From: Flavobacteriaceae bacterium PS02334
Lineage (GTDB): Bacteria; Bacteroidota; Bacteroidia; Flavobacteriales; Flavobacteriaceae
Length of the DNA: 64,000 nucleotides
Direction of reading: 5' to 3'
Assembly (NCBI GenBank): GCA_029959295.1
Contig: JASCOH010000006.1
Coordinates: forward strand, 248,001 to 312,000
The translations under genes and the position numbers were made by a program. Positions 1 to 64,000 of this stretch are shown here, one piece after another (position 1 is the first letter of the stretch; each line of letters starts with the position of its first letter). The notes beneath the pieces were generated by a model. The model did not search any database and was not told where the DNA came from. It saw only the letters and a program-made list of their open reading frames with translations.

Positions 1-120
1 GATATAATGGCCAGTCGTTAGCTGTTTGAATCTTTTGAAATCATCTGGCAGATGCCAAAGCATGGCATTGTCTTTTCCAAGCGCATTATTTTCGGCAGCC
101 GCCGCAATCATTGTAACCAT
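1..120 (-). CDS. folA: Dihydrofolate reductase, N-terminal part (runs off the left edge)
   Basis: The reverse strand from the ATG at 118-120 encodes 40 residues starting MVTMIAAAAENNALGKDN and continuing AMLWHLPDDFKRFK. This is the DHFR amino end: the cofactor-side strand, the G-x-DN loop and the WxLPxD helix whose acidic residue protonates dihydrofolate. The enzyme regenerates tetrahydrofolate with NADPH in the cytosol. It is the natural partner of thymidylate synthase, encoded about 1 kb away on the same strand. The start lies 3 bp from the stop of the upstream 2TM gene, so the two are probably co-transcribed. The rest lies outside the window. Confidence 0.9.
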   Translation of the reverse strand, partial: MVTMIAAAAENNALGKDNAMLWHLPDDFKRFKQLTTGHYI

Positions 121-123
121 TAT

Positions 124-471
124 TTATAAAGTATTATTTTCAGAATCATTATCGATTTTTGACTGAAGCTGTTGCATTTTGCGTTCTTGTTTTGCTACTA
201 GACGGTCAATCTGGGCGCGTTCCCAATTTTTATTCATGAAACTGTCAGTAATAAAAACGCGTATGAAGTGCAATACAAATAAAAATGCCCAAACAACAAT
301 AGCCCATAAATCCCAGTGCGTTTCAGGATAAAAGTCTGGAATTATGACTCTGTGTATAAGCAGAAAAAAAAGACTTCCAACAAAAAAGAGGATAAAGTGG
401 AAGTAAAGCAGTTTTTTTTGCTTCATCCTTCTGCGAGCATATTCATAAAGTTCGTGTTGATTATTTTCCAT
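124..471 (-). CDS. 2TM domain-containing small membrane protein
   Basis: 115 residues. A basic amino end (YARRRMKQKK) precedes two hydrophobic helices at about residues 23-43 and 57-77, joined by a short loop with aromatic residues, followed by a charged, partly coiled tail (about 85-110, many K/E/Q). This matches the 2TM domain family, common in flavobacteria and sometimes fused to LytTR regulators. Function is unknown. It sits between thyA and folA on the same strand and ends 3 bp before folA, so it is probably in the same transcript. Confidence 0.8.
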   Translation of the reverse strand: MENNQHELYEYARRRMKQKKLLYFHFILFFVGSLFFLLIHRVIIPDFYPETHWDLWAIVVWAFLFVLHFIRVFITDSFMNKNWERAQIDRLVAKQERKMQQLQSKIDNDSENNTL

Positions 472-565
472 AAGTGCAGAATTTGATTTAAAGATAGGAT
501 TAAATTTTAAAAATAAAAAATGCTATGAAAGAGAATCTGGATAAGATTTAAAAAATCAGTCAAGT

Positions 566-961
566 TTAAAACACAATTGGGATGCTTAACAGCATTCTTG
601 TCGGTTTTCCGTTTTGATAAGCAGGTTTCATTTTCGGAAGAAGTTCTATGATGCGTTTCGCTTCGTCGTTAAAGATTTGATATTCGCCTTCTACTTTGGT
701 TACTTTTACAGAACCGTCAGTTTCAATCGCATATTCAACAATTGATTTCCCTTTTAATTTTTCTCTGCTGGCCTGTTCAGGATATTTGTAGTTGTCTTTT
801 ATATGTTGTTTTAATTTTCCTTGAAAACATTTTATCAGGTCTGAAAAAGCTTCTTCTTCACAGCCTGGGAAAACAGGAAGCGACTCTTGGTTCGCAATAT
901 TTGCTTGTGCCAATGAAATCAACCCATGAAATAGAAAAAGCAACAAAAAGATTTTTTTCAT
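566..961 (-). CDS. TonB C-terminal-like secreted protein
   Basis: 131 residues with a Sec signal peptide at about 1-20 (MKKIFLLLFLFHGLISLAQA). The mature part has the VFPGCE motif and then a TonB carboxy-terminal fold: YPEQASREKLKGKSIVEYAI, DGSVKVTKVEG, EAKRIIELLPKMKPAYQNGKP and a final SIPIVF strand. Such stand-alone TonB-C domains are frequent in Bacteroidetes. They lack the membrane anchor and proline linker of true TonB, so a role in energising a receptor cannot be assumed. The gene ends 94 bp before the 2TM gene and begins 9 bp downstream of the thyA stop, so it is likely in the thyA transcript. Confidence 0.75.
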   Translation of the reverse strand: MKKIFLLLFLFHGLISLAQANIANQESLPVFPGCEEEAFSDLIKCFQGKLKQHIKDNYKYPEQASREKLKGKSIVEYAIETDGSVKVTKVEGEYQIFNDEAKRIIELLPKMKPAYQNGKPTRMLLSIPIVF

Positions 962-970
962 AATTGAGTT

Positions 971-1795
971 TTAAACAGCAACCGCGCCTTTAATGTGTGG
1001 ATGAGGTTCATAGCCTTCTAAAGTAAAATCTTCAAATTTAAAGTCAAGAATATTTTTAACTTCTGGATTTAAGATCATTTTTGGCAACGGTTTCAGATCA
1101 CGGGAAAGCTGTAATTCCAATTGTTCGAAATGATTATTATAAATGTGAGCGTCGCCAAAAGTGTGGATGAAATCGCCAGGCTGTAGATCACAAACCTGAG
1201 CAATCATCAATGTTAGCAAAGCATACGAAGCAATGTTAAACGGAACTCCTAAGAAAATATCAGCGCTTCTTTGGTATAATTGGCAAGATAATTTTCCGTC
1301 AGCTACATAAAACTGGAAGAAAGCGTGACACGGAGGCAAAGCTACTTTTCCATTCGCCACATTTTCAGCAAAAGATTTTGAAGTATCTGGCAAAACCGAA
1401 GGATTCCAGGCAGAAACGAGCATTCTTCTGCTATTCGGATTTGTTTTTAAAGTATCAATCAATTCTGTAATCTGGTCAATTTCTTCGCTGTTCCAATTTC
1501 TCCACTGATGCCCATAAACCGGACCTAATTCTCCGTTTTCATCAGCCCAATCATCCCAAATTTTTACGCCGTTTTCTTTTAAGTAAGCGATGTTTGTTTC
1601 GCCTTTCAAGAACCAAAGCAATTCGTGAATAATAGATTTTAAATGCAATTTTTTAGTAGTAACCATCGGAAAACCTTCTGATAAATCAAAACGCATTTGG
1701 TACCCGAAAACACTTTTTGTTCCGGTTCCAGTTCTGTCTCCTTTTTGTGTTCCTGTTTCAAGAACGTGCTTTACTAGGTCTAAATATTGTTGCAT
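971..1795 (-). CDS. thyA: Thymidylate synthase
   Basis: 274 residues, close to the usual 264-280. It methylates dUMP to dTMP with methylenetetrahydrofolate, producing dihydrofolate for the nearby DHFR. Visible hallmarks are GDRTGTGT near residue 20 (phosphate-binding arginine), the active-site [11 protein letters not shown] with the nucleophilic cysteine, the [20 protein letters not shown] block, and [12 protein letters not shown], which contacts dUMP. The carboxy end is [10 protein letters not shown], close to the conserved end of the family. It is the first clear housekeeping gene of a minus-strand run thyA, TonB-like, 2TM, folA. Confidence 0.97.
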
Positions 1796-1804
1796 TTTTT
1801 TTGG

Positions 1805-1825
1805 TTTAGGGTGTTGGGTTTAAGG
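1805..1825. repeat. Left arm of an inverted repeat flanking the four-helix-bundle gene
   Basis: TTTAGGGTGTTGGGTTTAAGG resembles the reverse complement of 2263-2281, sharing an exact GGGTTTAAGG core with a few mismatches outside it. The two arms bracket the broken four-helix-bundle gene. Similar AAACCC-rich spacer DNA lies at about 36060-36105, so this may be ordinary flavobacterial spacer rather than an element end. Confidence 0.45.
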
Positions 1826-1844
1826 TTTAGGAGCTTCCTTTGTC

Positions 1845-2203
1845 TTAAGCTTGGGCGTTTATGTATTTTATGAAAGAAGAAATTCTTCTTTGTAATCTTT
1901 GAATATTTTCAAGACAAATGATTGTCTTTTCTGTATTTATTATTTCTAGGTCTAAGCTTAAAATTAGATGACTTTCTAATTCGTAGCTAGAGCCTAAGCT
2001 GATTTGTAGAAATCGTGCAAAATCTTTCTGAGAATCTTTTGCTGCACCTTCTGCAATATTTGAAGGGATTGAATTACACATCTTTTTATTTGTGATGTCA
2101 ATCCGAATTTTTCCTCTTCTGGTAAAGATTTGGTCAAAAGATAAACGTCTTTTACAAGAACACGACCTTCCTTCCAAACTTCAAGTTCTTTGAAATTTCT
2201 CAT
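1845..2203 (-). pseudogene. Four helix bundle protein (23S rRNA intervening-sequence type), frameshifted
   Basis: Two overlapping frames together make one protein of about 119 residues. The first, from the ATG at 2201-2203, reads MRNFKELEVWKEGRVLVKDV up to TSQIKRCV. The second resumes at NSIPSNIAEGAAKDSQKDFA and runs to the stop at 1845. In this family the junction is normally SQ-x-R-R-x-x-x-SIPSNIAEG with no gap, so one base appears to be missing near 2071-2077 (GAATTAC on the plus strand). The protein is a small helical bundle found in 23S rRNA insertions and as free-standing genes; its role is unknown. A sequencing error cannot be excluded. Confidence 0.8.
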
Positions 2204-2262
2204 TAATATTAATTTGTATGGCATTTAAAAATAGTAATCTCAATCAAAATCCAAGCGTAAGT

Positions 2263-2281
2263 CCTTAAACCCGAAACCTAA
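2263..2281. repeat. Right arm of the inverted repeat flanking the four-helix-bundle gene
   Basis: CCTTAAACCCGAAACCTAA is the approximate reverse complement of the arm at 1805-1825. It is followed by a further degenerate copy, CCTTGAACCC, at about 2284-2293. Confidence 0.45.
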
Positions 2282-2296
2282 TTCCTTGAACCCTTC

Positions 2297-2929
2297 TTAA
2301 GATTCCCTCTTGCTTATCTCATCACGGATATTTGCCGCTTTTTCATAATCTTCATTCTGAACAGCACTTTCCAACTGTTCGTGAAGTTCTGAAAGGCTCA
2401 ATTTTGCGTAAGCATTTGATGAATCAGTTGTGTTGTCATCTTCTAGTCCAAAAGTTTCTGGTGAAGAAAGAATATCGTCTAAATCTTGGTTTTCGTTTTC
2501 GCCTTCCTGCGGATTTGCTTTCAAGAAGATTCCGGCTTTGTCTAAGATGTTTTTGTAGGTAAAAATCGGAGCACTGAAACGCAACGCCAAAGCAATGGCA
2601 TCGGAAGTTCTGGCGTCGATGATTTCCTCAATTTTATCTCTTTCACAAATGATGCTGGAATAGAAAACGCCGTCAACAAGCTTGTGAATGATGACTTGTT
2701 TTACCACAATGTCAAATCGGTCAGCAAAGTTTTTAAACAAATCGTGCGTCAACGGGCGTGGCGGTTTTATTTCTTTTTCTAAGGCGATTGCAATTGATTG
2801 CGCCTCAAAAGCGCCAATTACGATTGGCAGTTTTCGCTCTCCGTCCACTTCATTTAAAATCAATGCGTAGGCGCCGTTTTGTGTTTGGCTGTATGAAATT
2901 CCTTTTATGGTTAGTTTTACTAAACTCAT
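2297..2929 (-). CDS. Bifunctional nuclease family protein with C-terminal UVR motif
   Basis: 210 residues. Residues 1-135 form the BFN (DUF151) domain: LVKLTIKGISYSQTQNGAYA, LPIVIGAFEAQSIAIALE, RPLTHDLF, and ISCER-like SSIICERD followed by DARTSDAIALALRFSAPIF. A low-complexity acidic linker (about 140-168) leads to a UvrB/UvrC-type motif at about 172-206 (LSELHEQLESAVQNEDYEKA). Plant and bacterial BFN proteins have reported DNase/RNase activity; the UVR motif usually mediates protein-protein contact. BFN plus UVR is the standard architecture in Bacteroidetes. It lies downstream of etfBA on the same strand, with a terminator in between. Confidence 0.88.
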   Translation of the reverse strand: MSLVKLTIKGISYSQTQNGAYALILNEVDGERKLPIVIGAFEAQSIAIALEKEIKPPRPLTHDLFKNFADRFDIVVKQVIIHKLVDGVFYSSIICERDKIEEIIDARTSDAIALALRFSAPIFTYKNILDKAGIFLKANPQEGENENQDLDDILSSPETFGLEDDNTTDSSNAYAKLSLSELHEQLESAVQNEDYEKAANIRDEISKRES

Positions 2930-3028
2930 TATTAAAGGTCTATGTTTGTTTTTGTTTTTTTTGTTTTTTCTAGAAAAATCCTTAAATTAAGGCTTCCTGA
3001 ATTTATCCTGTTTATGCAGAATAAAAAA

Positions 3029-3074
3029 AGGGCTATCTAAATCTTGATATTTCTACCTAAATTTAGATAGCCCT
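3029..3074 (-). terminator. Rho-independent terminator after etfBA
   Basis: AGGGCTATCTAAAT (3029-3042) pairs with ATTTAGATAGCCCT (3061-3074). Read on the minus strand, the stem is followed by a run of seven T, so it terminates the etfB-etfA transcript. Confidence 0.85.
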
Positions 3075-3099
3075 GATATGGGCAAATTTAAAAAAATAT

Positions 3100-4068
3100 T
3101 TACGAATTATTCGCCTTGAATTCTTTTAATTTTTCGGTCAATTTCGGAACGATTTCAAAAGCGTCGCCAACGATGCCATAATCGGCAACTTTAAAGAATG
3201 GCGCGTCAGCATCTTGATTGATAACAACTTTTACTTTTGAAGAGTTGATTCCAGCAATATGTTGGATGGCTCCAGAGATTCCGATTGCGATGTAAAGGTT
3301 TGTCGCTACTGGTTTTCCAGTCTGGCCAACGTGTTCGCTGTGAGGTCTCCAGCCTAAGTCAGAAACTGGTTTTGAACAAGCGGTTGCAGCGCCTAAAACA
3401 GCAGCTAAATCTTCTAGCATTCCCCAGTTTTCTGGTCCTTTCAAACCTCTTCCTCCAGAAACTACAACTTCCGCGTCAGCGATAGTTACTTTTCCGGTTA
3501 CTTTTTCTACAGATTCTACTTTTACGCCAAAATCAGCATCGCCGATTGACGGTGAAAAATCTTCTTGAGATAGGGAAGAAGCGCTTTCAAAAACGCCGTA
3601 AGAATTTTTGGCAAGGCCTAAAACTTTTACATCCGTACTGATTTCAGTGATGTTGAACGCTTTGTTCGAAAACGCATTTCTTTTCACTTGGAAAGGAGAT
3701 GTGCTTACCGGCAAACCGACAACATTTGAAGCGTAACCAGCGTCAAGCCCAACAGCAACAAGCGGTGCCAAATAAAGGCTGTCTGTTGTTGAAGAAAGCA
3801 AAACTACTTTTGTTCCTTCTTTTTGAGCGGCTTGCTTGATGACATCAGCATACGCTTTTGCCGTAAATTTTGATAATTTATCATCGTTTACTTTCAAGAC
3901 TTTGTCTACTCCATATTTTGATAATTCAGAAACATCACCAGCGTTAATGGTAACTGCGGTAACTGTTGTTCCTAAAGATTCTGCGACTTTTTTACCGTAT
4001 GAAGCCAATTCGAAAGCAACTTTCTTGAATTTTCCTTCTGCAGATTCTGCGTATATTAATATTGACAT
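3100..4068 (-). CDS. etfA: Electron transfer flavoprotein subunit alpha
   Basis: 322 residues. It forms the FAD-carrying half of ETF, which passes electrons from acyl-CoA dehydrogenases to the quinone pool. The carboxy-terminal FAD domain is textbook: VVSGGRGLKGPENW, LAAVLGAATACSKPVSDLGW, RPHSEHVGQTGKPVATNLYI, AIGISGAIQHIAGI, and the signature INQDADAPFFKVADYGIVGD. The amino-terminal half is the usual adenine-nucleotide-type fold. It follows etfB with an 80-bp AT-rich spacer of short degenerate repeats, so the pair is one operon read beta then alpha. Confidence 0.96.
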   Translation of the reverse strand: MSILIYAESAEGKFKKVAFELASYGKKVAESLGTTVTAVTINAGDVSELSKYGVDKVLKVNDDKLSKFTAKAYADVIKQAAQKEGTKVVLLSSTTDSLYLAPLVAVGLDAGYASNVVGLPVSTSPFQVKRNAFSNKAFNITEISTDVKVLGLAKNSYGVFESASSLSQEDFSPSIGDADFGVKVESVEKVTGKVTIADAEVVVSGGRGLKGPENWGMLEDLAAVLGAATACSKPVSDLGWRPHSEHVGQTGKPVATNLYIAIGISGAIQHIAGINSSKVKVVINQDADAPFFKVADYGIVGDAFEIVPKLTEKLKEFKANNS

Positions 4069-4148
4069 AATTTTTTAAATTTAAAGATTGAAAAATTTAA
4101 GGATTTAAAGATTTCAAAAATTCGTAATTCGTAATTTTTAATTCGTAA

Positions 4149-4895
4149 TTAAATTACTTTAGCTTCGTTATGCAAAAGGTTGATCAACTCATCTAAATTG
4201 TCTGGGCTGATTAATTTTACCGCAGATTTCAGAGCTGGTTTTTCAAATTTCACCGCTTTTGTGTTTGAAGAAGCGTTAACTGGCTCAAGAATTGTCAAAG
4301 CTTTTGTTCTTGCAGTCATAATTCCTCGCATGTTTGGGATTCTAAGGTCTTTTTCTTCAACTAAACCTTTTTGTCCGCCGATGATTAGTGGCAAAGTTGT
4401 CGCAACAGTTTCTTTACCGCCGTCGATTTCACGAGAAGCTTTCACTGAAGTTCCGTCTACTTTAATATCTGTACAAGAATTCAAGAAATTCATTCCGGTA
4501 ATTCCAGCAATCATTCCAGGAACCATGCCTCCGTTGTAATCTAAAGATTCTTTTCCTGCGATAACAAGATCATAACCTCCGTTTTTGATTACTTCTGCCA
4601 ATTGTTTTGCTACGAAAAATCCGTCTGTTGGATTTGCATTTACACGAATTGCTTCGTTTGCGCCAATGGCCAATGCTTTTCTTAAAGTCGCTTCTGTTTC
4701 TGGACCTCCAACGTTAACTACGGTAACATTTGCGCCTTGCTGTTCTTGGAACCAAATTGCTCTTGTCAATCCAAATTCGTCGTTTGGATTTATTACGAAA
4801 GAAACTCCGTTGGTGTCAAATTCTGAATCGCCATTCGCAAAATTAATTTTTGAAGTAGTATCAGGAACGTGACTGATGCAAACTAATATTTTCAT
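4149..4895 (-). CDS. etfB: Electron transfer flavoprotein subunit beta
   Basis: 248 residues, normal for the family. It is the AMP-binding partner of EtfA. Recognisable blocks are MKILVCISHVPDTTSKINF at the amino end, NPNDEFGLTRAIWFQEQQGA, the nucleotide-binding stretch LVIAGKESLDYNGGMVPGMI and the recognition loop NMRGIMTARTKALTILEP near residue 190, where dehydrogenases dock. It is the first gene of the etfBA unit and is divergent from the MFS transporter gene; the roughly 200-bp AT-rich gap must hold both promoters. Confidence 0.96.
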   Translation of the reverse strand: MKILVCISHVPDTTSKINFANGDSEFDTNGVSFVINPNDEFGLTRAIWFQEQQGANVTVVNVGGPETEATLRKALAIGANEAIRVNANPTDGFFVAKQLAEVIKNGGYDLVIAGKESLDYNGGMVPGMIAGITGMNFLNSCTDIKVDGTSVKASREIDGGKETVATTLPLIIGGQKGLVEEKDLRIPNMRGIMTARTKALTILEPVNASSNTKAVKFEKPALKSAVKLISPDNLDELINLLHNEAKVI

Positions 4896-5065
4896 TTTAT
4901 ATAAAATTATAGTGTTGATTTATTTTAGGCTCCGAAATTAAGAATTATAATTCAAATAAAAAACTATGCGTGCATAATATTTTGATAATTTTTGTAGAAC
5001 TATTTCGTTTTCGTGGACCAATGCGGGTTTTGGGTTTCCTTCAAAAAAGAATCTCTACTTTTCGT

Positions 5066-5073
5066 TATCTTTG
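5066..5073 (+). promoter_or_regulatory. Bacteroidetes -7 box before the MFS gene
   Basis: TATCTTTG fits the TAnnTTTG consensus and lies 20 bp before the preferred start at 5093, leaving a very short leader. No clear -33 TTG was found at the right distance. Confidence 0.55.
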
Positions 5074-5092
5074 CACCTTCAAAAATTTTCCC

Positions 5093-6271
5093 ATGGATTC
5101 CTCAATCAAAGCCGTTCATCCCATTTATAATCTTCAATTCGGACTAGTTTGCTTGAGTTCCCTGCTGTTTTCGGCGAGTTTTAATATGCTGATTCCAGAA
5201 TTGCCAGAATACTTAAGCAATATGGGAGGCGCAGAATATAAAGGTTTGATCATCGCACTTTTTACTTTGACAGCAGGAATTTCAAGACCTTTTAGTGGCA
5301 GATTGACCGACACTTTGGGAAGGGTTCCGGTAATGGCGGTGGGTTCTATCGTATGTTTTATCTGCGGTATTTTATATCCGGTTTTGGGCACCGTTTCCGG
5401 ATTTTTATTCTTAAGATTGATCCACGGATTTTCTACTGGATTCAAGCCCACAGCGACCGCCGCTTACGTTGCCGACATAATTCCAAGGGAAAGGTGGGGC
5501 GAAGCTTTAGGTTTTCACGGACTCTGTTTTTCAACCGGAATGGCCATCGGTCCCGCAATCGGAAGTACGATAAAATTGCATTTTTCTATGGATATGCTTT
5601 TTTATGCTTCCTCGATTTTTGCACTTTTGTCTATTGTGATTTTAATGAATATGAAGGAAACTTTGCAGCACAGACAGCGTTTCAGCCTGCATATTTTAAA
5701 GATTTCCAGAAAAGATATTATTGCAGTGGAAGTGCTTCCGGCGGCAATTGTGACTTTTCTTTCGTATACGGCTTACGGTGTGATTCTGACCTTGATTCCA
5801 GATTGGAGCCAGCATTTGGGGATTACGAATAAAGGATTATTTTTCATGGTTTTTACCATCGCATCACTCGTAATTCGCTTCGGAGCGGGGAAAGCTTCTG
5901 ATAAATATGGACGGCTTCATTTAATCGGATTGGGGCTTTTTCTGTTGATCATTTCACTAATAATTGTAGGTTTTTCAACTTCCGTAGCCGGATTAATACT
6001 TGGCGCGGCATTATACGGAATCTCCACAGGAATCGTTTCTCCCGCCTTAAATGCCTGGACGGTCGACATGAGTTTTCCAGAAAGCAGGGGAAAAGCAATG
6101 GCCACGATGTATATCGCCCTGGAAACAGGAATAGGACTCGGAGCGCTTTTCGCAGGATGGATTTATCAAGATGAGATTTCGAAAATTCCGATGGTGATGT
6201 ATGTCAGCGCCGGAATGGTTTTCTGCTCGATGATTTATGTATTTGTGCGTGTGAAGAAAGCGAGGAAATAA
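5093..6271 (+). CDS. MFS transporter
   Basis: 392 residues from the ATG at 5093. An in-frame upstream start at 4970 would add 41 poorly conserved residues and place the -7 box inside the gene, so 5093 is preferred. About twelve hydrophobic segments are visible, with a motif-A-like loop GRLTDTLGRVPVM between helices 2 and 3 and the related loop GKASDKYGRLHLI in the second half. These are typical of drug/metabolite exporters and sugar transporters of the major facilitator superfamily. The substrate is not apparent. The gene is single, divergent from etfBA and convergent with the minus-strand cluster that follows. Confidence 0.9.
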   Translation: MDSSIKAVHPIYNLQFGLVCLSSLLFSASFNMLIPELPEYLSNMGGAEYKGLIIALFTLTAGISRPFSGRLTDTLGRVPVMAVGSIVCFICGILYPVLGTVSGFLFLRLIHGFSTGFKPTATAAYVADIIPRERWGEALGFHGLCFSTGMAIGPAIGSTIKLHFSMDMLFYASSIFALLSIVILMNMKETLQHRQRFSLHILKISRKDIIAVEVLPAAIVTFLSYTAYGVILTLIPDWSQHLGITNKGLFFMVFTIASLVIRFGAGKASDKYGRLHLIGLGLFLLIISLIIVGFSTSVAGLILGAALYGISTGIVSPALNAWTVDMSFPESRGKAMATMYIALETGIGLGALFAGWIYQDEISKIPMVMYVSAGMVFCSMIYVFVRVKKARK

Positions 6272-6311
6272 TAGTTTAAAATTACAAGAAGTTGTGTTAA
6301 TCACTTCGTTA

Positions 6312-6530
6312 TTAATTTTCATAACCGCAAATTGTCCTGCCAATCTTCTTGGCTTTATTAAGACTCATTTTTTCAATCTGATGCTTGCATCTTTTTAATC
6401 CATGGCAATCTTTGTTTAAATGATATCTGCTTCCAGTATCACTTTTGCAGATATAAACGTCAGGTTGTTTTGAAGAACCCAAAGATAAAGTTGCCGTAAC
6501 AACATATATTAATAGTAATTTTTGGAACAT
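6312..6530 (-). CDS. Small secreted cysteine/histidine protein, unknown function
   Basis: 72 residues: a signal peptide (about 1-20) and a short mature part with Y-x-C-x-S near residue 26 and a YHLNKDCHGLKRCKHQ motif, ending RTICGYE. The spacing of four cysteines with nearby histidines suggests metal or heme binding or a disulfide-stabilised fold. I recall similar short proteins in many Bacteroidetes genomes with no assigned role. It is the last gene before the convergent MFS transporter and lies 25 bp after the neighbouring 65-residue gene, so it may be the tail of the TerD/tubulin operon. Confidence 0.6.
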   Translation of the reverse strand: MFQKLLLIYVVTATLSLGSSKQPDVYICKSDTGSRYHLNKDCHGLKRCKHQIEKMSLNKAKKIGRTICGYEN

Positions 6531-6555
6531 CTGTTTAAATTTTTAAGACTAAAAA

Positions 6556-6753
6556 CTACACTTTTCGGACAGCCGTTTTTAGTAGATTAATAATAAAGAG
6601 AATTAGAAAAACTAAAATAATCGGGCTAAAAACCTCAACCCAGCCTAAATTTCCAAAGCTGATTTTAATGATAAAAAGGACAATGCAAAATGCAACTGAC
6701 AGGGTAATAAGTAGAGTTTTAAAATCAGTTTTCTTTTTTCTTTTCTTCGCCAT
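6556..6753 (-). CDS. Small two-helix membrane protein
   Basis: 65 residues. A very basic start (MAKKRKKKTDFK) is followed by two hydrophobic helices at about 12-31 and 36-57 and a short basic tail. No family was recognised. It lies 16 bp downstream of the OmpA-like gene on the same strand and is probably co-transcribed with the TerD/tubulin operon, possibly as an inner-membrane component. Confidence 0.55.
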   Translation of the reverse strand: MAKKRKKKTDFKTLLITLSVAFCIVLFIIKISFGNLGWVEVFSPIILVFLILFIINLLKTAVRKV

Positions 6754-6769
6754 TTGGGTTTTGTGTTAG

Positions 6770-7423
6770 CTATAAATTAATTTCAACTCTTCTGTTTTTC
6801 TTCCTGCCTTCTTCAGTGTCATTTGTCGCGATAGGATTTTCGATGCCTCTTCCAATAGCATTAATTTTGTTCGCATCAATGCCTTTTTCAACTAGATGTT
6901 TTTTCAAAGTGTTGGCTCTATCCTGAGAAATTTTATTGTTTACAGAAAGTTCGCCTTCACTGCTGGCATAACCATTTAAAGTTATTGAGGAAGTTGGATT
7001 TGCTTCTAAATAATCTGAAATTTGCTTAATGACAACCTCATCAACTACAACTATTTCTGAAGAACCTTTCTCAAATGAAGCAGGAATTTTATTTTCCAAT
7101 TCAGATGGCTTTACTGTGTTTTCAACTTCCGAAATATTTTCAACTGAAGTTTTCTCATTTAAAGTATCCGCAGGAATTGCACTTTTTCCAACAACTTCTG
7201 TCCCTTTTTCAGGAGCTATTTTTAACATAGAATCGGTATCCTCCTTAGAACTTAAAAAGTAATAGCCCGCGCTTCCAATTAAAAGTAGAAGCAGAATGAC
7301 TAGAATTAATGACGGACTTTTCTTCTTCGGTTCTTCTTGCCAACTATTATTTTTTGACAAATCAAACTTTGATTCCGTTCCGGATTTTGCAGGTTCCTCG
7401 TTTTTATTTAAATTAAATGACAT
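6770..7423 (-). CDS. OmpA-family peptidoglycan-binding protein with TM anchor
   Basis: 217 residues. A short cytoplasmic amino end precedes one transmembrane helix (about 38-58, SLILVILLLLLIGSAGYYFL), a Ser/Glu/Thr-rich linker and an OmpA carboxy-terminal domain (about 115-217). That domain shows GYASSEGE, LSVNNKISQDRANTLKKHL, GRGIENPIATNDTEEGRKKN and RRVEINL, including the Asp and Arg that bind diaminopimelate in the family. It therefore links inner membrane to cell wall. The cytoplasmic amino end (SFNLNK, then KFDLSKNN) resembles the first strand of the TerD protein encoded next door (SFNLNKGERFSLSK). It lies 15 bp downstream of that terD gene in the same operon. Confidence 0.85.
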   Translation of the reverse strand: MSFNLNKNEEPAKSGTESKFDLSKNNSWQEEPKKKSPSLILVILLLLLIGSAGYYFLSSKEDTDSMLKIAPEKGTEVVGKSAIPADTLNEKTSVENISEVENTVKPSELENKIPASFEKGSSEIVVVDEVVIKQISDYLEANPTSSITLNGYASSEGELSVNNKISQDRANTLKKHLVEKGIDANKINAIGRGIENPIATNDTEEGRKKNRRVEINL

Positions 7424-7438
7424 AATTTTTGTTTTAGA

Positions 7439-8092
7439 TTAAGTATACATTTCTACTAAAGTCTGCAAGCTTCCGGTATGCGCTCTTCCCATGGCCTCAA
7501 ATTCCCAAGAATCACCAGCACGGTATAATCTTCCAAATTCCACGGCATCTTCATTGGTAAATTGATCTTTCAGGCTATATCTTAAGATTTCACTTCCAGT
7601 ATTTTCATCCACAATTCGAATGTAACAATCGTTGACTTGCCCAAAATTTAAATCCAAAGTTCTTCGGTCTTTCTTTGTGTCATTTGGAAATTTGCAAATC
7701 GTCGCACATATAATAATCTGCTCAATATTTGCACTTACTTTATTCAAATCAATGATCATATCTTCGTCGTCTTCGCCATCGCTTCGAGTGCCATCTGGGT
7801 CGTCAATCGCACCTTTTATAGCACCGTCAGCGGTCAAAGGCCTAAAAAGTCCCTTCTCATTTTGATCCTCAATACTATTGCCCATTTGAACTTGCCCATA
7901 AAAAACAAAATAACTGTCAGACGGAATTTTGAAATTGCTGTTAATCGCAAATGCCGAAACATCAAGGTCAAATTCGGGTCCGTTTGGCTGTTCATTCGGA
8001 TCCCAGCCCATTCCGATTTTCACGACTGTCAATCCCGGAGCTGCTTTTGAAAGAGAAAATCTTTCGCCTTTATTTAAGTTGAAACTTATCAT
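7439..8092 (-). CDS. TerD family protein, long form
   Basis: 217 residues, longer than the usual 190. TerD proteins are calcium-binding beta-sandwich domains of the tellurite/stress (Ter) systems. Seen here are the amino strand FNLNKGERFSLSKAAPGL, the GMGWDPN block, FDLDVSAFAIN, an acidic metal loop DGEDDEDMIIDLNKV and the closing REYR-like FGRLYRAGDSWEFEAMG. The extra length sits in the middle (about residues 85-108), before the acidic loop. It is the second of two adjacent terD paralogs, 15 bp apart, downstream of the Hsp70-like and tubulin-like genes. Confidence 0.92.
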   Translation of the reverse strand: MISFNLNKGERFSLSKAAPGLTVVKIGMGWDPNEQPNGPEFDLDVSAFAINSNFKIPSDSYFVFYGQVQMGNSIEDQNEKGLFRPLTADGAIKGAIDDPDGTRSDGEDDEDMIIDLNKVSANIEQIIICATICKFPNDTKKDRRTLDLNFGQVNDCYIRIVDENTGSEILRYSLKDQFTNEDAVEFGRLYRAGDSWEFEAMGRAHTGSLQTLVEMYT

Positions 8093-8107
8093 TTTTAAAA
8101 TTTTAGA

Positions 8108-8674
8108 TTATTGATATAATTCGATTAAAGTTCCCAATCCGCCAGCAAATGCTTGGCCTAAGCCTTCAACATGCCATTCGCCACCATTTCGAGAAAGTGA
8201 AGCAATAATTACCGAATCTTGATGGTCAAAAGCTTCCTCAAGCTTGTATTGGCAGAGAATAGTGTTGTCATTTGAATTTCGAATATTGATATACGAATTC
8301 ATAACATTTCCAAAATGATGGCCTCGCGATTCTGATTCGTGAATAGTTACAGCGAAGTATAAAAATTCTACTCTTGAATCCATTTTTGACAAATCAATAA
8401 GAATCGATTCATCATCGCCGTCACCCAATCCATCTCGATTATCGCCCAAATGTTTTACAGCGTCATCAGGACTTTTTAGGTTATTATAAAAGATAAAAAA
8501 CGCTTCTTCAGGAAGTTTTCCGTTTGCGCCAAGCATAAAAACTGAAACATCGCAGTCTACTTTTTGACCGCCAACAGATGCTTGATCCCAGCCAAGTCCG
8601 GCGATTATATTTTTAAGTCCAGAATTTTCTTTTGCCAGTGAAAGTGGCTTGTTTTTTTGTAATGAAATTGCCAT
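8108..8674 (-). CDS. TerD family protein
   Basis: 188 residues, the standard TerD length. Motifs are ISLQKNKPLSLAKENSGL at the amino end, GLGWDQASVGG, VDCDVSVFML, the canonical acidic calcium loop GDNRDGLGDGDDESILIDL, and VIIASLSRNGGEWHVEGLGQ near the end. It is closer to classical TerD/TerE than its neighbour. It lies 12 bp after the proline-rich 441-residue gene and 15 bp before the second terD. Ter proteins are membrane-associated stress factors whose mechanism is not fully resolved. Confidence 0.94.
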   Translation of the reverse strand: MAISLQKNKPLSLAKENSGLKNIIAGLGWDQASVGGQKVDCDVSVFMLGANGKLPEEAFFIFYNNLKSPDDAVKHLGDNRDGLGDGDDESILIDLSKMDSRVEFLYFAVTIHESESRGHHFGNVMNSYINIRNSNDNTILCQYKLEEAFDHQDSVIIASLSRNGGEWHVEGLGQAFAGGLGTLIELYQ

Positions 8675-8686
8675 ATTTTTTTAATT

Positions 8687-10012
8687 TTAATTGTTCTTTT
8701 TAGGAGGTAAAGGTGGAGGCAGAACCGGTTTTTTGATCGTGTTTTTCGGAATCTCCGGTAAGCCTGGTTTATTTTGATTTGTCAGATTTTCTTTTTTTGG
8801 AGGTAAGATAGGAGGTGTATTTACAACTGGCTTTTCAACTTTAGTAAACTCAGGAAGCAATGGTTTTTTAGCTGGAATTTCAGGATTCGCAATAACTTTC
8901 GGCACTTCCGGAATTGGATTTGTTTTCTTTTTTGCCAGATATCCAGATTGTGCAATTTTTGAAAAAAGAAGCTTCATGGTTTCCGTATTATGAAGCGTCT
9001 CGGGTCCAATCACATTTGGATATTTCTTTAATAATTTCTCAGAAAAATAAGAAGTATTGATTTCATCGCTTGCCAAAACAATTGTCGTTTTTTCAACCGA
9101 AATGCTTACAGATTTCAACAAATCATCGATCGCCGAATAAATCAAGCTGTCGTTAGAATAATAAATCAGGCGGTCATTTAAATCTCTTTCTTTTACGCTA
9201 AACCAATACACTTTTCCATCAGAAAGCTCGGCATTTCCTTTTATAATCGGAACTATGTTTTCTAATAAATCAGCACAAAAAGGAAGCAAAAAAGCCACTT
9301 CTTTTTCTTTTTCAAAAGAGAGATAAGAATTTTGCAAAGTGATATATTCCAGAATTATTTCAGCCAGCATTTTAACTCTTGGATCTGCGCCGTGGCCTTC
9401 CAATTTTGATGCCACTGTTTCTTTATGGTTAATATTTTTATATAATTCTAGATATAAATTATTATCAATTCCGTTTAAAAGAAGTATTGATTTGCTGGAA
9501 TTTATTATGCCGTGAGCGTTTAAAACTTCAAATAAACATTCGTTGTAATTGACTCTTTCTATATTATTATAACCAGCTTCCGCAAAAATATTTTCAATCA
9601 ATGATTTTTCCTTGTCTTCAATATCAGTTTCAAAAAGAAAACGCAACGGAAAATTCGGCCGGTAAGATTCAATCGAATTGCTGTTGTACAAAACCGTATT
9701 GATGAAATGTGAAAGATATTGTTCGACGCCAAAATAAAACAGCTGTTTGCAAGGCTTTTTATTGTTGTAAATTGTAAAGTGCGCCGACGGATCTTGTATG
9801 ATTTCAAAATAATTTCCGAAAGCATTTGGATCATTTGAAAAGAATCGGTCTCTTGCAGCATTTCCAAAAATAAAATCATTTCCATTGACATAAAAATACA
9901 AGGGCACTTCATTAGAATCCTTGATTTCCAATGGAGCATAAGGGCTTCCTTCTGATTGATACCAAAAGGAAACCTTACGTCTTGCTATTTTTACTACTAC
10001 GCAATAATTCAT
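8687..10012 (-). CDS. Putative actin-fold (Hsp70-like) protein with proline-rich tail
   Basis: 441 residues, no firm family. The first 370 residues have an alternating strand/helix pattern with an opening VVVKIARRKVSFWYQS strand-turn-strand, a middle SILLLNGIDNNLYLELY segment and a late TTIVLASDEINTSYFSEKLL segment. This layout could be a degenerate actin-like ATPase, but the phosphate-loop glycines are not convincing. Residues about 373-441 are low complexity, with repeated P-x-[IL]-P and LPPPLPPKK, a likely binding tail for partner proteins. It is separated by only 5 bp from the giant Hsp70-like gene, so the two probably act together. Confidence 0.6.
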   Translation of the reverse strand: MNYCVVVKIARRKVSFWYQSEGSPYAPLEIKDSNEVPLYFYVNGNDFIFGNAARDRFFSNDPNAFGNYFEIIQDPSAHFTIYNNKKPCKQLFYFGVEQYLSHFINTVLYNSNSIESYRPNFPLRFLFETDIEDKEKSLIENIFAEAGYNNIERVNYNECLFEVLNAHGIINSSKSILLLNGIDNNLYLELYKNINHKETVASKLEGHGADPRVKMLAEIILEYITLQNSYLSFEKEKEVAFLLPFCADLLENIVPIIKGNAELSDGKVYWFSVKERDLNDRLIYYSNDSLIYSAIDDLLKSVSISVEKTTIVLASDEINTSYFSEKLLKKYPNVIGPETLHNTETMKLLFSKIAQSGYLAKKKTNPIPEVPKVIANPEIPAKKPLLPEFTKVEKPVVNTPPILPPKKENLTNQNKPGLPEIPKNTIKKPVLPPPLPPKKNN

Positions 10013-10017
10013 TTTAT

Positions 10018-13000
10018 TTATTTTTTTATGCCTTTTAACAAGTGCTTTTCAAAGAATTTCATGCCTTCTAAAATGATTATCGGAGCCACATAATCGAAGC
10101 TTTTTTGCTCTTTTTTCTGTGCTTCAATATATTCAGGATCGCCTTTGATATAATTTTCAATATTCATGTCTTGAAAGCCTTCCATGAAATCTGCAGGAGA
10201 CATTTTGAGTCCGAACATCGAAGAAGAAACTTTGAAGAATAAATCGGCAAAATCCATAAATCTCGGGCATGGGTCTTTACCTTGGGGAACTAGGCAGATG
10301 AAGGAAGTTCCGATGTGTTCCATCATTTCTGGCGTCATAGAATTCGACGATTCAAGATATTTGAATTCACCGCTTGGCGTTACTACGCAGAAATTATCTT
10401 CCCCAAGAACTTCAATCGCATTTTTATTTCTAGGAACTAGCAATTTTGTCTGGCTTGTAGGAATGGCAAGGCCTTTTGAAACTTCATATTTCACGTCAGC
10501 ATTGTTTTCTGCTTTTTGGCTGTTGATGTCAATAATTTTCAAAGGATTGATTGAAATCGGCGTTATCGTAGTTCTTGCCACAGCTTCTCCGCCAATTCCT
10601 CTCACAAACATTTGCGTGTAATAATCTTCCGCCGCTTTTGGATTTACAGCATTAAACCAATCAAATATTCGAGCGCCTTTTCCTGCAAAAGCAATTTTAA
10701 TTTTTGGAGCTAAAGCTTTAACCGCAGGCGGCGCATCTTCAGATTTTAGAATTTCTGATCGGAGTTTTTGAGCCAATTGACCAGCATAAAACATGATCAA
10801 GCCAGTAACATAAAGATTGACGCTCATCATTTCCTTGCATTCGGCAGCTATTAATCGATAAAAATCATCAAAATCTGTGGCATCCAATCGGTCTACAACT
10901 TGCTCAAAGTAATAAGGAGCCGTGTTTTCATTGAATTTGTTATTTGGTGTATTCAGTCCTTCAATCTTGATCTTTTTTCTTTCGCACATTTTCAATAAAA
11001 CGGACTTAAAATTTGGAGAAAAACGAGTTGCTTCAGCCACCCGCTGTGCTGCAAACCGAATAGAATTCTGTTTGATCATCGCTTTTCCGCCATCCATTTG
11101 GCACAAAGCCGTAATGTCTGTCGTGCTGCCGCCAATGTCAAAACACAAAACCAATTCTCCCGGGCCAAGATTATAGCCACCGTTTGGCCTTACTAAATAA
11201 TTGGCAACGGCGCAGGCTTCTGTCAACGATTCGTCATTGCTTAATTCTTTGAAATCAAATCGCAATGGCGCTATTTCTGTAGCTATTTCTACAGCTTGTT
11301 TTTTTGCTTTGGAAACTGTTTCATCACCCCAGCCAGAACTTGCAGTAACTGTTTCTGCAGTATTCCAACTATTGCTACCCGAAGAACCCCAGCCTGTATT
11401 TTCTTCAACTGGAGGAACTGTATTTGTAGACCAAGAACTTTCAGAAGTATTTCCAATATCTGATAAATCTGACGGAGGATAAATTTTTAAGGAATTGCCC
11501 GTACTTACAATCGGACTGATTTCTTTCAAGGAGTCCCAAATGCCTTGGTATTCGGTCAATAATCCTTTTCCCATAGAAGAAGGATAGGACCATTTTAGCG
11601 ATTTTGGTTCGTGTTTATCCACAAAAAGCTGGGCATAAACATGCAAAAGCAGAGAACTCAAATAGGCTGTTTTATAACTTTTGTCGATGGCCTGCGTTGA
11701 CCATTTCATGTTGTAAACCAATTCGGCTTTTCCGACGCGATTGTAGCCTAAAACATAGCGGTCATTTTGCGCATTTTCAATAGGAAGGTTTTTTTCGAAA
11801 CAAGGAAATCCGCCTTTCACGGCTTGCGACGCCAACGATTCATGGCTTATCGTATCGCTTTTTACCAATCTTCTCGGGTCATGAATTGTCAGAATCGATT
11901 TTATGGCATTCGTAGTGATTTCATCATTTTGGAAAAAGAAAATTTCGTCTTCGACAGCCGGTCTTTCATCATTGTTTTTTGTATCGCTGGAAAGCAACGA
12001 AACCCTTCTGTTTTTTAAAACTAAATTATCGCAAACCTTAGAATCTCTTTCAGAATAATAAGCGATGGAAGAATTCGTGCTTCCAAAATCAACGCCCAAA
12101 TAAGCCGGAGCCAAATCAATTATCGGACTCTGAAGTTTGTTCTCTGGCAAATTCGGATTGTTTCCGGTATTGTCATATCGAATAATTCCAAAACCGCAAT
12201 CTACGCCTGCGTAGGAGAATTTCACGCCTTTGAAAGGCTGGTTGCTTTCATAGATCTCATATTTATAAGCATTGTCGGCTACAGCATTATTAGAAGCCAC
12301 ATGCAATTCGGCTTTTATATGTCTGTGTTTTTCTGAAACATCGACCGATTTTCCGTTTTTTGAAAGATAGAATGGTATGCCTTTTTCATCCATGACAATT
12401 CTAAAAAAATCATCGTTTGCATCACCTACAAATGGCGTAGCTTGAAATTTTGCATCATTGTGAGGAATTTCGGAATACAGAAAATAACGATTCCATTGTT
12501 TGGATATGAAATTCGGCCACAATAAAATATCCTTCCCTAGAATAGAATCTCTGGTAACATTGTAAACTACCTGTTTTGTGATTTCATTGCCCGTTTGGGT
12601 AAACAATCGCAAAGTCACCGTTAGTTTTTCGCCATCTTTATCATTTGGATCATAAATAGCAGAAATTCTAGATTTTACGGCAGACGAATCATCAAAACCA
12701 ACAAGCGCGTTGAGGTTTTTTCCGAAGACATTCAAAGCCAATGGCGTCAAAGGCAAAGTAAAATAAGCAAAACTGTTTGGCTGTCCTTTTGTGGAAGCTT
12801 CCAAAAGAAGAATCGGTTTTGATTTTAAGTAGTTTTTAGTTTCGGCGCCTTCTTTTCCGAAATCAATCTGCGCAATGTCAGAAGCATCCGGGAGCAATAA
12901 ATCTTTTGGGTCGAAAGCAATTCCGTCCGGACTTGCATCACTTGAAATCGTCCCTTCCGAACCATATAATTCTGTTGAATAATTGAAAAGCGTGCTGAAA

Positions 13001-13887
13001 GGAAATTTAAAAAAGTTTCCGATTTCTGGAGGAACTGCATTTTCAAGCTTTGGGAAATTCTTAGCTTCCTGATACTTTACCATGTCTTTCATCCAGTTTT
13101 GGATTGAACCATTAATATTGCTGTATTCTGGCCTTAAGATTTCTTCCAAACTGCTAAAATTATTCTGAAATTTGTTGATGTTGTTCAAAATGTATTTAGC
13201 ATATCCATATAAAGTCTGCAATTCTTCTGGAGTAAGATCTGACTGAAGCGGATCTATAAATTTGCCATTATTTACATTTACAAAAGGGAATTTATCCTTG
13301 ATTTTATAGGAAACCGAAGTAAATAAAAAAGAGTCTGGAGAAGTACCGCCGACCACATTACCCTTAAAAGAAATTACATCAATAAAAGGAATTTTATCTG
13401 CATTATTTGCCAAAGATTGGTCGCACCACAACGGCTGTCTTTCAAACAAAACATTTCCAAAAGCACCTGTCGGCTCATAGATATTTGAAGTGTCGAGTAA
13501 CTTTTTTCCATCAGAATAAGCCAGTTGCACGCGATCGATGTGCATGTCTTTGTAATTTAAGGCAATGCAACTGATCAAACCTTTCCATTCATTTAGCAAG
13601 GATTTATAGAAGGAAAGCAAGCCCGAAGTTTCGGCATCTTTATCGATAATATTATCAAGTGCATTTCTGAATAAATTTGCGCGTGCATAAACGGTCGGCA
13701 TTCCAGAAACGATTGATCCGATGTCAACAGAAGAATTTCCGTCTTTATCGACAGCAATTTCTGGAATAGTAATATTTTTAGTAAAAACTTCTAACTGCGG
13801 AATTTTATCCCAAGCATATTCCACGCCTTGCGGTTCTGTTTTAGGATGAACTTTTATTGCAAGCGCTTTTATTTTATTAGCTGCCAT
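10018..13887 (-). CDS. Giant Hsp70/actin-fold protein, possibly SrfB-like
   Basis: 1289 residues. The ATPase core is in the second half: phosphate-1 motif YLGVDFGSTNSSIAYYS at about 597-613, phosphate-2 motif LCFDIGGSTTDITALCQ at about 914-930 and an adenosine motif IAFAGKGARIFDWF at about 1065-1078. Between the two phosphate motifs is a Ser/Trp/Gly-rich insert (about 815-855) with SSGWGDE-type repeats. The first 590 residues match nothing I know. The domain order recalls the SrfB virulence-factor family, itself Hsp70-like, but this is from memory. Genes on both sides are within 7 bp, so it is translated with the tubulin-like protein and the 441-residue protein. A cytosolic nucleotide-driven switch or scaffold is inferred. 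Confidence 0.75.
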   Translation of the reverse strand: MAANKIKALAIKVHPKTEPQGVEYAWDKIPQLEVFTKNITIPEIAVDKDGNSSVDIGSIVSGMPTVYARANLFRNALDNIIDKDAETSGLLSFYKSLLNEWKGLISCIALNYKDMHIDRVQLAYSDGKKLLDTSNIYEPTGAFGNVLFERQPLWCDQSLANNADKIPFIDVISFKGNVVGGTSPDSFLFTSVSYKIKDKFPFVNVNNGKFIDPLQSDLTPEELQTLYGYAKYILNNINKFQNNFSSLEEILRPEYSNINGSIQNWMKDMVKYQEAKNFPKLENAVPPEIGNFFKFPFSTLFNYSTELYGSEGTISSDASPDGIAFDPKDLLLPDASDIAQIDFGKEGAETKNYLKSKPILLLEASTKGQPNSFAYFTLPLTPLALNVFGKNLNALVGFDDSSAVKSRISAIYDPNDKDGEKLTVTLRLFTQTGNEITKQVVYNVTRDSILGKDILLWPNFISKQWNRYFLYSEIPHNDAKFQATPFVGDANDDFFRIVMDEKGIPFYLSKNGKSVDVSEKHRHIKAELHVASNNAVADNAYKYEIYESNQPFKGVKFSYAGVDCGFGIIRYDNTGNNPNLPENKLQSPIIDLAPAYLGVDFGSTNSSIAYYSERDSKVCDNLVLKNRRVSLLSSDTKNNDERPAVEDEIFFFQNDEITTNAIKSILTIHDPRRLVKSDTISHESLASQAVKGGFPCFEKNLPIENAQNDRYVLGYNRVGKAELVYNMKWSTQAIDKSYKTAYLSSLLLHVYAQLFVDKHEPKSLKWSYPSSMGKGLLTEYQGIWDSLKEISPIVSTGNSLKIYPPSDLSDIGNTSESSWSTNTVPPVEENTGWGSSGSNSWNTAETVTASSGWGDETVSKAKKQAVEIATEIAPLRFDFKELSNDESLTEACAVANYLVRPNGGYNLGPGELVLCFDIGGSTTDITALCQMDGGKAMIKQNSIRFAAQRVAEATRFSPNFKSVLLKMCERKKIKIEGLNTPNNKFNENTAPYYFEQVVDRLDATDFDDFYRLIAAECKEMMSVNLYVTGLIMFYAGQLAQKLRSEILKSEDAPPAVKALAPKIKIAFAGKGARIFDWFNAVNPKAAEDYYTQMFVRGIGGEAVARTTITPISINPLKIIDINSQKAENNADVKYEVSKGLAIPTSQTKLLVPRNKNAIEVLGEDNFCVVTPSGEFKYLESSNSMTPEMMEHIGTSFICLVPQGKDPCPRFMDFADLFFKVSSSMFGLKMSPADFMEGFQDMNIENYIKGDPEYIEAQKKEQKSFDYVAPIIILEGMKFFEKHLLKGIKK

Positions 13888-13893
13888 AGTCGT

Positions 13894-15525
13894 TTAGTTT
13901 AGATTGAAATTTTGGGAAACCGTGATAGCATTATAAATATGTGCTAAGAATTTTTCCTTTGTAGTGTTGACTTTCTGCTCTTCCTTGCTGTCAGATTCAA
14001 TGAGCTTGTCGATGAAATTGTCATACCTGTTAGATAAAAATCCGCCTTTTGACCAATGGTGCTTGTCGTCTAAAAACAAGGCGCCGACATCCAGTTTCTT
14101 TAATTCTGAAGCCGTGTCTGGAAAAGCCTTGCTGTCAAACATAAATGTCCCTGGAGCAACCGTATTCCTGATTTGGTAAAGCCACCCAGAAATGAATCTT
14201 TCATTGCTAAATCCGTAAGCAAAAAGCTTGAAATAATCATTTATGTCGTGACATTCTTCATCTGTGATTGTGGCGTATTGCGTGAGTTTCTGCTTTTGGC
14301 ATCGGGTAATAAAACCTTTGATTCCAGCTTCGCCATTGATAGAAAGAGAAATGTGCGCCAATGAGAAAAAAGCACCGAGACGGTTTGCAAAAATTTCTCC
14401 AGCCTTATTGTTATTCCCGACAAAATCATTGAAAGAAAAACTGAACGAATTGTTGTTAAATTCTACGGCTTTGTATAAATATTCTGCCTTTGCGCCATCA
14501 AAACCATTGTCACGCGTGAAGAAATCATAAGCCGCGCAAGCACACAAAAGTTCTGTAATATGGCACGGATTTTTTTGGTTGGCACCACCGGTTATCGTTT
14601 CATGGCCAGAATTTTCGGCATCGATATTCTTGCTGTCGATCGGCCATCCGATGTGATATAAAATCTTATAGCTTTTTTGGACTGTTGGATCGCTTTGGTA
14701 AAATTGCAAAGCCGCTTGGCTATTTAAAGGAAAAAAGGAAGGATCGGCAATGACGCTATTTTCTTTTCCAGATTTTTGCTTTTCGTCAGGTTTTTTGAAC
14801 GTAAAATATTCAGTCAATAGGGTTGAGCCGAATTTCGCTTTTGTAAAATCAATAGTAGAAGCTCCGGCAGATCGAATCTTTACAAAATCTTGCAAAGCCT
14901 TTGGGATAACAGGAATCGAAGAAGCTCCAGTTCCTCCAAAAATAGATCCGAAGATAAAAACTCGGGCATTTGCACCGGCTTTTTCCAGCTTGGAAACAAA
15001 TTGGTCAAGTTCTCTTTCTTGTGGTTGTACGTCTGCGCCTTTGACAATATTTCGTGCTGCTTCCACAATTCCGTGATACATTAGCATCGAGCCTAAATGC
15101 GTTTGAGCCCTGTAACCATGTGCCAAATTGAATTCCTGAACCGAATTATTATCTAAAAACAAATCAGAAATCAGCCTGTTGTTTTTTTGCTCTTCGGTAG
15201 AACCGGAAGCAATCTTGCTTATGTTTTTATAATTTTCTCTTCCTGTAGCCGAATAATTGGTATAATAGCGATGCAGGTTTAATTTTGCAGAGAAAAAAGT
15301 ATTGGCATTTGGCGTGCCGCCTTCCGTTGATCCAGACGTTTTTATGCGGCTGTACAATCTGATGAGTTCTTCAACGCGCCCTTTATTGCCGTTGGTTTGG
15401 TCGGTGTCAAGAGTCAGCAGTTCGATTTCTTGATTGTCAAACATTCCGATGGCGCTCAAATGTGTGAACGATTCGAGGCAACGCATTCCGGTACCGCCGA
15501 TGGCGATTATGAATAATTTGTCCAT
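13894..15525 (-). CDS. Tubulin/FtsZ-like GTPase (Tubulin_2/FtsZl type)
   Basis: 543 residues. The amino end LFIIAIGGTGMRCLESFTHL is the glycine-rich first loop of tubulin-like proteins. ELLTLDTDQTNGNKGR gives the next strand with an acidic tip, and FIFGSIFGGTGASSIPVIPK at about 191-210 is the tubulin signature (GGTG[ST]G variant, here GGTGAS). Downstream are long helices and a carboxy-terminal domain of unknown relation. This is not cell-division FtsZ, which lacks such length and order. Bacterial relatives (FtsZl families) were proposed by Makarova and Koonin to act in membrane remodelling together with vWA and OmpA-family proteins; the OmpA partner, and possibly a vWA partner, are encoded in this operon. 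Confidence 0.82.
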   Translation of the reverse strand: MDKLFIIAIGGTGMRCLESFTHLSAIGMFDNQEIELLTLDTDQTNGNKGRVEELIRLYSRIKTSGSTEGGTPNANTFFSAKLNLHRYYTNYSATGRENYKNISKIASGSTEEQKNNRLISDLFLDNNSVQEFNLAHGYRAQTHLGSMLMYHGIVEAARNIVKGADVQPQERELDQFVSKLEKAGANARVFIFGSIFGGTGASSIPVIPKALQDFVKIRSAGASTIDFTKAKFGSTLLTEYFTFKKPDEKQKSGKENSVIADPSFFPLNSQAALQFYQSDPTVQKSYKILYHIGWPIDSKNIDAENSGHETITGGANQKNPCHITELLCACAAYDFFTRDNGFDGAKAEYLYKAVEFNNNSFSFSFNDFVGNNNKAGEIFANRLGAFFSLAHISLSINGEAGIKGFITRCQKQKLTQYATITDEECHDINDYFKLFAYGFSNERFISGWLYQIRNTVAPGTFMFDSKAFPDTASELKKLDVGALFLDDKHHWSKGGFLSNRYDNFIDKLIESDSKEEQKVNTTKEKFLAHIYNAITVSQNFNLN

Positions 15526-15542
15526 TTTTTTTGTTTTGTAGA

Positions 15543-15872
15543 TTAAAACCAGTTGCCGATTTTACCATTCTTGAACATTTTGCTGAGTGCAAATCCGATA
15601 AAGATGTAGGCTAGAAATCCGATTACAATTCCAATATTTAAGGCAGACAAATAATTGTTGACAACCATTACGTTTGCATCTGGCTTGAACACAAAATAGC
15701 CAAGCAGAAAAGTGACAATCGGATTTAAAATTGCTAAAATCCAAAACCAAGTTTTTCTTTTTCCAGGATCTTGCGGATTGCTTCCGCCTTGATATTTGAT
15801 TGCGTTTGCAATAAATGTGGCGAATAATAAGAATATAAATGCGATGCTGATTGAAATGATATATGCTTCCAT
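15543..15872 (-). CDS. Small multi-pass membrane protein
   Basis: 109 residues with three hydrophobic helices, at about 3-24, 42-62 and 75-97, and a short polar loop (KYQGGSNPQDPGKRK) between the first two. No family recognised. It sits 17 bp upstream of the tubulin-like gene and 19 bp downstream of the lipoprotein gene, so it is a plausible membrane anchor or receptor for the cytosolic partners. Confidence 0.6.
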   Translation of the reverse strand: MEAYIISISIAFIFLLFATFIANAIKYQGGSNPQDPGKRKTWFWILAILNPIVTFLLGYFVFKPDANVMVVNNYLSALNIGIVIGFLAYIFIGFALSKMFKNGKIGNWF

Positions 15873-15891
15873 TTTGTTGTTTTATTAGGTT

Positions 15892-17421
15892 TTATTGTAG
15901 CGTTTTGATGTAATAAGAATAAATTGTTTTGCCATTTGGCTTTACTTTAGAATCGGTTAGGGTATTTTTTATAGATTCATAAAGTGCTAAATTTTGAGAA
16001 CCTTTTTTAGTTGTAGAAGCCCATTTAAAAAACGCTAACTTAGAATTTGAGACATTTGGTGCTGCGTTTTTGATAATGATATCAACTCTTGTCAATCCTT
16101 GTGGATTCAACAGGTTTTTAACACTGAATTTCGGATCGAATGCAACGCCTAATTCTGTTTTTTTAGCGTCCGTTTTCTTTGTGTTCGCAAATAATTCTTT
16201 GTTCAAAGTAAAAAAGTCAGGAATTGCAACAACTGGTTTATTTTTATAAATCCATTCTTCTTTTAATTTGCCATTCGATTCATAACATTGCAAAGCGATA
16301 TTGTCGGTTTCCTTGTCATCAAATTTGTCTTCGCCGTTGTTTCCTTTTGATAATTTTGGCTTGTGATTTGTTGCTTCTTTGCATTTTGAAAAGTGCTCAA
16401 AATCTTCAGTGACATCATTTACTTTAATTTCAATTTCTGCATTTGAATAAGCATCTTCATTACTTAAATCAATAAAAAGCTTACGAAAAAACTCTTTAAA
16501 AAGGCCTTGTTCTTGATACGATTCTTTTAATTCTCCAATCGTATTCCAATCTAAATTGAAAGGATAAAATTCAAAATATTTGTTCGCTTCCAAACCGTTT
16601 TTATAAGCTTCCTTGTTGAGGTCAAGCACATTTTTTGTCTTTTCGTCTTTGCCATCCGCATCATAAAAAATTCCTCCTTTTTGATCAGAAGCATAACCTT
16701 GCGAAAGCTGAAAAGCTGGATTTGCTAAATCATAAAAAGGCAAATTCCCGAGTGTGCTTTCTACTTTTTTAGTCATGCCATTGCTGGAATTTCCACAATT
16801 AAAAACCGTGAAATAAAGGTGTTTTTCTATTCCGTTTTCTTTGTAATTTGAAATGTAAAAGCGAATCGAATTTCCTTTTTCCAACCATTTTATAAAATAT
16901 TCTTTGAGATAAGGAACATCTGTAATTTCTGCTCTTCCGGAAGAAGCGGGATAATATTCTTCAAAATCAGTGACAAGAAGGGCGTCGTTATTTTTGCTGA
17001 CTATTTGCGAAACGGCTTCTTTTATAGGAGCGTAAATTCCGCGATACTGATTTTCATCAACAACCATTCTGCCAACAACGTCGGAGTTTGAATTTTCTAA
17101 AGGCTGAATGGCATCGTTATTCAGCATAAAAACATCCAAATCACCAGAAAGATTTCCGTAAACCGCTTTGATCAAATTGCTATTGGCAGGATTGTTTTTA
17201 AAAGCTTGGAAAATACCGCTGGAAAAATCGATATACATCGAAGCGTTTCCGGTTTTGGTAGTTGCAGGATTTGGAAATGTTTGGTCTTGATAAGCTTCCA
17301 CTCTCTGAGAAAGCTGTGCATCATAAGCATCAAATTCCATAAACGGATCGCTCGAATCTTTCCCGCATCTGACAGACAAAAGTGCCGTGAGCAACCCTAA
17401 TGTTAAGTATAAATGTTTCAT
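15892..17421 (-). CDS. Putative lipoprotein with vWA-like core
   Basis: 509 residues. The signal peptide ends at Cys19 (LLSVRC-GKDSSD), a likely lipidation site although Arg at -1 is unusual. Residues 59-72 (NASMYIDFSSGIFQ) look like the D-x-S-x-S strand of a von Willebrand A domain, but the last serine is Gly. ALLVTDFEEYYP at about 147-158 resembles the second metal-site strand (T-D-x-E). Further on are IRFYISNYKE and FTVFNCGN strands. A vWA-like fold is therefore an inference, not a firm call. The carboxy half (about 280-509) is unknown. It lies 26 bp after the YidD-like gene in the operon. Confidence 0.55.
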   Translation of the reverse strand: MKHLYLTLGLLTALLSVRCGKDSSDPFMEFDAYDAQLSQRVEAYQDQTFPNPATTKTGNASMYIDFSSGIFQAFKNNPANSNLIKAVYGNLSGDLDVFMLNNDAIQPLENSNSDVVGRMVVDENQYRGIYAPIKEAVSQIVSKNNDALLVTDFEEYYPASSGRAEITDVPYLKEYFIKWLEKGNSIRFYISNYKENGIEKHLYFTVFNCGNSSNGMTKKVESTLGNLPFYDLANPAFQLSQGYASDQKGGIFYDADGKDEKTKNVLDLNKEAYKNGLEANKYFEFYPFNLDWNTIGELKESYQEQGLFKEFFRKLFIDLSNEDAYSNAEIEIKVNDVTEDFEHFSKCKEATNHKPKLSKGNNGEDKFDDKETDNIALQCYESNGKLKEEWIYKNKPVVAIPDFFTLNKELFANTKKTDAKKTELGVAFDPKFSVKNLLNPQGLTRVDIIIKNAAPNVSNSKLAFFKWASTTKKGSQNLALYESIKNTLTDSKVKPNGKTIYSYYIKTLQ

Positions 17422-17447
17422 TTTTTTCTGTTTTAAATTATTTTCTT

Positions 17448-17729
17448 TTATTGAAAAAGGCGTTCGGAAAGCTCGTCACTATCAACAATTGCATGAGAAT
17501 TTAAGATAGCCTGCATTTTTCCGTTATCAGGATTGGTGAAAATCATGACGTTGCCGCGACAATTTTTATATCTGAAAAGCAATGCTTTTAATCCTTTGAA
17601 AAGGCCGTCTTGGGTGGTGATTTGAAAAACATGTTTTGAACAAGATTGCTTAAAAATGCATTTCCGTCGCTTTTCTTCTGGAAAGATTTTCCAATAGCAC
17701 TTGATAATTAAGAGCAACAAATGTTTCAT
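17448..17729 (-). CDS. Diverged YidD-like (membrane insertion efficiency factor) protein
   Basis: 93 residues. True YidD has a short amphipathic amino end, then C-x-F-x-P-[ST]-C-S, then G-x-x-KG-x-x-L-x-x-x-R-x-x-[RK]-C. Here I see KCIFKQSCSKHVF, GLFKGLKALLFRYKNCRGN, so all three cysteines and the KG-L-R framework are kept, while the usual proline after the aromatic is lost. The amino end is a hydrophobic helix (HLLLLIIKCYW). A housekeeping yidD normally lies near rpmH/rnpA, so this copy is a specialised paralog. Its ATG overlaps the stop of the preceding gene by 4 bp (translational coupling). Confidence 0.65.
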   Translation of the reverse strand: MKHLLLLIIKCYWKIFPEEKRRKCIFKQSCSKHVFQITTQDGLFKGLKALLFRYKNCRGNVMIFTNPDNGKMQAILNSHAIVDSDELSERLFQ

Positions 17730-17956
17730 CTTTTGAAGACTACCATCTGGCTATAGATTGTAAAACCAGGCTTAGCTCCTAAGCCAAAACATCCCATATC
17801 AGGTTTTACAATTGTGGTTACGCTTTCTAATCTTACATATTCCCAGCCTTTTAGAGAATAATCTTTTATCAAACTTTGCAATTGATCAGCCACATTGTTT
17901 GCGGTTCCTTTTAGTGGATCGATTGATGCTGTAAATGGTACTACTTTATAATCCAT
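17726..17956 (-). CDS. DUF4177-like small protein, first gene of the TerD/tubulin operon
   Basis: 76 residues: MDYKVVPFTASI, an amphipathic helix with NVADQLQSLIKDYSLKGWEYV and paired strands RLESVTTIV and GFTIYSQMVVFKR. The order strand, helix with a GWE turn, strands, is that of DUF4177-type proteins, which are small, soluble and of unknown function. A CFGLG loop at about 56-60 may be a metal or thiol site. It opens the operon, with its start about 26 bp after a -7 box and overlapping the YidD-like gene by 4 bp. Confidence 0.6.
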   Translation of the reverse strand: MDYKVVPFTASIDPLKGTANNVADQLQSLIKDYSLKGWEYVRLESVTTIVKPDMGCFGLGAKPGFTIYSQMVVFKR

Positions 17957-17981
17957 AATTTTTATTTTTTAAATATTGGTC

Positions 17982-18027
17982 AAACTTAAATCAGATGTGA
18001 ATCAGTTCTTTACGGGTTTCCGTAAAG
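17982..18027 (-). promoter_or_regulatory. Promoter of the TerD/tubulin operon with 8-bp inverted-repeat operator
   Basis: On the minus strand, TAAGTTTG (17982-17989) fits the Bacteroidetes -7 box TAnnTTTG. About 19-20 nt upstream is a perfect inverted repeat: CTTTACGG (18008-18015), 4-nt spacer GTTT, CCGTAAAG (18020-18027). The repeat occupies the -33 region and the DNA just upstream. The same arrangement precedes the next gene (19157-19202). Confidence 0.75.
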
Positions 18028-18066
18028 CGAAGAAATAATTGAAAATTAGTGCTGTAATTGAAGTAT

Positions 18067-19134
18067 TTAGTTGTCGTAACTTTCCACAGCGCTTATCAAA
18101 ACATCCGAAAAATTGAAAATATCGTCAAGCGAGCTGATCTCGTTTTTGATTTCCTTTTTATTTTCGTCAATTGTTGCGATATATTTTTTAGTACCGTTGA
18201 AGTATAATCTGCAGATGGTTTTGCGATTATTGTCATCCAAAAGAATGGCGAAATAGGAGAGGGCGTCGCGATAAGCAATTCGGGAAACCGGAATCTTCTG
18301 TCTCAAAATTGTCTTTACGATCATGAAACCTTCCAGTTCTTCCTCGGTAGTTATGATTCCGGAAGCGTCAGATTTTTCAGTTTCAGCAATGGCGGCATCT
18401 TGCTCTTTGACCACAGCGTCTTCTTTTGTCAAGGCTGATTTCAATCTTTCCGTAATCAGATCGCTGAGGTATTGCTGCATCGATTTCTTCGTAAGATTAG
18501 TAAACTGCTCTAAGATTCTAGCATTTACAACACTCGGATAGACTTGCTTTGCAAAATGCCTGACAAATTCAGGACTCGGATTGGTAAATTCGGAATCAAT
18601 AAGTTTCTTTAATTCAAAAGTATACTTGAGGTCGCTGGCAGTGTTTACGATATTATCAAAATCATAATAAGCCTTGTGGAATTTCTTTAATTCCTCAATT
18701 TGGTTGTCTTTTATGTCGGTAATATCGAAGGCGAAAAACGGCTTATCGTCCATTTTATTGGTTTCCACCAAATCAGTATAAAATCTGTACTCGATGCCGT
18801 TGGTAAGAATAGAAAACTTGGCTTTCGTGGTATGAAAATAGCGAAATAATTGTGAAGCATTGTTTACATTCAAAGGCAAAGCATGATGCTTGCACTCAAT
18901 TAAAATTATCGGATCGCCATTTTGCATGATCGCATAATCAATTTTTTCGCCCTGCTTGATACCAATGTCAGCTACTAATTCAGGCGTCACTTCAAACGGA
19001 TTAAAAACGTCATAGCCTAATTCTTTAATGAACGGCATGATAAAAGCATTTTTAGTCGCTTCTTCAGTATTGACTTGGTCTTTCAGTTTTGTAACGCGAT
19101 CGCCAAGCATTTTGATTTGATCTTTAAAGTCCAT
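18067..19134 (-). CDS. HsdR_N-type PD-(D/E)xK nuclease-like protein
   Basis: 355 residues. The amino half carries the type I restriction enzyme R-subunit N-terminal fold: EEATKNAFIMPFIKELGYDV, then KIDYAIMQNG (the catalytic Asp) and PIILIECKHHALPLN (the E-x-K pair), with QLFRYFHTTKAKFSILTNG downstream. There is no helicase, specificity or methylase gene beside it, so it is not a type I system. The carboxy half (about 225-355) has an acidic linker and then EELEGFMIVKTILRQ and RLYFNGTKKYIATI, another conserved part of these stand-alone proteins. Its promoter shares an operator with the TerD/tubulin operon directly downstream. Self-contained nuclease or nucleic-acid-sensing roles are possible. 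Confidence 0.8.
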   Translation of the reverse strand: MDFKDQIKMLGDRVTKLKDQVNTEEATKNAFIMPFIKELGYDVFNPFEVTPELVADIGIKQGEKIDYAIMQNGDPIILIECKHHALPLNVNNASQLFRYFHTTKAKFSILTNGIEYRFYTDLVETNKMDDKPFFAFDITDIKDNQIEELKKFHKAYYDFDNIVNTASDLKYTFELKKLIDSEFTNPSPEFVRHFAKQVYPSVVNARILEQFTNLTKKSMQQYLSDLITERLKSALTKEDAVVKEQDAAIAETEKSDASGIITTEEELEGFMIVKTILRQKIPVSRIAYRDALSYFAILLDDNNRKTICRLYFNGTKKYIATIDENKKEIKNEISSLDDIFNFSDVLISAVESYDN

Positions 19135-19156
19135 GGGGGATTGAATTAAGTTTCAA

Positions 19157-19202
19157 CAAACCTATGGCGATAAAAAATACATTTTTTACGGGTTTCCGTA
19201 AA
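19157..19202 (-). promoter_or_regulatory. Promoter of the HsdR_N gene with the same inverted-repeat operator
   Basis: On the minus strand, TAGGTTTG (19157-19164) is a perfect TAnnTTTG box. Exactly 20 nt upstream lies TTTACGG-AAAC-CCGTAAA as read on the minus strand (19185-19202), the same repeat as at 18008-18027 with 7-bp perfect arms. Confidence 0.75.
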
Positions 19203-19218
19203 GGGGAATAATTTGCAT

Positions 19219-19252
19219 AAAAAAACTGCAAGGTTTTAAGCTTGCAGTTTGG
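19219..19252 (-). terminator. Rho-independent terminator
   Basis: AAACTGCAAG (19223-19232) and CTTGCAGTTT (19241-19250) form a 10-bp stem. Read on the minus strand the stem is followed by a T run, so it ends the transcript of the frameshifted lipoprotein gene or small ORF upstream. Confidence 0.8.
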
Positions 19253-19254
19253 TG

Positions 19255-19341
19255 TTATTCTAACATTGAAAAAAATACTTCAAAAATTATCTCCATGAGG
19301 GCTGAAAGCCAGAAGGAATCTTTAGGTTTTTTGTTTTCCAT
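19255..19341 (-). CDS. Possible 28-residue small protein
   Basis: An ATG at 19339-19341 opens a 28-codon frame, MENKKPKDSFWLSALMEIIF and then EVFFSMLE, ending at 19255 just before the terminator. It has a basic/polar start and an amphipathic hydrophobic helix, like many small flavobacterial membrane peptides. There is no other support; it may be chance. Confidence 0.3.
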   Translation of the reverse strand: MENKKPKDSFWLSALMEIIFEVFFSMLE

Positions 19342-19349
19342 GATTGTAT

Positions 19350-20137
19350 TTACAGATATTCAATTACAGTTTTTGAAATTGGGTCAGTACTTCCTTTTAG
19401 TCTTTTGCTTATTTGAATAGGGAAGTCTTTATTGTTGTAAATTATGTCATACTCATATTCTTTTGAAGGTATTGTAGCTTCTAAACTATCAAATGATTCT
19501 TGAGAAATGAAATTGTTTAAGTTAAGCGGTAAAAATTCCTCTATATTAAAAATTAATTTAATGTAAGTAGGCATGTCCCGCATGGGATTATTTTTTGAAT
19601 CGAATAAAAAGGTAGATTTAGAAACTGTAATTCTTGTAGGTGATGTTGCATACTTAATCTTTTGTACTGCGTTTCCATTTAAAAAAGTATAAACATTCTT
19701 ATTTATTTGTGTCCAATTGTTACCATCTTTTATAGAATAGGTATTAGACGTTAATATATCATTGTTATATGCAAAATCGAACCTTTGTCCATTGTTACTA
19801 CCAATTACGCTTATAAGATTATTGCCTTCATAAACCATTGTGTCATATCCTAAAAATACATTATTATTAATAGAATTACTTCTTACAATTTTATCGCCTT
19901 CATAAACAAAATCAACTTTATTGGTCATTTGATTATTACCAGCACTTATCAATTTATTATTTCGGTAGATAAATCGGTTTATCGTAACTCCTTGATTTGT
20001 ATATTGAGTAGTTTTACTGACCAAAACTTTTGTAGTAGTGGATTATTTGAAGAATCGTCATTAATTGGTGTATCATTATCACTATTGCACGACAATAAAA
20101 ATAAAATTAGGACTGGCAATATTAATTTTTTGAACAT
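19350..20137 (-). pseudogene. YD-like repeat lipoprotein, frameshifted paralog
   Basis: From the ATG at 20135-20137 the frame reads a lipoprotein signal (MFKKLILPVLILFLLSCNSD, lipobox Cys) and then shifts out of register at about 20036-20050. The adjacent frame continues TTTKVLVSKTTQYTNQ and runs 224 residues to 19350. That body aligns along its whole length with the intact neighbour at 20193-20975: FVYEGDKIVRSN, YEGNNLISVIGSNNGQ, DSKNNPMRDMPTYIKL, STDPISKTVIEYL. The pair is therefore a tandem duplication with one damaged copy. The tyrosine/asparagine repeats resemble YD/RHS-type beta strands. Confidence 0.75.
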
Positions 20138-20192
20138 TTGTTTTATGTTTGTTATGACTCTATAATAGAATGATTATTGGCTCTAATGAATT

Positions 20193-20975
20193 TTATTGAT
20201 ATTCAATCACGGTTTTTGAAATTGGATCAGTACTTCCTGTTGCTTTTCTAATAATTTGAGTAGGGAAATCACTGCTATTGTAAATAATATCATAGCTATA
20301 TTCTTCAGAAGGCGTAGTTGCTTCTAAGCTGTTAAACGATTTTTGAGAAATTTCGTTATTTAAATTAAGCGGAGAAAATCCTTCAAAACTTAACAATAAT
20401 CTTATCACGGGATTCATATCACGCATCGGATTGTTTTTAGAATCAAACGTATATGTTGATTTAGAAACTAAATTTATTCCAGTGTTTGTCATATGGTTAA
20501 TAATTTGTGTCGTATTTCCATTGACAAAAGTGTAGGTTTTCTTATCCATTTGTGTCCAAGCACCATCATAAAGACTAGAATATACCTCAGTATTCAAAGT
20601 GTTATTGCTATAAGTATATTCAGTCTTATTGCTGTTATTGCTTTGGATTATACTTTTAAGGTTATTTCCTTCGTAGGTTAAAGTGTTAAATCCAACAATT
20701 GTATTATTGTTAATCTGATTCGCTTTTACAATTTTGTCACCTTCATAAATAAATTCAATTTTGTTGTTCAGGTCGCCACTAGTGATGCTGGCAAGTTTTT
20801 CACTGGCATAATTAAAATTAGTAACAGAGGTGCTTTCTGTATTTGAGTAATAGACAGTCTCCGTAATTTTGCTGATCAAAACAGACTCATATGTTTCTGG
20901 ATTCGTTGTTGAATCATCACTGCTGCAGGCAAATAAGATTGGAGCGAAAAGAAATAAAGCAATTTTTTTTAACAT
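20193..20975 (-). CDS. YD-like repeat lipoprotein
   Basis: 260 residues with a lipoprotein signal (MLKKIALFLFAPILFACSSD; Cys at 17). The mature part has repeated strand motifs of the form [FY]-x-Y-E-G-[DN]-x-[IL]-x-S: FIYEGDKIVKANQI, TLTYEGNNLKSIIQ, EYTYSNNTLNTEVYS, then STYTFDSKNNPMRDMNP and PISKTVIEYQ at the end. These proteins are common surface lipoproteins of unknown function in flavobacteria. It is the intact member of the pair, 55 bp upstream of the frameshifted copy. Confidence 0.75.
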   Translation of the reverse strand: MLKKIALFLFAPILFACSSDDSTTNPETYESVLISKITETVYYSNTESTSVTNFNYASEKLASITSGDLNNKIEFIYEGDKIVKANQINNNTIVGFNTLTYEGNNLKSIIQSNNSNKTEYTYSNNTLNTEVYSSLYDGAWTQMDKKTYTFVNGNTTQIINHMTNTGINLVSKSTYTFDSKNNPMRDMNPVIRLLLSFEGFSPLNLNNEISQKSFNSLEATTPSEEYSYDIIYNSSDFPTQIIRKATGSTDPISKTVIEYQ

Positions 20976-21022
20976 AATATAATTTTGGATAAATGTTTTA
21001 GGAGTGCAATTTAGGTAAATAC

Positions 21023-22786
21023 CTACTCAACTTTTAATATATTTTTAATGTTTACTTTTTCAGCATAGTATTTTGCCCCTGCTTGTGTAAAATGAATGCA
21101 ATCTGGACTTATAAATTTGCCGTCAGGCGTAAACACCGGAACTGTACCATCTTTGTCTATTACCGAAGCCAAAATATTGATATTCCTGTCTCCCCAGAAT
21201 TCCTTCAAATCATTTATTTTTTCAATCGTATTCTGAGGAATTTCGGTACGTTGTGAAAGATAATTGCTGCATTTTTTATTATAAAAAATGCCATTGCTGG
21301 ATCCAAATTTGTTTAATAAGGCGACACTCCACACTTTTTCTTTTTCTAATCTGAATTTTCTTTTTACTTTTTCATAGTCTTCCTTTGTGAAATTAGTAAA
21401 AAAGATGAGATTTGACCGGTCAAGCCTTTCTTGAAAATCTTTACAAGAGTAAAGGTCTTGAACATAAGATATTTCCAAATTATCAATGTTCGATTCTATC
21501 AGGAGATTACAGAAATCACGCGCGCGGCTATTTCCAATAACAAAAACTTTCAAGGTATTTTTGTTTGAAAAACCCTTGTTCAAATCATTGATTCTAGAGT
21601 TGTATGCAACGTGGATGTTTTGGCGCCGTGGCGAGATAGTATAAGTATTGTCTTTTGCATAAAGATCTAGTTCGGGAACATTTCTAGTAACGCCGCCATT
21701 GACATATAAAAATACCGAACTTGTAATTATAACTATGAAAAAGCCTGATAACAGTAATAATAAGGTTTTTGTTTTTACTCTTTTTTTATCTCTAAAAGGC
21801 TGTTCAATAAGATAATAAGAGAGCCAGGATAAAAGCAAGATGATAATGAAGAGAACAATTGAAGAGACTATTCCAATTTTTTCTAAAACAAAATATCTTG
21901 CAAATGCTAAAACGATCTGGTGCCACATATACAAGCTGAAACTGATTTTTCCGATGTGAAGCATTATCTTGTTTTGTACCAAAAACAAGCTGATTTTGCT
22001 TCTATCACCGCCAACGATTAGCAAGCCAATTGTAGCAAAAAGTACCAATAAAAGTTTCAAATCAGCATTTAATGGAATGTCGAAACCCAGGAAAACTAAA
22101 ACCGTTAATGATAATAAGAAGGTGTATTTTGTGTTTATAATTTTGTCCTTAAAAAAAATAGCTCCTAGTCCGCCTAGAGAAAGTTCAAAAAAACGATATT
22201 GAATTAAAAAAAACTTCGAAGTTTCATCAGTCGAAAAGCAAAAGAAGAATAAAGAAAGGAGGGTCAGCACGCATAATATGGGCAAGATAAATTTGCTTCT
22301 TTTGCCATTGCATATTAAGAAAATTACTGGAAAAACTATGTAAAATTGTTCTTCAACGCCCAAACTCCAAGTGTGCATCATAGGTTTGTATTCGTTGGCA
22401 ACATCCCAATAATCCCCAGAAGTAATAAGCATGCAAATATTATTGGCGAAAAAATTGGTAGCAAAAACGGTTTCACTCAAATTTTTGAGATCTTCCGGTA
22501 GCATTACAATTACACCAACGATCAGCACTACTAGAGAGGTGAAAAAAATCAGAGGAATAATGCGCCGAATTCTTCTCAGGTAAAAATTAACGATTGAAAA
22601 GCGGTTTTCAATTGCCTCATCATATACAATTTTGGTTATCAGATAGCCGCTGATGGCAAAGAAGATATCAACTCCCAGATAGCCGTTCGGAAGGTATCCT
22701 AAATGAAAAAGTATAACAGACAAAACGGCAATTGCCCGGAGGCCATCAATATCTTTTCTGTATTTTAGATTCTTAGCCGGCTCCAT
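21023..22786 (-). CDS. OafA/YrhL-type membrane acyltransferase with SGNH domain
   Basis: 587 residues. The amino 350 residues form an acyltransferase-3 domain with about ten membrane helices. YRKDIDGLRAIAVLSVILFH is the family's opening motif with the catalytic-histidine region, NGYLGVDIFFAISGYLITKI and FYLRRIRRIIPL follow, and the MHTWSLGVEEQFYIVFPV motif is clear. After a single extra helix (about 345-362) comes a periplasmic SGNH-like domain with VIGNSRARDF (about 425-434) and a closing DCIHFTQAGAKYYAEKV carrying the D-x-x-H pair. Such enzymes O-acetylate surface polysaccharides or lipids. The gene stands alone. Confidence 0.92.
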   Translation of the reverse strand: MEPAKNLKYRKDIDGLRAIAVLSVILFHLGYLPNGYLGVDIFFAISGYLITKIVYDEAIENRFSIVNFYLRRIRRIIPLIFFTSLVVLIVGVIVMLPEDLKNLSETVFATNFFANNICMLITSGDYWDVANEYKPMMHTWSLGVEEQFYIVFPVIFLICNGKRSKFILPILCVLTLLSLFFFCFSTDETSKFFLIQYRFFELSLGGLGAIFFKDKIINTKYTFLLSLTVLVFLGFDIPLNADLKLLLVLFATIGLLIVGGDRSKISLFLVQNKIMLHIGKISFSLYMWHQIVLAFARYFVLEKIGIVSSIVLFIIILLLSWLSYYLIEQPFRDKKRVKTKTLLLLLSGFFIVIITSSVFLYVNGGVTRNVPELDLYAKDNTYTISPRRQNIHVAYNSRINDLNKGFSNKNTLKVFVIGNSRARDFCNLLIESNIDNLEISYVQDLYSCKDFQERLDRSNLIFFTNFTKEDYEKVKRKFRLEKEKVWSVALLNKFGSSNGIFYNKKCSNYLSQRTEIPQNTIEKINDLKEFWGDRNINILASVIDKDGTVPVFTPDGKFISPDCIHFTQAGAKYYAEKVNIKNILKVE

Positions 22787-23202
22787 TATTTTTTCTATTT
22801 TGTTATTGGTTGTAAGATTGTAATAAAAATGATGTTAATAATGTATTACAAATCTGATCTTTTTTAACAATGGCAAAGCACTGTTAGATTATTGTTGTAA
22901 GATTTTGTTTGTAAATTTATTTTTTATCATTTCAAAGAAAAGTAAATTAAGAGCTAAATTGTTTCTTAAAGCCATTTAATCGACAAAATGAATGGTTTTT
23001 CCGATGAATGGCAAGATATGCTAAATTGATACTTTCTTTTTTAATTGAATGTTATTTTTGAATATCTGGCTTATAAGCTTGATAAGCAGAATTTTTAATT
23101 TTGTTTTTTTATAAAGTTTACAAATATAGGATTATCTGAATTGTTTGACGTATTTCAGCAACGGATATAATTTTACTAGCCATTGATGGAAGCCCTTTAT
23201 TT
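22787..23202. other. AT-rich intergenic stretch, no gene seen
   Basis: About 415 bp between the acyltransferase start and the IS1-like element. No convincing ORF, hairpin terminator or tRNA was found. It should hold the acyltransferase promoter. Confidence 0.5.
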
Positions 23203-23255
23203 GGTTGTGGCATTATAATAATTGATTCAATGCGAATTTATTAAGTACTTGAGCT

Positions 23256-23936
23256 TTATAATATAATTATTGGTTGCAAGTCAAGCCAAAAATAAATCTT
23301 CAAAACAGAATTTAGAACTGCCAAACTCTTGCTGAAGCAAATACTTCTTCGGTTTAGTCTTTTCAAATGAGTTCGCAATGTCAAGTTATTCCTTTCGATA
23401 TGATTCGTTCCGAAACGTTTTACAGAATGTATTTTCTCATCAATCAGATATCGATAGTTTTTCAGCCTGTCGGTAAATATCTTTTTTGCTTCTGATAATT
23501 TTAAAGTGTCCAGAACCCCGCTCAGCGTTTTATTGGTTCTTTTTCCAACATTAAAACTCACCACAGTTTTAGAATTCTTTTCCAGTGCATAAACAAGCCA
23601 GATATAATTTTTCTTGTGTCGGATATAAGTACACAGTTCATCTACTTCATAGGTTTTGCCTTTGCTGATAATTGGCTTTCTGATATTTCTGGCAATTGAA
23701 ACAATTCTTTTTAATAATGTCGTGGTTGATATTTTCAGTATTCTTGCCGTACTTCTTATTCCTAAACCTTCTTTGGTTAATTGAATTATATTTTGATTGA
23801 TATCTAATTTGTAAGCTTGATTTGTATAATTTTCTATAAAACGGTGACAGCACATTTTACAATAATACTGCTGTTTATTGTTTTTTGTTCTCCCATTTTT
23901 AATAACCTTTTTCTCTTTACATTTTGGACAATTCAT
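23256..23936 (-). CDS. IS1-family transposase
   Basis: 226 residues from the ATG at 23934-23936; an in-frame extension to 23978 only reads through the internal end repeat. The amino end is an InsA-type zinc ribbon (MNCPKCKEKKVIKNGRTK, YYCKMCCHRF) and HTH (GLGIRSTARILKISTTTLLK). The catalytic part shows TYEVDELCTYI (first Asp), KIFTDRLKNY (second Asp) and HIERNNLTLRTHLKRLNRRS (Glu). Unlike classical IS1, it is one continuous frame needing no programmed frameshift, as in many Bacteroidetes members. All key residues are present, so it may be active. Confidence 0.9.
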   Translation of the reverse strand: MNCPKCKEKKVIKNGRTKNNKQQYYCKMCCHRFIENYTNQAYKLDINQNIIQLTKEGLGIRSTARILKISTTTLLKRIVSIARNIRKPIISKGKTYEVDELCTYIRHKKNYIWLVYALEKNSKTVVSFNVGKRTNKTLSGVLDTLKLSEAKKIFTDRLKNYRYLIDEKIHSVKRFGTNHIERNNLTLRTHLKRLNRRSICFSKSLAVLNSVLKIYFWLDLQPIIIL

Positions 23937-24003
23937 ATCATCACTAACTCTGGAACACCATGTCGGATTTTTACTCATTTTAGCTCATTTAAGGCAATGT
24001 TAA

Positions 24004-24037
24004 AACAAAAAAGATGAGCAAGTAGTGCTCATCTTTA
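24004..24037 (-). terminator. Terminator hairpin inside the IS end
   Basis: AAAGATGAGC (24011-24020) pairs with GCTCATCTTT (24028-24037). On the minus strand it is followed by a T run, so it would stop transcription entering the element from the right before it reaches the transposase gene. Confidence 0.75.
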
Positions 24038-24117
24038 AATTATTTCTCACTGATATTTATTCTATTTCAATACGTTGGAAATCTAAAATCTCATATCACT
24101 AACTTTGAAACACTACC

Positions 24118-24236
24118 CAGGATGCCGTCGCTGGAAGTGCGCCAGTAGGTTTCTGAGATATTCCCGTTGTAGAGTTCCTTTACCCCGCTGACGCTCCCGG
24201 TAACCTGGTTGTAGCTGATCTTGAAGGCAAAAAGGT
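24118..24236 (-). pseudogene. Remnant of an RHS core gene
   Basis: The minus strand encodes DLFAFKISYNQVTG and ELYNGNISETYWRTSSDG with no start or stop. It matches residues of the complete RHS protein (DLFAFKLSYDTTND, GLYNGNISQTYWRTAGDD, DNA about 28255-28370). The fragment starts exactly at the IS1 end and stops before an AT-rich segment, so it is the stub of a second RHS gene lost during insertion or rearrangement. Confidence 0.8.
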
Positions 24237-24282
24237 CTTTCTGATTACGTTTATTTGCCTGGATTTGAGAGCTGGTAATAAA

Positions 24283-24304
24283 AAAACAACCCGAAGGTTG
24301 TTTT
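24283..24304. terminator. Bidirectional terminator hairpin
   Basis: ACAACC-CGAA-GGTTGT (24286-24301) lies within a flanking A run and T run, giving AAAACAACC...GGTTGTTTT. Read either way it ends in T residues. It lies downstream of the 106-residue putative immunity gene. Confidence 0.7.
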
Positions 24305-24521
24305 AATTTTTATGCGATAATACTATAAAATATTGATTATCTGCAAATGTCTTATGAAATAATGCCCACCAACACATCTGATACATTACCGTTTCTTTTG
24401 GTTTGTTAAGACAATAACCACAAAATTAATACACTACAGAAAAGTGCTATTAAACTTTAGTAAGCAATGTTCAAGCATAAACAAAACCATATAAATATCT
24501 AAATCTTATCTATTTATTGTA

Positions 24522-24842
24522 TTAGAAATATAGTTCATATGAAATGCCTAATATAGCCAAGATAAAAATGAAGATGTAAATCATTGAGGGTATCACAAAA
24601 TAAAAATATCTTATTGGCATTTTAAATTTTATCTTGAAGTAATAATAAATTACAAAAGCTGTTGATATTGTAATGATTCCAACCGTAGGGACATAAATAA
24701 GATATACAACTATCGCATACACTTTACGCATGTTCAAATTATAAAATGACCAAATTTTATTTGCTAATATAAGTCGTGTAATAACTATTATAAAAAATCC
24801 AATTAAGGAGATATACGATGACTTAATTATATTTTTTTCCAT
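24522..24842 (-). CDS. Small membrane protein, candidate immunity protein
   Basis: 106 residues with three hydrophobic helices at about 9-29, 42-70 and 78-102 and basic loops (KIKFKMPIRYF). No family recognised. It begins 17 bp after the orphan RHS toxin C-terminal cassette on the same strand, which is where the cognate immunity gene of a polymorphic toxin normally sits. An integral-membrane immunity protein would be expected for a toxin acting at the membrane or periplasm. The assignment rests on position only. Confidence 0.45.
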   Translation of the reverse strand: MEKNIIKSSYISLIGFFIIVITRLILANKIWSFYNLNMRKVYAIVVYLIYVPTVGIITISTAFVIYYYFKIKFKMPIRYFYFVIPSMIYIFIFILAILGISYELYF

Positions 24843-24859
24843 AAATTATATTTATTATA

Positions 24860-25945
24860 CTATTTTTTCCTTAATGATTTTAAATAATTTGTCATATAGT
24901 TATGCCCTTTTGTTATTGCTTGCTGGTCAGATTTTGTATCAGGACCGTTAATGGACATTATACTATTAATATTTGCCGACCAAGTCGATAATCCTAATGA
25001 CTGTAAATTTGCTCTCATCCATCCGCCCCACATAAAATTTCCTGCATCAGCTAGGTTATAAATGGATTTGTCATTTCCAAACCTATAAAAACTTCCATCG
25101 CCCCCTTCAACGCCATCATATTCTGTTGTGTTATATGGTATGCCAAATTCAGGAGAAATTTGGCTTGTACCAAAATCAGCGTCATAATATGAATCAAATA
25201 AAGTTTTAAAAGGTCCTCTAAACAATGGATGATTTACTCCGGCTTTCATAATCATGCGAAGATAAGTAGCTTCACCTATTTTATGGTAGAGCCTATCTCC
25301 TAATTCTATTGAATTATACCATTGGGAATCACTTGATGGGTCATTAAAAAATAATTCTTGTCCAGTTTCATCAAAAAATCTGTTAGCTTTTCCATTTTTA
25401 ACAATTTTTGTCACGATTCCTTTAGAATTAACTGTTACGTCGTCTGGAGGACCACCTGATACATTCCTCCTGTATCTATCTTCATCCGCATTATCAAAAG
25501 GTCGCGGCCTCACAAACCTCTCAAGCGGTGGAATATACTGACCCAAAGCATCAAAGCGATTGCTGCCATTGCTGTCTGTTTGCCCCGTCTGGCTGTCAGC
25601 GCCGCTCGGGTCAGCCCAAAACACAGGGTTGTTGTCAAAAGCATTATAGGGCGACATGTCATGATGCACTACAGGGTCTTGCACTACCCATCTTCCAATG
25701 GCTGGGTCATACTGGCGGATATCCATGTCATACATGTTCAGCCCCAGCTCTTCTTGAAACTCCTTCCCGTTATAGCGATACTTGAAACTGTTCGCCAGCA
25801 CATCCCCGTCACCCGGATTAGGATTTACAGGCGCTTTTAAAACAACCGCACTTTCCTGCCTCTGAAAATCGTTAAGCCCAGTATTATAGCTTCCGTGCTT
25901 CAGCCCAAACGGATAATAATGGTTCTCCTCCATGATCTTCATCAC
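24860..25945 (-). CDS. Orphan RHS C-terminal toxin cassette (truncated RHS core)
   Basis: 361 residues in the longest frame, but the homology to RHS starts upstream at 25984 without a natural start, so this is a displaced tip. It carries the end of the RHS core (YRYNGKEFQEELGLNMYDMD, RQYDPAIGRWVVQDPV, NAFDNNPVFWADPSG) and a variable tip of about 240 residues. The tip ends with FMWGGWMRANLQSLGLS and GPDTKSDQQAITKGHNYM, which from memory resembles polymorphic toxin type 44 domains; treat that as tentative. Without a signal peptide or a full core it would be delivered only after recombining into the intact RHS gene. A putative immunity gene follows. Confidence 0.7.
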   Translation of the reverse strand: MMKIMEENHYYPFGLKHGSYNTGLNDFQRQESAVVLKAPVNPNPGDGDVLANSFKYRYNGKEFQEELGLNMYDMDIRQYDPAIGRWVVQDPVVHHDMSPYNAFDNNPVFWADPSGADSQTGQTDSNGSNRFDALGQYIPPLERFVRPRPFDNADEDRYRRNVSGGPPDDVTVNSKGIVTKIVKNGKANRFFDETGQELFFNDPSSDSQWYNSIELGDRLYHKIGEATYLRMIMKAGVNHPLFRGPFKTLFDSYYDADFGTSQISPEFGIPYNTTEYDGVEGGDGSFYRFGNDKSIYNLADAGNFMWGGWMRANLQSLGLSTWSANINSIMSINGPDTKSDQQAITKGHNYMTNYLKSLRKK

Positions 25946-25984
25946 GCCCGTTGCCCTGTCGACGCCATAGGTCAGCCTGTTGTT
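25689..25984 (-). repeat. Direct repeat of RHS core DNA, orphan copy
   Basis: About 250 bp up to 25984 are nearly identical to DNA ending at 27629, with only a handful of differences. Weaker similarity extends down to 25689. The match stops abruptly at CCTGTTGTT, after which the orphan side becomes AT-rich. Confidence 0.9.
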
Positions 25985-26157
25985 GCATTTTGCTCATTCC
26001 TATTAAAGCAAATTTTATTAATATGTTAAATTAAGAAACACACAATTGATACACTGCCAAAAGCAAAAGAGATGACCAACAGGACATCTATCTACTATTC
26101 AAAATTTTAAATTTATATTCTTTTTCAATTAGTTACAATGATGTTTTGCAAAAACAC
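25985..26157. other. AT-rich spacer between the two toxin cassettes
   Basis: About 170 bp between the orphan cassette breakpoint and the end of the 132-residue immunity candidate. No ORF or clear hairpin was seen. Confidence 0.5.
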
Positions 26158-26556
26158 CTAATCTGATATATCACCAGGATTTTTCATTTCTACGCTTTTT
26201 GCCCAAAATTCTAATGATTGTCCTTCATAAAAATCTACATAAAAATATGCTTTCCCATTAGATGAAACTTCGTTTAATTGTCCATCTATTTCAAATCGCC
26301 CTCTATAAATATTATCAATTGTTAAGTTTTTAACTTCATTAAAATTAAAAAAATTCATCATTGTCATTTCTACATCTGTAAATTTTAAAAAAATCACCAT
26401 AGATTCCATACTATTTTTTTTTAAGCATAATGATAGAATTTCCTCTTTCAGAAATATCTTTTCGCAATCATAATCATTGTGTAAATCATAATATTTACCA
26501 TCATAGTCATATTGAGCAAGATTTTTAAAGAATTCTATTGATGTTGCTATTACCAT
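26158..26556 (-). CDS. Candidate immunity protein for the RHS toxin
   Basis: 132 residues, soluble, mixed alpha/beta, acidic: SIEFFKNLAQYDYDGKYYDL, AYFYVDFYEGQSLEFWAKS and an acidic end (KNPGDISD). No family recognised. It starts 2 bp after the RHS toxin stop, so the two are translationally coupled, the classic position for a cognate immunity gene. Acidic character suits neutralisation of a basic nuclease toxin. It is AT-rich, unlike the RHS core. Confidence 0.6.
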   Translation of the reverse strand: MVIATSIEFFKNLAQYDYDGKYYDLHNDYDCEKIFLKEEILSLCLKKNSMESMVIFLKFTDVEMTMMNFFNFNEVKNLTIDNIYRGRFEIDGQLNEVSSNGKAYFYVDFYEGQSLEFWAKSVEMKNPGDISD

Positions 26557-26558
26557 AA

Positions 26559-29500
26559 TTATTGATTAATTTTTTTTAAATAATTCCTTATCATTCTTAA
26601 TTCTTGTTGCGTTAAAGATGTAGCTTTTTTTGATTCTCGAGTAATACTTTTTACTTGTCCATTTACTACATTTTTAAGATAAACCTGTTTGTGTGGTGTT
26701 GGTACTCCATTGTGAGCTTTACCAGCTAAATCATATCTTATTTGTTGATTAGGCGTAGATAAAGTAATTGAATTTTTTCCACCATTTTGTTTTACCAAAT
26801 CAGCACCTTGTTCTACTAAAGACTTACTTCCTTTTTCAGCAATTTGCTCTACCAATTCAGCATCAGCCTTCCCGTTCTTTCCCTTTGAAAAGATTACAAT
26901 TGCTAAAGTAGTCATGAATTGAGCATTCTCAGAAGTTTCTTTAGAAACATTACTCCCTGAAATTTCAGTTCCTATCCATTGAATACCAGCCGTTAAAAGT
27001 TCATCAAGCGCTTGTCCAGGATAACCTGTCACCATTCTATCTTTCATGTCTATCTTTTCTATAGTCATTGAAGATATTTTTCCATTCTTTTTAGGCGGGT
27101 CAGTCTTTGTTCCTATTGGCATCTCTGGCTCTTCAGAACTTAACACAGCCGAATACTCCATAGACATAGACATTGTCCTTACCGAAACCATTCTCCCGTA
27201 TCCTGCATCGACAAAGCCATCTGGCGCTCCCGATTCCATCCCGTCAGGGTCAATGAAAAACACTGGGTTGTTATAACAATAGTTGTATGGCGTCCATCTT
27301 CTGCTGGTCTCCGCCAGCGGGTCAATGTTCATCCATCTTCCAATGGCAGGGTCATAATTCCTTGCCCCATAGTCATACATGTTAAGCCCCAGCTCTTCTT
27401 GAAACTCCTTCCCGTTATAGCGATACTTAAAACTGTTCGCCAGCACATCCCCGTCACCCGGATTAGGATTTACAGGCGCTTTTAAAACAACCGCACTTTC
27501 CTGCCTCTGAAAATCGTTAAGCCCGGTATTATAGCTTCCATGCTTAAGCCCAAACGGATAATAATGGTTCTCCTCCATGATCTTCATCACGCCCGTTGCC
27601 CTGTCGACGCCATAGGTCAGCCTGTTGTTCCCCAGATGGTCCTTATAAATATAGGCATAGTCATAAGAATTGCCGCCACTGCCAACCGTGTTCTTCACAT
27701 AGCCTTCCGCCGTAGGGAAAAACTGCAGCACGTCATTCGCATACTGGTAGCCGTTGGCATAATCCGTCACCGTAACTGCCGTCCCTGCTGTCACCGTCTT
27801 GCGGAGTTTCGTCCCGTTCGCATCGTAAAGGTAATTAATTTTTCCGCTGTCAAAAACAATTTCCAAGGGCAGGTTCAGGTGGTTGTAGGTGATCCTGCTG
27901 ATCTTCTTGTTCTGGTCTTCGGTCAGGTTCCCGAAGCCGTCATAAGAATAGTCATTGTCAGAATCAGCAATCCCGTCGCTGTCGTCCTTGAAGCCCAGCG
28001 GGTGCGCACTGCGGTCAAACACCTTGGTCAGGCGGTTCGGGCTTGCGGCATCCTCATAGCTGTAATCGAGCCGGTCGATCTCAATCACCGCATTCTGGGC
28101 ATCCAGCGCGCCGTTGCGGTTCAGGTGCAGGATGTTTCCGTTCTTGTCATAGTCCATGTTCTCGTTGTAAGACTGGCGCAGCTGTCCGTTGCGCTGGTAA
28201 AAAGCCTCGCGAAGGCGGTTCATGTCGTCATAGCGGTAGCTGTATTTTCGCAGCACGTCATCCCCGGCGGTACGCCAGTAGGTCTGCGAAATGTTTCCGT
28301 TATACAGCCCCCTGATTCCCGGCACGTTGTCGTTGGTGGTGTCATAGCTTAGCTTGAAAGCAAAAAGGTCGCCCGGGTCGCCAATTTTCTGCAGGTTTTC
28401 GGTGTCGTTGATTTCTTTCAGCCAGCCCCTGACGTTATATTTGTAATCCACGACCTGCAGGGGCTGTGCTGCGCTAAAAAGCCCGCCGACCTCTTTCCTG
28501 ACAAGCTGTCCCAGCTCGTCATAGGCATTGCTTGCCATCAGGTGGATGTCGCCGCCGTTGATCTGGTGCGTGTGGGTCAGCAGGCGGTCTTGGGCTGAAT
28601 AGGTAAAGTCTTCCCTGATCGTAAGTGGCTGGCTGCCCGCATTCGCATCTTTTTTGTGGGTCGCCAATGAATAGATTGCCTTTCCTGAAAAGTCAAGGCT
28701 GCTGTCAGATATGTCATGCCCGCCCAGATGGTTGCCTGAATGGCTTCTCAATACCCGTCCTTTGTGGTCATAAAAAATAGAGACGGTTATCCCGGCTGAT
28801 TCTGAAGGAAGTGTCACCGTCCTTACCCAGCTTCCGGTAGGCATTCCCTTATAAGTTGCCATGGCTTTCTTTCCAAGAACCATCCCTGGATGCGGGTGCG
28901 CATTCGGAAAAGTATAGTCGTCATAATAATTTGCTGTCAGCAGTTTCAGGCTGGCATTTGGAAAAACGTCGTTGCTATAGGCCACGCTGACTCCGTCAAT
29001 AGTTGACGGCGCCGCTGTTCTCCGTGACTCGACTTTTAGCATTGATGCATTTACTGCATCCTGCATGGCTTTCCTGTCGCCGCTGGTGAGAGCGGCCATC
29101 CCATCATACCATGCGGTATATGCAGTGCGGCCTATTCCGTCATATTTGGTAACGATCCAGCCGAGGGCTCCGTCACCGAATGGGCTTGAAACGGGGCCTG
29201 TTGCCGAAATACGGTTCATCTTGTCATAGACGATGAATTCCCAAGGCTTGCCAGGTAGTTTTTTTTCCACCATGCGGTTCCGCCCGTCATAGCGGTACTG
29301 GTAGCAGAGCTGGTCGAGCTGCGTGGCTGGGCTGTCGGCCATTGGCGGTATCACGAAAGAGAGATTTCCATACTGGTCGTAGACATAATAGGTGTCGTGG
29401 CTGGCAAATGCTGGAGTTCCGTTGACAAGAGACTCGCCATAGGTGCGCTTCAAGATCATCCTGCCCAGCTTGTCCTTGAATTCTTCGGTAGTATTGGCCA

Positions 29501-30185
29501 GGGGATTCGCCTGCCCGGGTTCCCAATTCTCATTTTTCATGATGGTTTTGTAGAGCTCTCCCGGCAGGTACACCCCATATCGGGCAATGGGCTTGGTAAA
29601 AGTGGCATCATAATACCCTTGGAGATTGGTAACAGTCCCCGCAGTGGCAGTGAATACTCTTACCATATCGGTGGCAACATTCAGCCTGGATTCTATTTTG
29701 ATGGAACGGTCGTCCCCGCCCTGCGGGTCGAGCTTCCAGGCTTCACCCGGAGCAGACTGGCGGAGTACCCGATCTAATGGGGAAGCCTCAAATTGTTTTT
29801 CGCTGTAGGGATACTGCGTGATCTCAAAATTCGGATTTCCTGTCTGGGTTTCAGACGACGAAGCATAATACTGTTGCAGGTCCGTTAACGCAGAACCGCT
29901 ATATTCAAGTGAAGAGAAACTGCTCCTGAAGGGCAGGTACTCTTTCGGCTGTCTTCCCTGCGAGTCATATTCGGTGTGGGTAACAATATCCTTGCCCGAT
30001 CCGGACTGTCCTACGATGCGCTGCTGTATCGGCCTGCCCAGCCCGTCAAAATAAACGACAGTCTTCACGGTTGCCGGGTTGGGTACAGAATCTTTGTAAA
30101 CCGTGGACAGGATATGGTTCTGCTGCTGTGTCTGTCCGGAAGCAAGCAGGGGGAGAAGGAGCAGGGCTGTATATATTTTTTTCAT
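26559..30185 (-). CDS. RHS repeat toxin with variable C-terminal domain
   Basis: 1208 residues. A signal peptide (about 1-18, MKKIYTALLLLPLLASGQ) is followed by a DUF6443-type region and many YD repeats (GRPIQQRIVGQSGSG, YDGRNRMVEKKLPGKPWEF, YSYEDAASPNRLTKV). The RHS-associated core (YRYNGKEFQEELGLNMYDYG, NYDPAIGRWMNIDPLAE, YCYNNPVFFIDPDGM) lies at about 920-985. The last 220 residues are the toxin tip, ending with ITLSTPNQQIRYDLAGKAHN and GVPTPHKQVYLKN. That end recalls polymorphic toxin type 24 (predicted RNase) from memory, not searched. It is last but one of a four-gene operon, and the G+C-rich core against an AT-rich tip and immunity gene is typical of tip exchange. Confidence 0.88.
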   Translation of the reverse strand: MKKIYTALLLLPLLASGQTQQQNHILSTVYKDSVPNPATVKTVVYFDGLGRPIQQRIVGQSGSGKDIVTHTEYDSQGRQPKEYLPFRSSFSSLEYSGSALTDLQQYYASSSETQTGNPNFEITQYPYSEKQFEASPLDRVLRQSAPGEAWKLDPQGGDDRSIKIESRLNVATDMVRVFTATAGTVTNLQGYYDATFTKPIARYGVYLPGELYKTIMKNENWEPGQANPLANTTEEFKDKLGRMILKRTYGESLVNGTPAFASHDTYYVYDQYGNLSFVIPPMADSPATQLDQLCYQYRYDGRNRMVEKKLPGKPWEFIVYDKMNRISATGPVSSPFGDGALGWIVTKYDGIGRTAYTAWYDGMAALTSGDRKAMQDAVNASMLKVESRRTAAPSTIDGVSVAYSNDVFPNASLKLLTANYYDDYTFPNAHPHPGMVLGKKAMATYKGMPTGSWVRTVTLPSESAGITVSIFYDHKGRVLRSHSGNHLGGHDISDSSLDFSGKAIYSLATHKKDANAGSQPLTIREDFTYSAQDRLLTHTHQINGGDIHLMASNAYDELGQLVRKEVGGLFSAAQPLQVVDYKYNVRGWLKEINDTENLQKIGDPGDLFAFKLSYDTTNDNVPGIRGLYNGNISQTYWRTAGDDVLRKYSYRYDDMNRLREAFYQRNGQLRQSYNENMDYDKNGNILHLNRNGALDAQNAVIEIDRLDYSYEDAASPNRLTKVFDRSAHPLGFKDDSDGIADSDNDYSYDGFGNLTEDQNKKISRITYNHLNLPLEIVFDSGKINYLYDANGTKLRKTVTAGTAVTVTDYANGYQYANDVLQFFPTAEGYVKNTVGSGGNSYDYAYIYKDHLGNNRLTYGVDRATGVMKIMEENHYYPFGLKHGSYNTGLNDFQRQESAVVLKAPVNPNPGDGDVLANSFKYRYNGKEFQEELGLNMYDYGARNYDPAIGRWMNIDPLAETSRRWTPYNYCYNNPVFFIDPDGMESGAPDGFVDAGYGRMVSVRTMSMSMEYSAVLSSEEPEMPIGTKTDPPKKNGKISSMTIEKIDMKDRMVTGYPGQALDELLTAGIQWIGTEISGSNVSKETSENAQFMTTLAIVIFSKGKNGKADAELVEQIAEKGSKSLVEQGADLVKQNGGKNSITLSTPNQQIRYDLAGKAHNGVPTPHKQVYLKNVVNGQVKSITRESKKATSLTQQELRMIRNYLKKINQ
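27334..27629 (-). repeat. Direct repeat of RHS core DNA, copy in the full-length gene
   Basis: Partner of 25689-25984. Such a repeat gives the homology by which the orphan toxin tip could replace the resident one. Confidence 0.9.
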
Positions 30186-30190
30186 GATGC

Positions 30191-32899
30191 TTAATTTTGT
30201 GTCTTAAGACGGTACTTGTTTTCAGAGAGCAGGTTGCCTTTGCTGTCGCGCACGGAGTTCAGGCGCCCAAACATATCGTAGCTGTAATAAGTAGTGTTGC
30301 CGCGTGGGTCAGTAATCGTGCTCACGCCCACAAGGGGGTTATGGGTATAGGAAATCATCAAAGACAGCGTGAGTTGCGAGCTTGTCCTTATGCTGTTCAG
30401 GTAAGAATGCAGCTGCTGGTCAAGGCTAGGGTTAGGTGCTGCGCTGCTGGAAAGCTGTTGCAGCTGCTGCAGAGCACTTGAAGGGATATTTTGGTAAGGC
30501 AGGTTCTCAATTTTTGCCAAGAGAAGCATACCGTTATAGCCCCAGATATAGCTGGTTTTTGTGCCGTCTTCGTTTTCTACCTCGAGAGGGTTGCCTGTAG
30601 CTATATCAGTTCTAAGAATCTTTGTCCGTGCTTCAGGTGCGTCGGTTCCTTTTGAAGTTTCGGCAGATTTTATTCCTAGCCATCCACTACCAAAATTATC
30701 ATAGATGTTCTTCTCTGTTCCAAGGAGTACATTGCCTTCAGTATAGGTTTCGGTTCGCATGGGATAAAGCACCATATTTTTAGCGATCAGTTCCGCGGCC
30801 ATGTTTTCAGTTGGGATGTCTTTCGGATAAAAATATTTCACCTTAGTCTGGATGTCCTTGTTTACGGCACCTAATTGTGAATTTTGTATGTTCTTGTTCC
30901 CGAATGTAGCTTCAGAATCCAGCTGGAAATTATTCTTGTTGTATCTTTTAAAAGATTTTTCCACAAGCTTTGAGTCAGGATTGTAGCTGTATTTTTCAGA
31001 AACTTTGTAAGTATGGTATATTTCGTTGTTGTATGCGCCAAAATAGTTTCCGTTGCTCCACATCAGGTAGAAAGTTCTGCCGGACGAAGACGGTAGATAT
31101 TCGGTTTCATAAAAATACCGGTCTCGCTGCAGCAGCAGGTTGTTTTCAGAATAGGTTTCCACATGTTTTGGAACTCCGTCCTGCAGGAGCAGGAATGACC
31201 TCCATTCAAATCTTTCGGGACGCCCAAATGGACTGCGCACGATCCAGTCATTTTTCATTGTGTCGTAGGGAGTAAAATAGTGGTACCTGGTATAGCCGTT
31301 TCCGGTGCCTACGGCAACCTTTATATGCTTGTAGTAGATTTTGGCTTCATATATCACGTAGTCGGGTTGTACATAACCTGATAGTATTTTTTCAATGAGA
31401 ATCTGACCGCTATCGTGCAACGGATTGTCGAGATCCCTATAGTCGTATGTGACCGTCTTTGATGGTATAACTTGGCCTGCCGCATCGAGATAGCGTATTC
31501 TTTCAATTCTCAGACCTCCTGAAAAATAGGAGTTATTATAATAAGGCGTATGATTGCCGGTCTGGTACCCCACAAGATCTGTCCGCTGGGTCTGAGAAGC
31601 AAAATCAGTCTCTTCTGAAAAAAACTGGTCGTGACCTGGTCCGCTAAAGTAAACATCGTTGTAGCCATAGTGGCCTTCTATTTTGTTGGACATGAAATCA
31701 TAGATGATCTGGCCTCCAGTGGGAAGCGTTACCTTTTCCAGGACACCATTTCTTCCTGATTCCCGTGAGTTAGGATAATCTTGTTTTGAAAATCCATAGT
31801 AGTCAAAATAATCTCCCCCGGTGCCGTCATGGTTTCGGTGTATGTAGTCGAATGCATACTTTTCCACCGCAATATTGTCGCTTCCCAAAAAATTCAGCTT
31901 TTTTAAAAACCTCACAGATTCAGTACTGAGAAAACGGGGCCAGCGAGGCTGATGAGCCTTGAACAGGTATTCTAAAGTACATTGCCTAATCGTTTCACCC
32001 CTGTAGTTTTTCAGTTTTACAGAATTGATCTGGGCCCTGTCACTTCTTGTAAAGTCGAGTCCAGGATCGCTGCCAATTCCAAATTCTACTATGCCCAGAC
32101 CGTGAGCAGTCGCTTTTTCCAAAGTGCTTGTATAAATATTGTCGCCTGTATTGCCGTTAGGAGAGCTAAAGGGTATCTTTTTGTACTCTAGTGATGCAAT
32201 TTCAGTCCCATTTTGGTCCTGAATTTTTGTAAGGTGCAGGGCGCCGCGGGCAAAACCGTTTACGTATCTTGTGTAGCTCATTGTGCTGAAAATATAGCTG
32301 ATGCCATTTCCGTCTTTGATGGTAATAGTGGTCGGATTGATGCCTAAAGGGATTCCTGAAATCGGCGTGCTGACAAAATCAATCTGTAGGGCATTTTGCG
32401 AGTGGTGGATTACCTTGTAGGTGCCGTTCTCCTGTCTTTTAAATTTGAACCTGCCGGAATATCCAAAAAAGTTATAGAAATATTCATCGTCATCTTCAAA
32501 AGGGAAGTTCGCATTACCGCCAGAAAATTCGTCAGCTTTTCCATCTATATATCGAGTAATGATGCCGCCTCCAAAAAGGCTCCATCCGAGGCCGACGTCT
32601 GAGGCCTGGTGCTGGTTTGAGATATTGTTCGGATGGTATTGCAGGCTGAAGTTGAAAGTCACATCCTTTGATTTTGTTGGCAGGGACAGCAGCGGATAGC
32701 TGATGTTCGGAATTCCTGAACAGGTAGCCGGAGGAATAGAGACATAGGTCGCAAACGAAGAGGCTGTAGCTGAAGGTGCTGTTACCGCACCCGCTTGACC
32801 AAACACTAAGGATGTTTGAAATCCTATAAAAAATATAATTAGTAGTAGGAGTCTGGATTTATATACAGGGAGTGCCATGCTTTTTATTTTATTCATCAT
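30191..32899 (-). CDS. Large secreted RHS/YD-repeat family protein (upstream partner of the RHS toxin)
   Basis: 902 residues. The signal peptide is at about 12-35 (SRLLLLIIFFIGFQTSLVFG). Early motifs are VSIPPATCSGIPNISYPLLS and LQYHPNNISNQHQASDVGLG followed by WSLFGGGIITRYIDGKADEF, the usual start of flavobacterial RHS-associated proteins. Middle strands form YD-like repeats and the end reads DPRGNTTYYSYDMFGRLNSV, RDSKGNLLSENKYRLK. It has no toxin tip. It ends 5 bp before the RHS toxin and starts 2 bp after the T9SS gene, so it may supply the other half of the RHS shell. Confidence 0.8.
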   Translation of the reverse strand: MMNKIKSMALPVYKSRLLLLIIFFIGFQTSLVFGQAGAVTAPSATASSFATYVSIPPATCSGIPNISYPLLSLPTKSKDVTFNFSLQYHPNNISNQHQASDVGLGWSLFGGGIITRYIDGKADEFSGGNANFPFEDDDEYFYNFFGYSGRFKFKRQENGTYKVIHHSQNALQIDFVSTPISGIPLGINPTTITIKDGNGISYIFSTMSYTRYVNGFARGALHLTKIQDQNGTEIASLEYKKIPFSSPNGNTGDNIYTSTLEKATAHGLGIVEFGIGSDPGLDFTRSDRAQINSVKLKNYRGETIRQCTLEYLFKAHQPRWPRFLSTESVRFLKKLNFLGSDNIAVEKYAFDYIHRNHDGTGGDYFDYYGFSKQDYPNSRESGRNGVLEKVTLPTGGQIIYDFMSNKIEGHYGYNDVYFSGPGHDQFFSEETDFASQTQRTDLVGYQTGNHTPYYNNSYFSGGLRIERIRYLDAAGQVIPSKTVTYDYRDLDNPLHDSGQILIEKILSGYVQPDYVIYEAKIYYKHIKVAVGTGNGYTRYHYFTPYDTMKNDWIVRSPFGRPERFEWRSFLLLQDGVPKHVETYSENNLLLQRDRYFYETEYLPSSSGRTFYLMWSNGNYFGAYNNEIYHTYKVSEKYSYNPDSKLVEKSFKRYNKNNFQLDSEATFGNKNIQNSQLGAVNKDIQTKVKYFYPKDIPTENMAAELIAKNMVLYPMRTETYTEGNVLLGTEKNIYDNFGSGWLGIKSAETSKGTDAPEARTKILRTDIATGNPLEVENEDGTKTSYIWGYNGMLLLAKIENLPYQNIPSSALQQLQQLSSSAAPNPSLDQQLHSYLNSIRTSSQLTLSLMISYTHNPLVGVSTITDPRGNTTYYSYDMFGRLNSVRDSKGNLLSENKYRLKTQN

Positions 32900-32901
32900 T
32901 T

Positions 32902-34518
32902 TTAATTTTTATTTGTACTCTTCATCACTTTAATCCCATCCTCCTGCACCTCCGTCTTGATCTTAATAAGATAAATCCCCTCAGGATAGCTTCCAAGATC
33001 CACCGGCACCGTCCTGTCTTTTACTTCAAAAGACTGCAATTGCCTTCCCGACAGGTCGTACACATATCCCGTACCTCCCACAAAGTCATACCCGATGACC
33101 ACATTGGTATACTGCACCGCAGGATTCGGGAAGGCCTCGATCGATTTCCGGTCTTCCTTCTTCTTGTCGCTATCTTTCAATTTCACCACCCAGAAGTCGT
33201 TGTTTCCCTTGCCCGTGTTGCGGTCGCGGGATACTTCCCCCTTGGAGGTGCCTGCCAGCAGGTAGCCCCCGTCGCGGGTCTCGATCGCCTTTCTGAGGAT
33301 ATCCTCGCCGTTGCTTCCCGCATGCTGCCTCCATTTTTCCTCCCCGTTTTCATCGGTCTTTATTGCTACATAGTCGTTGATTCCTTCCTTATCTTTTTTC
33401 TTGGTGCCCATCGTCTCGCTCTGCGCATAGCCTCCCAGCAGTAAGGAATGGTCCTTGTTTTCTACCAGAGAAGTCAAGAGGTCCACGTTTCCGATATCAT
33501 AGGTTTCCTGCCACAGTATTTCTCCCGAAGCGTCGATCTTCAGCATCCAGAAGTCTGTCCCCTTTTTATTCGAGCTGTTCTTGTTTCCCGTAGTGCCCGA
33601 GTTGGAATTCCCTGCAATGACGAAGTTCCCGTCGTGCGATTCCAGAAGGGCGTAGGGCTGGTCGTCGCCGTCCCCGCCGTAGGCCTTCTGCCACTCGGTA
33701 TTGCCGTCCTTGTCCAATTTTACTATAAAGTAGTCGCCCTGCCCGTAGCATTTTTCGGTCTTGTTTCCCGATTCCGGAGAATTAGAGTAGCCTGCCAGAA
33801 GGTAGCCCCCGTCTCGGGTCTGGATGATGCTCCTGAGCTGGTCGGCATATTCGCCCCCGATGGTGCGCTGCCATTCCACTTTTCCCTTGCTGTCTAGCTT
33901 GACCGCCCAGTAGTCGAGGTTTCCGAAGCCGTCCTCCCACTTGCCGAACGGGTCCTTGGCGCCCTTCACCTCGGCGCTCTTTTCAGAACTTGAGGAGCCT
34001 CCCAAAATGTAGCCCCCGTCAGAAGTCGGGAAGGCCGCGCTGAGCTGTTCCTGCCCGCTGCCGCCAAGGGTGCGCTGCCACTGCTCGCCGCCTTTTGCAT
34101 CGAGCTTCACGACCCAGAAGTCTTCCATTCCCCTGCAGGCTTCTTTTTTCTGCAGTCCTTCCCCCGAATCGGAGGTTCCCGCAAGCAGGAATCCCGCATC
34201 CTTGGTCAGCCTCACGGCCTGCAACAGGTCGGTTCCCGGCCCCCCGAAGCCCTTCTGCCAGTCGAGCTCGCCGTGCTCGTCCATCTTCCATACCCAGTAG
34301 TCCAGGCCTCCCTGCGGTTCGGCGGTTTTGTTGCCGGTCTTGCGTGAAAGCGAGCTTCCCGCAAGCAGGAAGCCGTAGTCGGGCGTGGCCACCGCATCAA
34401 AGAGGTAGTCGGCGTGCTTGCCTCCGTAGGATTTCTCCCAGAGAAGGTCTTGGGCATGGGCAAGGGGCGAAAGGCAGAGCAATAGCAGTGCGGTGCGGGG
34501 GAATCGTATGGTTTTCAT
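32902..34518 (-). CDS. T9SS type A sorting domain protein with beta-propeller-like repeats
   Basis: 538 residues. A signal peptide (about 1-22, ending SPLAHA) is followed by six or more copies of a DGGYLLAGTS-type strand with GNNDFWVVKLD-type turns and E-W-Q-[RK]-[TA]-[YIL]-GG (for example VEWQRTIGGEYADQLRS). The carboxy-terminal 80 residues are a T9SS type A sorting domain: EAFPNPAVQYTNVVIGYDFV, GYVYDLSGRQLQSFEV, YPEGIYLIKIKTE, KVMK. The protein is therefore exported by the Por/type IX system and attached at the surface. It opens the RHS operon. Confidence 0.9.
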   Translation of the reverse strand: MKTIRFPRTALLLLCLSPLAHAQDLLWEKSYGGKHADYLFDAVATPDYGFLLAGSSLSRKTGNKTAEPQGGLDYWVWKMDEHGELDWQKGFGGPGTDLLQAVRLTKDAGFLLAGTSDSGEGLQKKEACRGMEDFWVVKLDAKGGEQWQRTLGGSGQEQLSAAFPTSDGGYILGGSSSSEKSAEVKGAKDPFGKWEDGFGNLDYWAVKLDSKGKVEWQRTIGGEYADQLRSIIQTRDGGYLLAGYSNSPESGNKTEKCYGQGDYFIVKLDKDGNTEWQKAYGGDGDDQPYALLESHDGNFVIAGNSNSGTTGNKNSSNKKGTDFWMLKIDASGEILWQETYDIGNVDLLTSLVENKDHSLLLGGYAQSETMGTKKKDKEGINDYVAIKTDENGEEKWRQHAGSNGEDILRKAIETRDGGYLLAGTSKGEVSRDRNTGKGNNDFWVVKLKDSDKKKEDRKSIEAFPNPAVQYTNVVIGYDFVGGTGYVYDLSGRQLQSFEVKDRTVPVDLGSYPEGIYLIKIKTEVQEDGIKVMKSTNKN

Positions 34519-34710
34519 GTATGTTGAATTTTGCGAATATTTTTCGTGTTAAAAGTATTTAATTTCATCTTAATAAAAACGAAAAAGAGCTAAAAATAAT
34601 TATTTTATAACAAATTGTAAATAAAGGCTGTAATTGTGAAAACAGATTAAATATTTATTGGTATTTTGAAAACAGTACAGAATTTTATTTTTATAAAGTT
34701 GAAAAACAGA

Positions 34711-34737
34711 AAAATCCCCTGCTTTTACAGGGGATTT
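34711..34737 (-). terminator. Rho-independent terminator
   Basis: AAATCCCCTG (34712-34721) pairs with CAGGGGATTT (34728-34737). On the minus strand it is followed by TTTCTG, ending the transcript of the 249-residue gene. The rest of 34519-34710 is AT-rich with no ORF seen. Confidence 0.8.
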
Positions 34738-34761
34738 AAATCAAAACAAATAAAAATTCCT

Positions 34762-35511
34762 TTAAACCACATCCAATATATGGAGCACATTATAATCTTC
34801 ATTTTTTAAAGAATACTGCACGCCGTTGACTTCCTGGTAAAAAGAAATAAGCAACAGGAAAAAAAGCTGCCCGCTTCCGGAAGGAACTGCGCCCGGAGTC
34901 AGGATAGGAGAGGAAGCAGCAAGGTTGATAGGTAGGTTCGTCACAGGGCTGTGCGAAGTTTCAGAAGCCTCAGTCTCAAAATCCAAAAGAAGCACGGCGC
35001 TCTGCAGGCTGAAATGCGTAGCGCCCTGCGGAAATTGCAATTGTTCAGCAGGCAGCAGGTTGGTGAATTTCACCTCGCCCGTACCTGTATTAAGAGAAAA
35101 ATTTGAAAACAGCACGCTTTTCAGCGGAGCACCGCTGTTAAAGTCAAAGCCTTTCAGATGTGCCTTTCCTTCAAGGGTAGCAATTCCGAGAGCCACATTG
35201 CGCTGGCCTCTGGCAGAAGCAGAATCTGCATTCTTTACTTTTGACATCGCCTGCATCAGGCGGCTCGAAAGCTTATTGTCTTTTGCCTTGAATACCATGC
35301 TTCCGATGGCTGTTCTTAGCATTTTCCCGGCATTGGCGCTATGCGTAAATTCAGAAATATTTTCTCGGGTGCGCACAAAATTCGGATCGTTCAAAATGCG
35401 CTCTTTTGGGATGCCTCCTTTTTTTCTCACAAAGCTTTTGCCGTCTTTTTTAAAAAACGTAAGATTTTCTACAGTTCCTTCAATGTTTAGGATTCCATTT
35501 GATTTAGCCAT
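34762..35511 (-). CDS. Conserved hypothetical protein, unknown function
   Basis: 249 residues, no signal peptide. The amino end MAKSNGILNIEGTVENLTFF, KKDGKSFVRKKGG, and then FVRTRENISEFTHSANAGKM recurs in flavobacterial proteins I cannot name; they often start with I-[LK]-[GK]-G-T-[IV]-x-x-[LM]-[TS]-F-Y. A basic middle part (SKVKNADSASARGQRNVALG) is followed by strand-rich sequence with a hydrophobic stretch SGQLFFLLLISFYQEVNGVQ. It stands alone with its own terminator between the RHS operon and the iteron-like repeats. A phage- or plasmid-derived origin is possible. Confidence 0.6.
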   Translation of the reverse strand: MAKSNGILNIEGTVENLTFFKKDGKSFVRKKGGIPKERILNDPNFVRTRENISEFTHSANAGKMLRTAIGSMVFKAKDNKLSSRLMQAMSKVKNADSASARGQRNVALGIATLEGKAHLKGFDFNSGAPLKSVLFSNFSLNTGTGEVKFTNLLPAEQLQFPQGATHFSLQSAVLLLDFETEASETSHSPVTNLPINLAASSPILTPGAVPSGSGQLFFLLLISFYQEVNGVQYSLKNEDYNVLHILDVV

Positions 35512-35688
35512 GATTTTTTAATTTAAAAGTTATACTGCTAGAGCGCAAGAAATTCGCTTATAGTATAGTCAATTGCCGTAATAGCCTATTTTGCAGTATT
35601 TTGCCGTTTCTGCAGGCAGAAGAAATAAATTCTTGTTAAAAAGAAAATATTTGCCAAAAAAGGACGTTGATGTAAAAAAGCAGTAAAG

Positions 35689-35749
35689 GTTACTATAAGC
35701 CTAATATAAGGTTACTATAAGTGTAATATAATGTTAGTATAAGCCGAAC
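35689..35749 (+). repeat. Three 22-bp direct repeats (iteron-like)
   Basis: GTTACTATAAGCCTAATATA at 35689, GTTACTATAAGTGTAATATA at 35711 and GTTAGTATAAGCCGAAC at 35733 begin exactly 22 bp apart, two helical turns. They end about 33 bp before the small HTH-like gene at 35782. Confidence 0.85.
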
Positions 35750-35781
35750 ACAAATGTGCCACGAACTAAACCGACGTAAAC

Positions 35782-35970
35782 ATGAACAGACTATGCATCT
35801 ATCCCAAAGACATTGAAAGGATAACAGGAAAAAGTGAAAGGCAGTGCCGCTACATCATTGCCAGCATCAAGAACCTGCACGGAAAACTCAAGCACCAGCC
35901 CGTGACGCTCGAAGAATTCTGTACTTACATGGGGCTCAAGCCAGAAAATATTGAGAAATATATGAAATAG
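35782..35970 (+). CDS. Small putative DNA-binding protein
   Basis: 62 residues: MNRLCIYPKDIERITGKSER, QCRYIIASIKNLHGKLKHQP and VTLEEFCTYMGLKPENIEKY. The IERITGKSERQCRYIIASIK segment (about 12-31) looks like a helix-turn-helix, and the last helix resembles those of phage or ICE regulators. The protein is small and basic. It is immediately downstream of three 22-bp repeats that could be its binding sites. The gene has no partners and may be a mobile-element leftover or an autoregulated regulator. Confidence 0.65.
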   Translation: MNRLCIYPKDIERITGKSERQCRYIIASIKNLHGKLKHQPVTLEEFCTYMGLKPENIEKYMK

Positions 35971-36146
35971 CCAATTGAATCTTGGTGGGTAAGAAAGAGG
36001 TTTTTCTGTGTTGTTTTACAATATGAAAGAGCCTTTTTTCTAAAAATCACATCCAATGCCTTGTGCCTAAAACCCAAATCCCAAAACCCTTTGCTTAAAA
36101 TTCACAACTAAACCACAATTTATTCTAATTAGTTATTTAAAATAAT

Positions 36147-36154
36147 TATTTTTG
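36147..36154 (+). promoter_or_regulatory. -7 box of the pdhB promoter
   Basis: TATTTTTG matches TAnnTTTG and lies 36 bp before the pdhB start. No clean -33 was seen. The spacer from 35971 to here contains AAACCC-rich degenerate repeats (36060-36105). Confidence 0.55.
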
Positions 36155-36189
36155 CGTTTCCAAAATTAAGAAGACAATAAAACATACAC

Positions 36190-37167
36190 ATGAGAACAAT
36201 TCAATTTAGAGAAGCGATCGCTGAAGCTATGAGCGAAGAAATGCGTCGTGATGAATCAGTATATTTGATGGGTGAAGAAGTAGCCGAATACAATGGTGCT
36301 TACAAAGCTTCAAAAGGAATGCTTGACGAATTCGGACCAAAAAGAGTGATCGATACTCCAATTGCTGAGCTAGGTTTTGCAGGTATTGCCGTTGGTTCTG
36401 CAATGAACGGATGCCGTCCGATCGTAGAATATATGACATTCAACTTTTCATTGGTTGGTATCGACCAGATTATCAACAACGCAGCTAAAATGCGCCAGAT
36501 GTCTGCAGGACAGTTCCCAATGCCGATGGTTTTCAGAGGACCGACAGCTTCTGCGGGCCAATTAGGAGCAACGCACTCTCAAGCTTTTGAAAACTGGTTT
36601 GCAAACACGCCAGGTTTGAAAGTAGTAGTTCCATCAAACGTTTATGACGCAAAAGGATTGTTGAAAGCGGCTATCCGTGACAATGACCCGGTTATTTTCA
36701 TGGAATCGGAGCAGATGTATGGCGATAAAGGAGAAGTGCCAGAAGGAGAATACACAATTCCTCTAGGTGTTGCCGATATCAAAAGAGAAGGAACTGACGT
36801 AACAATCGTTTCTTTTGGTAAGATTATCAAAGAAGCTTATGCAGCTGCAGATGAACTGCAAAAAGAAGGAATCTCTTGTGAAATTATAGATTTGAGAACT
36901 GTTCGTCCAATGGATTATGAGACAATCTTAAAGTCTGTGAAAAAAACAAACCGTTTGGTAGTTTTAGAAGAAGCTTGGCCATTTGCAAGTGTTGCTTCTG
37001 AAATCACTTACATCGTTCAAGAAAGAGCTTTTGATTATCTTGACGCGCCAATCCAAAGAATTACAACAGCTGATACGCCAGCACCCTATTCTCCAGTTTT
37101 GTTGAAAGAGTGGTTGCCAAATGCGTCAGATGTTGTGAAAGCAGTAAAAAAAGTGATGTACAAATAG
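36190..37167 (+). CDS. pdhB: Pyruvate dehydrogenase E1 component, beta subunit
   Basis: 325 residues. It pairs with the alpha subunit to decarboxylate pyruvate (or a branched 2-oxo acid) using thiamine diphosphate. Motifs are MRTIQFREAIAEAMSEEMRR, VYLMGEEVAEYNGAYKASKG, RVIDTPIAELGFAGIAVGSA (the Glu-containing cofactor-side motif), FNFSLVGIDQIINNAAKMRQ, GPTASAGQLGATHSQAFENW and, in the C domain, DLRTVRPMDYETILKSVKKT. The alpha subunit is not adjacent; E1-beta and E2 genes are commonly apart in flavobacteria. Branched-chain specificity cannot be excluded on sequence reading alone. Confidence 0.92.
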   Translation: MRTIQFREAIAEAMSEEMRRDESVYLMGEEVAEYNGAYKASKGMLDEFGPKRVIDTPIAELGFAGIAVGSAMNGCRPIVEYMTFNFSLVGIDQIINNAAKMRQMSAGQFPMPMVFRGPTASAGQLGATHSQAFENWFANTPGLKVVVPSNVYDAKGLLKAAIRDNDPVIFMESEQMYGDKGEVPEGEYTIPLGVADIKREGTDVTIVSFGKIIKEAYAAADELQKEGISCEIIDLRTVRPMDYETILKSVKKTNRLVVLEEAWPFASVASEITYIVQERAFDYLDAPIQRITTADTPAPYSPVLLKEWLPNASDVVKAVKKVMYK

Positions 37168-37254
37168 ATTTTTAAGACACCAGATTGATGTATTTTTAGA
37201 ATTATCAAAAAATCTAACAATCTGAAAATCTAATAATCTAATTAACTATATTTG

Positions 37255-37290
37255 AAACTTCATCAGAATAATCTTGATGAAGTTTTTTTT
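37255..37290 (+). terminator. Rho-independent terminator after pdhB
   Basis: AAACTTCATCA (37255-37265) pairs with TGATGAAGTTT (37275-37285), followed by a T run to 37290. It lies only 11 bp before the next start codon. Confidence 0.8.
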
Positions 37291-37300
37291 TGCAATCTAT

Positions 37301-39784
37301 ATGAATAAGAAAATATATCTAAGCCTACCCTTTTTCTTGTTATTCGTAAACTTTATGATGGCTCAAACAAAAGTCAGCGGTATTGTTTATGATGAATTCA
37401 AGAAACCGCTTCCTTATGCGAGCATCGCTTTTAAAGGTACGACCGAAGGAATTATTACCAATGAAGAAGGTAAATTTTATCTCGAATCAAAAAATACGCA
37501 GACCGCGCTTCTGGTTTCTTTCGTAGGAATGGAGCCGAAGGAAATTCCTTTGGACAAACCGGTAACTTACAATTTAGAAGTAAATCTTGGTGCAGGAAAA
37601 ACGCTGAACGAAGTAGTCATCTATACCGGAAAAACTTCCAAGAAAAATAATCCAGCCATAGATATTCTTAGAAAAATCTGGGAACGCAAAAAGAAAAACG
37701 GTCTTCGCCAATTCAAGCAATATGAATATGATAAGTATGAAAAAGTTGAATTTGACTTGAATACAATCGACAGCGCCCTGATGAAAAGCAAGCTTTTTAA
37801 AGGCATGGAATTCGTTTTTGAGCAAGTTGATACTTCTGACGTAACCGGAAAATCTTACCTTCCGATATTCATAAATGAAGCTTTAAGCAAGGTTTATGGA
37901 GATAATACAACCGGAAAATTAAAGGAAATTACCAAAGCAAATAAAAACTCTGGTTTCAGCAACAATCAGCAGATCATCGCATTTGTAAAGGATTTATATG
38001 CTGATTATGATATTTATGACAACTATTTAAAGTTCTTCGACAAAGACTTCGTGAGTCCGCTTTCCCGAACAGGAATCAATGTTTATAACTACGTTTTAAG
38101 CGACAGTACTTACATTGACAACAAATGGTGCTACAACATCGTCTTCTATCCAAGAAGGAAAAATGAGCTTACGTTCAAAGGAGATTTTTGGGTAAACGAT
38201 ACGACTTTTGCCATCAAGAAAATAAATCTTACGGCCAGCAGAAGTGCAAATATCAACTGGGTTAAGGAAATTTATATCGAACAAGAGTTTGAAGTTTTAA
38301 ACGACTCAGTTTTCCTTTTGACGCGCGACCACATGATGTCTGATTTTGCTTTTTCTAAGAAGGACAAATCACGCGGTGTTTACGGAAAAAGAACAACTTT
38401 ATTCAAAGATCACAAGTTTGATGTCAAAAAAGAAGATGGTTTCTATAAACAGGAAGTCAATTTCTACGATCCCACGGTTTATGAAAAACCCGATGAATTT
38501 TGGGAAGAGAACCGTTTTGAGAAGCTAAACAAAGACGAGTTGGGCGTTTATAAAATGCTTGATACTTTAAAAACCGTCAAGAAGTTTAAGCAGATTTATA
38601 ATGCGATTTCTATTTTAGGAAGCGGTTATGTCGAATTCAACGGTTTTGACTTCGGACCTATATTTTCTACTTTTGGATATAATGATGTCGAAGGAATTCG
38701 CGTCAGGGCAGGAGGAAGAACCTACTTTGGGCCAAACGATCCTTGGAGAATCCAGGCCTACACGGCTTATGGTTTTGATGACAACCAATTCAAATACGGA
38801 ATATCCGGTAAAGTCTTATTAAACAAAAAAAACAGATTCATCATCTCCGGAGGAAATAGGCGCGATATCGAGCAAATCGGTGTAAGTCTTACCACTACAA
38901 ATGACCTTTTGGGAAGAAGTTTTGCATCCTCATCTTTCTTTGCTAGCGGTGACAACAGCAAATTGACTTCGGTAAATCTTACGAATTTTTCAGCAGAATT
39001 TGAACCAGTCAAAAATCTTGTCCTGCAAGCCGGAGTTTCTTATCGAACTTTAAAATCAGCATCGCCAACCTTCAGTCTTGATTATTATGACGAATTTGGA
39101 AATATAGAAAGCGAAATCAAGCAGTATGAATTCAATGCTTCAATTGATTACATGCCAGGCAGAAGATCAATCGGTTATGGCGTAGAAAGAACTAATGTAG
39201 ATTCTAATTATGCACGTTTGTTTTTGAGCTTTAGCCAAGGTATAAAAGACATTGCAGACAGTGATTTCAACTATGAAAAACTTCAGTTTTATTACAGACA
39301 GCCACTTTTGGTTGGAGGTTTTGGCAGATTGTTTACCACGTTTGAAGCTGGTAAAATCTTCGGAGCTGTTCCTCTTGGATTGATGGGCGTAGTTCCTGGA
39401 AACCAGTCTTATTTCATTATTGACAATACTTACAACTTGATGAATTACTACGAATTTGTAGCCGATGAATATGTTTCGCTTCACTTTGAGCACAATTTCA
39501 ACGGAAGATTGTTCTCAAGAATTCCGCTTTTGCGTAAATTAAACTGGAGAGAAATCATCGGAATTAAAGGTGTTTATGGAACAGTTTCAGACGAAAATAG
39601 AGCCATAAACGCATCGTCAACAATTACTTACACGGCTCCAGATGATATTTATTGGGAATATCATGCAGGAATTGGGAATATTTTCAAAGTGCTTCGTATC
39701 GATTTTGCATGGCGAGGAAGCTATTTGAGCATGCCAGACGCCAATAAATTTGCAGTGAAAGCATCTTTTGGCTTCTATTTTTAA
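37301..39784 (+). CDS. DUF5686 outer-membrane protein with CarboxypepD_reg domain
   Basis: 827 residues from the ATG at 37301; an upstream in-frame ATG at 37274 lies within the terminator hairpin and would spoil the signal peptide. The signal is about 1-22 (MNKKIYLSLPFFLLFVNFMM). A carboxypeptidase-regulatory-like beta-sandwich follows (VSGIVYDEFKKPLPYASIAF, TTEGIITNEEGKFYLES). The rest is the DUF5686 region with long alternating strands and a final amphipathic strand (AVKASFGFYF), as expected for a beta-barrel. Role unknown; the family is conserved across flavobacteria. Confidence 0.88.
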   Translation: MNKKIYLSLPFFLLFVNFMMAQTKVSGIVYDEFKKPLPYASIAFKGTTEGIITNEEGKFYLESKNTQTALLVSFVGMEPKEIPLDKPVTYNLEVNLGAGKTLNEVVIYTGKTSKKNNPAIDILRKIWERKKKNGLRQFKQYEYDKYEKVEFDLNTIDSALMKSKLFKGMEFVFEQVDTSDVTGKSYLPIFINEALSKVYGDNTTGKLKEITKANKNSGFSNNQQIIAFVKDLYADYDIYDNYLKFFDKDFVSPLSRTGINVYNYVLSDSTYIDNKWCYNIVFYPRRKNELTFKGDFWVNDTTFAIKKINLTASRSANINWVKEIYIEQEFEVLNDSVFLLTRDHMMSDFAFSKKDKSRGVYGKRTTLFKDHKFDVKKEDGFYKQEVNFYDPTVYEKPDEFWEENRFEKLNKDELGVYKMLDTLKTVKKFKQIYNAISILGSGYVEFNGFDFGPIFSTFGYNDVEGIRVRAGGRTYFGPNDPWRIQAYTAYGFDDNQFKYGISGKVLLNKKNRFIISGGNRRDIEQIGVSLTTTNDLLGRSFASSSFFASGDNSKLTSVNLTNFSAEFEPVKNLVLQAGVSYRTLKSASPTFSLDYYDEFGNIESEIKQYEFNASIDYMPGRRSIGYGVERTNVDSNYARLFLSFSQGIKDIADSDFNYEKLQFYYRQPLLVGGFGRLFTTFEAGKIFGAVPLGLMGVVPGNQSYFIIDNTYNLMNYYEFVADEYVSLHFEHNFNGRLFSRIPLLRKLNWREIIGIKGVYGTVSDENRAINASSTITYTAPDDIYWEYHAGIGNIFKVLRIDFAWRGSYLSMPDANKFAVKASFGFYF

Positions 39785-39820
39785 GAAATTGATATTTCTT
39801 TATTGTTTCTGTCGTATTTA

Positions 39821-39852
39821 GTTGTTTGGAAGGTTCTTAATACTTATTTTTG
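39821..39852 (+). promoter_or_regulatory. Promoter of ppa
   Basis: TTG at 39822-39824, a 20-bp spacer, then TATTTTTG at 39845-39852, matching the TTG-N19/20-TAnnTTTG pattern. The start codon is 34 bp downstream. Confidence 0.7.
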
Positions 39853-39886
39853 CACCCGCTAAATTAGTATAGAAACAGAAAAACAA

Positions 39887-40417
39887 ATGAGTGCAGCAAA
39901 GCAAAAATCTTTTGACGTATTAATCGAAATACCAAAAGGAAGCAGAAATAAATATGAATACGATTTCGAATTAAAGAAAATTCGTTACGACAGAATGTTA
40001 TTCTCCTCAATGATGTATCCAGCAGATTATGGATTTATTCCAGAAACATTGGCATTAGACGGAGATCCTTTGGATGTTTTGGTTCTAGTTACTGAACCAA
40101 CTTTCCCAGGATGTGTTATGGAAGTGAAGCCAATCGGAGTTTTCCACATGGCAGACGAAAAAGGACCAGATGAGAAAATCGTTTGTGTACCAGTTTCTGA
40201 CCCAATTTGGAACAGATTGAATGACTTGAGCGACATGAATCCGCATTTGTTGAAAGAAATCGAGCATTTCTTCCAGGTTTACAAAGATCTTGAACAAAAG
40301 AAAGTTGACGTTGGAGGTTGGGGAGATGTTGTGGAAGCAAAAGAAATCATCGAACAATGTGTTGATCGTTTCGAAGCATTAGAGAACAGACCACAAGAAT
40401 TATTCAGCATTAGATAA
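39887..40417 (+). CDS. ppa: Inorganic pyrophosphatase (family I)
   Basis: 176 residues, the usual bacterial length. It hydrolyses pyrophosphate to two phosphates. The amino end has IEIPKGSRNKYEYDFELKKI and RMLFSSMMYPADYGFIPETL, and the active-site signature is DGDPLDVLVLV (the D-x-D-P-x-D metal motif), followed by GVFHMADEKGPDEKIVCVPV. It is followed by its own terminator and then by the membrane pyrophosphatase gene, so both PPi-splitting enzymes are adjacent. Confidence 0.96.
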   Translation: MSAAKQKSFDVLIEIPKGSRNKYEYDFELKKIRYDRMLFSSMMYPADYGFIPETLALDGDPLDVLVLVTEPTFPGCVMEVKPIGVFHMADEKGPDEKIVCVPVSDPIWNRLNDLSDMNPHLLKEIEHFFQVYKDLEQKKVDVGGWGDVVEAKEIIEQCVDRFEALENRPQELFSIR

Positions 40418-40440
40418 TTCAAACGCAAATATTTTATGAA

Positions 40441-40474
40441 AAAAGCAATATTCTTTATCGAATATTGCTTTTTT
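40441..40474 (+). terminator. Rho-independent terminator after ppa
   Basis: AAAAGCAATATTC (40441-40453) pairs with GAATATTGCTTTT (40460-40472), then more T. Confidence 0.88.
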
Positions 40475-40527
40475 GTTTATTGGTTTTGTTACTTTTATAT
40501 TTATTAACAAACCAATAACATAAACAT

Positions 40528-42972
40528 ATGGAGTCACTTATGATTTACGTACCCGCAATTCTTGCAGTTGTAGGGTTATTATTTATGGCAGTAAAGAGAT
40601 CTTGGGTTTTAAAACAAGATTCCGGAGATGGAAAGATGAAAGAAATTTCAGATTACATTTACGAGGGAGCTTTGGCCTTTCTGAAAGCAGAATACAAATT
40701 ACTGACTTTGTTTGTAATTGGAGCCAGCATCGCTTTAGCTGCAATTACTTTTTTACCCGGAGCAACAACTCATTTATCTATCGTAATCGCTTTCATCTTT
40801 GGAGCGTTTTTTTCTGCCCTTGCAGGAAATATGGGAATGAAGATTGCAACCAAAACCAACGTAAGAACAACGCAAGCCGCAAGAACAAGTTTGCCTCAAG
40901 CCCTTAAAGTTTCTTTTGGCGGCGGCACAGTAATGGGACTTGGCGTTGCCGGTTTGGCTGTTTTAGGACTTACCGCATTCTTTATTTTCTTCTTCCACTT
41001 TTTCATGAACGGCCAATGGGTTGACGGACTTTATAACGGAGAAACCAAAACCGCCAGTGAATTAATGACTATTCTTTTAGAAACTTTAGCCGGATTTTCT
41101 CTTGGAGCAGAATCTATTGCATTGTTTGCTAGAGTTGGTGGCGGAATTTATACAAAAGCAGCTGATGTTGGAGCTGATTTAGTTGGAAAGGTAGAAGCTG
41201 GAATTCCAGAAGATGATCCAAGGAATCCTGCGACTATTGCAGATAACGTAGGCGATAACGTGGGTGACGTTGCAGGAATGGGTGCCGATTTATTCGGTTC
41301 GTATGTCGCAACGGTTCTAGCAGCAATGGTTTTAGGAAATTACGTAATCAAAGATATGGGCGGCAGTATTTCTGACGCTTTCGGAGGAATCGGGCCAATT
41401 TTATTGCCGATGTCCATTGCCGGTGTCGGAATCATAATCTCAATCATCGGAACTTTATTAGTAAAAATAAGCAGCAATGACGCAAAAGAAGCACAAGTTC
41501 AAGGCGCTTTAAACGTAGGGAACTGGGTGTCAATCACATTGACTGCCGTTGCCTGTTATTTCTTGGTAACTTGGATGTTGCCGCAAACCATGAAAATGGA
41601 ATTCTTCGGAGAAGGACTTCAAGATATTTCATCCATGCGCGTTTTCTATGCCACTTTGGTAGGATTATTTGTAGGAGCCGTAATTTCATCAGTAACTGAA
41701 TATTACACAGGATTAGGAAAAAAACCAATCTTGGCAATTGTGCAAAAATCAAGCACAGGAGCTGGAACAAATATAATCGCTGGTCTGGCAACCGGAATGA
41801 TTTCCACTTTCCCGACCGTTTTATTATTCGCTGGTGCAATTTGGGCTTCGTATGCTTTCGCAGGATTTTATGGAGTAGCTTTGGCAGCTTCAGCAATGAT
41901 GGCAACAACGGCAATGCAATTGGCAATCGATGCTTTCGGACCAATTTCTGACAACGCAGGAGGAATCGCAGAAATGAGCGAATTGCCAAAAGAAGTGCGC
42001 CAAAGAACAGATATTTTAGACTCCGTAGGAAATACGACTGCAGCAACAGGGAAAGGTTTTGCAATTGCTTCTGCAGCATTGACTTCATTAGCCTTATTTG
42101 CAGCGTATGTAACTTTCACAGGAATCGACGGAATCAATATTTTCAAAGCTCCCGTTTTGGCGATGTTATTCGTCGGTGGTATGATTCCGGTAGTGTTTTC
42201 AGCGCTGGCTATGAATTCCGTAGGAAAAGCGGCGATGGATATGGTTTACGAAGTGCGACGACAATTTCGAGAAATTCCAGGAATCATGGAAGGAACTGGA
42301 AAACCTGAATATGCAAAATGCGTTGACATTTCAACGAAAGCAGCCTTAAGGGAAATGATGCTTCCGGGAATCTTGACGATCGGTTTCCCGATTGCAATAG
42401 TACTTTTAGGAAAATTAGTTTATGGAGAAAATAACCAGTTGATTGCTGAAATGCTTGGCGGTTATATGGCTGGAGTTACCGTTTCTGGAGTACTTTGGGC
42501 CGTTTTTCAAAACAACGCAGGCGGTGCTTGGGATAATGCTAAAAAATCTTTTGAAGCTGGCGTTATGATCAACGGAGAAATGACTTACAAAGGTTCTGAT
42601 GCGCACAAAGCGGCTGTAACTGGAGATACTGTAGGCGATCCGTTTAAAGATACTTCTGGGCCTTCGATGAATATTTTGATTAAGCTGACTTGTTTGATCG
42701 GTTTGGTAATCGCTCCAATTTTAGGCGGACATGAAGCGAAAGCTGTAACTGAAGAAGTAACTGCTACAGAATTTGTTCAAGCTATTGAAACAGAAACTGG
42801 AGAAGCGCCAGTTCAAATTTCAAAAGAAGTAAGAATCGAATCTTCAAAAGATGCTGACGGAAACGTAAAAGCAATCGTAACAACAATCACAGACTCTAAA
42901 GAAGATGTTCAGGTTTTTGAAGGAACTGAAGCTGAAGTAAAAGCAAAGATTGAGGATTTTAAAAAGAAGTAA
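40528..42972 (+). CDS. hppA: Membrane-bound ion-translocating pyrophosphatase
   Basis: 814 residues with about 16 hydrophobic segments. It couples PPi hydrolysis to pumping of Na+ or H+. The substrate site is [20 protein letters not shown], then [20 protein letters not shown], with the second acidic cluster at [15 protein letters not shown]. At the cation-dependence position the sequence is [18 protein letters not shown], with Ala where the K+-independent type has Lys, so a K+-dependent enzyme is predicted. The end carries an extra hydrophilic tail of about 75 residues (from [14 protein letters not shown]) not found in short homologs. The gene follows ppa and is ended by a strong bidirectional hairpin. 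Confidence 0.95.
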
Positions 42973-42991
42973 ATTGTATTTATATAAAACT

Positions 42992-43024
42992 AAAAATGCC
43001 TTTCGATTCGAAAGGCATTTTTTT
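42992..43024. terminator. Bidirectional terminator
   Basis: AAATGCCTTTCG-ATT-CGAAAGGCATTT (42994-43020), with an A run before and T run after, lies between the convergent hppA and deoxynucleoside kinase genes. Confidence 0.88.
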
Positions 43025-43059
43025 ATCTCAATTCTCAATACTGAAATCTCATTTTTAAT

Positions 43060-43674
43060 CTAAAACAATCCGTTAATCTCAGCATTAATTCTGTTAATAA
43101 TATCACCCAAATCTTCAGGATTATCAACGAAATTTATATTGTCAACATCAATAATCAAAAGTTTTCCAGCAGTGTAACTTTCAATCCAAGCTTCATATCT
43201 TTCGTTCAGTCGGCTCAAATAATCAATGGAAATTGAGTTTTCATATTCGCGTCCTCTTTTGTGAATCTGGTTCACTAAATTTGGGATAGAACTTCTCAAA
43301 TAAATCAACAAATCCGGACCTTCAACTAAAGTCTGCATCAAGTCAAAAAGCGATTTGTAGTTCGTAAAATCTCGATTCGTCATCAATCCCATCGCGTGAA
43401 GATTGGGAGCAAAAATATGCGCATCTTCATAAATCGTTCGGTCTTGGATGATATTCTGGCCGCTTTCGCGAATCTGCAAAACCTGCCTGAAACGGCTGTT
43501 CAAGAAATAAATCTGAAGGTTGAAAGACCAGCGCTCCATTTGGTGGTAAAAATCATCCAAATAAGGATTGTCAACAACGTCTTCAAAGTGCGGTTCCCAT
43601 TTAAAATGTTTGGCTAATAAACGTGTCAGCGTTGTCTTTCCTGCTCCGATATTTCCTGCTACTGCTATGTGCAT
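43060..43674 (-). CDS. Deoxynucleoside kinase
   Basis: 204 residues. It phosphorylates deoxynucleosides with ATP (salvage). Seen are the P-loop VAGNIGAGKTTLTRLLAKHF, the dGK/dCK-type PHFEDVVDNPYLDDFYHQME with ERWSFNLQIYFLN, the D-R-T lid-like motif QDRTIYEDAHIF, and a late IDYLSRLNERYEAWIESY helix. Substrate preference (dA/dG or dC) cannot be told. Its ATG overlaps the stop of the preceding gene (TAATG), so the two are translationally coupled. Confidence 0.92.
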   Translation of the reverse strand: MHIAVAGNIGAGKTTLTRLLAKHFKWEPHFEDVVDNPYLDDFYHQMERWSFNLQIYFLNSRFRQVLQIRESGQNIIQDRTIYEDAHIFAPNLHAMGLMTNRDFTNYKSLFDLMQTLVEGPDLLIYLRSSIPNLVNQIHKRGREYENSISIDYLSRLNERYEAWIESYTAGKLLIIDVDNINFVDNPEDLGDIINRINAEINGLF

Positions 43675-44468
43675 TATGGTAAAGTAATTTTATAATGATT
43701 GATTTCTTGTTCTGTAAAAATAGATAAAATTTGGTCTTTATATGAAAAACTAACGAAGCTTTTTTCATTTATTGCAATGGGCGAAAGCGATGCGTTTTCT
43801 AAATTATAGAAAAACAATCCGTTATCATTTCGAAGCAATACTTGATTGGGCGAAACGATTTGCAATTGCTTGAATTCTGGCAACTGTCCCAAGAAATTTA
43901 CCTTTCCAAAAATAGTAGAAACATATAAATTCTGTTTTACGTCAACCCAGTAAAAATAATTATAATCAGATTGGTAAAATTTCAAATTGTCTTTATAGGA
44001 CGGCGTCAAAGGCTGAAACGTATTTTTTAGCACATCAAAAAGCCCTAATTTCTGCGAAAGCATATCATAAAGCCATAACTTATTTTGGGAAGCAAGACTC
44101 ACAGCTTCTGGATTTAACGGAATAGAAAGTTCCGAAAAATTAATTTTCATAGTTTCATTCAGCTGATTGTCGAGCAAAACCGCAGTCGTAAATTGCTTAT
44201 AAAACAAGACAATCTGCAATGGATTTTGAAGATCCACTTGATGGATTTTTCCGAGCGAAACATTCTTATAAAAAGAAGATTTTCCTTCCTTTGTCTTTTT
44301 TCGGAATTCATTTTCAAAGAGAGAATACACACTTCCGAAGTTGTCCTGTCCGGCAAATTCACCCAATTCCCATCTTTCCGCCTTAGAAAAAAACGGATTT
44401 ATAGCTGGAAGCTGTGCTAAAGATTTCACAGACAGAAATATAAAAAATATAAAGAAAGAGTTTTTCAT
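43674..44468 (-). CDS. Secreted protein, putative beta-propeller, unknown function
   Basis: 264 residues with a signal peptide (about 1-18, MKNSFFIFFIFLSVKSLA). The remainder has regular strand motifs such as LQIVLFYKQFTTAVLLDNQL, NKLWLYDMLSQKLGLFDVLK and NYFYWVDVKQNLYVSTIFGK, compatible with a six- or seven-blade propeller or similar repeat. No family recognised. It is upstream of and coupled to the kinase gene by a 1-bp overlap, an arrangement that may be incidental. Confidence 0.65.
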   Translation of the reverse strand: MKNSFFIFFIFLSVKSLAQLPAINPFFSKAERWELGEFAGQDNFGSVYSLFENEFRKKTKEGKSSFYKNVSLGKIHQVDLQNPLQIVLFYKQFTTAVLLDNQLNETMKINFSELSIPLNPEAVSLASQNKLWLYDMLSQKLGLFDVLKNTFQPLTPSYKDNLKFYQSDYNYFYWVDVKQNLYVSTIFGKVNFLGQLPEFKQLQIVSPNQVLLRNDNGLFFYNLENASLSPIAINEKSFVSFSYKDQILSIFTEQEINHYKITLP

Positions 44469-44574
44469 CAGCAGCCAATTTACGAATAACCTTTATAATA
44501 TGATTATTTTAACATAAGCTTTGTAAAAAAATCGTGTGTAATAGTCATATTTGTATCATCAAAAATTAATTGAT

Positions 44575-45453
44575 ATGAAAAGAATAGTAGTTGCAATTGC
44601 CCTTGTTTTTAGCGTACTGCAGATTCAAGCGCAAGAATTTCAAGGAATGGCGGTTTATGAATCAAAAACCAGCACTGCTGACATGAAGGCAAGATTTGCT
44701 GGAAATCGTGATTTTACGCCAGAAATGCAGAAAATGATGGAAGAACGCATGAAAAAAATGATGGAAAAAACTTTCATCCTAAACTTTGATAAAACGGCTT
44801 CAATTTATAAAGAAGAAGAAAAATTAGACGCTCCAGGACAGCAAGGCGGCGGTGCAAGAATGATGTCTTCAATGATGGGCGGAGGCGGAACGTTCTACAA
44901 AAACGTAAAGCAAAAAGCGTATGCCGTCGATCGTGAATTTATGGGAAAAGAATTTTTGATCAAAGATTCGTTGCCAAAATTAGAATGGAAATTAGAAGGC
45001 GAAACCAAGCAAATCGGCGGTTATACTTGTTATAAAGCGACTGCGGTAAAACCTGTAAGCAAATCAGATTTTAGAAATTTCAGGCCAAAAGAAGAAAAGA
45101 AAGACGATAAAAAAGCAGAAAAAGAAAAGAGCACCAATTTCATGGACGATCTTGAAATGCCGAAAGAAGTAGTGATCACGGCTTGGTATGCTCCAGAAAT
45201 TGCTGTGAGCCAAGGACCTGAAAATTATTGGGGATTGCCAGGCTTGATTTTGGAAGTCAGCGATGGAAAAACGGTAATTTTATGTTCTAAAATAGTCTTG
45301 AATCCGAAGGAAAAAGCCGCGATAAAAGAACCGACAAAAGGAAAAGTGATTACGCAAAACGAATATGACGAAACCGTGACCAAAAAAATGCAAGAAATGC
45401 GCGAGCAGTTCAAAAGCAATGGCGGAAAACCAAGTTTTAGAATGGGGAACTAA
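44575..45453 (+). CDS. GLPGLI family protein (first copy)
   Basis: 292 residues from the ATG at 44575, chosen because it starts the signal peptide (MKRIVVAIALVFSVLQIQAQ). The family motif GPENYWGLPGLILEV is present at about 216-230, preceded by VVITAWYAPEIAVSQ. The middle (ARMMSSMMGGGGTFYKNVKQ) is Met/Gly-rich. Its final 25 codons are nearly identical to the second GLPGLI gene at 46446-47279. Function unknown; GLPGLI proteins are often encoded beside TonB-type receptors or CarboxypepD_reg proteins. A TTTG-like -7 box (CATATTTG) precedes it. Confidence 0.88.
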   Translation: MKRIVVAIALVFSVLQIQAQEFQGMAVYESKTSTADMKARFAGNRDFTPEMQKMMEERMKKMMEKTFILNFDKTASIYKEEEKLDAPGQQGGGARMMSSMMGGGGTFYKNVKQKAYAVDREFMGKEFLIKDSLPKLEWKLEGETKQIGGYTCYKATAVKPVSKSDFRNFRPKEEKKDDKKAEKEKSTNFMDDLEMPKEVVITAWYAPEIAVSQGPENYWGLPGLILEVSDGKTVILCSKIVLNPKEKAAIKEPTKGKVITQNEYDETVTKKMQEMREQFKSNGGKPSFRMGN

Positions 45454-45472
45454 AAATCTTACATAATTCAAT

Positions 45473-45513
45473 AAAAAGGCATAGATTGCAATCGCAGTTT
45501 ATGCCTTTTTTTT
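45473..45513 (+). terminator. Rho-independent terminator between GLPGLI and the following gene
   Basis: AAAAAGGCATA (45473-45483) pairs with TATGCCTTTTT (45500-45510), followed by TTT up to the next ATG. Half of this hairpin is found again after the second GLPGLI copy (47300-47320), where the descending arm is lost. Confidence 0.8.
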
Positions 45514-46443
45514 ATGAAGCAAATTTTCAATTTTTTAGTTTTTATACTTTTATTTTCTAATGTTTTGAATTCACAAACTTTGAAAGGAGTTGTGATAGAC
45601 CATGACACGAAAAAGCCAATGGATTTGGCAAGCCTATTTTTTAAAGAATCGAAATACACGATTTTTACCAATCCAGAAGGTAGATTTTTAATCGAAATTG
45701 ACAGCAATAATAAAAAAGATGAACTGTTAATTTCGTCTATTGGTTATGAAGATTTGATCGTAAGTTTTAAGGAATTTATGACTAAAAAAGAATATGAAAA
45801 AGTATTTGAAATGATTCCGAAAGCACAACAATTGGAAGAAATTTTGATTTCAAATGAAAAGATAGATTATAGCTGGGCAAAAACGATCTCTTCAAAGCGA
45901 AAGCCAACAATAGGATTCTCTTTTCAGTTTGGAACAGAAAATGTGAGGCTTGTCCAAAATCCTTACTTTAAAAACGGGAAAATTAAAAAGGTTATTTTGA
46001 GCTTAAAAAAAGTGACTAAAAATCGAAAGCAACCAGAATGGGAAATTGACTATGTCACGGCTTATAGTGTAAAATTTTATGAATATGATATGAAGAACAA
46101 AAAACCAGGCAAAGAGTTATATGATAAAAATATCATTGTTGAGCCTGCGAATAAATCTCAAAACTTTGAAATTAATGTTGATTCTTTACATATTCCCTTT
46201 TCTAAAAATGGTGTTTGTGTTGGCATTGAATATGTAAACACAAGATATGTAAACCCAAAAAAAGTTTTTGCAACGATTGCTCCGGCAATGGATTTTTATG
46301 AAGAAAAAAACTTCAAGCCAATACTGTCCTGGATTAGATATAGGGGTGATAGCCGGGGGTTTATGACCAACACTTATAAAGAAGGAAAAGAAAGATACCA
46401 CGATGTTCTGATAATGGATTTAGTAGTAAACACTGAAAAATAA
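45514..46443 (+). CDS. CarboxypepD_reg domain secreted protein
   Basis: 309 residues. Signal peptide about 1-19 (MKQIFNFLVFILLFSNVLNS). The next 80 residues are a carboxypeptidase-regulatory-like beta-sandwich: LKGVVIDHDTKKPMDLASLF, YTIFTNPEGRFLIEI, ELLISSIGYEDLIVSFKEF. The remainder (about 110-309) is of unknown type and ends TYKEGKERYHDVLIMDLVVN and TEK, which recurs as a remnant at 47322-47396. It sits between two GLPGLI genes and ends 2 bp before the second. Confidence 0.8.
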   Translation: MKQIFNFLVFILLFSNVLNSQTLKGVVIDHDTKKPMDLASLFFKESKYTIFTNPEGRFLIEIDSNNKKDELLISSIGYEDLIVSFKEFMTKKEYEKVFEMIPKAQQLEEILISNEKIDYSWAKTISSKRKPTIGFSFQFGTENVRLVQNPYFKNGKIKKVILSLKKVTKNRKQPEWEIDYVTAYSVKFYEYDMKNKKPGKELYDKNIIVEPANKSQNFEINVDSLHIPFSKNGVCVGIEYVNTRYVNPKKVFATIAPAMDFYEEKNFKPILSWIRYRGDSRGFMTNTYKEGKERYHDVLIMDLVVNTEK

Positions 46444-46445
46444 AT

Positions 46446-47279
46446 ATGAAAAAAATACTATATTTCGCTTTTGTACTTTTGCCTATTGTTACACTTGCCC
46501 AAAATTTTCAAGGAAAAGTAACCTATGAATGGAAAGCTAGCTCTGAAGAATATTCAAAAATGATTATTCAGCCAGACATGGATCCTGTCATGAAAAAGTT
46601 TTTAGAAGGAAAAATTAAAATGATGTTCCATAAAACTTATATTCTTGATTTTGACAAAACAGCTTCACTTTATAAAGAAGATAGGGTTTTGGATTTGCAT
46701 GGAGACGGATTCGTGCCTAATAATTCAGACGACGGAAATGAAATTGCTTATTTCAAAGATTTAAAAACAAAAGAATTGGTTTTGCAAAAAGAATTTTATT
46801 CAAAAGATTTTACCATTAAAGAACCGCTTGAAAATTTTGACTGGAAAATGGAATCAGAAACTAAAAAGATTAGTGAATATCTGTGTTACAAAGCCACAGC
46901 CGTAGTTCAAATAAGAGGAACACTTTATGGACACGAAATTAAAGAAGAAGAGCGTTCGACAAACTTTCTCAAAGAGAAAGAAAAACCGACAGAGAAAACG
47001 GTAACAGCTTGGTATGCTCCAGAAATTCCCGTAAGTCAAGGTCCGGAAAATTATTGGGGATTGCCAGGTTTTATTTTAGAAATAAATGATGGAAATGCGG
47101 TTACGTTGTGCACAAAAATTGTCATGAATCCGAAGGAAAAAGCCAGGATAAAAGAACCGACAAAGGGAAAAGTTATTACGCAAAATGAATATGATGAAAC
47201 CGTGACCAAAAAAATGCAAGAAATGCGCGAGCAGTTCAAAAGCAATGGCGGAAGACCAAGTTTTAGAATGGGAAACTAA
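46446..47279 (+). CDS. GLPGLI family protein (second copy)
   Basis: 277 residues with signal MKKILYFAFVLLPIVTLAQN. The family motif reads GPENYWGLPGFILEI, so the final I of GLPGLI is altered (GLPGFI). The last part, KEPTKGKVITQNEYDETVTK to SFRMGN, is almost identical to the first copy at both DNA and protein level, while the rest has diverged, so the pair arose by duplication with the end recently homogenised. It follows the CarboxypepD_reg gene by 2 bp. Confidence 0.85.
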   Translation: MKKILYFAFVLLPIVTLAQNFQGKVTYEWKASSEEYSKMIIQPDMDPVMKKFLEGKIKMMFHKTYILDFDKTASLYKEDRVLDLHGDGFVPNNSDDGNEIAYFKDLKTKELVLQKEFYSKDFTIKEPLENFDWKMESETKKISEYLCYKATAVVQIRGTLYGHEIKEEERSTNFLKEKEKPTEKTVTAWYAPEIPVSQGPENYWGLPGFILEINDGNAVTLCTKIVMNPKEKARIKEPTKGKVITQNEYDETVTKKMQEMREQFKSNGGRPSFRMGN

Positions 47280-47321
47280 AAATCTTACATAATTCAATAA
47301 AAAGGCATAGATTGCAATCGA

Positions 47322-47396
47322 AGAATATACAAGGAAGGCAAAGAAAGATACCATGAACCGCTTATAATGGATCTTGTCGTAAATACTGAAAAATAA
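47322..47396 (+). pseudogene. C-terminal remnant of a CarboxypepD_reg gene
   Basis: 24 in-frame codons, RIYKEGKERYHEPLIMDLVV and then NTEK followed by a stop, match the end of the 45514-46443 protein (TYKEGKERYHDVLIMDLVVN, TEK). It follows the shared sequence AATTCAATAAAAAGGCATAG directly, so the body of a second CarboxypepD_reg gene has been deleted. Confidence 0.85.
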
Positions 47397-47399
47397 AAC

Positions 47400-48080
47400 T
47401 TAATCAATCAATTTATAGCCTTGATTTCGAATGTTTATAATCTGAATATTTGGGTCAAGGTGTAGCTTTTTTCGAAGTTTTGTAATAAAAACATCCATGC
47501 TTCGGCCATTAAAAAAGTCATCATCGCCCCAGATTTTTTTCAAGATTATAGAGCGGTCTAAAATATCATTTTTGTTTTCAATCAAAAGCTGAAGCAAAGA
47601 AGCTTCTCGGTGCGTCAGTGAAATTATTTCGTCAGAATGATGCAAAGTTTGCTTGTTGCTATTGAAAATATAACTTCCGATTTGAAGGTTTTCTTCGGTT
47701 TTTTCTAAAGAAATTCGGTCTAAAAGCGAATGGATTCTGACAATCAATTCTTCCATGCTGAATGGTTTTTTCAGATAATCATTGCCTCCAAAATGAAATC
47801 CGTCGACTACATCTTGTGTTTGTGATTTTGCCGTAAGAAAAATAATAGGCGTTTTTTTGTCAATTTTCCGTATTTCTTTGGCTAAAGTAAATCCGTCCTT
47901 TTTAGGCATCATCACATCTAAAACTAAAATATCTGGCTTGCTTTTCAAAAATTCTGAAGAAGCTTCTTCGCCATTTTTGCAAAGAATAACTTCAAAATTT
48001 CTAGTTTCCAGACTTTCTTTTATAATTTGGGCAAGCGCTGGTTCGTCTTCGGCTAAAATTATTTTTATTTTTTCAGACAT
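47400..48080 (-). CDS. OmpR-family response regulator
   Basis: 226 residues. The receiver domain has the acidic pair LAEDEPALAQ, the phosphorylation site DILVLDVMMPKKDGF, the T/S site PIIFLTAKS and the Lys-containing LKKPFSMEELIVRI. A winged helix follows (about 130-226): SLTHREASLLQLLIENKN, RSIILKKIWGDDDFFNGRSM and VFITKLRKKLHLDPNIQII. Its start overlaps the kinase stop by 8 bp, so the pair is translationally coupled. Divergent repeats at 49617 are candidate targets. Confidence 0.95.
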   Translation of the reverse strand: MSEKIKIILAEDEPALAQIIKESLETRNFEVILCKNGEEASSEFLKSKPDILVLDVMMPKKDGFTLAKEIRKIDKKTPIIFLTAKSQTQDVVDGFHFGGNDYLKKPFSMEELIVRIHSLLDRISLEKTEENLQIGSYIFNSNKQTLHHSDEIISLTHREASLLQLLIENKNDILDRSIILKKIWGDDDFFNGRSMDVFITKLRKKLHLDPNIQIINIRNQGYKLID

Positions 48081-49578
48081 CAGGAAGCGTGATTTTAAAA
48101 GTGGTCCAATTAGTTACGATAAGTTCTAGTTTTCCATCATGTTTTTCGACGATTTTTTTAGAATAAAACAAACCGATCCCGAAGCCTTTTACATCATGAA
48201 TATTCCCTTTTGGAATTCGGTAAAACTTATCAAAAATCTTCTCTCTCTGACTTTTTTCAATTCCATTTCCGTTGTCTTCAACTCTGATTTCGATTTGTTT
48301 TTTGTTGTAAAATAGATTTATTGAAATTGTATTCCCGCCATATTTTACAGCATTGTCAATCAAGTTGGAGATAGCATTTTCTAAGTGAAAAACATCTGCA
48401 GAAATTATCAATTGTTCCATTTCAGATTCAAATGAAATAGCTTTGCTTTGACAAATCATTTTATGCTTTTCAGCAATATTTTTCAGTAGCGGAATTAGGT
48501 TTATATTTTCCTTCTGCAAAACCAATTTGTCAGTATCAATCGAAGCAGTTTCCAATAATTTTTCTACCATAATTTCCAATTTCTTCAATTGATCGCTAGA
48601 AATATCGAGATAACGTTTCGTTTTGGCAGCATCATTTACATCATTAAAATTACGCAAACCTTCAATTGCCGTGGCAACTGTCGTTATCGGCGTTTTAAAT
48701 TCATGCGTAATATTGCTAATCAAATCATTTTTAATTTCATCGACTTTTTTCTGGCGATTTATCGTTTTTAAAAGGTAAAGAAGACAGAAAATTATCGAGA
48801 GCGAAAGCAATAACGAAAGCACAATTTCAATCAAACTTCGCTTCAATACCAAAATAACAGGATTCGAAAAAAGCAGTTTTAATTTCTGGTTTTGTGGCAG
48901 TATGCTTGAATTTCCAAATGTGCTTAGCGGTAAAGACGCATTTTTGTTTGGATTGATTTTTTGAAAAATAGAATCTTTTTTGATTTGCTGGATTTCATAA
49001 TCGACAGCTATACTTTTTCGAAGAATTTCCTTGTCAAAAGCTTTCGCAATTTTTTCCAATTCCAATGAATCTTGAAACAACGAAACAATAATTTTATTGG
49101 TGAAATTTTCAATATTCGAAAGGCTGTCCGCCGCTTTTTTTCCTCTGATAACTCGCACAGACGTAATTTGACTGGCATGTGCTTTTTTTAATTTAAAGCG
49201 AATTGAATTTGTGGTGTCGTTTGATTTTTTAGTAATCGAATCATTGATTGAAAATGCAGTCACAAAAGCTTTTGTTCTTTTTTCAACCGGATGTTTACTG
49301 CCTGGAATGTTATTAGTGAAAGCGGTATCTGTAAATGCCTTTTCAATAAAATTCGTGTCTTTCAGGCTGTCATTGCTAATAAAAGACATGACATTATTTT
49401 TAGCGTCTTCAGCATAATAATGTTCAATAGAATTGTCAAAAGCAACTTGCACGTCATTAATCAAACGGCGCTCATTTTCTGCATAGTTTTTTATATTCCA
49501 GTAAATCTGCAAGCTGATGGTTGCCAGAATTGTAATGGTTATAAAAAGCAAAATATAGTTGTAATTCTTTAATTTCAT
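48073..49578 (-). CDS. Sensor histidine kinase
   Basis: 501 residues. Two membrane helices at about 7-29 and 248-270 flank a periplasmic sensor domain of about 220 residues rich in Asn/Ser/Lys. The cytoplasmic part has the phospho-acceptor box ISNITHEFKTPITTVATAIE, the N box NLIDNAVKYGG, G1 VEDNGNGIEKSQREKIFDKF and G2 GFGIGLFYSKKIVEKHDGK. Classical HisKA/HATPase_c kinase paired with the regulator encoded by the overlapping gene. The ligand is unknown; no periplasmic domain was recognised. Confidence 0.94.
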   Translation of the reverse strand: MKLKNYNYILLFITITILATISLQIYWNIKNYAENERRLINDVQVAFDNSIEHYYAEDAKNNVMSFISNDSLKDTNFIEKAFTDTAFTNNIPGSKHPVEKRTKAFVTAFSINDSITKKSNDTTNSIRFKLKKAHASQITSVRVIRGKKAADSLSNIENFTNKIIVSLFQDSLELEKIAKAFDKEILRKSIAVDYEIQQIKKDSIFQKINPNKNASLPLSTFGNSSILPQNQKLKLLFSNPVILVLKRSLIEIVLSLLLSLSIIFCLLYLLKTINRQKKVDEIKNDLISNITHEFKTPITTVATAIEGLRNFNDVNDAAKTKRYLDISSDQLKKLEIMVEKLLETASIDTDKLVLQKENINLIPLLKNIAEKHKMICQSKAISFESEMEQLIISADVFHLENAISNLIDNAVKYGGNTISINLFYNKKQIEIRVEDNGNGIEKSQREKIFDKFYRIPKGNIHDVKGFGIGLFYSKKIVEKHDGKLELIVTNWTTFKITLPDV

Positions 49579-49616
49579 TTTTCAAAAGTAGAAACAAATT
49601 GCATTCAAAATTCGCT

Positions 49617-49646
49617 GTTAACAATCGTTAACTTTGGTTAACCGAA
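49617..49646. promoter_or_regulatory. Triple GTTAAC repeat, candidate response-regulator site
   Basis: GTTAACAATC-GTTAACTTTG-GTTAACCGAA: GTTAAC starts at 49617, 49627 and 49637, exactly 10 bp apart. It lies 39 bp upstream of the kinase start (minus strand) and 51 bp before the third GLPGLI gene (plus strand), inside the divergent promoter region. OmpR-family regulators bind such tandem, helically phased repeats. Confidence 0.65.
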
Positions 49647-49696
49647 AGTGTGATTTTTTGTAAAGTTATTTGCAATGTAATCTAAAATAAATAATC

Positions 49697-50545
49697 ATGA
49701 TAAAAGTAGTTACCAATTTAGTACTATTAGCAAGCCTGTTTTGCTTCAGTTTAACCAATGCGCAAGATTTTCACGGCCAGGCAGTTTATGAATCAAAAAC
49801 TTTGCTGGGTGACAAAATCCAAATCAATAATTCTGATGGAATGCCTGAAGAAATGAAGCAGAAACTTCAAGAATCAATGAAAAAAGCTTTTGAGAAAACG
49901 TTCGTTCTGAATTTTAACAAATATGAGTCTGTTTATCTTCAAGAGGAAAAATTAGAAGCTCCGAAACCAAATTCTTCCATGAACGTAGTTGTTTTTAAAG
50001 GAAATACAGATGGGAAAAAATATAAAAATATAAAAGAAAAAATACAAATTTCAGAAGAAGATGTTTTTGGCAAAGAATTTCTAATAGTAGATTCTTTGAA
50101 AGTTTGGAATTGGAAATTAGAAAGCGAAACCAAGAAAATCGGAAATTATACTTGTCACAAAGCCGTTGCGGTAATTCCAGTTTCTGAAGAAGACATGAAG
50201 GAATATGAAGAAAATAAAAAGAATAAAGGAAATGGCAAAACGCAATTTATTTCTGTTGTCGAACCAAAAGAGCAAATTATTACGGTTTGGTATACGCCAG
50301 AAATTCCTGTGAGTCAAGGACCAGATCAATATTGGGGATTGCCAGGCTTGATTTTAGAAGCGAATAACGGACTTACAATTTTTTTGTGCTCAAAAATTAC
50401 TCTAAATTCAAAAGAGAAAAATGAAATCAAAAAACCAAATAAAGGTAAAAAAGTGAACCAAAAAGAATACGACAGAATAGTTGAAAAACAAATGGAAAGC
50501 ATGAAGGATTCCAAAGGAAATATCAACATCAAAATTGGAGGTTAA
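49697..50545 (+). CDS. GLPGLI family protein (third copy)
   Basis: 282 residues with signal MIKVVTNLVLLASLFCFSLT ending near NAQ. The family motif is GPDQYWGLPGLILEAN. The gene is more diverged than the other two (ending KGNINIKIGG) and has an acidic helix-rich middle (SEEDMKEYEENKKNKGNGK). It is divergent from the two-component genes across the GTTAAC repeats, suggesting control by them. It is followed after 49 bp by a large outer-membrane protein, the classical neighbour of GLPGLI genes. Confidence 0.88.
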   Translation: MIKVVTNLVLLASLFCFSLTNAQDFHGQAVYESKTLLGDKIQINNSDGMPEEMKQKLQESMKKAFEKTFVLNFNKYESVYLQEEKLEAPKPNSSMNVVVFKGNTDGKKYKNIKEKIQISEEDVFGKEFLIVDSLKVWNWKLESETKKIGNYTCHKAVAVIPVSEEDMKEYEENKKNKGNGKTQFISVVEPKEQIITVWYTPEIPVSQGPDQYWGLPGLILEANNGLTIFLCSKITLNSKEKNEIKKPNKGKKVNQKEYDRIVEKQMESMKDSKGNINIKIGG

Positions 50546-50594
50546 CACTTACAAATAAAAGAATTTCATATCTTCACAGCTTACAATTTTTATT

Positions 50595-53312
50595 ATGCAA
50601 AAAATAATTTCCCTCGCTATTTTCCTACTCTTTTCGTTTGCTTCAAAAGGACAAAATATACGATTTGAAGGATTGATTGTCGATTCAAAAGCGGCTGGTT
50701 TGGAGATGGCAAATGTCATGGCGGTGAATCAAGTGACAAATGCCATGGATTCTTATGCTATTACCAATGACAAAGGGAAGTTTCAGCTGTCATTGAAGGC
50801 TAATTCTTCGTATAAAATCAAGGTCAGCTTTATCGGATTTCAGCCTAAGGAAATCGAACTGAAAACGGCTTCTGAAAATATCATCCAAAATATTGTCATG
50901 CAGGAAGGCGTCGATTTAGAACAAGTGGAAATCGTTCATGAAATGCCAGTTTCCATCAAAGGCGACACGATAATTTACAATTCAGATTCCTTCACAAACG
51001 GAACCGAACGAAAACTTGGCGACATCTTGAAAAAGCTTCCAGGCGTTGAGGTCAATAAAGACGGACAAATTGAAGTGGAAGGGAAAGCAGTTTCTAAATT
51101 AATGGTCGACGGAAAAGATTTTTTTGACGGAGACACAAAGTTAGGCGTGCAGAATATTCCAGCGGATGCCGTCGATAAAGTTCAAGTTTTAAGGAATTAC
51201 AACGAAGTAAGCCAATTGAAAGGTCTTGAAAACAATGAGGAAAACGTGGCAATGAACATCAAATTGAAAAAAGGGAAAAAGAATTTCTGGTTCGGAGATT
51301 TGACTGCAGGAATAGGCGTTGGGCATGAAGAAGAACGTTATATTGCAAACCCAAAACTGTTTTATTATAGTCCGAAATACAGCATAAATTTGCTCGGAAA
51401 TTTCAATAATATCGGAGAGCTTCCTTTTACGATACAAGATTATTTCAAATTTACGGGCGGTTTTCGAAGCATTATGCGAAAAGGCGGAACCAATTTCAAT
51501 GTAGGTTCTAATGATTTGGGAATTGCGATGATGCGAAATAACCGCGCAAAAGAAATCGAGACGAGATTTGGCGCGGCAAATTTCAGCTATAATCCTTCAA
51601 AAGTGTGGACAATCAGCGGTTTCGGAATCTTAAATTCCAGCGATACTGAAATGGAAACCAATTCTAGAAACACAGTTTTAGATGCGCAAGGAAATGTAGA
51701 TTCTGAACAAATTTCTGCTGAAAAATCATTGCAAAAATCAAGTCTTGGGTTGTTTAAATTAAGTTCAAGTTATGTGCCAAATGAAAAACTGCATTTTGAT
51801 TATGACGTGCTTTTGAAAACCTCAAAACAAGATGAAAATGTAGGATTATTGAGCGAGCAGACCACGCGTGGCACTACTTTGGTTCAAGATATTTATACGA
51901 ATAAAAAACAGAATCCGATAGCGATAAACCAAAACCTGAACTACTATTATACGTTGAATGACAAAAATGTGATTGCCTTTGAAATGCAGCATGTTTATCA
52001 AGAAGAAGATCCTTTTTATAATGCAAATTTTCAGTTGCAGCCTTACGAATTGCCAGGCTATGTTTTAGGCCAGCAACGAAATGACGTCAATCAAAATCGT
52101 TTTATCAAAACCAATAAAATTGATGCGAAGCTTGATTATTACTATATGTTGACTCCGAAAAGCAATATAAATTTGACTTTAGGAAATACGTATTCTTATC
52201 AAAATTTCAACTCGCACATTTTCCAGATTTTAGATTCAGGAAGCAGAAATGACTTAAATGAAGCAGAAAATAATAACGACGTAAATTACGCTTTCAACGA
52301 TGTCTTTATAGGCTTGCATTACAAATTTATTACCGGAAAATTCACGTTCAATCCCGGTGTCGCTCTGCATAGCTATTCGATGAACAATCAGCAGCTAGGT
52401 TCTGATTTCAAGCAAAATTTCTTCAGGGTTTTGCCAGATGTCTATGCTTTATACCAAATTAAAAAATCAGAAACGCTGACCTATAATTTCAATCTGCAGA
52501 ATGATTTTACAGACATCGCGCAGCTTGCACAAGGAAATATTCTTTCCAGTTACAAGAGCCTTTTCATGGGAAATCGAAATCTTGAAAATGCGCTCAGCCA
52601 AAACCATACTTTGAGCTATTTCAAATTCAATATGTTCAACCAGACTAATGTTTCCGGGCGAATTAATTACAATAAGAGAGTCGATGCAGTAAAAAGAATT
52701 GCCCAATTTGACGGAATTTACCAAAGTTCCACGCCGTTCAATTCTAATTTTGCCGATGAAACGCTTTCCGGTTCCTTGCGATATGGAAGATCGTTTGCGA
52801 GATTTTACAAAGCTTCCGTGAGCGCTTCTTTAAATTGGGCGAAGCAGAATAACATACAGATTGATAGGCTTACAAGCGCCCAAATTCCGACGGCAAATGA
52901 AACTTTTACGCAGAATTACAACTTGAGTTTTTCGACCAATTTTAAGAACCTGCCAAGCTTGGAAATTGGTTATGCCGTAACTATAAATGAATATAGAAAC
53001 GATGTTTTTTACAACAATTCTCCATTCGCCAACTTAGAATATTATTTTCTGGATGCCTTTTCTTTTAAGGCCGAATATGAATTTAATAAATATACAAACC
53101 GCTCAAAAACAGTCGATAACCAATATGATTTTCTGTCTGCAAATTTTTCTTACCAAAAGAAAGACAGCAAATTTGAGTATAAAATCGGAGCCACAAACTT
53201 GTTAAACACCCGAACGCTGAACGACGACAGTTTCGACCAATTTTATTCCCGAACTTCACAATATCGAGTGCAGCCGAGGTATATTATTTTCTCCTTGAGA
53301 TATAGTTTATAA
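50595..53312 (+). CDS. TonB-dependent receptor-like outer membrane protein with CarboxypepD_reg domain
   Basis: 905 residues. Signal about 1-19 (MQKIISLAIFLLFSFASKG); a carboxypeptidase-regulatory domain (about 21-105; DSYAITNDKGKFQLSLKANS); a plug-like domain (about 125-210; GERKLGDILKKLPGVEVNKD, SKLMVDGKDFFDGDTKLGVQ); then an outer-membrane beta-barrel of many amphipathic strands ending FSLRYSL. The family (OMP_b-brl_3) lacks a clear TonB box, so energised transport is uncertain. It is probably co-transcribed with the GLPGLI gene. Confidence 0.85.
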   Translation: MQKIISLAIFLLFSFASKGQNIRFEGLIVDSKAAGLEMANVMAVNQVTNAMDSYAITNDKGKFQLSLKANSSYKIKVSFIGFQPKEIELKTASENIIQNIVMQEGVDLEQVEIVHEMPVSIKGDTIIYNSDSFTNGTERKLGDILKKLPGVEVNKDGQIEVEGKAVSKLMVDGKDFFDGDTKLGVQNIPADAVDKVQVLRNYNEVSQLKGLENNEENVAMNIKLKKGKKNFWFGDLTAGIGVGHEEERYIANPKLFYYSPKYSINLLGNFNNIGELPFTIQDYFKFTGGFRSIMRKGGTNFNVGSNDLGIAMMRNNRAKEIETRFGAANFSYNPSKVWTISGFGILNSSDTEMETNSRNTVLDAQGNVDSEQISAEKSLQKSSLGLFKLSSSYVPNEKLHFDYDVLLKTSKQDENVGLLSEQTTRGTTLVQDIYTNKKQNPIAINQNLNYYYTLNDKNVIAFEMQHVYQEEDPFYNANFQLQPYELPGYVLGQQRNDVNQNRFIKTNKIDAKLDYYYMLTPKSNINLTLGNTYSYQNFNSHIFQILDSGSRNDLNEAENNNDVNYAFNDVFIGLHYKFITGKFTFNPGVALHSYSMNNQQLGSDFKQNFFRVLPDVYALYQIKKSETLTYNFNLQNDFTDIAQLAQGNILSSYKSLFMGNRNLENALSQNHTLSYFKFNMFNQTNVSGRINYNKRVDAVKRIAQFDGIYQSSTPFNSNFADETLSGSLRYGRSFARFYKASVSASLNWAKQNNIQIDRLTSAQIPTANETFTQNYNLSFSTNFKNLPSLEIGYAVTINEYRNDVFYNNSPFANLEYYFLDAFSFKAEYEFNKYTNRSKTVDNQYDFLSANFSYQKKDSKFEYKIGATNLLNTRTLNDDSFDQFYSRTSQYRVQPRYIIFSLRYSL

Positions 53313-53313
53313 G

Positions 53314-53454
53314 AAGCTAATCCGGCTTTCTGCTGCAAGTTTTTTCATCCAGGCCTTTGTTTTTAATTGGCTGGCACGAGCTTCCTTTGGTCGCTGTGCC
53401 AGCCAAAAAAACAATAGGCCTGGATTTCAAAAAGCTTCCGCGGCAATCCGGGCT
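53314..53454. repeat. Palindromic intergenic element (REP-like)
   Basis: Nested inverted repeats: ATCCAGGCCT (53346-53355) with AGGCCTGGAT (53415-53424), and inside it GGCTGGCAC (53368-53376) with GTGCCAGCC (53395-53403). The outer flanks carry TTTCTGCTGCAA and CCGCGGCAATCCGGGCTA, also found in a variant form at 59291-59360. No ORF in it. Confidence 0.75.
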
Positions 53455-53536
53455 AGGGACTTTGATATTCCATAAAATTTATTTTTAAAGAAGCTTTATG
53501 TAGGAAATTAACGTATTATTTTTCTTCAAAATAAGT

Positions 53537-53544
53537 TATATTTG
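53537..53544 (+). promoter_or_regulatory. -7 box of the 751-residue gene
   Basis: TATATTTG matches TAnnTTTG exactly and lies 29 bp before the start. Confidence 0.6.
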
Positions 53545-53573
53545 TTATAGACAACAATAAACAAAGCCGTTTT

Positions 53574-55829
53574 ATGAATAAACTCTTTCTGGGATCATTG
53601 CTTTTTCTTTCTGCAATTTCCTATTCCCAAGTCGAAAAAGGATCTTATGTTACCAATGAAAAAGGGCAGAAGATCAAATTAAATATCAAGGAAAATAACA
53701 AGTATGAGCTTATGGTTTTTTATGGCGATTACGAAGTAAAAAACGACACGCTGCATTTTAACAACAATAATTCAAGCGACTCAGAATTCGCTGTTTCTTT
53801 TTCGCCAGAAGCCAATCCTGCAAAAGGAAAGGTCAAAGTGAAATTATTTGGCGACTACATGTATTATTACACTGGGATTTACATAGGAACCCAAACAGGA
53901 AAAGCTGAGCCAACCTATAAAAGTTTCGCAGAATTTTTCTCAGGTGCAGAAGGAGAAGAAACAAAAGAGCTGGTTTTTGAAATCAACCGCGAGGAGTTTT
54001 TCTACTTGGCAAAAGAAGATTATGAAGGAAAAACACAGATTTCTAAATTTACTTTGCCGCGCGACGCTAATGAAATCCAAATTGAATACAGCCCAAATTA
54101 TTTAGGCAAAGTAAAATTGGTAGGCTATTTAAACGATAAAAAACAGTTGGTTGTCAGCGAAAATGGCAAGTCAAATCCGTTGACTTTTATCATGGAAAGT
54201 GAAAAGCAAGAGAAAAAAACACCTTCCATAAAGCCGATTGAAACCAAAACAGAAACCAATTGGACTTATCCGGGAAAAAGCGACAGATGGAGTATTTATC
54301 CTCAGTCAGTTGATTCTACTGTGGCCGTTTATGATTTCAAATTTAAAATTGAATCTGATTTGAGCAAAGCAATTGGAGCTACGAAAAACGACAAGACTAA
54401 ATTTTTAGTGATCAATTATGATCCGGATAATAAAAAAGCTAAAGAAGAATTTAATACTTTTATTGAGAATCAGCAATACTCGATTGGTTCTTACAGTTCG
54501 TATACAGACAATATAGAATATGATAAATACAATTATTATTTAGCGAATGCTAAAGACAAAACTTGGGCTTCGAAAAATAAAATTAAAGACAATCCTTCGA
54601 TTGTTATTGTCGATGGAGAAGGTACTGTTTTAAGCCAGACGAAAGGCAATATTTCTAAAAATGCTTCCCTTTTTGAAGTTTATTACAGTTCGATCGACCC
54701 AGATTTAAAACGAACAAAGGCGCTTGTTGATTTGCACAAGGCGCTAAATTCTAAATCAAAAGAATCTGAAATATTAAAAGCATTTGCTTCGCTTCCAGAA
54801 GATGGTTATTATGGTTCTGTTGCTGAAACAGTTACTGCTCAGCCTGTTGTTGAAGTTGCAGCGCCAGTTTCTGAAGATCAAACCGTTGAAACGGCGGCTT
54901 ATGATATGGATTATTCTCCAAACGAAACTGTTTTCACAAAACCAGTTTTCGACAAGAAGAAAATGCTTTCGGTTTGGGAAAGCATTGTGAAAAATCACGC
55001 AAAAGATACAAAACCTGATCTAGATTTTGTAAAAGTTGCTTTGGCGGAAATCAAAGGCATTGGCTTTTACAAGCATATTTTTAACGAGGGAAGAGTTTAT
55101 GACGAAGCAAATTTTAAAGCGATTGATTATTTGTTAAAGCATTATAATGAAATTATTGTTGAGCAACAAAAATCGAAAGGGCAAGATGCAAATGTTGTTG
55201 ATTATTATGGAGATTATCCTGCAACAATTGAAGCTGAGTTGCCAAGAGCAATTTCGAATCATATCACTGAATTTGGAGATCAAGCTTCTGATTCTTATAA
55301 AGCTAGAATTTTAGAAGTTTATAAAAAAGTACTTGAAAAACAGGCTGGAGATTACAAATCAAAAATCGATTATTTCAGACTGCTGAATTCTTATTCGACT
55401 TCAGAACAAAATTATGTGGCTGAATATGATGCTTTTTTCAACAGCATTTTTAAGGGAAATAATGACATTGAAATTTTAGATGGACTCTATGCTTCAAGAA
55501 CCCAAAGCGGCCAAGAGTATGAAGAATGGACAATGTTTAAAAACTATTTTTCTAACGCGTCAAATGAAACGGCTTGGTTTGTGGTAGAGAAATCTAAGAA
55601 TCCAGAATCAGTTAAAAAAGCCATCAAATGGTCGGAATCGAGTTTGAGAATTGAGAAAAACAATCCTTATTATTTAGATACTTTAGCGCAACTTTATTAC
55701 AAAAATGGAGAAAAACAAAAAGCAATTTCTACACAAGAACAAGCTTTGAAATTCTCTGAAACGATGGATGAGGAAACAAAAGCAGATTTAGAAACGGTAC
55801 TCGAAAAAATGAAAAACGGGAGTTATTAA
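53574..55829 (+). CDS. Large secreted protein, unknown function
   Basis: 751 residues. Signal about 1-18 (MNKLFLGSLLFLSAISYS). The first 220 residues are beta-rich (KYELMVFYGDYEVKNDTLHF, GKVKVKLFGDYMYYYTGIYI). A middle part (about 240-400) has TKFLVINYDPDNKKAKEEFN and DNPSIVIVDGEGTVLSQTKG, which resemble thioredoxin-fold strands, but no CxxC motif is present. The carboxy 300 residues are helical, with a TPR-like repeat PYYLDTLAQLYYKNGEKQKA and EQALKFSETMDEETKADLET. No family was recognised. It is monocistronic with its own terminator and convergent with metK. Confidence 0.7.
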   Translation: MNKLFLGSLLFLSAISYSQVEKGSYVTNEKGQKIKLNIKENNKYELMVFYGDYEVKNDTLHFNNNNSSDSEFAVSFSPEANPAKGKVKVKLFGDYMYYYTGIYIGTQTGKAEPTYKSFAEFFSGAEGEETKELVFEINREEFFYLAKEDYEGKTQISKFTLPRDANEIQIEYSPNYLGKVKLVGYLNDKKQLVVSENGKSNPLTFIMESEKQEKKTPSIKPIETKTETNWTYPGKSDRWSIYPQSVDSTVAVYDFKFKIESDLSKAIGATKNDKTKFLVINYDPDNKKAKEEFNTFIENQQYSIGSYSSYTDNIEYDKYNYYLANAKDKTWASKNKIKDNPSIVIVDGEGTVLSQTKGNISKNASLFEVYYSSIDPDLKRTKALVDLHKALNSKSKESEILKAFASLPEDGYYGSVAETVTAQPVVEVAAPVSEDQTVETAAYDMDYSPNETVFTKPVFDKKKMLSVWESIVKNHAKDTKPDLDFVKVALAEIKGIGFYKHIFNEGRVYDEANFKAIDYLLKHYNEIIVEQQKSKGQDANVVDYYGDYPATIEAELPRAISNHITEFGDQASDSYKARILEVYKKVLEKQAGDYKSKIDYFRLLNSYSTSEQNYVAEYDAFFNSIFKGNNDIEILDGLYASRTQSGQEYEEWTMFKNYFSNASNETAWFVVEKSKNPESVKKAIKWSESSLRIEKNNPYYLDTLAQLYYKNGEKQKAISTQEQALKFSETMDEETKADLETVLEKMKNGSY

Positions 55830-55843
55830 AACCTCATAAAAAC

Positions 55844-55876
55844 AAAAAACCTTCAGCGTAAACTGAAGGTTTTTTT
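55844..55876. terminator. Bidirectional terminator
   Basis: AAAAAACCTTCAG (55844-55856) pairs with CTGAAGGTTTTTT (55863-55875); it separates the convergent 751-residue gene and metK. Confidence 0.88.
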
Positions 55877-55897
55877 ATGTCTAAAACTATTTTGAAT

Positions 55898-57148
55898 TTA
55901 AATTCCGAAAGCCGTTTTTACTTTATCAACGAAGTCTAATTTCTCCCAAGTAAACAATTCAACAGTAACTGTTTTTTCTTCACCATTTGGAGTTCTGAAT
56001 GTTTTTGTAACCGTTTCAGGCGTTCTTCCCATGTGTCCGTAAGCAGCAGTTTCGCTATAAATTGGGTTTCTTAGTTTCAATCTTTGTTCGATGAAATAAG
56101 GTCTCATGTCAAAAATTGTTTCTACTTTTTTACTGATTTCTCCGTCAGTCAAATTTACTTTTGAAGTTCCATAAGTAACCACGTTTATTGAAGTTGGTTT
56201 TGCAACGCCAATAGCATAAGAAACTTGAACTAAAACTTCATCAGCCAAACCAGCAGCAACCAAGTTTTTAGCAATATGTCGCGTTGCATAAGCCGCACTT
56301 CTGTCTACTTTACTTGGATCTTTACCAGAAAAAGCACCACCACCGTGAGCTCCTTTTCCGCCATAGGTATCAACGATAATTTTTCTTCCTGTCAAGCCAG
56401 TGTCTCCGTGAGGCCCTCCAATTACGAATTTCCCAGTTGGATTAATGTGATACGTAATATCATCATTAAATAAATGAGCATATTGAGGGTATTTTGCTTT
56501 AATTCTAGGAATCAAAATAGCCACTAAATCAGCCTTGATTTTAGCTAACATTTCTGCTTCTGGAGCAAAATCATCATGTTGCGTTGAAATAACGATCGCA
56601 TCAATTCGTTGTGGTTTGTTATCGTCAGAATACTCTAAAGTCACTTGCGATTTCGCATCTGGACGCAGATAAGTAATTTCAGAATTTTCTCTTCTCAAAT
56701 TAGCCAATTCTCTCAATAAAGCGTGAGATAAATCAAGAGCCAAAGGCATATAATTTTCAGTTTCATTAGTTGCATAACCAAACATCATTCCTTGGTCGCC
56801 AGCACCTTGATCTTCTTTATTTGCCTTGTCAACACCTTGGTTGATGTCTTGAGATTGTTCGTGAATTGCAGATAAAACACCGCAAGAATTTGCCTCAAAC
56901 ATGTATTCGCTTTTTGTGTAACCAATTTTTTTGATCACATCACGAGCGATTTGTTGAACGTCTAAATATGTTTTTGATTTTACTTCTCCAGCTAAAATAA
57001 CCTGTCCTGTCGTTACCAAAGTTTCACAAGCCACTTTTGATTCAGCATCAAAAGCCAAGAAATTATCGATTAATGCATCAGAAATTTGGTCAGCAATTTT
57101 ATCTGGATGCCCTTCGCTCACAGACTCTGACGTAAATAAATAAGCCAT
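55898..57148 (-). CDS. metK: S-adenosylmethionine synthase
   Basis: 416 residues. It makes SAM from methionine and ATP. Signature 1 is [15 protein letters not shown]; signature 2 is [14 protein letters not shown]. The amino end has [20 protein letters not shown] and [12 protein letters not shown], and the core [18 protein letters not shown]. The gene is convergent with the upstream 751-residue gene and divergent from the Met/Cys-peptide unit, whose genes also belong to sulfur metabolism. The promoter is unusually clear (57293-57322) and the leader is about 138 nt. Confidence 0.97.
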
Positions 57149-57292
57149 AAAAATTTTATTTTTTTGGAATCAGAAAATTTGTCGGAAAGGCTAAAGGAGA
57201 GTTTTTCTGCTTTAGCATTTTTACGATACCGAATTTTTCCAGTATCAGAGGTTGCAATCAGTACAAATTTTTCCTCTTCTTGATTTCGACTG

Positions 57293-57322
57293 CAAATGTA
57301 TGAAATGGAATTGACTTGCAAA
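57293..57322 (-). promoter_or_regulatory. Promoter of metK with long structured leader
   Basis: On the minus strand TTTG (57319-57322), an 18-bp spacer, and TACATTTG (57293-57300) form a textbook Bacteroidetes promoter. The roughly 138-nt leader down to 57148 can form small hairpins (GATAC...GTATC; CTAAAG...CTTTAG) but shows no SAM riboswitch core. Confidence 0.75.
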
Positions 57323-57430
57323 TTATTCTTAACTTTTTTTTCTTCTGAATGTTAAAATCCAAAAAAGTAAATACGTAGTATTTAAATATATATACCAAGC
57401 TTTCGAAATGTTAAAGTTTATTTTTTTTCA

Positions 57431-57460
57431 TTGCAAATCCAAAAATAGTTCTGAAGTTTG
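57431..57460 (+). promoter_or_regulatory. Promoter of the Met/Cys-peptide leader region
   Basis: TTG at 57431-57433, exactly 19 bp, then GAAGTTTG at 57453-57460 (one mismatch to TAnnTTTG). The first small ORF starts 20 bp later, so the transcript would begin almost at that ORF. Confidence 0.65.
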
Positions 57461-57480
57461 CACCATCAAAAAGTAACAAA

Positions 57481-57555
57481 ATGAAAACTATTATTTGTCA
57501 TATGTACTGTAAGATGTGGAAAACTTCCGCAGAGTGTACTGTTGCCAAATTTTAA
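57481..57555 (+). CDS. Met/Cys-rich small ORF 1, candidate leader peptide
   Basis: 24 codons: MKTIICHMYCKMWKTSAECT then VAKF. Met and Cys make 6 of 24 residues, with a CKMW motif shared with the second ORF. It starts 20 bp after a promoter -7 box and its stop is 16 bp before a terminator hairpin. That is the order of an attenuation leader. No amino-acid-deprivation antiterminator was worked out, so the role is inferred. Confidence 0.5.
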   Translation: MKTIICHMYCKMWKTSAECTVAKF

Positions 57556-57571
57556 TTTTTTAAAATATAGC

Positions 57572-57608
57572 AAAAAGCCTCTGCCGAAACGCAGAGGTTT
57601 TTTTTTGG
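57572..57608 (+). terminator. Terminator after small ORF 1
   Basis: CCTCTGC (57578-57584) pairs with GCAGAGG (57591-57597), followed by nine T. Confidence 0.85.
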
Positions 57609-57634
57609 AAATAAATCAAGAATTAAAAATACCA

Positions 57635-57705
57635 GAATTGAAATTCTCTATTAACTAACTCAAACCATTTCAATTCTCCTCCTCAAAATTAATTTTTTGA
57701 GGAGG
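57635..57705 (+). other. Two perfect hairpins in the leader region
   Basis: GAATTGAAAT (57635-57644) pairs with ATTTCAATTC (57667-57676). CCTCCTCAAAA (57678-57688) pairs with TTTTGAGGAGG (57695-57705). Both stems are perfect and lie back to back. The second masks a GAGGAGG tract some 17 bp before the second small ORF. Neither has a T run, so they are not terminators and could be alternative folds or binding sites. Confidence 0.65.
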
Positions 57706-57722
57706 TTAAAAAAAGATAAAAG

Positions 57723-57809
57723 ATGAATACAACAATGATGATTTGCTGTAAAAAACAAATGTGGATTTATTGCCACTTGAAACTCTATTGCCAAAAGAAA
57801 ACGACTTAA
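57723..57809 (+). CDS. Met/Cys-rich small ORF 2, candidate leader peptide
   Basis: 28 codons: MNTTMMICCKKQMWIYCHLK then LYCQKKTT. Met and Cys make 8 of 28, including adjacent MM and CC pairs, and CKKQMW echoes CKMW of ORF 1. It ends 22 bp before a terminator hairpin. The repeated pattern of small ORF then terminator argues against coincidence, but expression is unproven. Confidence 0.5.
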   Translation: MNTTMMICCKKQMWIYCHLKLYCQKKTT

Positions 57810-57831
57810 TCTCTGTTTATATTCATGTGTA

Positions 57832-57870
57832 AAGTCCTTTTGGTAAGCCAGCCAAAAGGACTTTTTTATT
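57832..57870 (+). terminator. Terminator after small ORF 2
   Basis: AAGTCCTTTTGG (57832-57843) pairs with CCAAAAGGACTT (57852-57863), then more T. No new promoter was seen between it and the OsmC gene. Confidence 0.85.
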
Positions 57871-57912
57871 TTATCTCAATACTCAATACTAATACTTCAA
57901 ATACTAAAAATT

Positions 57913-58335
57913 ATGAAAGCTATAAATGTCTTAGGATACTCAAGAAACAACGAACAGTTCGTTGTAAAAACTCAAAATGCTGATGTGAGAATCAGCAACA
58001 ACGCCAGATTTCCAGAACTTGAAGGGCCAAATCCTTTTGAATATATCCTTGCAGGATTAGCAGGATGCATTAATGCCGTGGGCCAAAATGTGGCAGCAGA
58101 ATTAGGCATTAATTTAAAATCTTTACAAGTAGAAATCACAGGAACTGTCAGCCAAGAAGAGAGAATCGGCTTCAACAAAATTGAAATCATATTGAAACCG
58201 AGTACTGATGTTTCTCTGAAAGTACTTCAAACATGGTTGAAATTGGTACAGCAAAAATGCCCCATTTATGACAATTTAGTCAATCCAACGCCAGTCGAAT
58301 TGATTTTGTTCAAAGAATATAATTATGCTGCCTAA
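57913..58335 (+). CDS. OsmC family protein
   Basis: 140 residues. OsmC/Ohr proteins reduce peroxides with two cysteines. Here AGLAGCINAVGQNVAAELGI carries the first and LVQQKCPIYDNLVNPTPVEL the second, the normal pair, and GPNPFEYILAGLAGC matches the family's dimer-side helix. Such small OsmC proteins are common beside methionine and cysteine genes in flavobacteria. It has no promoter of its own that I can see and lies after two terminators, so expression may depend on readthrough. It is followed by a third terminator. Confidence 0.9.
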   Translation: MKAINVLGYSRNNEQFVVKTQNADVRISNNARFPELEGPNPFEYILAGLAGCINAVGQNVAAELGINLKSLQVEITGTVSQEERIGFNKIEIILKPSTDVSLKVLQTWLKLVQQKCPIYDNLVNPTPVELILFKEYNYAA

Positions 58336-58387
58336 AGCATAAATCACAATATTGTTTAGTTTGTTTTATTGTTTGTTTGTTGAAAAG

Positions 58388-58422
58388 ACTGCTTTTGATC
58401 GCCAGTCAAAAGCAGTTCTTTT
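58388..58422 (+). terminator. Terminator after the OsmC gene
   Basis: ACTGCTTTTGA (58388-58398) pairs with TCAAAAGCAGT (58406-58416), followed by TCTTTTTT. Confidence 0.88.
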
Positions 58423-58494
58423 TTATTTAGGCAATAGAAATTAGCCAAGAGGCAAAAGCTAAAAATAAAAATCTGAGTTTAAAACCAAAAAATC

Positions 58495-59022
58495 ATGTCA
58501 GCAAAAAAAATAAATATCATCCTCTTCGGAATCGAAACCGTCGGAAGTTCCTTGATAAACCAAGTGCTTTCCAACCAAAATTCCTTCCTTTCAACTAAAA
58601 ATCTAGAAGTAAGACTTCCAATAATCACCAATTCGACAGTCGCTTTTTTCGAAAAACCAACTGTAAAAAATTCTTGGGAAGCTAATTTCATAAAATTCGG
58701 AATTCCCTTCAAAGTTGAAGACATCATCAATTTCGTCCAAGAAAACGAACTCGAAAACCTAATCGCAATCGACACCACAGAAACCGCGGATTTGCTTGTG
58801 GAATATTTCGAATTGCTTCAAAATGATTTCGATATCATCAGTATAAATCCAACAATAGAAACACTTCCGGCAGATTTCGACGCATCAATAAACGCCAACT
58901 TAAAGAAATTCGGAAAAGATTTTTTCTTCATAAATCCAATAAAAAAAGATTCCATCTCAGAAACTATTCTGAAAAAAATCATTCAAATCGCTGAAAAGCC
59001 AGAATTAAAAATAGCAATATAA
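58495..59022 (+). CDS. Orphan homoserine dehydrogenase-like NAD-binding domain
   Basis: 175 residues. The start INIILFGIETVGSSLINQVL has the glycine pattern of the Rossmann fold of homoserine dehydrogenase (the aspartokinase/HSD type has LFGxGxVG), and NLIAIDTTETADLLVEYFEL fits its next strand-helix-strand. The catalytic domain that would follow (the second half of about 350 residues) is absent; the gene ends at a clean stop after PELKIAI. It may be a truncated, regulatory or reassigned protein. It lies between the OsmC gene and the SAM-I riboswitch, with no promoter of its own seen. Confidence 0.6.
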   Translation: MSAKKINIILFGIETVGSSLINQVLSNQNSFLSTKNLEVRLPIITNSTVAFFEKPTVKNSWEANFIKFGIPFKVEDIINFVQENELENLIAIDTTETADLLVEYFELLQNDFDIISINPTIETLPADFDASINANLKKFGKDFFFINPIKKDSISETILKKIIQIAEKPELKIAI

Positions 59023-59034
59023 TTTTAAAAGCTA

Positions 59035-59065
59035 TTGCAAAACACAAACATATTGCATTACTTTG
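59035..59065 (+). promoter_or_regulatory. Promoter of the metH operon
   Basis: TTG at 59035-59037, a 20-bp spacer and TTACTTTG at 59058-59065 (one mismatch to TAnnTTTG). The SAM-I riboswitch begins 24 bp downstream. Confidence 0.65.
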
Positions 59066-59088
59066 CAGTGTTCATAAACATATTGACA

Positions 59089-59187
59089 GTTATCACGAAA
59101 GGCAGAGGGAATAGACCCGATGAAGCCTTAGCAACCCTTTAACTTAAAGAAGGTGCTACATTCTATCCGCATTGCGGAAAAGATAAC
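59089..59187 (+). promoter_or_regulatory. SAM-I (S-box) riboswitch
   Basis: The S-box core is plain: GTTATC (59089-59094) closes with GATAAC (59182-59187) as P1; GAGGGA is followed by GACCCGATGAAGCC, AGCAACC and AAGGTGCTACATTC. It binds S-adenosylmethionine and represses downstream genes at high SAM. It precedes the split metH and metF genes, matching its job. There is no obvious T-run terminator directly after it, so control may be on translation. Confidence 0.93.
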
Positions 59188-59290
59188 AAGCGAATAAAAC
59201 TCCGGTTTTTCCTCACTTTCCTGACAACATATCGATATTTATAATTTTTTTTAGAAGCGAATGGTCGTTGCTTTTTCAGCAATCCATTTT

Positions 59291-59360
59291 CCCGCTTTCC
59301 GCTGCAATAAAAAAAATTCTAAAGAAGAATTTTTTTTGATTTCCGCTGCAATCGGGGCTA
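59291..59360. repeat. Intergenic repeat, REP-like, second copy
   Basis: Contains TTTCCGCTGCAAT twice in the same orientation (59296-59308 and 59340-59352), separated by a palindromic A/T hairpin (AAATTCT...AGAATTT), and ends TCGGGGCTA. Related sequence TTTCTGCTGCAA and CCGGGCTA occurs at 53314-53454. Confidence 0.7.
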
Positions 59361-59428
59361 TCTGAGAAAAGGTATTGAACTTTTGGTTTCAACAGAACCA
59401 TTGCGTAACAATTAGTACCGAAAAAAAA

Positions 59429-60427
59429 ATGTCAGACATACACAAAGCCATCTCAGAAAGAATCCTAGTCCTCGACGGCGCGATGGGAACAATGCTCCAG
59501 CGATATAATTTCTCTGAAGAAGATTTCCGTGGTGAAAGATTCAAAGATTTTCCGCATCCGTTGAAAGGAAACAACGATTTATTGACGTTGACCCAACCGC
59601 AAGCTATCAAAGACGTACACCGCCAATATTTTGAAGCTGGTACCGACATCGTGGAAACTAACACGTTCTCAGGAACCACAATCGGAATGGCAGATTACCA
59701 TCTCGAAGATTTGGTATATGAATTAAACTACGAATCCGCAAAATTAGCCAAAGAAGTTGCCGACGAATTCACAGCAAAAAATCCAGACAAGCCACGTTTC
59801 GTCGCAGGTTCCATCGGACCAACGAACAGAACGGCAAGCATGTCGCCAGATGTAAACGATCCCGGTTACCGAGCCGTGACTTTTGATGATTTAAGAATTG
59901 CTTACAAACAACAAGTAGAAGCTTTAATTGACGGCGGTTCCGATATTTTATTGGTAGAAACGATTTTTGACACATTAAACGCAAAAGCCGCATTGTTTGC
60001 CATCGAAGAAGTAAAAGAAGAAAGAAACTTAAATATTCCAATTATGGTTTCTGGAACAATTACAGATGCTTCCGGCAGAACACTTTCAGGTCAAACCGTC
60101 GAAGCTTTCCTAATTTCCATTTCCCATATTCCATTATTAAGCGTCGGATTTAATTGTGCTTTGGGAGCTGATCAATTGAAACCGTATTTGCAAAGACTTT
60201 CTCATAATACATCATTCAATATTTCGGCGCATCCAAATGCTGGCTTGCCAAACGCTTTCGGACAATACGACCAAACTCCAGAAGAAATGCAGGTTTTAAT
60301 TAGAGAATATCTCGAAGATAATTTGATTAATATAATAGGAGGATGTTGCGGTACAAATCCAGAACACATTCGCCTAATCGCTGAAGTCGCAAAAGAATAT
60401 ACACCAAGAATCGTAGAACCAGTTTAA
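59429..60427 (+). CDS. metH: Homocysteine S-methyltransferase domain (N-terminal part of split methionine synthase)
   Basis: 332 residues from the ATG at 59429; an in-frame start at 59375 adds 18 residues upstream and is less likely. It is the homocysteine-binding module of cobalamin-dependent methionine synthase: [20 protein letters not shown] at the amino end, [37 protein letters not shown], and the zinc ligands in [12 protein letters not shown] and [14 protein letters not shown]. In most bacteria it is fused to the rest of MetH; here it is a separate gene 26 bp ahead of the second piece. Splitting is typical of Bacteroidetes. Confidence 0.93.
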
Positions 60428-60453
60428 AAACCGTAGCAAAAGAAGAACACAAA

Positions 60454-63138
60454 ATGGCAGATGTCGATTGTAAGAAACATTTAAAATTATCAGGCCTTGA
60501 GCCATTAATCATAACACCCGAAAGTATTTTCGTAAACGTCGGTGAACGAACAAATGTTACCGGTTCTCGAAAATTCTTGCGTTTAATAAAAGAAGAGAAA
60601 TACGAAGAAGCGTTGGATATTGCCAGAGCTCAAGTAGAAGGCGGCGCACAAATCATCGATATCAATATGGATGAGGGAATGCTTGACGGCGTTCACGCAA
60701 TGACCACTTTTTTAAATTTAATTGCCTCTGAACCAGATATTTCTAGAGTTCCTGTGATGATTGATAGTTCCAAATGGGAAATTATCGAAGCAGGTTTGAA
60801 AGTCGCCCAAGGAAAAAGTGTCGTCAATTCGATCAGTTTGAAAGAAGGCGAAGAAAACTTCATCCGTCAGGCAAAATTGATTAAAAAATATGGCGCTGCG
60901 GTAATCGTGATGGCATTTGATGAAGTGGGTCAAGCTGATAATTACGAAAGAAGAATTGAAATCTGCAAAAGATCGTATGATGTTTTGGTAGATCAAGTCG
61001 GATTTCCAGCGGAAGATATTATTTTCGATCCAAATATTTTTCCAGTTGCAACCGGAATGGAAGAACACAGGCAAAATGCGGTAGATTTTTTCCGAGCTAC
61101 AAAATGGATTAAAGAAAATCTTCCGTATGCGAGTGTCAGCGGTGGCGTGAGCAATGTTTCCTTTTCTTTCCGTGGAAACGACAGAGTTCGTGAAGCAATG
61201 CATTCGGTTTTTCTATATTATGCAGTCCAAAACGGAATGACAATGGGAATCGTAAATCCAGAAATGCTGGAGATTTATGACCAAATTCCAAAAGATTTAT
61301 TAGAACACGTCGAAGATGTTTTGCTCGATAGAAGAGATGATGCAACCGAAAGATTGCTAACTTTTGCCGAAAATATTAAAGGCGACACCAAAGAAGTTAC
61401 CGAAAAACAAGCGCAAGAATGGCGTTCTTTCCCAATTCAAGAAAGATTGACGCACGCCTTAGTCAGAGGAATCGATGAATTTATTGAAACCGATATTGAA
61501 GAAGCGCGACAATTAGCCACAAAACCAATCGAAGTTATCGAAATCAATTTGATGACAGGAATGAACGTGGTCGGAGATTTATTCGGAAGCGGGAAAATGT
61601 TCTTACCACAAGTAGTAAAATCCGCAAGGGTTATGAAAAAAGCGGTCGCGTATCTTCTTCCATTCATTGAAAAAGAAAAAGATGGAAAGTCAAGTTCGGC
61701 TGGCCGCGTTTTGATGGCAACCGTAAAAGGTGACGTTCACGACATTGGAAAAAACATTGTCGCCGTAGTTTTAGGTTGTAATAACTATGAAATCATTGAT
61801 CTTGGTGTAATGGTTCCTCCCGAAAAAATCATCCAAACTGCGATTGAACAAAATGTAGATATCATAGGTTTGAGCGGATTAATCACGCCATCATTGGACG
61901 AAATGGTGTATCTGGCAAAACAAATGGACAAGTTGAATGTCAGTATTCCGATTATGATTGGTGGGGCGACAACTTCGCGTGCACATACGGCCGTGAAAAT
62001 TGCGCCAGAATATCGCGAAACTGTCGTCCACGTGAATGATGCTTCGCGTGCTGTAACCGTTGCGGGAAATTTGATAAATAAAAACACGAATCAAGCTTAT
62101 TTCAAAAGCCTTCGTTCAGAATATGACGAACTTCGTGAGGGTTATTTGAACCGAAGCCGTGACAAAAACTTCCTTACTATAGAAGAAGCTAGAAAAAATA
62201 AATTGCAATTGGATTGGGACAATTTCCAACCCGTAAAACCAAATTTTATCGGAGTAAAAACGATAGAAGTAAAATTGGATGAATTAGTTGATTTCATTGA
62301 CTGGACACCATTTTTTCAGACATGGGATTTACATGGTAAATATCCGAAAATCCTCACGGATGAAGTCGTTGGCGAACAAGCTGTGATTTTATTCAACGAT
62401 GCCCAAAAAATGCTAAAGCAAATGCTGGAAGAAAATTGGCTTGAAGCAAAAGGAATCTACGGAATTTTTCCAGCGAATCAAATCAACGATGACGACATCG
62501 AACTGTTTGATGAAAACGGAAAACATTTGCAAACTTTCTTGACTTTAAGACAGCAATCAGCAAAAACAAAAGGCGCTCCAAATATAGCGTTATCAGATTT
62601 TATAGCTCCAAAAGATTGTGGAATCACAGATTATATGGGTGCTTTTTGTGTCACGACAGGTTTTGGAGTGGACGAAAAGGCATCTGAATTTGAGAAAAAC
62701 TTAGACGATTATAATTCGATTATGGTCAAAGCTTTAGGAGATCGTTTTGCAGAAGCTTTTGCCGAATATTTACATAAAAAAATCAGAAAAGAAATCTGGG
62801 GCTATGCTTCTGATGAGGTTTTGAACAATGAATCTTTAATCAAAGAAGAATACAAAGGAATTCGTCCTGCGCCAGGATACCCTGCATGTCCTGACCATTT
62901 GGAAAAACCAACCATCTGGAAATTATTAAATGTGGATAAAGAAATAGGAGTGACTTTGACCGAAAGTATGGCGATGTGGCCAGCTTCTTCCGTTTCAGGA
63001 TATTATTTCGCAAATCCAGAAAGCAAGTATTTTGGCTTAGGAAAAATCAAGAAAGACCAAGTTGAAGATTACGCAAAACGCCGAAATGTCTCATATGATT
63101 ATGCCGAAAAATGGCTAAACCCAAATATTGCAGATTAG
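60454..63138 (+). CDS. metH: Methionine synthase, pterin/B12/activation modules
   Basis: 894 residues. Domain order: methyltetrahydrofolate-binding (about 1-290; [60 protein letters not shown]), four-helix cap (about 300-405), cobalamin-binding (from about 415; [18 protein letters not shown] with the axial His of D-x-H-x-x-G, then [20 protein letters not shown] and [14 protein letters not shown]), and an activation domain (about 560-894; [15 protein letters not shown] and [20 protein letters not shown]). With the preceding gene it makes the full MetH, methylating homocysteine via B12. Controlled by the SAM-I riboswitch upstream. Confidence 0.95.
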
Positions 63139-63139
63139 G

Positions 63140-63251
63140 CCCCCAAAGGGGGAATTATTGGCGCGAAATTGAATTGAGTAGAAAAAATGAAAAAAAATAT
63201 TAATCCAGAAGCGCAACTATTTATGCGCAACTACAATTCCCCCTTTGGGGG
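63140..63251. repeat. Palindromic intergenic element between metH and metF
   Basis: CCCCCAAAGGGGGAATT (63140-63156) is an exact 17-bp inverted repeat of AATTCCCCCTTTGGGGG (63235-63251). About 78 bp lie between the arms, including two GCGCAACTA-type segments. It ends 10 bp before the metF start. Confidence 0.8.
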
Positions 63252-63261
63252 CTAGGGGGCT

Positions 63262-64000
63262 ATGAAAGTAACCGAACATATAGAAAAAGCAAAAGGAAAA
63301 CCATTGTTTTCCTTTGAAATATTGCCTCCGTTGAAAGGACAGAATATCCAGTCGATTTTTGACAGCATTGACCCGTTGATGGAATTCAATCCGCCATTTA
63401 TTGACGTGACGTATCACCGTGAAGAATACGAATACAAAGAATTGCCAAGCGGTTTATTGGAGAAAAAAGTCGTAAAAAAGCGTCCGGGAACGGTTGGTAT
63501 TTGTTCTGCAATTCAGAATAAATACCAAGTCGATGCGATTCCGCACATTCTTTGTGGCGGATTTACAAAAGAAGATACCGAAAATTTCCTAATTGATTTG
63601 GATTTCCTTGGAATCCAAAACGTAGTCGCTTTGCGCGGTGATGCGGTGAAAAACGAAACGTATTTCAAACCAGAAAAAGAAGGAAATCATTATGCAACCG
63701 AATTAGTTACACAAATTTCCAACTTAAATAAAGGAATGTATCTCGATGACGAATTACAAAATTCTTCTGCCACAAATTTCTGCATCGGCGTGGCCGGATA
63801 TCCTGAAAAACACATGGAAGCGCCAAGTTTAGACAGCGATATTTATTTCTTGAAACAAAAAATCAAAAACGGTGCTTCTTATATTATTACCCAAATGTTT
63901 TTTGACAATAAAAAATTCTTCGAATTTGTTGCCAAATGCAGAAAAGAAGGAATTACAGTACCAATTATTCCAGGTTTGAAGCCAATTGCTACCAAAAAAC
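63262..64000 (+). CDS. metF: Methylenetetrahydrofolate reductase, N-terminal part (runs off the right edge)
   Basis: 246 codons in an open frame from the ATG at 63262. It reduces 5,10-methylene- to 5-methyl-tetrahydrofolate, the methyl donor for the adjacent methionine synthase. Recognisable are GKPLFSFEILPPLKG, the Glu-containing first strand, FIDVTYHREEYEYKE, NVVALRGDAVKNET (the substrate and flavin strand), FCIGVAGYPEKHMEAP and ITQMFFDNKKFFEF. The start lies 10 bp after a palindromic element that separates it from metH; transcription from the riboswitch-controlled promoter probably continues. The gene is cut by the window end. Confidence 0.95.
   Translation, partial: MKVTEHIEKAKGKPLFSFEILPPLKGQNIQSIFDSIDPLMEFNPPFIDVTYHREEYEYKELPSGLLEKKVVKKRPGTVGICSAIQNKYQVDAIPHILCGGFTKEDTENFLIDLDFLGIQNVVALRGDAVKNETYFKPEKEGNHYATELVTQISNLNKGMYLDDELQNSSATNFCIGVAGYPEKHMEAPSLDSDIYFLKQKIKNGASYIITQMFFDNKKFFEFVAKCRKEGITVPIIPGLKPIATKK

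Follow-up and report, generated by a model that had tools for sequence, protein, structure and literature searches.

An operon of twelve genes in the genome of Flavobacteriaceae bacterium PS02334 encodes a tubulin-like protein and a pair of Hsp70-like proteins together with two TerD proteins and a peptidoglycan-binding OmpA-domain protein. With moderate confidence, it is proposed to encode an accessory, inducible and NTP-driven trans-envelope complex for stress response or defence, in which TerD docks on the predicted cytosolic tail of the OmpA protein. The operon lies in a 64,000-nucleotide stretch of DNA (the window), in which the reading of ORFs shows twelve minus-strand ORFs between positions 6312 and 17956. 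The intergenic gaps within the operon are 5-26 bp, with one 4-bp overlap (17726-17729); an earlier note on this DNA had rightly described about twelve tightly packed genes on a single strand, while the gap of up to 94 bp that it listed is absent from the coordinates. The genes and an upstream neighbour are, in the order of transcription:

18067..19134, minus strand: protein with a restriction-type HSDR_N nuclease domain, its gene 110 bp upstream of the operon; a possible partner (PF04313, 1.1e-17)
17726..17956, minus strand: first gene of the run, accessory DUF4177-like protein of 76 residues (PF13783, 0.022, under the cut-off); homologues in L041, L053, L068 and the type B loci L017 and L018
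17448..17729, minus strand: accessory YidD paralogue (TIGR00278, 3e-15, and PF01809, both over the cut-off); homologues in L041, L053, L068, L017 and L018
15892..17421, minus strand: core 1, lipoprotein (Cys19) with a predicted vWA-like fold (weak fold similarity) and the motif DFSxG...TD[FY]EE
15543..15872, minus strand: core 2, small membrane protein with three hydrophobic stretches (hydropathy; position conserved among loci)
13894..15525, minus strand: core 3, putative tubulin-superfamily protein of 543 residues with GGTGAS (PF00091/PF13809 and relatives)
10018..13887, minus strand: core 4, Hsp70/actin-fold putative ATPase of 1289 residues with all three motifs (profile search and motif alignment)
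8687..10012, minus strand: core 5, predicted pseudo-Hsp70 of 441 residues, with the nucleotide-binding domain fold, no ATP motifs and a Pro-rich tail (AlphaFold model)
8108..8674, minus strand: TerD protein 1 (PF02342, E 1.4e-61)
7439..8092, minus strand: TerD protein 2, N-terminus MISFNLNKGERFSLSK (PF02342, E 1.3e-49)
6770..7423, minus strand: OmpA-domain protein with two FxLxK motifs in its tail, one TM stretch and the peptidoglycan-binding domain (PF00691, 1.6e-16)
6556..6753, minus strand: accessory membrane protein of 65 residues with two hydrophobic stretches; homologous proteins are encoded in L049 and in several loci of Pedobacter
6312..6530, minus strand: accessory Cys/His-rich protein of 72 residues with a hydrophobic start; homologues in a number of type A loci as well as L017, L018 and L019

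The YidD paralogue had been named in the earlier note and is borne out by the TIGR00278 match. The one clear promoter described there is not borne out, since promoter searches performed no better than chance. A Bacteroidota -33/-7 consensus has six matches in the window, none of them upstream of the operon and not above the chance level. A sigma-70 scan of positions 17900-19250 returned six candidates against 4.9 expected, which is likewise chance level, including two on the minus strand just upstream of position 17956.

The linkage of these genes is strongly conserved across families of the Bacteroidota. A pattern scan of species genomes detected 32 loci, which is a lower bound because one of two peptide patterns was required, and all eight core genes are found in the same order and on one strand in 26 of 33 loci (the 32 scan loci and L016, leaving out the window and L095). 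Five of the seven loci short of the full core set stop at a contig end. The hosts include Pedobacter, Chitinophaga and Flavobacterium, as well as metagenome-assembled genomes of Saprospiraceae, Prolixibacteraceae and Bacteroidales; the alignments used below (A4-A8 and A12) draw on part of the type A loci, the rows left out being mostly near-identical ones from Pedobacter. The eight-gene collinearity rules out a chance cluster and answers the question, raised by the earlier note, of whether the neighbourhood of the tubulin-like and 1289-residue genes is conserved. Of 249 genomes in the host genus, just two contain the operon, one of them the host itself, and the flanks of the operon in genome G570 are unrelated to those of the window; it is therefore considered accessory. 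Genome G539 has a neighbouring MFS gene in common with the window without wider synteny and thus does not provide a clean empty site. Since the tubulin tree does not resolve the place of the window, horizontal transfer rests on patchiness and not on topology.

The assignment of core 3 as a tubulin-superfamily protein with a GTP loop is supported by sequence comparison. The window protein matches PF00091 (4.2e-4) and PF13809 (6.4e-4), in both cases short of the curated cut-off, and among eight aligned tubulin proteins (the window and seven relatives) PF00091 is matched by all and PF13809 by seven. The PF13809 cut-off is passed by the relatives L078 (3.2e-9) and L099 (2.3e-10), and the G-loops are invariant in eight sequences, consistent with the tubulin signature read earlier. 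A PDB search with the tubulin profile reached only E 0.1 for its best match, the CetZ-type entry 3zid.

The 1289-residue protein had been described as a giant actin-fold ATPase with three motifs. Alone, it has no Pfam match; an eight-protein profile that contains it matches Hsp70 nucleotide-binding domains in the PDB (7.1e-6). All 21 aligned type A rows retain the phosphate-1, phosphate-2 and adenosine motifs, and these results support an Hsp70-fold putative ATPase. Of the two observations that the earlier note had named as contradicting its reading, the lack of a tubulin or actin fold and the lack of conserved linkage, neither was made. The note overlooked that the 441-residue protein is, according to its AlphaFold model, a second, degenerate Hsp70: the model displays the nucleotide-binding domain fold, and the ATP motifs are kept in none of the 20 aligned rows. 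The fold common to both proteins is apparent only via the AlphaFold model; hhalign detected no direct profile similarity between them, and a PDB sequence search with the 441-residue protein returned nothing significant.

Both TerD domains are far over the cut-off, and their acidic metal loops can be read in the sequence, intact as noted before. The OmpA protein contains a single TM-like stretch at residues 34-52 by hydropathy, in agreement with the membrane-anchored peptidoglycan-binding domain proposed earlier, and its tail probably faces the cytosol. The OmpA tails, their end set by a hydrophobic-stretch rule, carry FNLxK motifs that resemble the TerD N-terminus: 47 copies were seen where 0.036 would be expected, and 26 of the 27 OmpA proteins compared (that of the window and those first identified in other loci) have at least one. 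The background comprises 10 matches in 168,057 residues of other proteins, after TerD-like and OmpA-like proteins had been removed by pattern. Among the OmpA rows of L062 and L095, added separately after this count, that of L062 has four tail copies of the motif beside a TerD starting with MSINLNK, and in the diverged locus L079 the tail sequence VTLKRK is paired with ITLKRK at the N-terminus of a putative TerD-like protein. The earlier idea of TerD as the link between the cytosolic parts and the OmpA anchor thereby gains support at the sequence level, as the OmpA tail appears to copy the TerD N-terminus.

In ten loci, TerC follows OmpA at a distance of 11-381 bp, with a fragment in L055, and its identity is given by PF03741 (about 1e-48) in all four loci checked. 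A looser clustering named 12 TerC loci, among them L053, L054 and L058; the count is kept at ten because the proteins of these three are only weakly similar (E 4e-6 to 4e-5) and positioned elsewhere. TerC was not found in the window, and in the loci having it, it adds a membrane partner to the TerD/OmpA part.

For the lipoprotein, a fold search with the predicted structure gave weak similarities, mostly to vWA, and the DFSxG / TD[FY]EE motif is present. Pfam vWA is matched neither by the window lipoprotein nor by 11 relatives, and a PDB sequence search returned nothing significant. The possible vWA-like lipoprotein of the earlier note thus retains a weakly vWA-like predicted fold and lacks a Pfam vWA match. 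MIDAS-like strings can be seen by eye in relatives (DGSGSM in L099 and DRSLSM in L080).

In the proposed complex, the vWA-like lipoprotein would act in the periplasm as a sensor or binding protein, whose signal the membrane protein with three hydrophobic stretches would relay inwards. The tubulin-like protein and the ATP-competent Hsp70-like protein would undergo nucleotide-dependent assembly and disassembly in the cytosol, with the pseudo-Hsp70 regulating this pair. A metal-dependent layer of TerD proteins could bind the cytosolic OmpA tail via its TerD-like FNLxK strands; this docking would clamp the assembly through the inner membrane to peptidoglycan, with TerC, where present, as the metal partner in the membrane. 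The purpose would most likely be resistance to envelope-directed attack, such as phage entry or toxic agents, not housekeeping.

The sister loci of types B and C keep the vWA-lipoprotein/TM/tubulin/Hsp70 core, and TerD was not found in the stretches examined; the same core occurs in L059 as well. TerD is therefore considered a module and not the heart of the system. Several sister loci add MotA/MotB-like (Zorya-like) genes, whose products in L019 match ZorB at 3.6e-14 (the MotB-like protein) and ZorA at just 3.3e-4 (the MotA-like protein). Six of 72,556 plasmid records match, all with less than 60% identity, and the two examined are cyanobacterial: L098 has the lipoprotein, small, tubulin and Hsp70-like genes in a row, L099 has a lipoprotein-like gene on the opposite strand, and neither has a MotA/MotB profile match. 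A wider class with the TerD/OmpA module replaced was beyond what the earlier note could see. Two-component genes occur close to five loci of type A and to four of types B/C. An HSDR_N gene accompanies eight type A loci (the window and, in the 5' flank, seven others) and one type B locus (L017); since none was found at most loci, HSDR_N is ruled out as a core gene. Together with the ZorAB-like genes, these associations point to a stress or phage response as much as to membrane remodelling.

Tentatively, and with more doubt than attaches to the complex itself, these loci might represent a new class of trans-envelope machine, in which the periplasmic vWA lipoprotein and the small membrane protein control a tubulin/Hsp70 engine in the cytosol. 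Its output module would be exchangeable: either TerD coating a peptidoglycan anchor that mimics it, together with TerC, or a channel of the MotAB/Zorya-like kind. The machine would serve in envelope stress or in immunity and would occur in two phyla or more, cyanobacterial plasmids included. If so, a bacterial tubulin homologue and an Hsp70 homologue would cooperate under an envelope sensor, and the route of TerD to the membrane would be a peptide copy of its own first strands. TerD proteins have an old link to stress and phage inhibition, for which we know of no mechanism. The FNLxK tail is short, separable by mutation and open to peptide-binding assays, and the type A, B and C loci provide a natural module-swap series.

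A dedicated anti-phage (conflict) system is unlikely; here the tubulin/Hsp70 core would serve both as sensor and as threshold device, with effector action by the HSDR_N nuclease or through membrane damage by OmpA/MotAB. The patchy presence in the genus, the HSDR_N genes near the type A and type B loci counted above, the ZorB-like anchors in sister loci and the known conflict systems combining tubulin or HSP70 homologues (PMC7159879, in the passages cited) are in line with it, but HSDR_N was not found in the examined flanks of most type A loci and the core has no toxin-like effector. Furthermore, PADLOC assigns neither the tubulin nor the Hsp70 proteins to a defence model, and two peptide patterns gave 24 pattern matches on viral contigs and no relative. 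Even more improbable is a metal or tellurite stress (Ter) operon with TerD/TerC as the active part and tubulin/Hsp70 as a scaffold for envelope metal loading. In its favour are the pair of TerD proteins, the TerC gene that follows OmpA at ten loci, the weakly TerC-like proteins of L053, L054 and L058, and a weak TerB match, under the cut-off, in L062; moreover, TerC proteins in Bacillus metalate exported proteins near SecYEG, according to the part of PMC12096827 cited here. The occurrence of the core in types B and C, with no TerD found in the stretches examined, and in L059 argues against it, as does a separate classical Ter locus (L023) in the host genome. A housekeeping cytoskeletal or division device, by analogy with the FtsZ/FtsA logic that tubulin and Hsp70/actin folds may recall, is hardly credible for an operon that went undetected in 247 of the 249 genomes and that has unrelated flanks in G570.

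The proposed trans-envelope complex shares parts with several known systems. The FtsZl1/vWA/OmpA operons, proposed as membrane-remodelling systems (Makarova and Koonin 2010, PMC2875224), combine a divergent FtsZ-tubulin protein (Pfam Tubulin_2) with vWA, OmpA and membrane proteins, where the window has the weakly vWA-like lipoprotein as candidate counterpart of the vWA protein; as far as the cited sections go, the window differs by the added Hsp70 pair and TerD, and its tubulin has 543 residues, whereas the type protein Huta_2051, of a family with a long coiled coil and a helical C-terminal domain, has 1051. P-loop GTPases are frequent, not universal, in FtsZl1 operons, and a pattern search of the window operon found none, the sole Walker A-like string being in the OmpA linker. 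GTPase-centric conflict systems that contain tubulin or HSP70 (Kaur et al. 2020, PMC7159879) also resemble the window in their tubulin and HSP70 components, possibly in their vWA components, and in their accessory distribution; relative to their main text, which names TerD once, as a nucleotide-binding domain, TerD, OmpA and the pseudo-Hsp70 are new partners. A TRAFAC double GTPase, expected of DO-GTPase/GAP1 conflict systems alongside a GAP1 protein, was not detected, as none of the 12 operon proteins has both Walker A and [NT]KxD in a pattern search. The Ter stress systems were reportedly described by Anantharaman et al. 2012. They share TerD with the window loci, and TerC with ten relatives, and ideas of a sub-membrane structure and of phage or xenobiotic exclusion have been put forward for TerC/TerD/TerY systems in the cited part of PMC7824862. 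In the window, tubulin/Hsp70 replace the partners that visual inspection shows in L023, namely TerY-type vWA, PP2C-like and kinase-like proteins. The combination of tubulin, Hsp70 and TerD, which the earlier note did not know to be characterised, is not described in the open-licence PMC main texts searched. With respect to Zorya, a profile of three sequences found no MotA-like (ZorA) gene in the window, the match of the window OmpA to ZorB models is confined to the OmpA domain, and the acidic TM residue of ZorB is absent. Zorya shares with the window an inner-membrane protein carrying a peptidoglycan-binding OmpA domain, and with the sister loci the MotA/MotB-like genes.

The operon comprises 12 minus-strand genes running from 17956 to 6312 in the window, and the predicted TerD, OmpA and YidD products are identified with certainty by Pfam or NCBIfam. 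Read 5' to 3', the genes are:

Genes one to four, minus strand: 76-aa DUF4177-like protein, YidD paralogue, 509-aa lipoprotein, 109-aa membrane protein
Genes five to seven, minus strand: 543-aa tubulin-like protein, 1289-aa protein, 441-aa protein
Last five genes, minus strand: two TerD proteins, OmpA-domain protein, two small proteins

Elsewhere in the window, a tandem pair of similar proteins is encoded at 19350-20975; the protein at 19350-20024 does not have the lipoprotein start of its neighbour and may be a truncated copy. An IS1-family transposase (23256-23978) lies between an acyltransferase gene and RHS genes. An RHS/YD-repeat protein (DUF6443), the end of which weakly matches Ntox24, is encoded in the region 24860-30185, together with a separate cassette of 361 aa that repeats part of the RHS core, an arrangement also seen in polymorphic toxin loci.

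Linkage of the tubulin-like and 1289-residue genes in relatives, on which the earlier note had made its proposal depend, is borne out. A scan of genome contigs with a type A tubulin, i.e., from loci with the window-like eight-gene core, yielded 32 loci, all from Bacteroidota according to their titles, and addition of L016 brought the set to 33. In 26 of these, the genes for the lipoprotein, membrane protein, tubulin, 1289-aa protein, 441-aa pseudo-Hsp70, TerD1, TerD2 and OmpA-domain protein follow in order on one strand. In five of the other seven (L044, L061, L064, L067, L069) the contig breaks off inside the core or shortly after it, L062 contains a diverged OmpA identified by hand (PF00691, 7.1e-12), and L059 truly differs from the eight-gene core. 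In L059 (15544-20449), a pseudo-Hsp70 of the 441 type and a complete Hsp70 are joined in one protein, downstream of which neither TerD nor OmpA was found; segments resembling GKIxGN recur in the N-terminal tail of the protein that follows this fusion.

The distribution is sparse. The set occurs in 2 of 249 genomes of the host's genus, host included, and the 1289-aa protein in 2 of 198 genomes of the phylum sample, again including the host. G570, a genome of the host's genus, carries the same gene set (locus L095), the flanking DNA of which does not align to the first 34 kb of the window. In the tubulin tree, type A is split from types B and C with a support of 100/100; the window's own position is not resolved.

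Types B and C belong to a wider class, and an all-type profile matches 14 of 395 genomes of the phylum, one of them weakly. The order lipoprotein, membrane protein, tubulin and giant Hsp70-like protein is kept in L017-L022, L070, L071, L072, L074, L076, L077 and L078, and TerD was not found in the examined stretches of these loci. The L073 sequence stops short of the giant gene. In L075, the type C-like tubulin (9249-10487) is interrupted by an internal TAA, and no gene for a giant Hsp70-like protein was found next to it. MotA-like and MotB-like genes are present in L019-L022, L070, L072, L074, L075 and L076, and none were found in the examined stretches of L017, L018, L071, L077 and L078. The L019 MotB-like protein matches ZorB at 3.6e-14, the MotA-like protein ZorA more weakly (3.3e-4). 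An unannotated 229-aa protein of L019 (6257-6946), without a Pfam match at 0.001, has relatives in L018, L021 and L022 and recurs near type B/C loci. L080 combines tubulin, weakly matching lipoprotein and Hsp70-like genes with an OmpA-domain gene. A distant version of the lipoprotein/tubulin/Hsp70-like core is found on the two cyanobacterial plasmids L098 and L099, where most of its products are annotated as hypothetical proteins.

Taken singly, the window tubulin-like protein stays below the Pfam cut-off for tubulin. Among eight aligned proteins (window plus seven relatives), Pfam Tubulin is matched in 8/8 and Tubulin_2 in 7/8, and the Tubulin_2 cut-off is passed in the relatives from L078 and L099; the best solved-structure match of the tubulin profile has an E-value of 0.1. 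The 1289-aa protein by itself has no Pfam match. An eight-protein profile that includes it matches Hsp70 nucleotide-binding domains in the PDB (7.1e-6), and its three nucleotide motifs are conserved in all 21 aligned type A rows.

The OmpA-domain protein of the window starts with MSFNLNKNE...SKFDLSKNN and TerD2 with MISFNLNKGERFSLSK. The tails of 27 OmpA proteins, i.e., the part preceding the TM-like stretch, contain 47 occurrences of [FI][ND]L[SNT]K versus 0.036 in shuffles; as the proteins share ancestry (Pedobacter contributes 16 of the 27), the excess is not to be read as a probability. The motif is present in 26 of the 27 tails (the exception is L063), with at least two copies in 20; 446 other proteins of the same loci contain 10 occurrences in 168,057 residues. 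Of the tails added later, L062 has four copies and L095 two. The L079 tail has no strict match; its VTLKRK agrees with ITLKRK at the start of a neighbouring 192-aa protein, which by eye appears TerD-like and is not recognised by Pfam. In our reading of these sequences, the OmpA tail would imitate the first TerD strands, and could putatively dock by strand exchange or compete for a TerD partner. A separate classical Ter locus of the host genome (L023, contig C33, 3196-13760) encodes four TerD proteins; inspection by eye adds TerC-like, kinase-like and PP2C-like proteins and two vWA proteins of the TerY type. IDLTK near residue 210 of one vWA protein is perhaps another instance of the putative TerD-docking motif.

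TerC lies 3' of OmpA in ten loci, at a spacing of 11-381 bp (Pfam check in four; the L055 copy is a fragment). Weakly TerC-like proteins are encoded directly 5' of the lipoprotein gene in L053 (7014-8030) and L054 (7081-8079), both at E 3e-5, and another downstream in L058; L062 contains a weak TerB match below cut-off. Eight type A loci, the one in the window among them, encode an HSDR_N protein in their 5' flank, and another lies near the type B locus L017. A response regulator and a TPR histidine kinase are found within about 7 kb in L040, L041, L046, L049 and L053, and also near L017, L018, L021 and L022.

The window gene set is real, conserved and accessory, and the combination has apparently not been described before: no description of tubulin, Hsp70, TerD and OmpA in one operon was found in the open-licence PMC literature. 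A trans-envelope stress or defence role is the best-supported prediction from sequence. Ter components have been summarised (PMC7824862), TerC has been linked to metalation (PMC12096827), and Kaur et al. (PMC7159879) described conflict systems built around GTPases that include tubulin or HSP70. FtsZl1 operons contain vWA, GTPase and OmpA genes, for which membrane remodelling was proposed (Makarova and Koonin, PMC2875224). Of the known systems, this FtsZl1/vWA/OmpA class is nearest to the window operon, which has a Ter module in addition.
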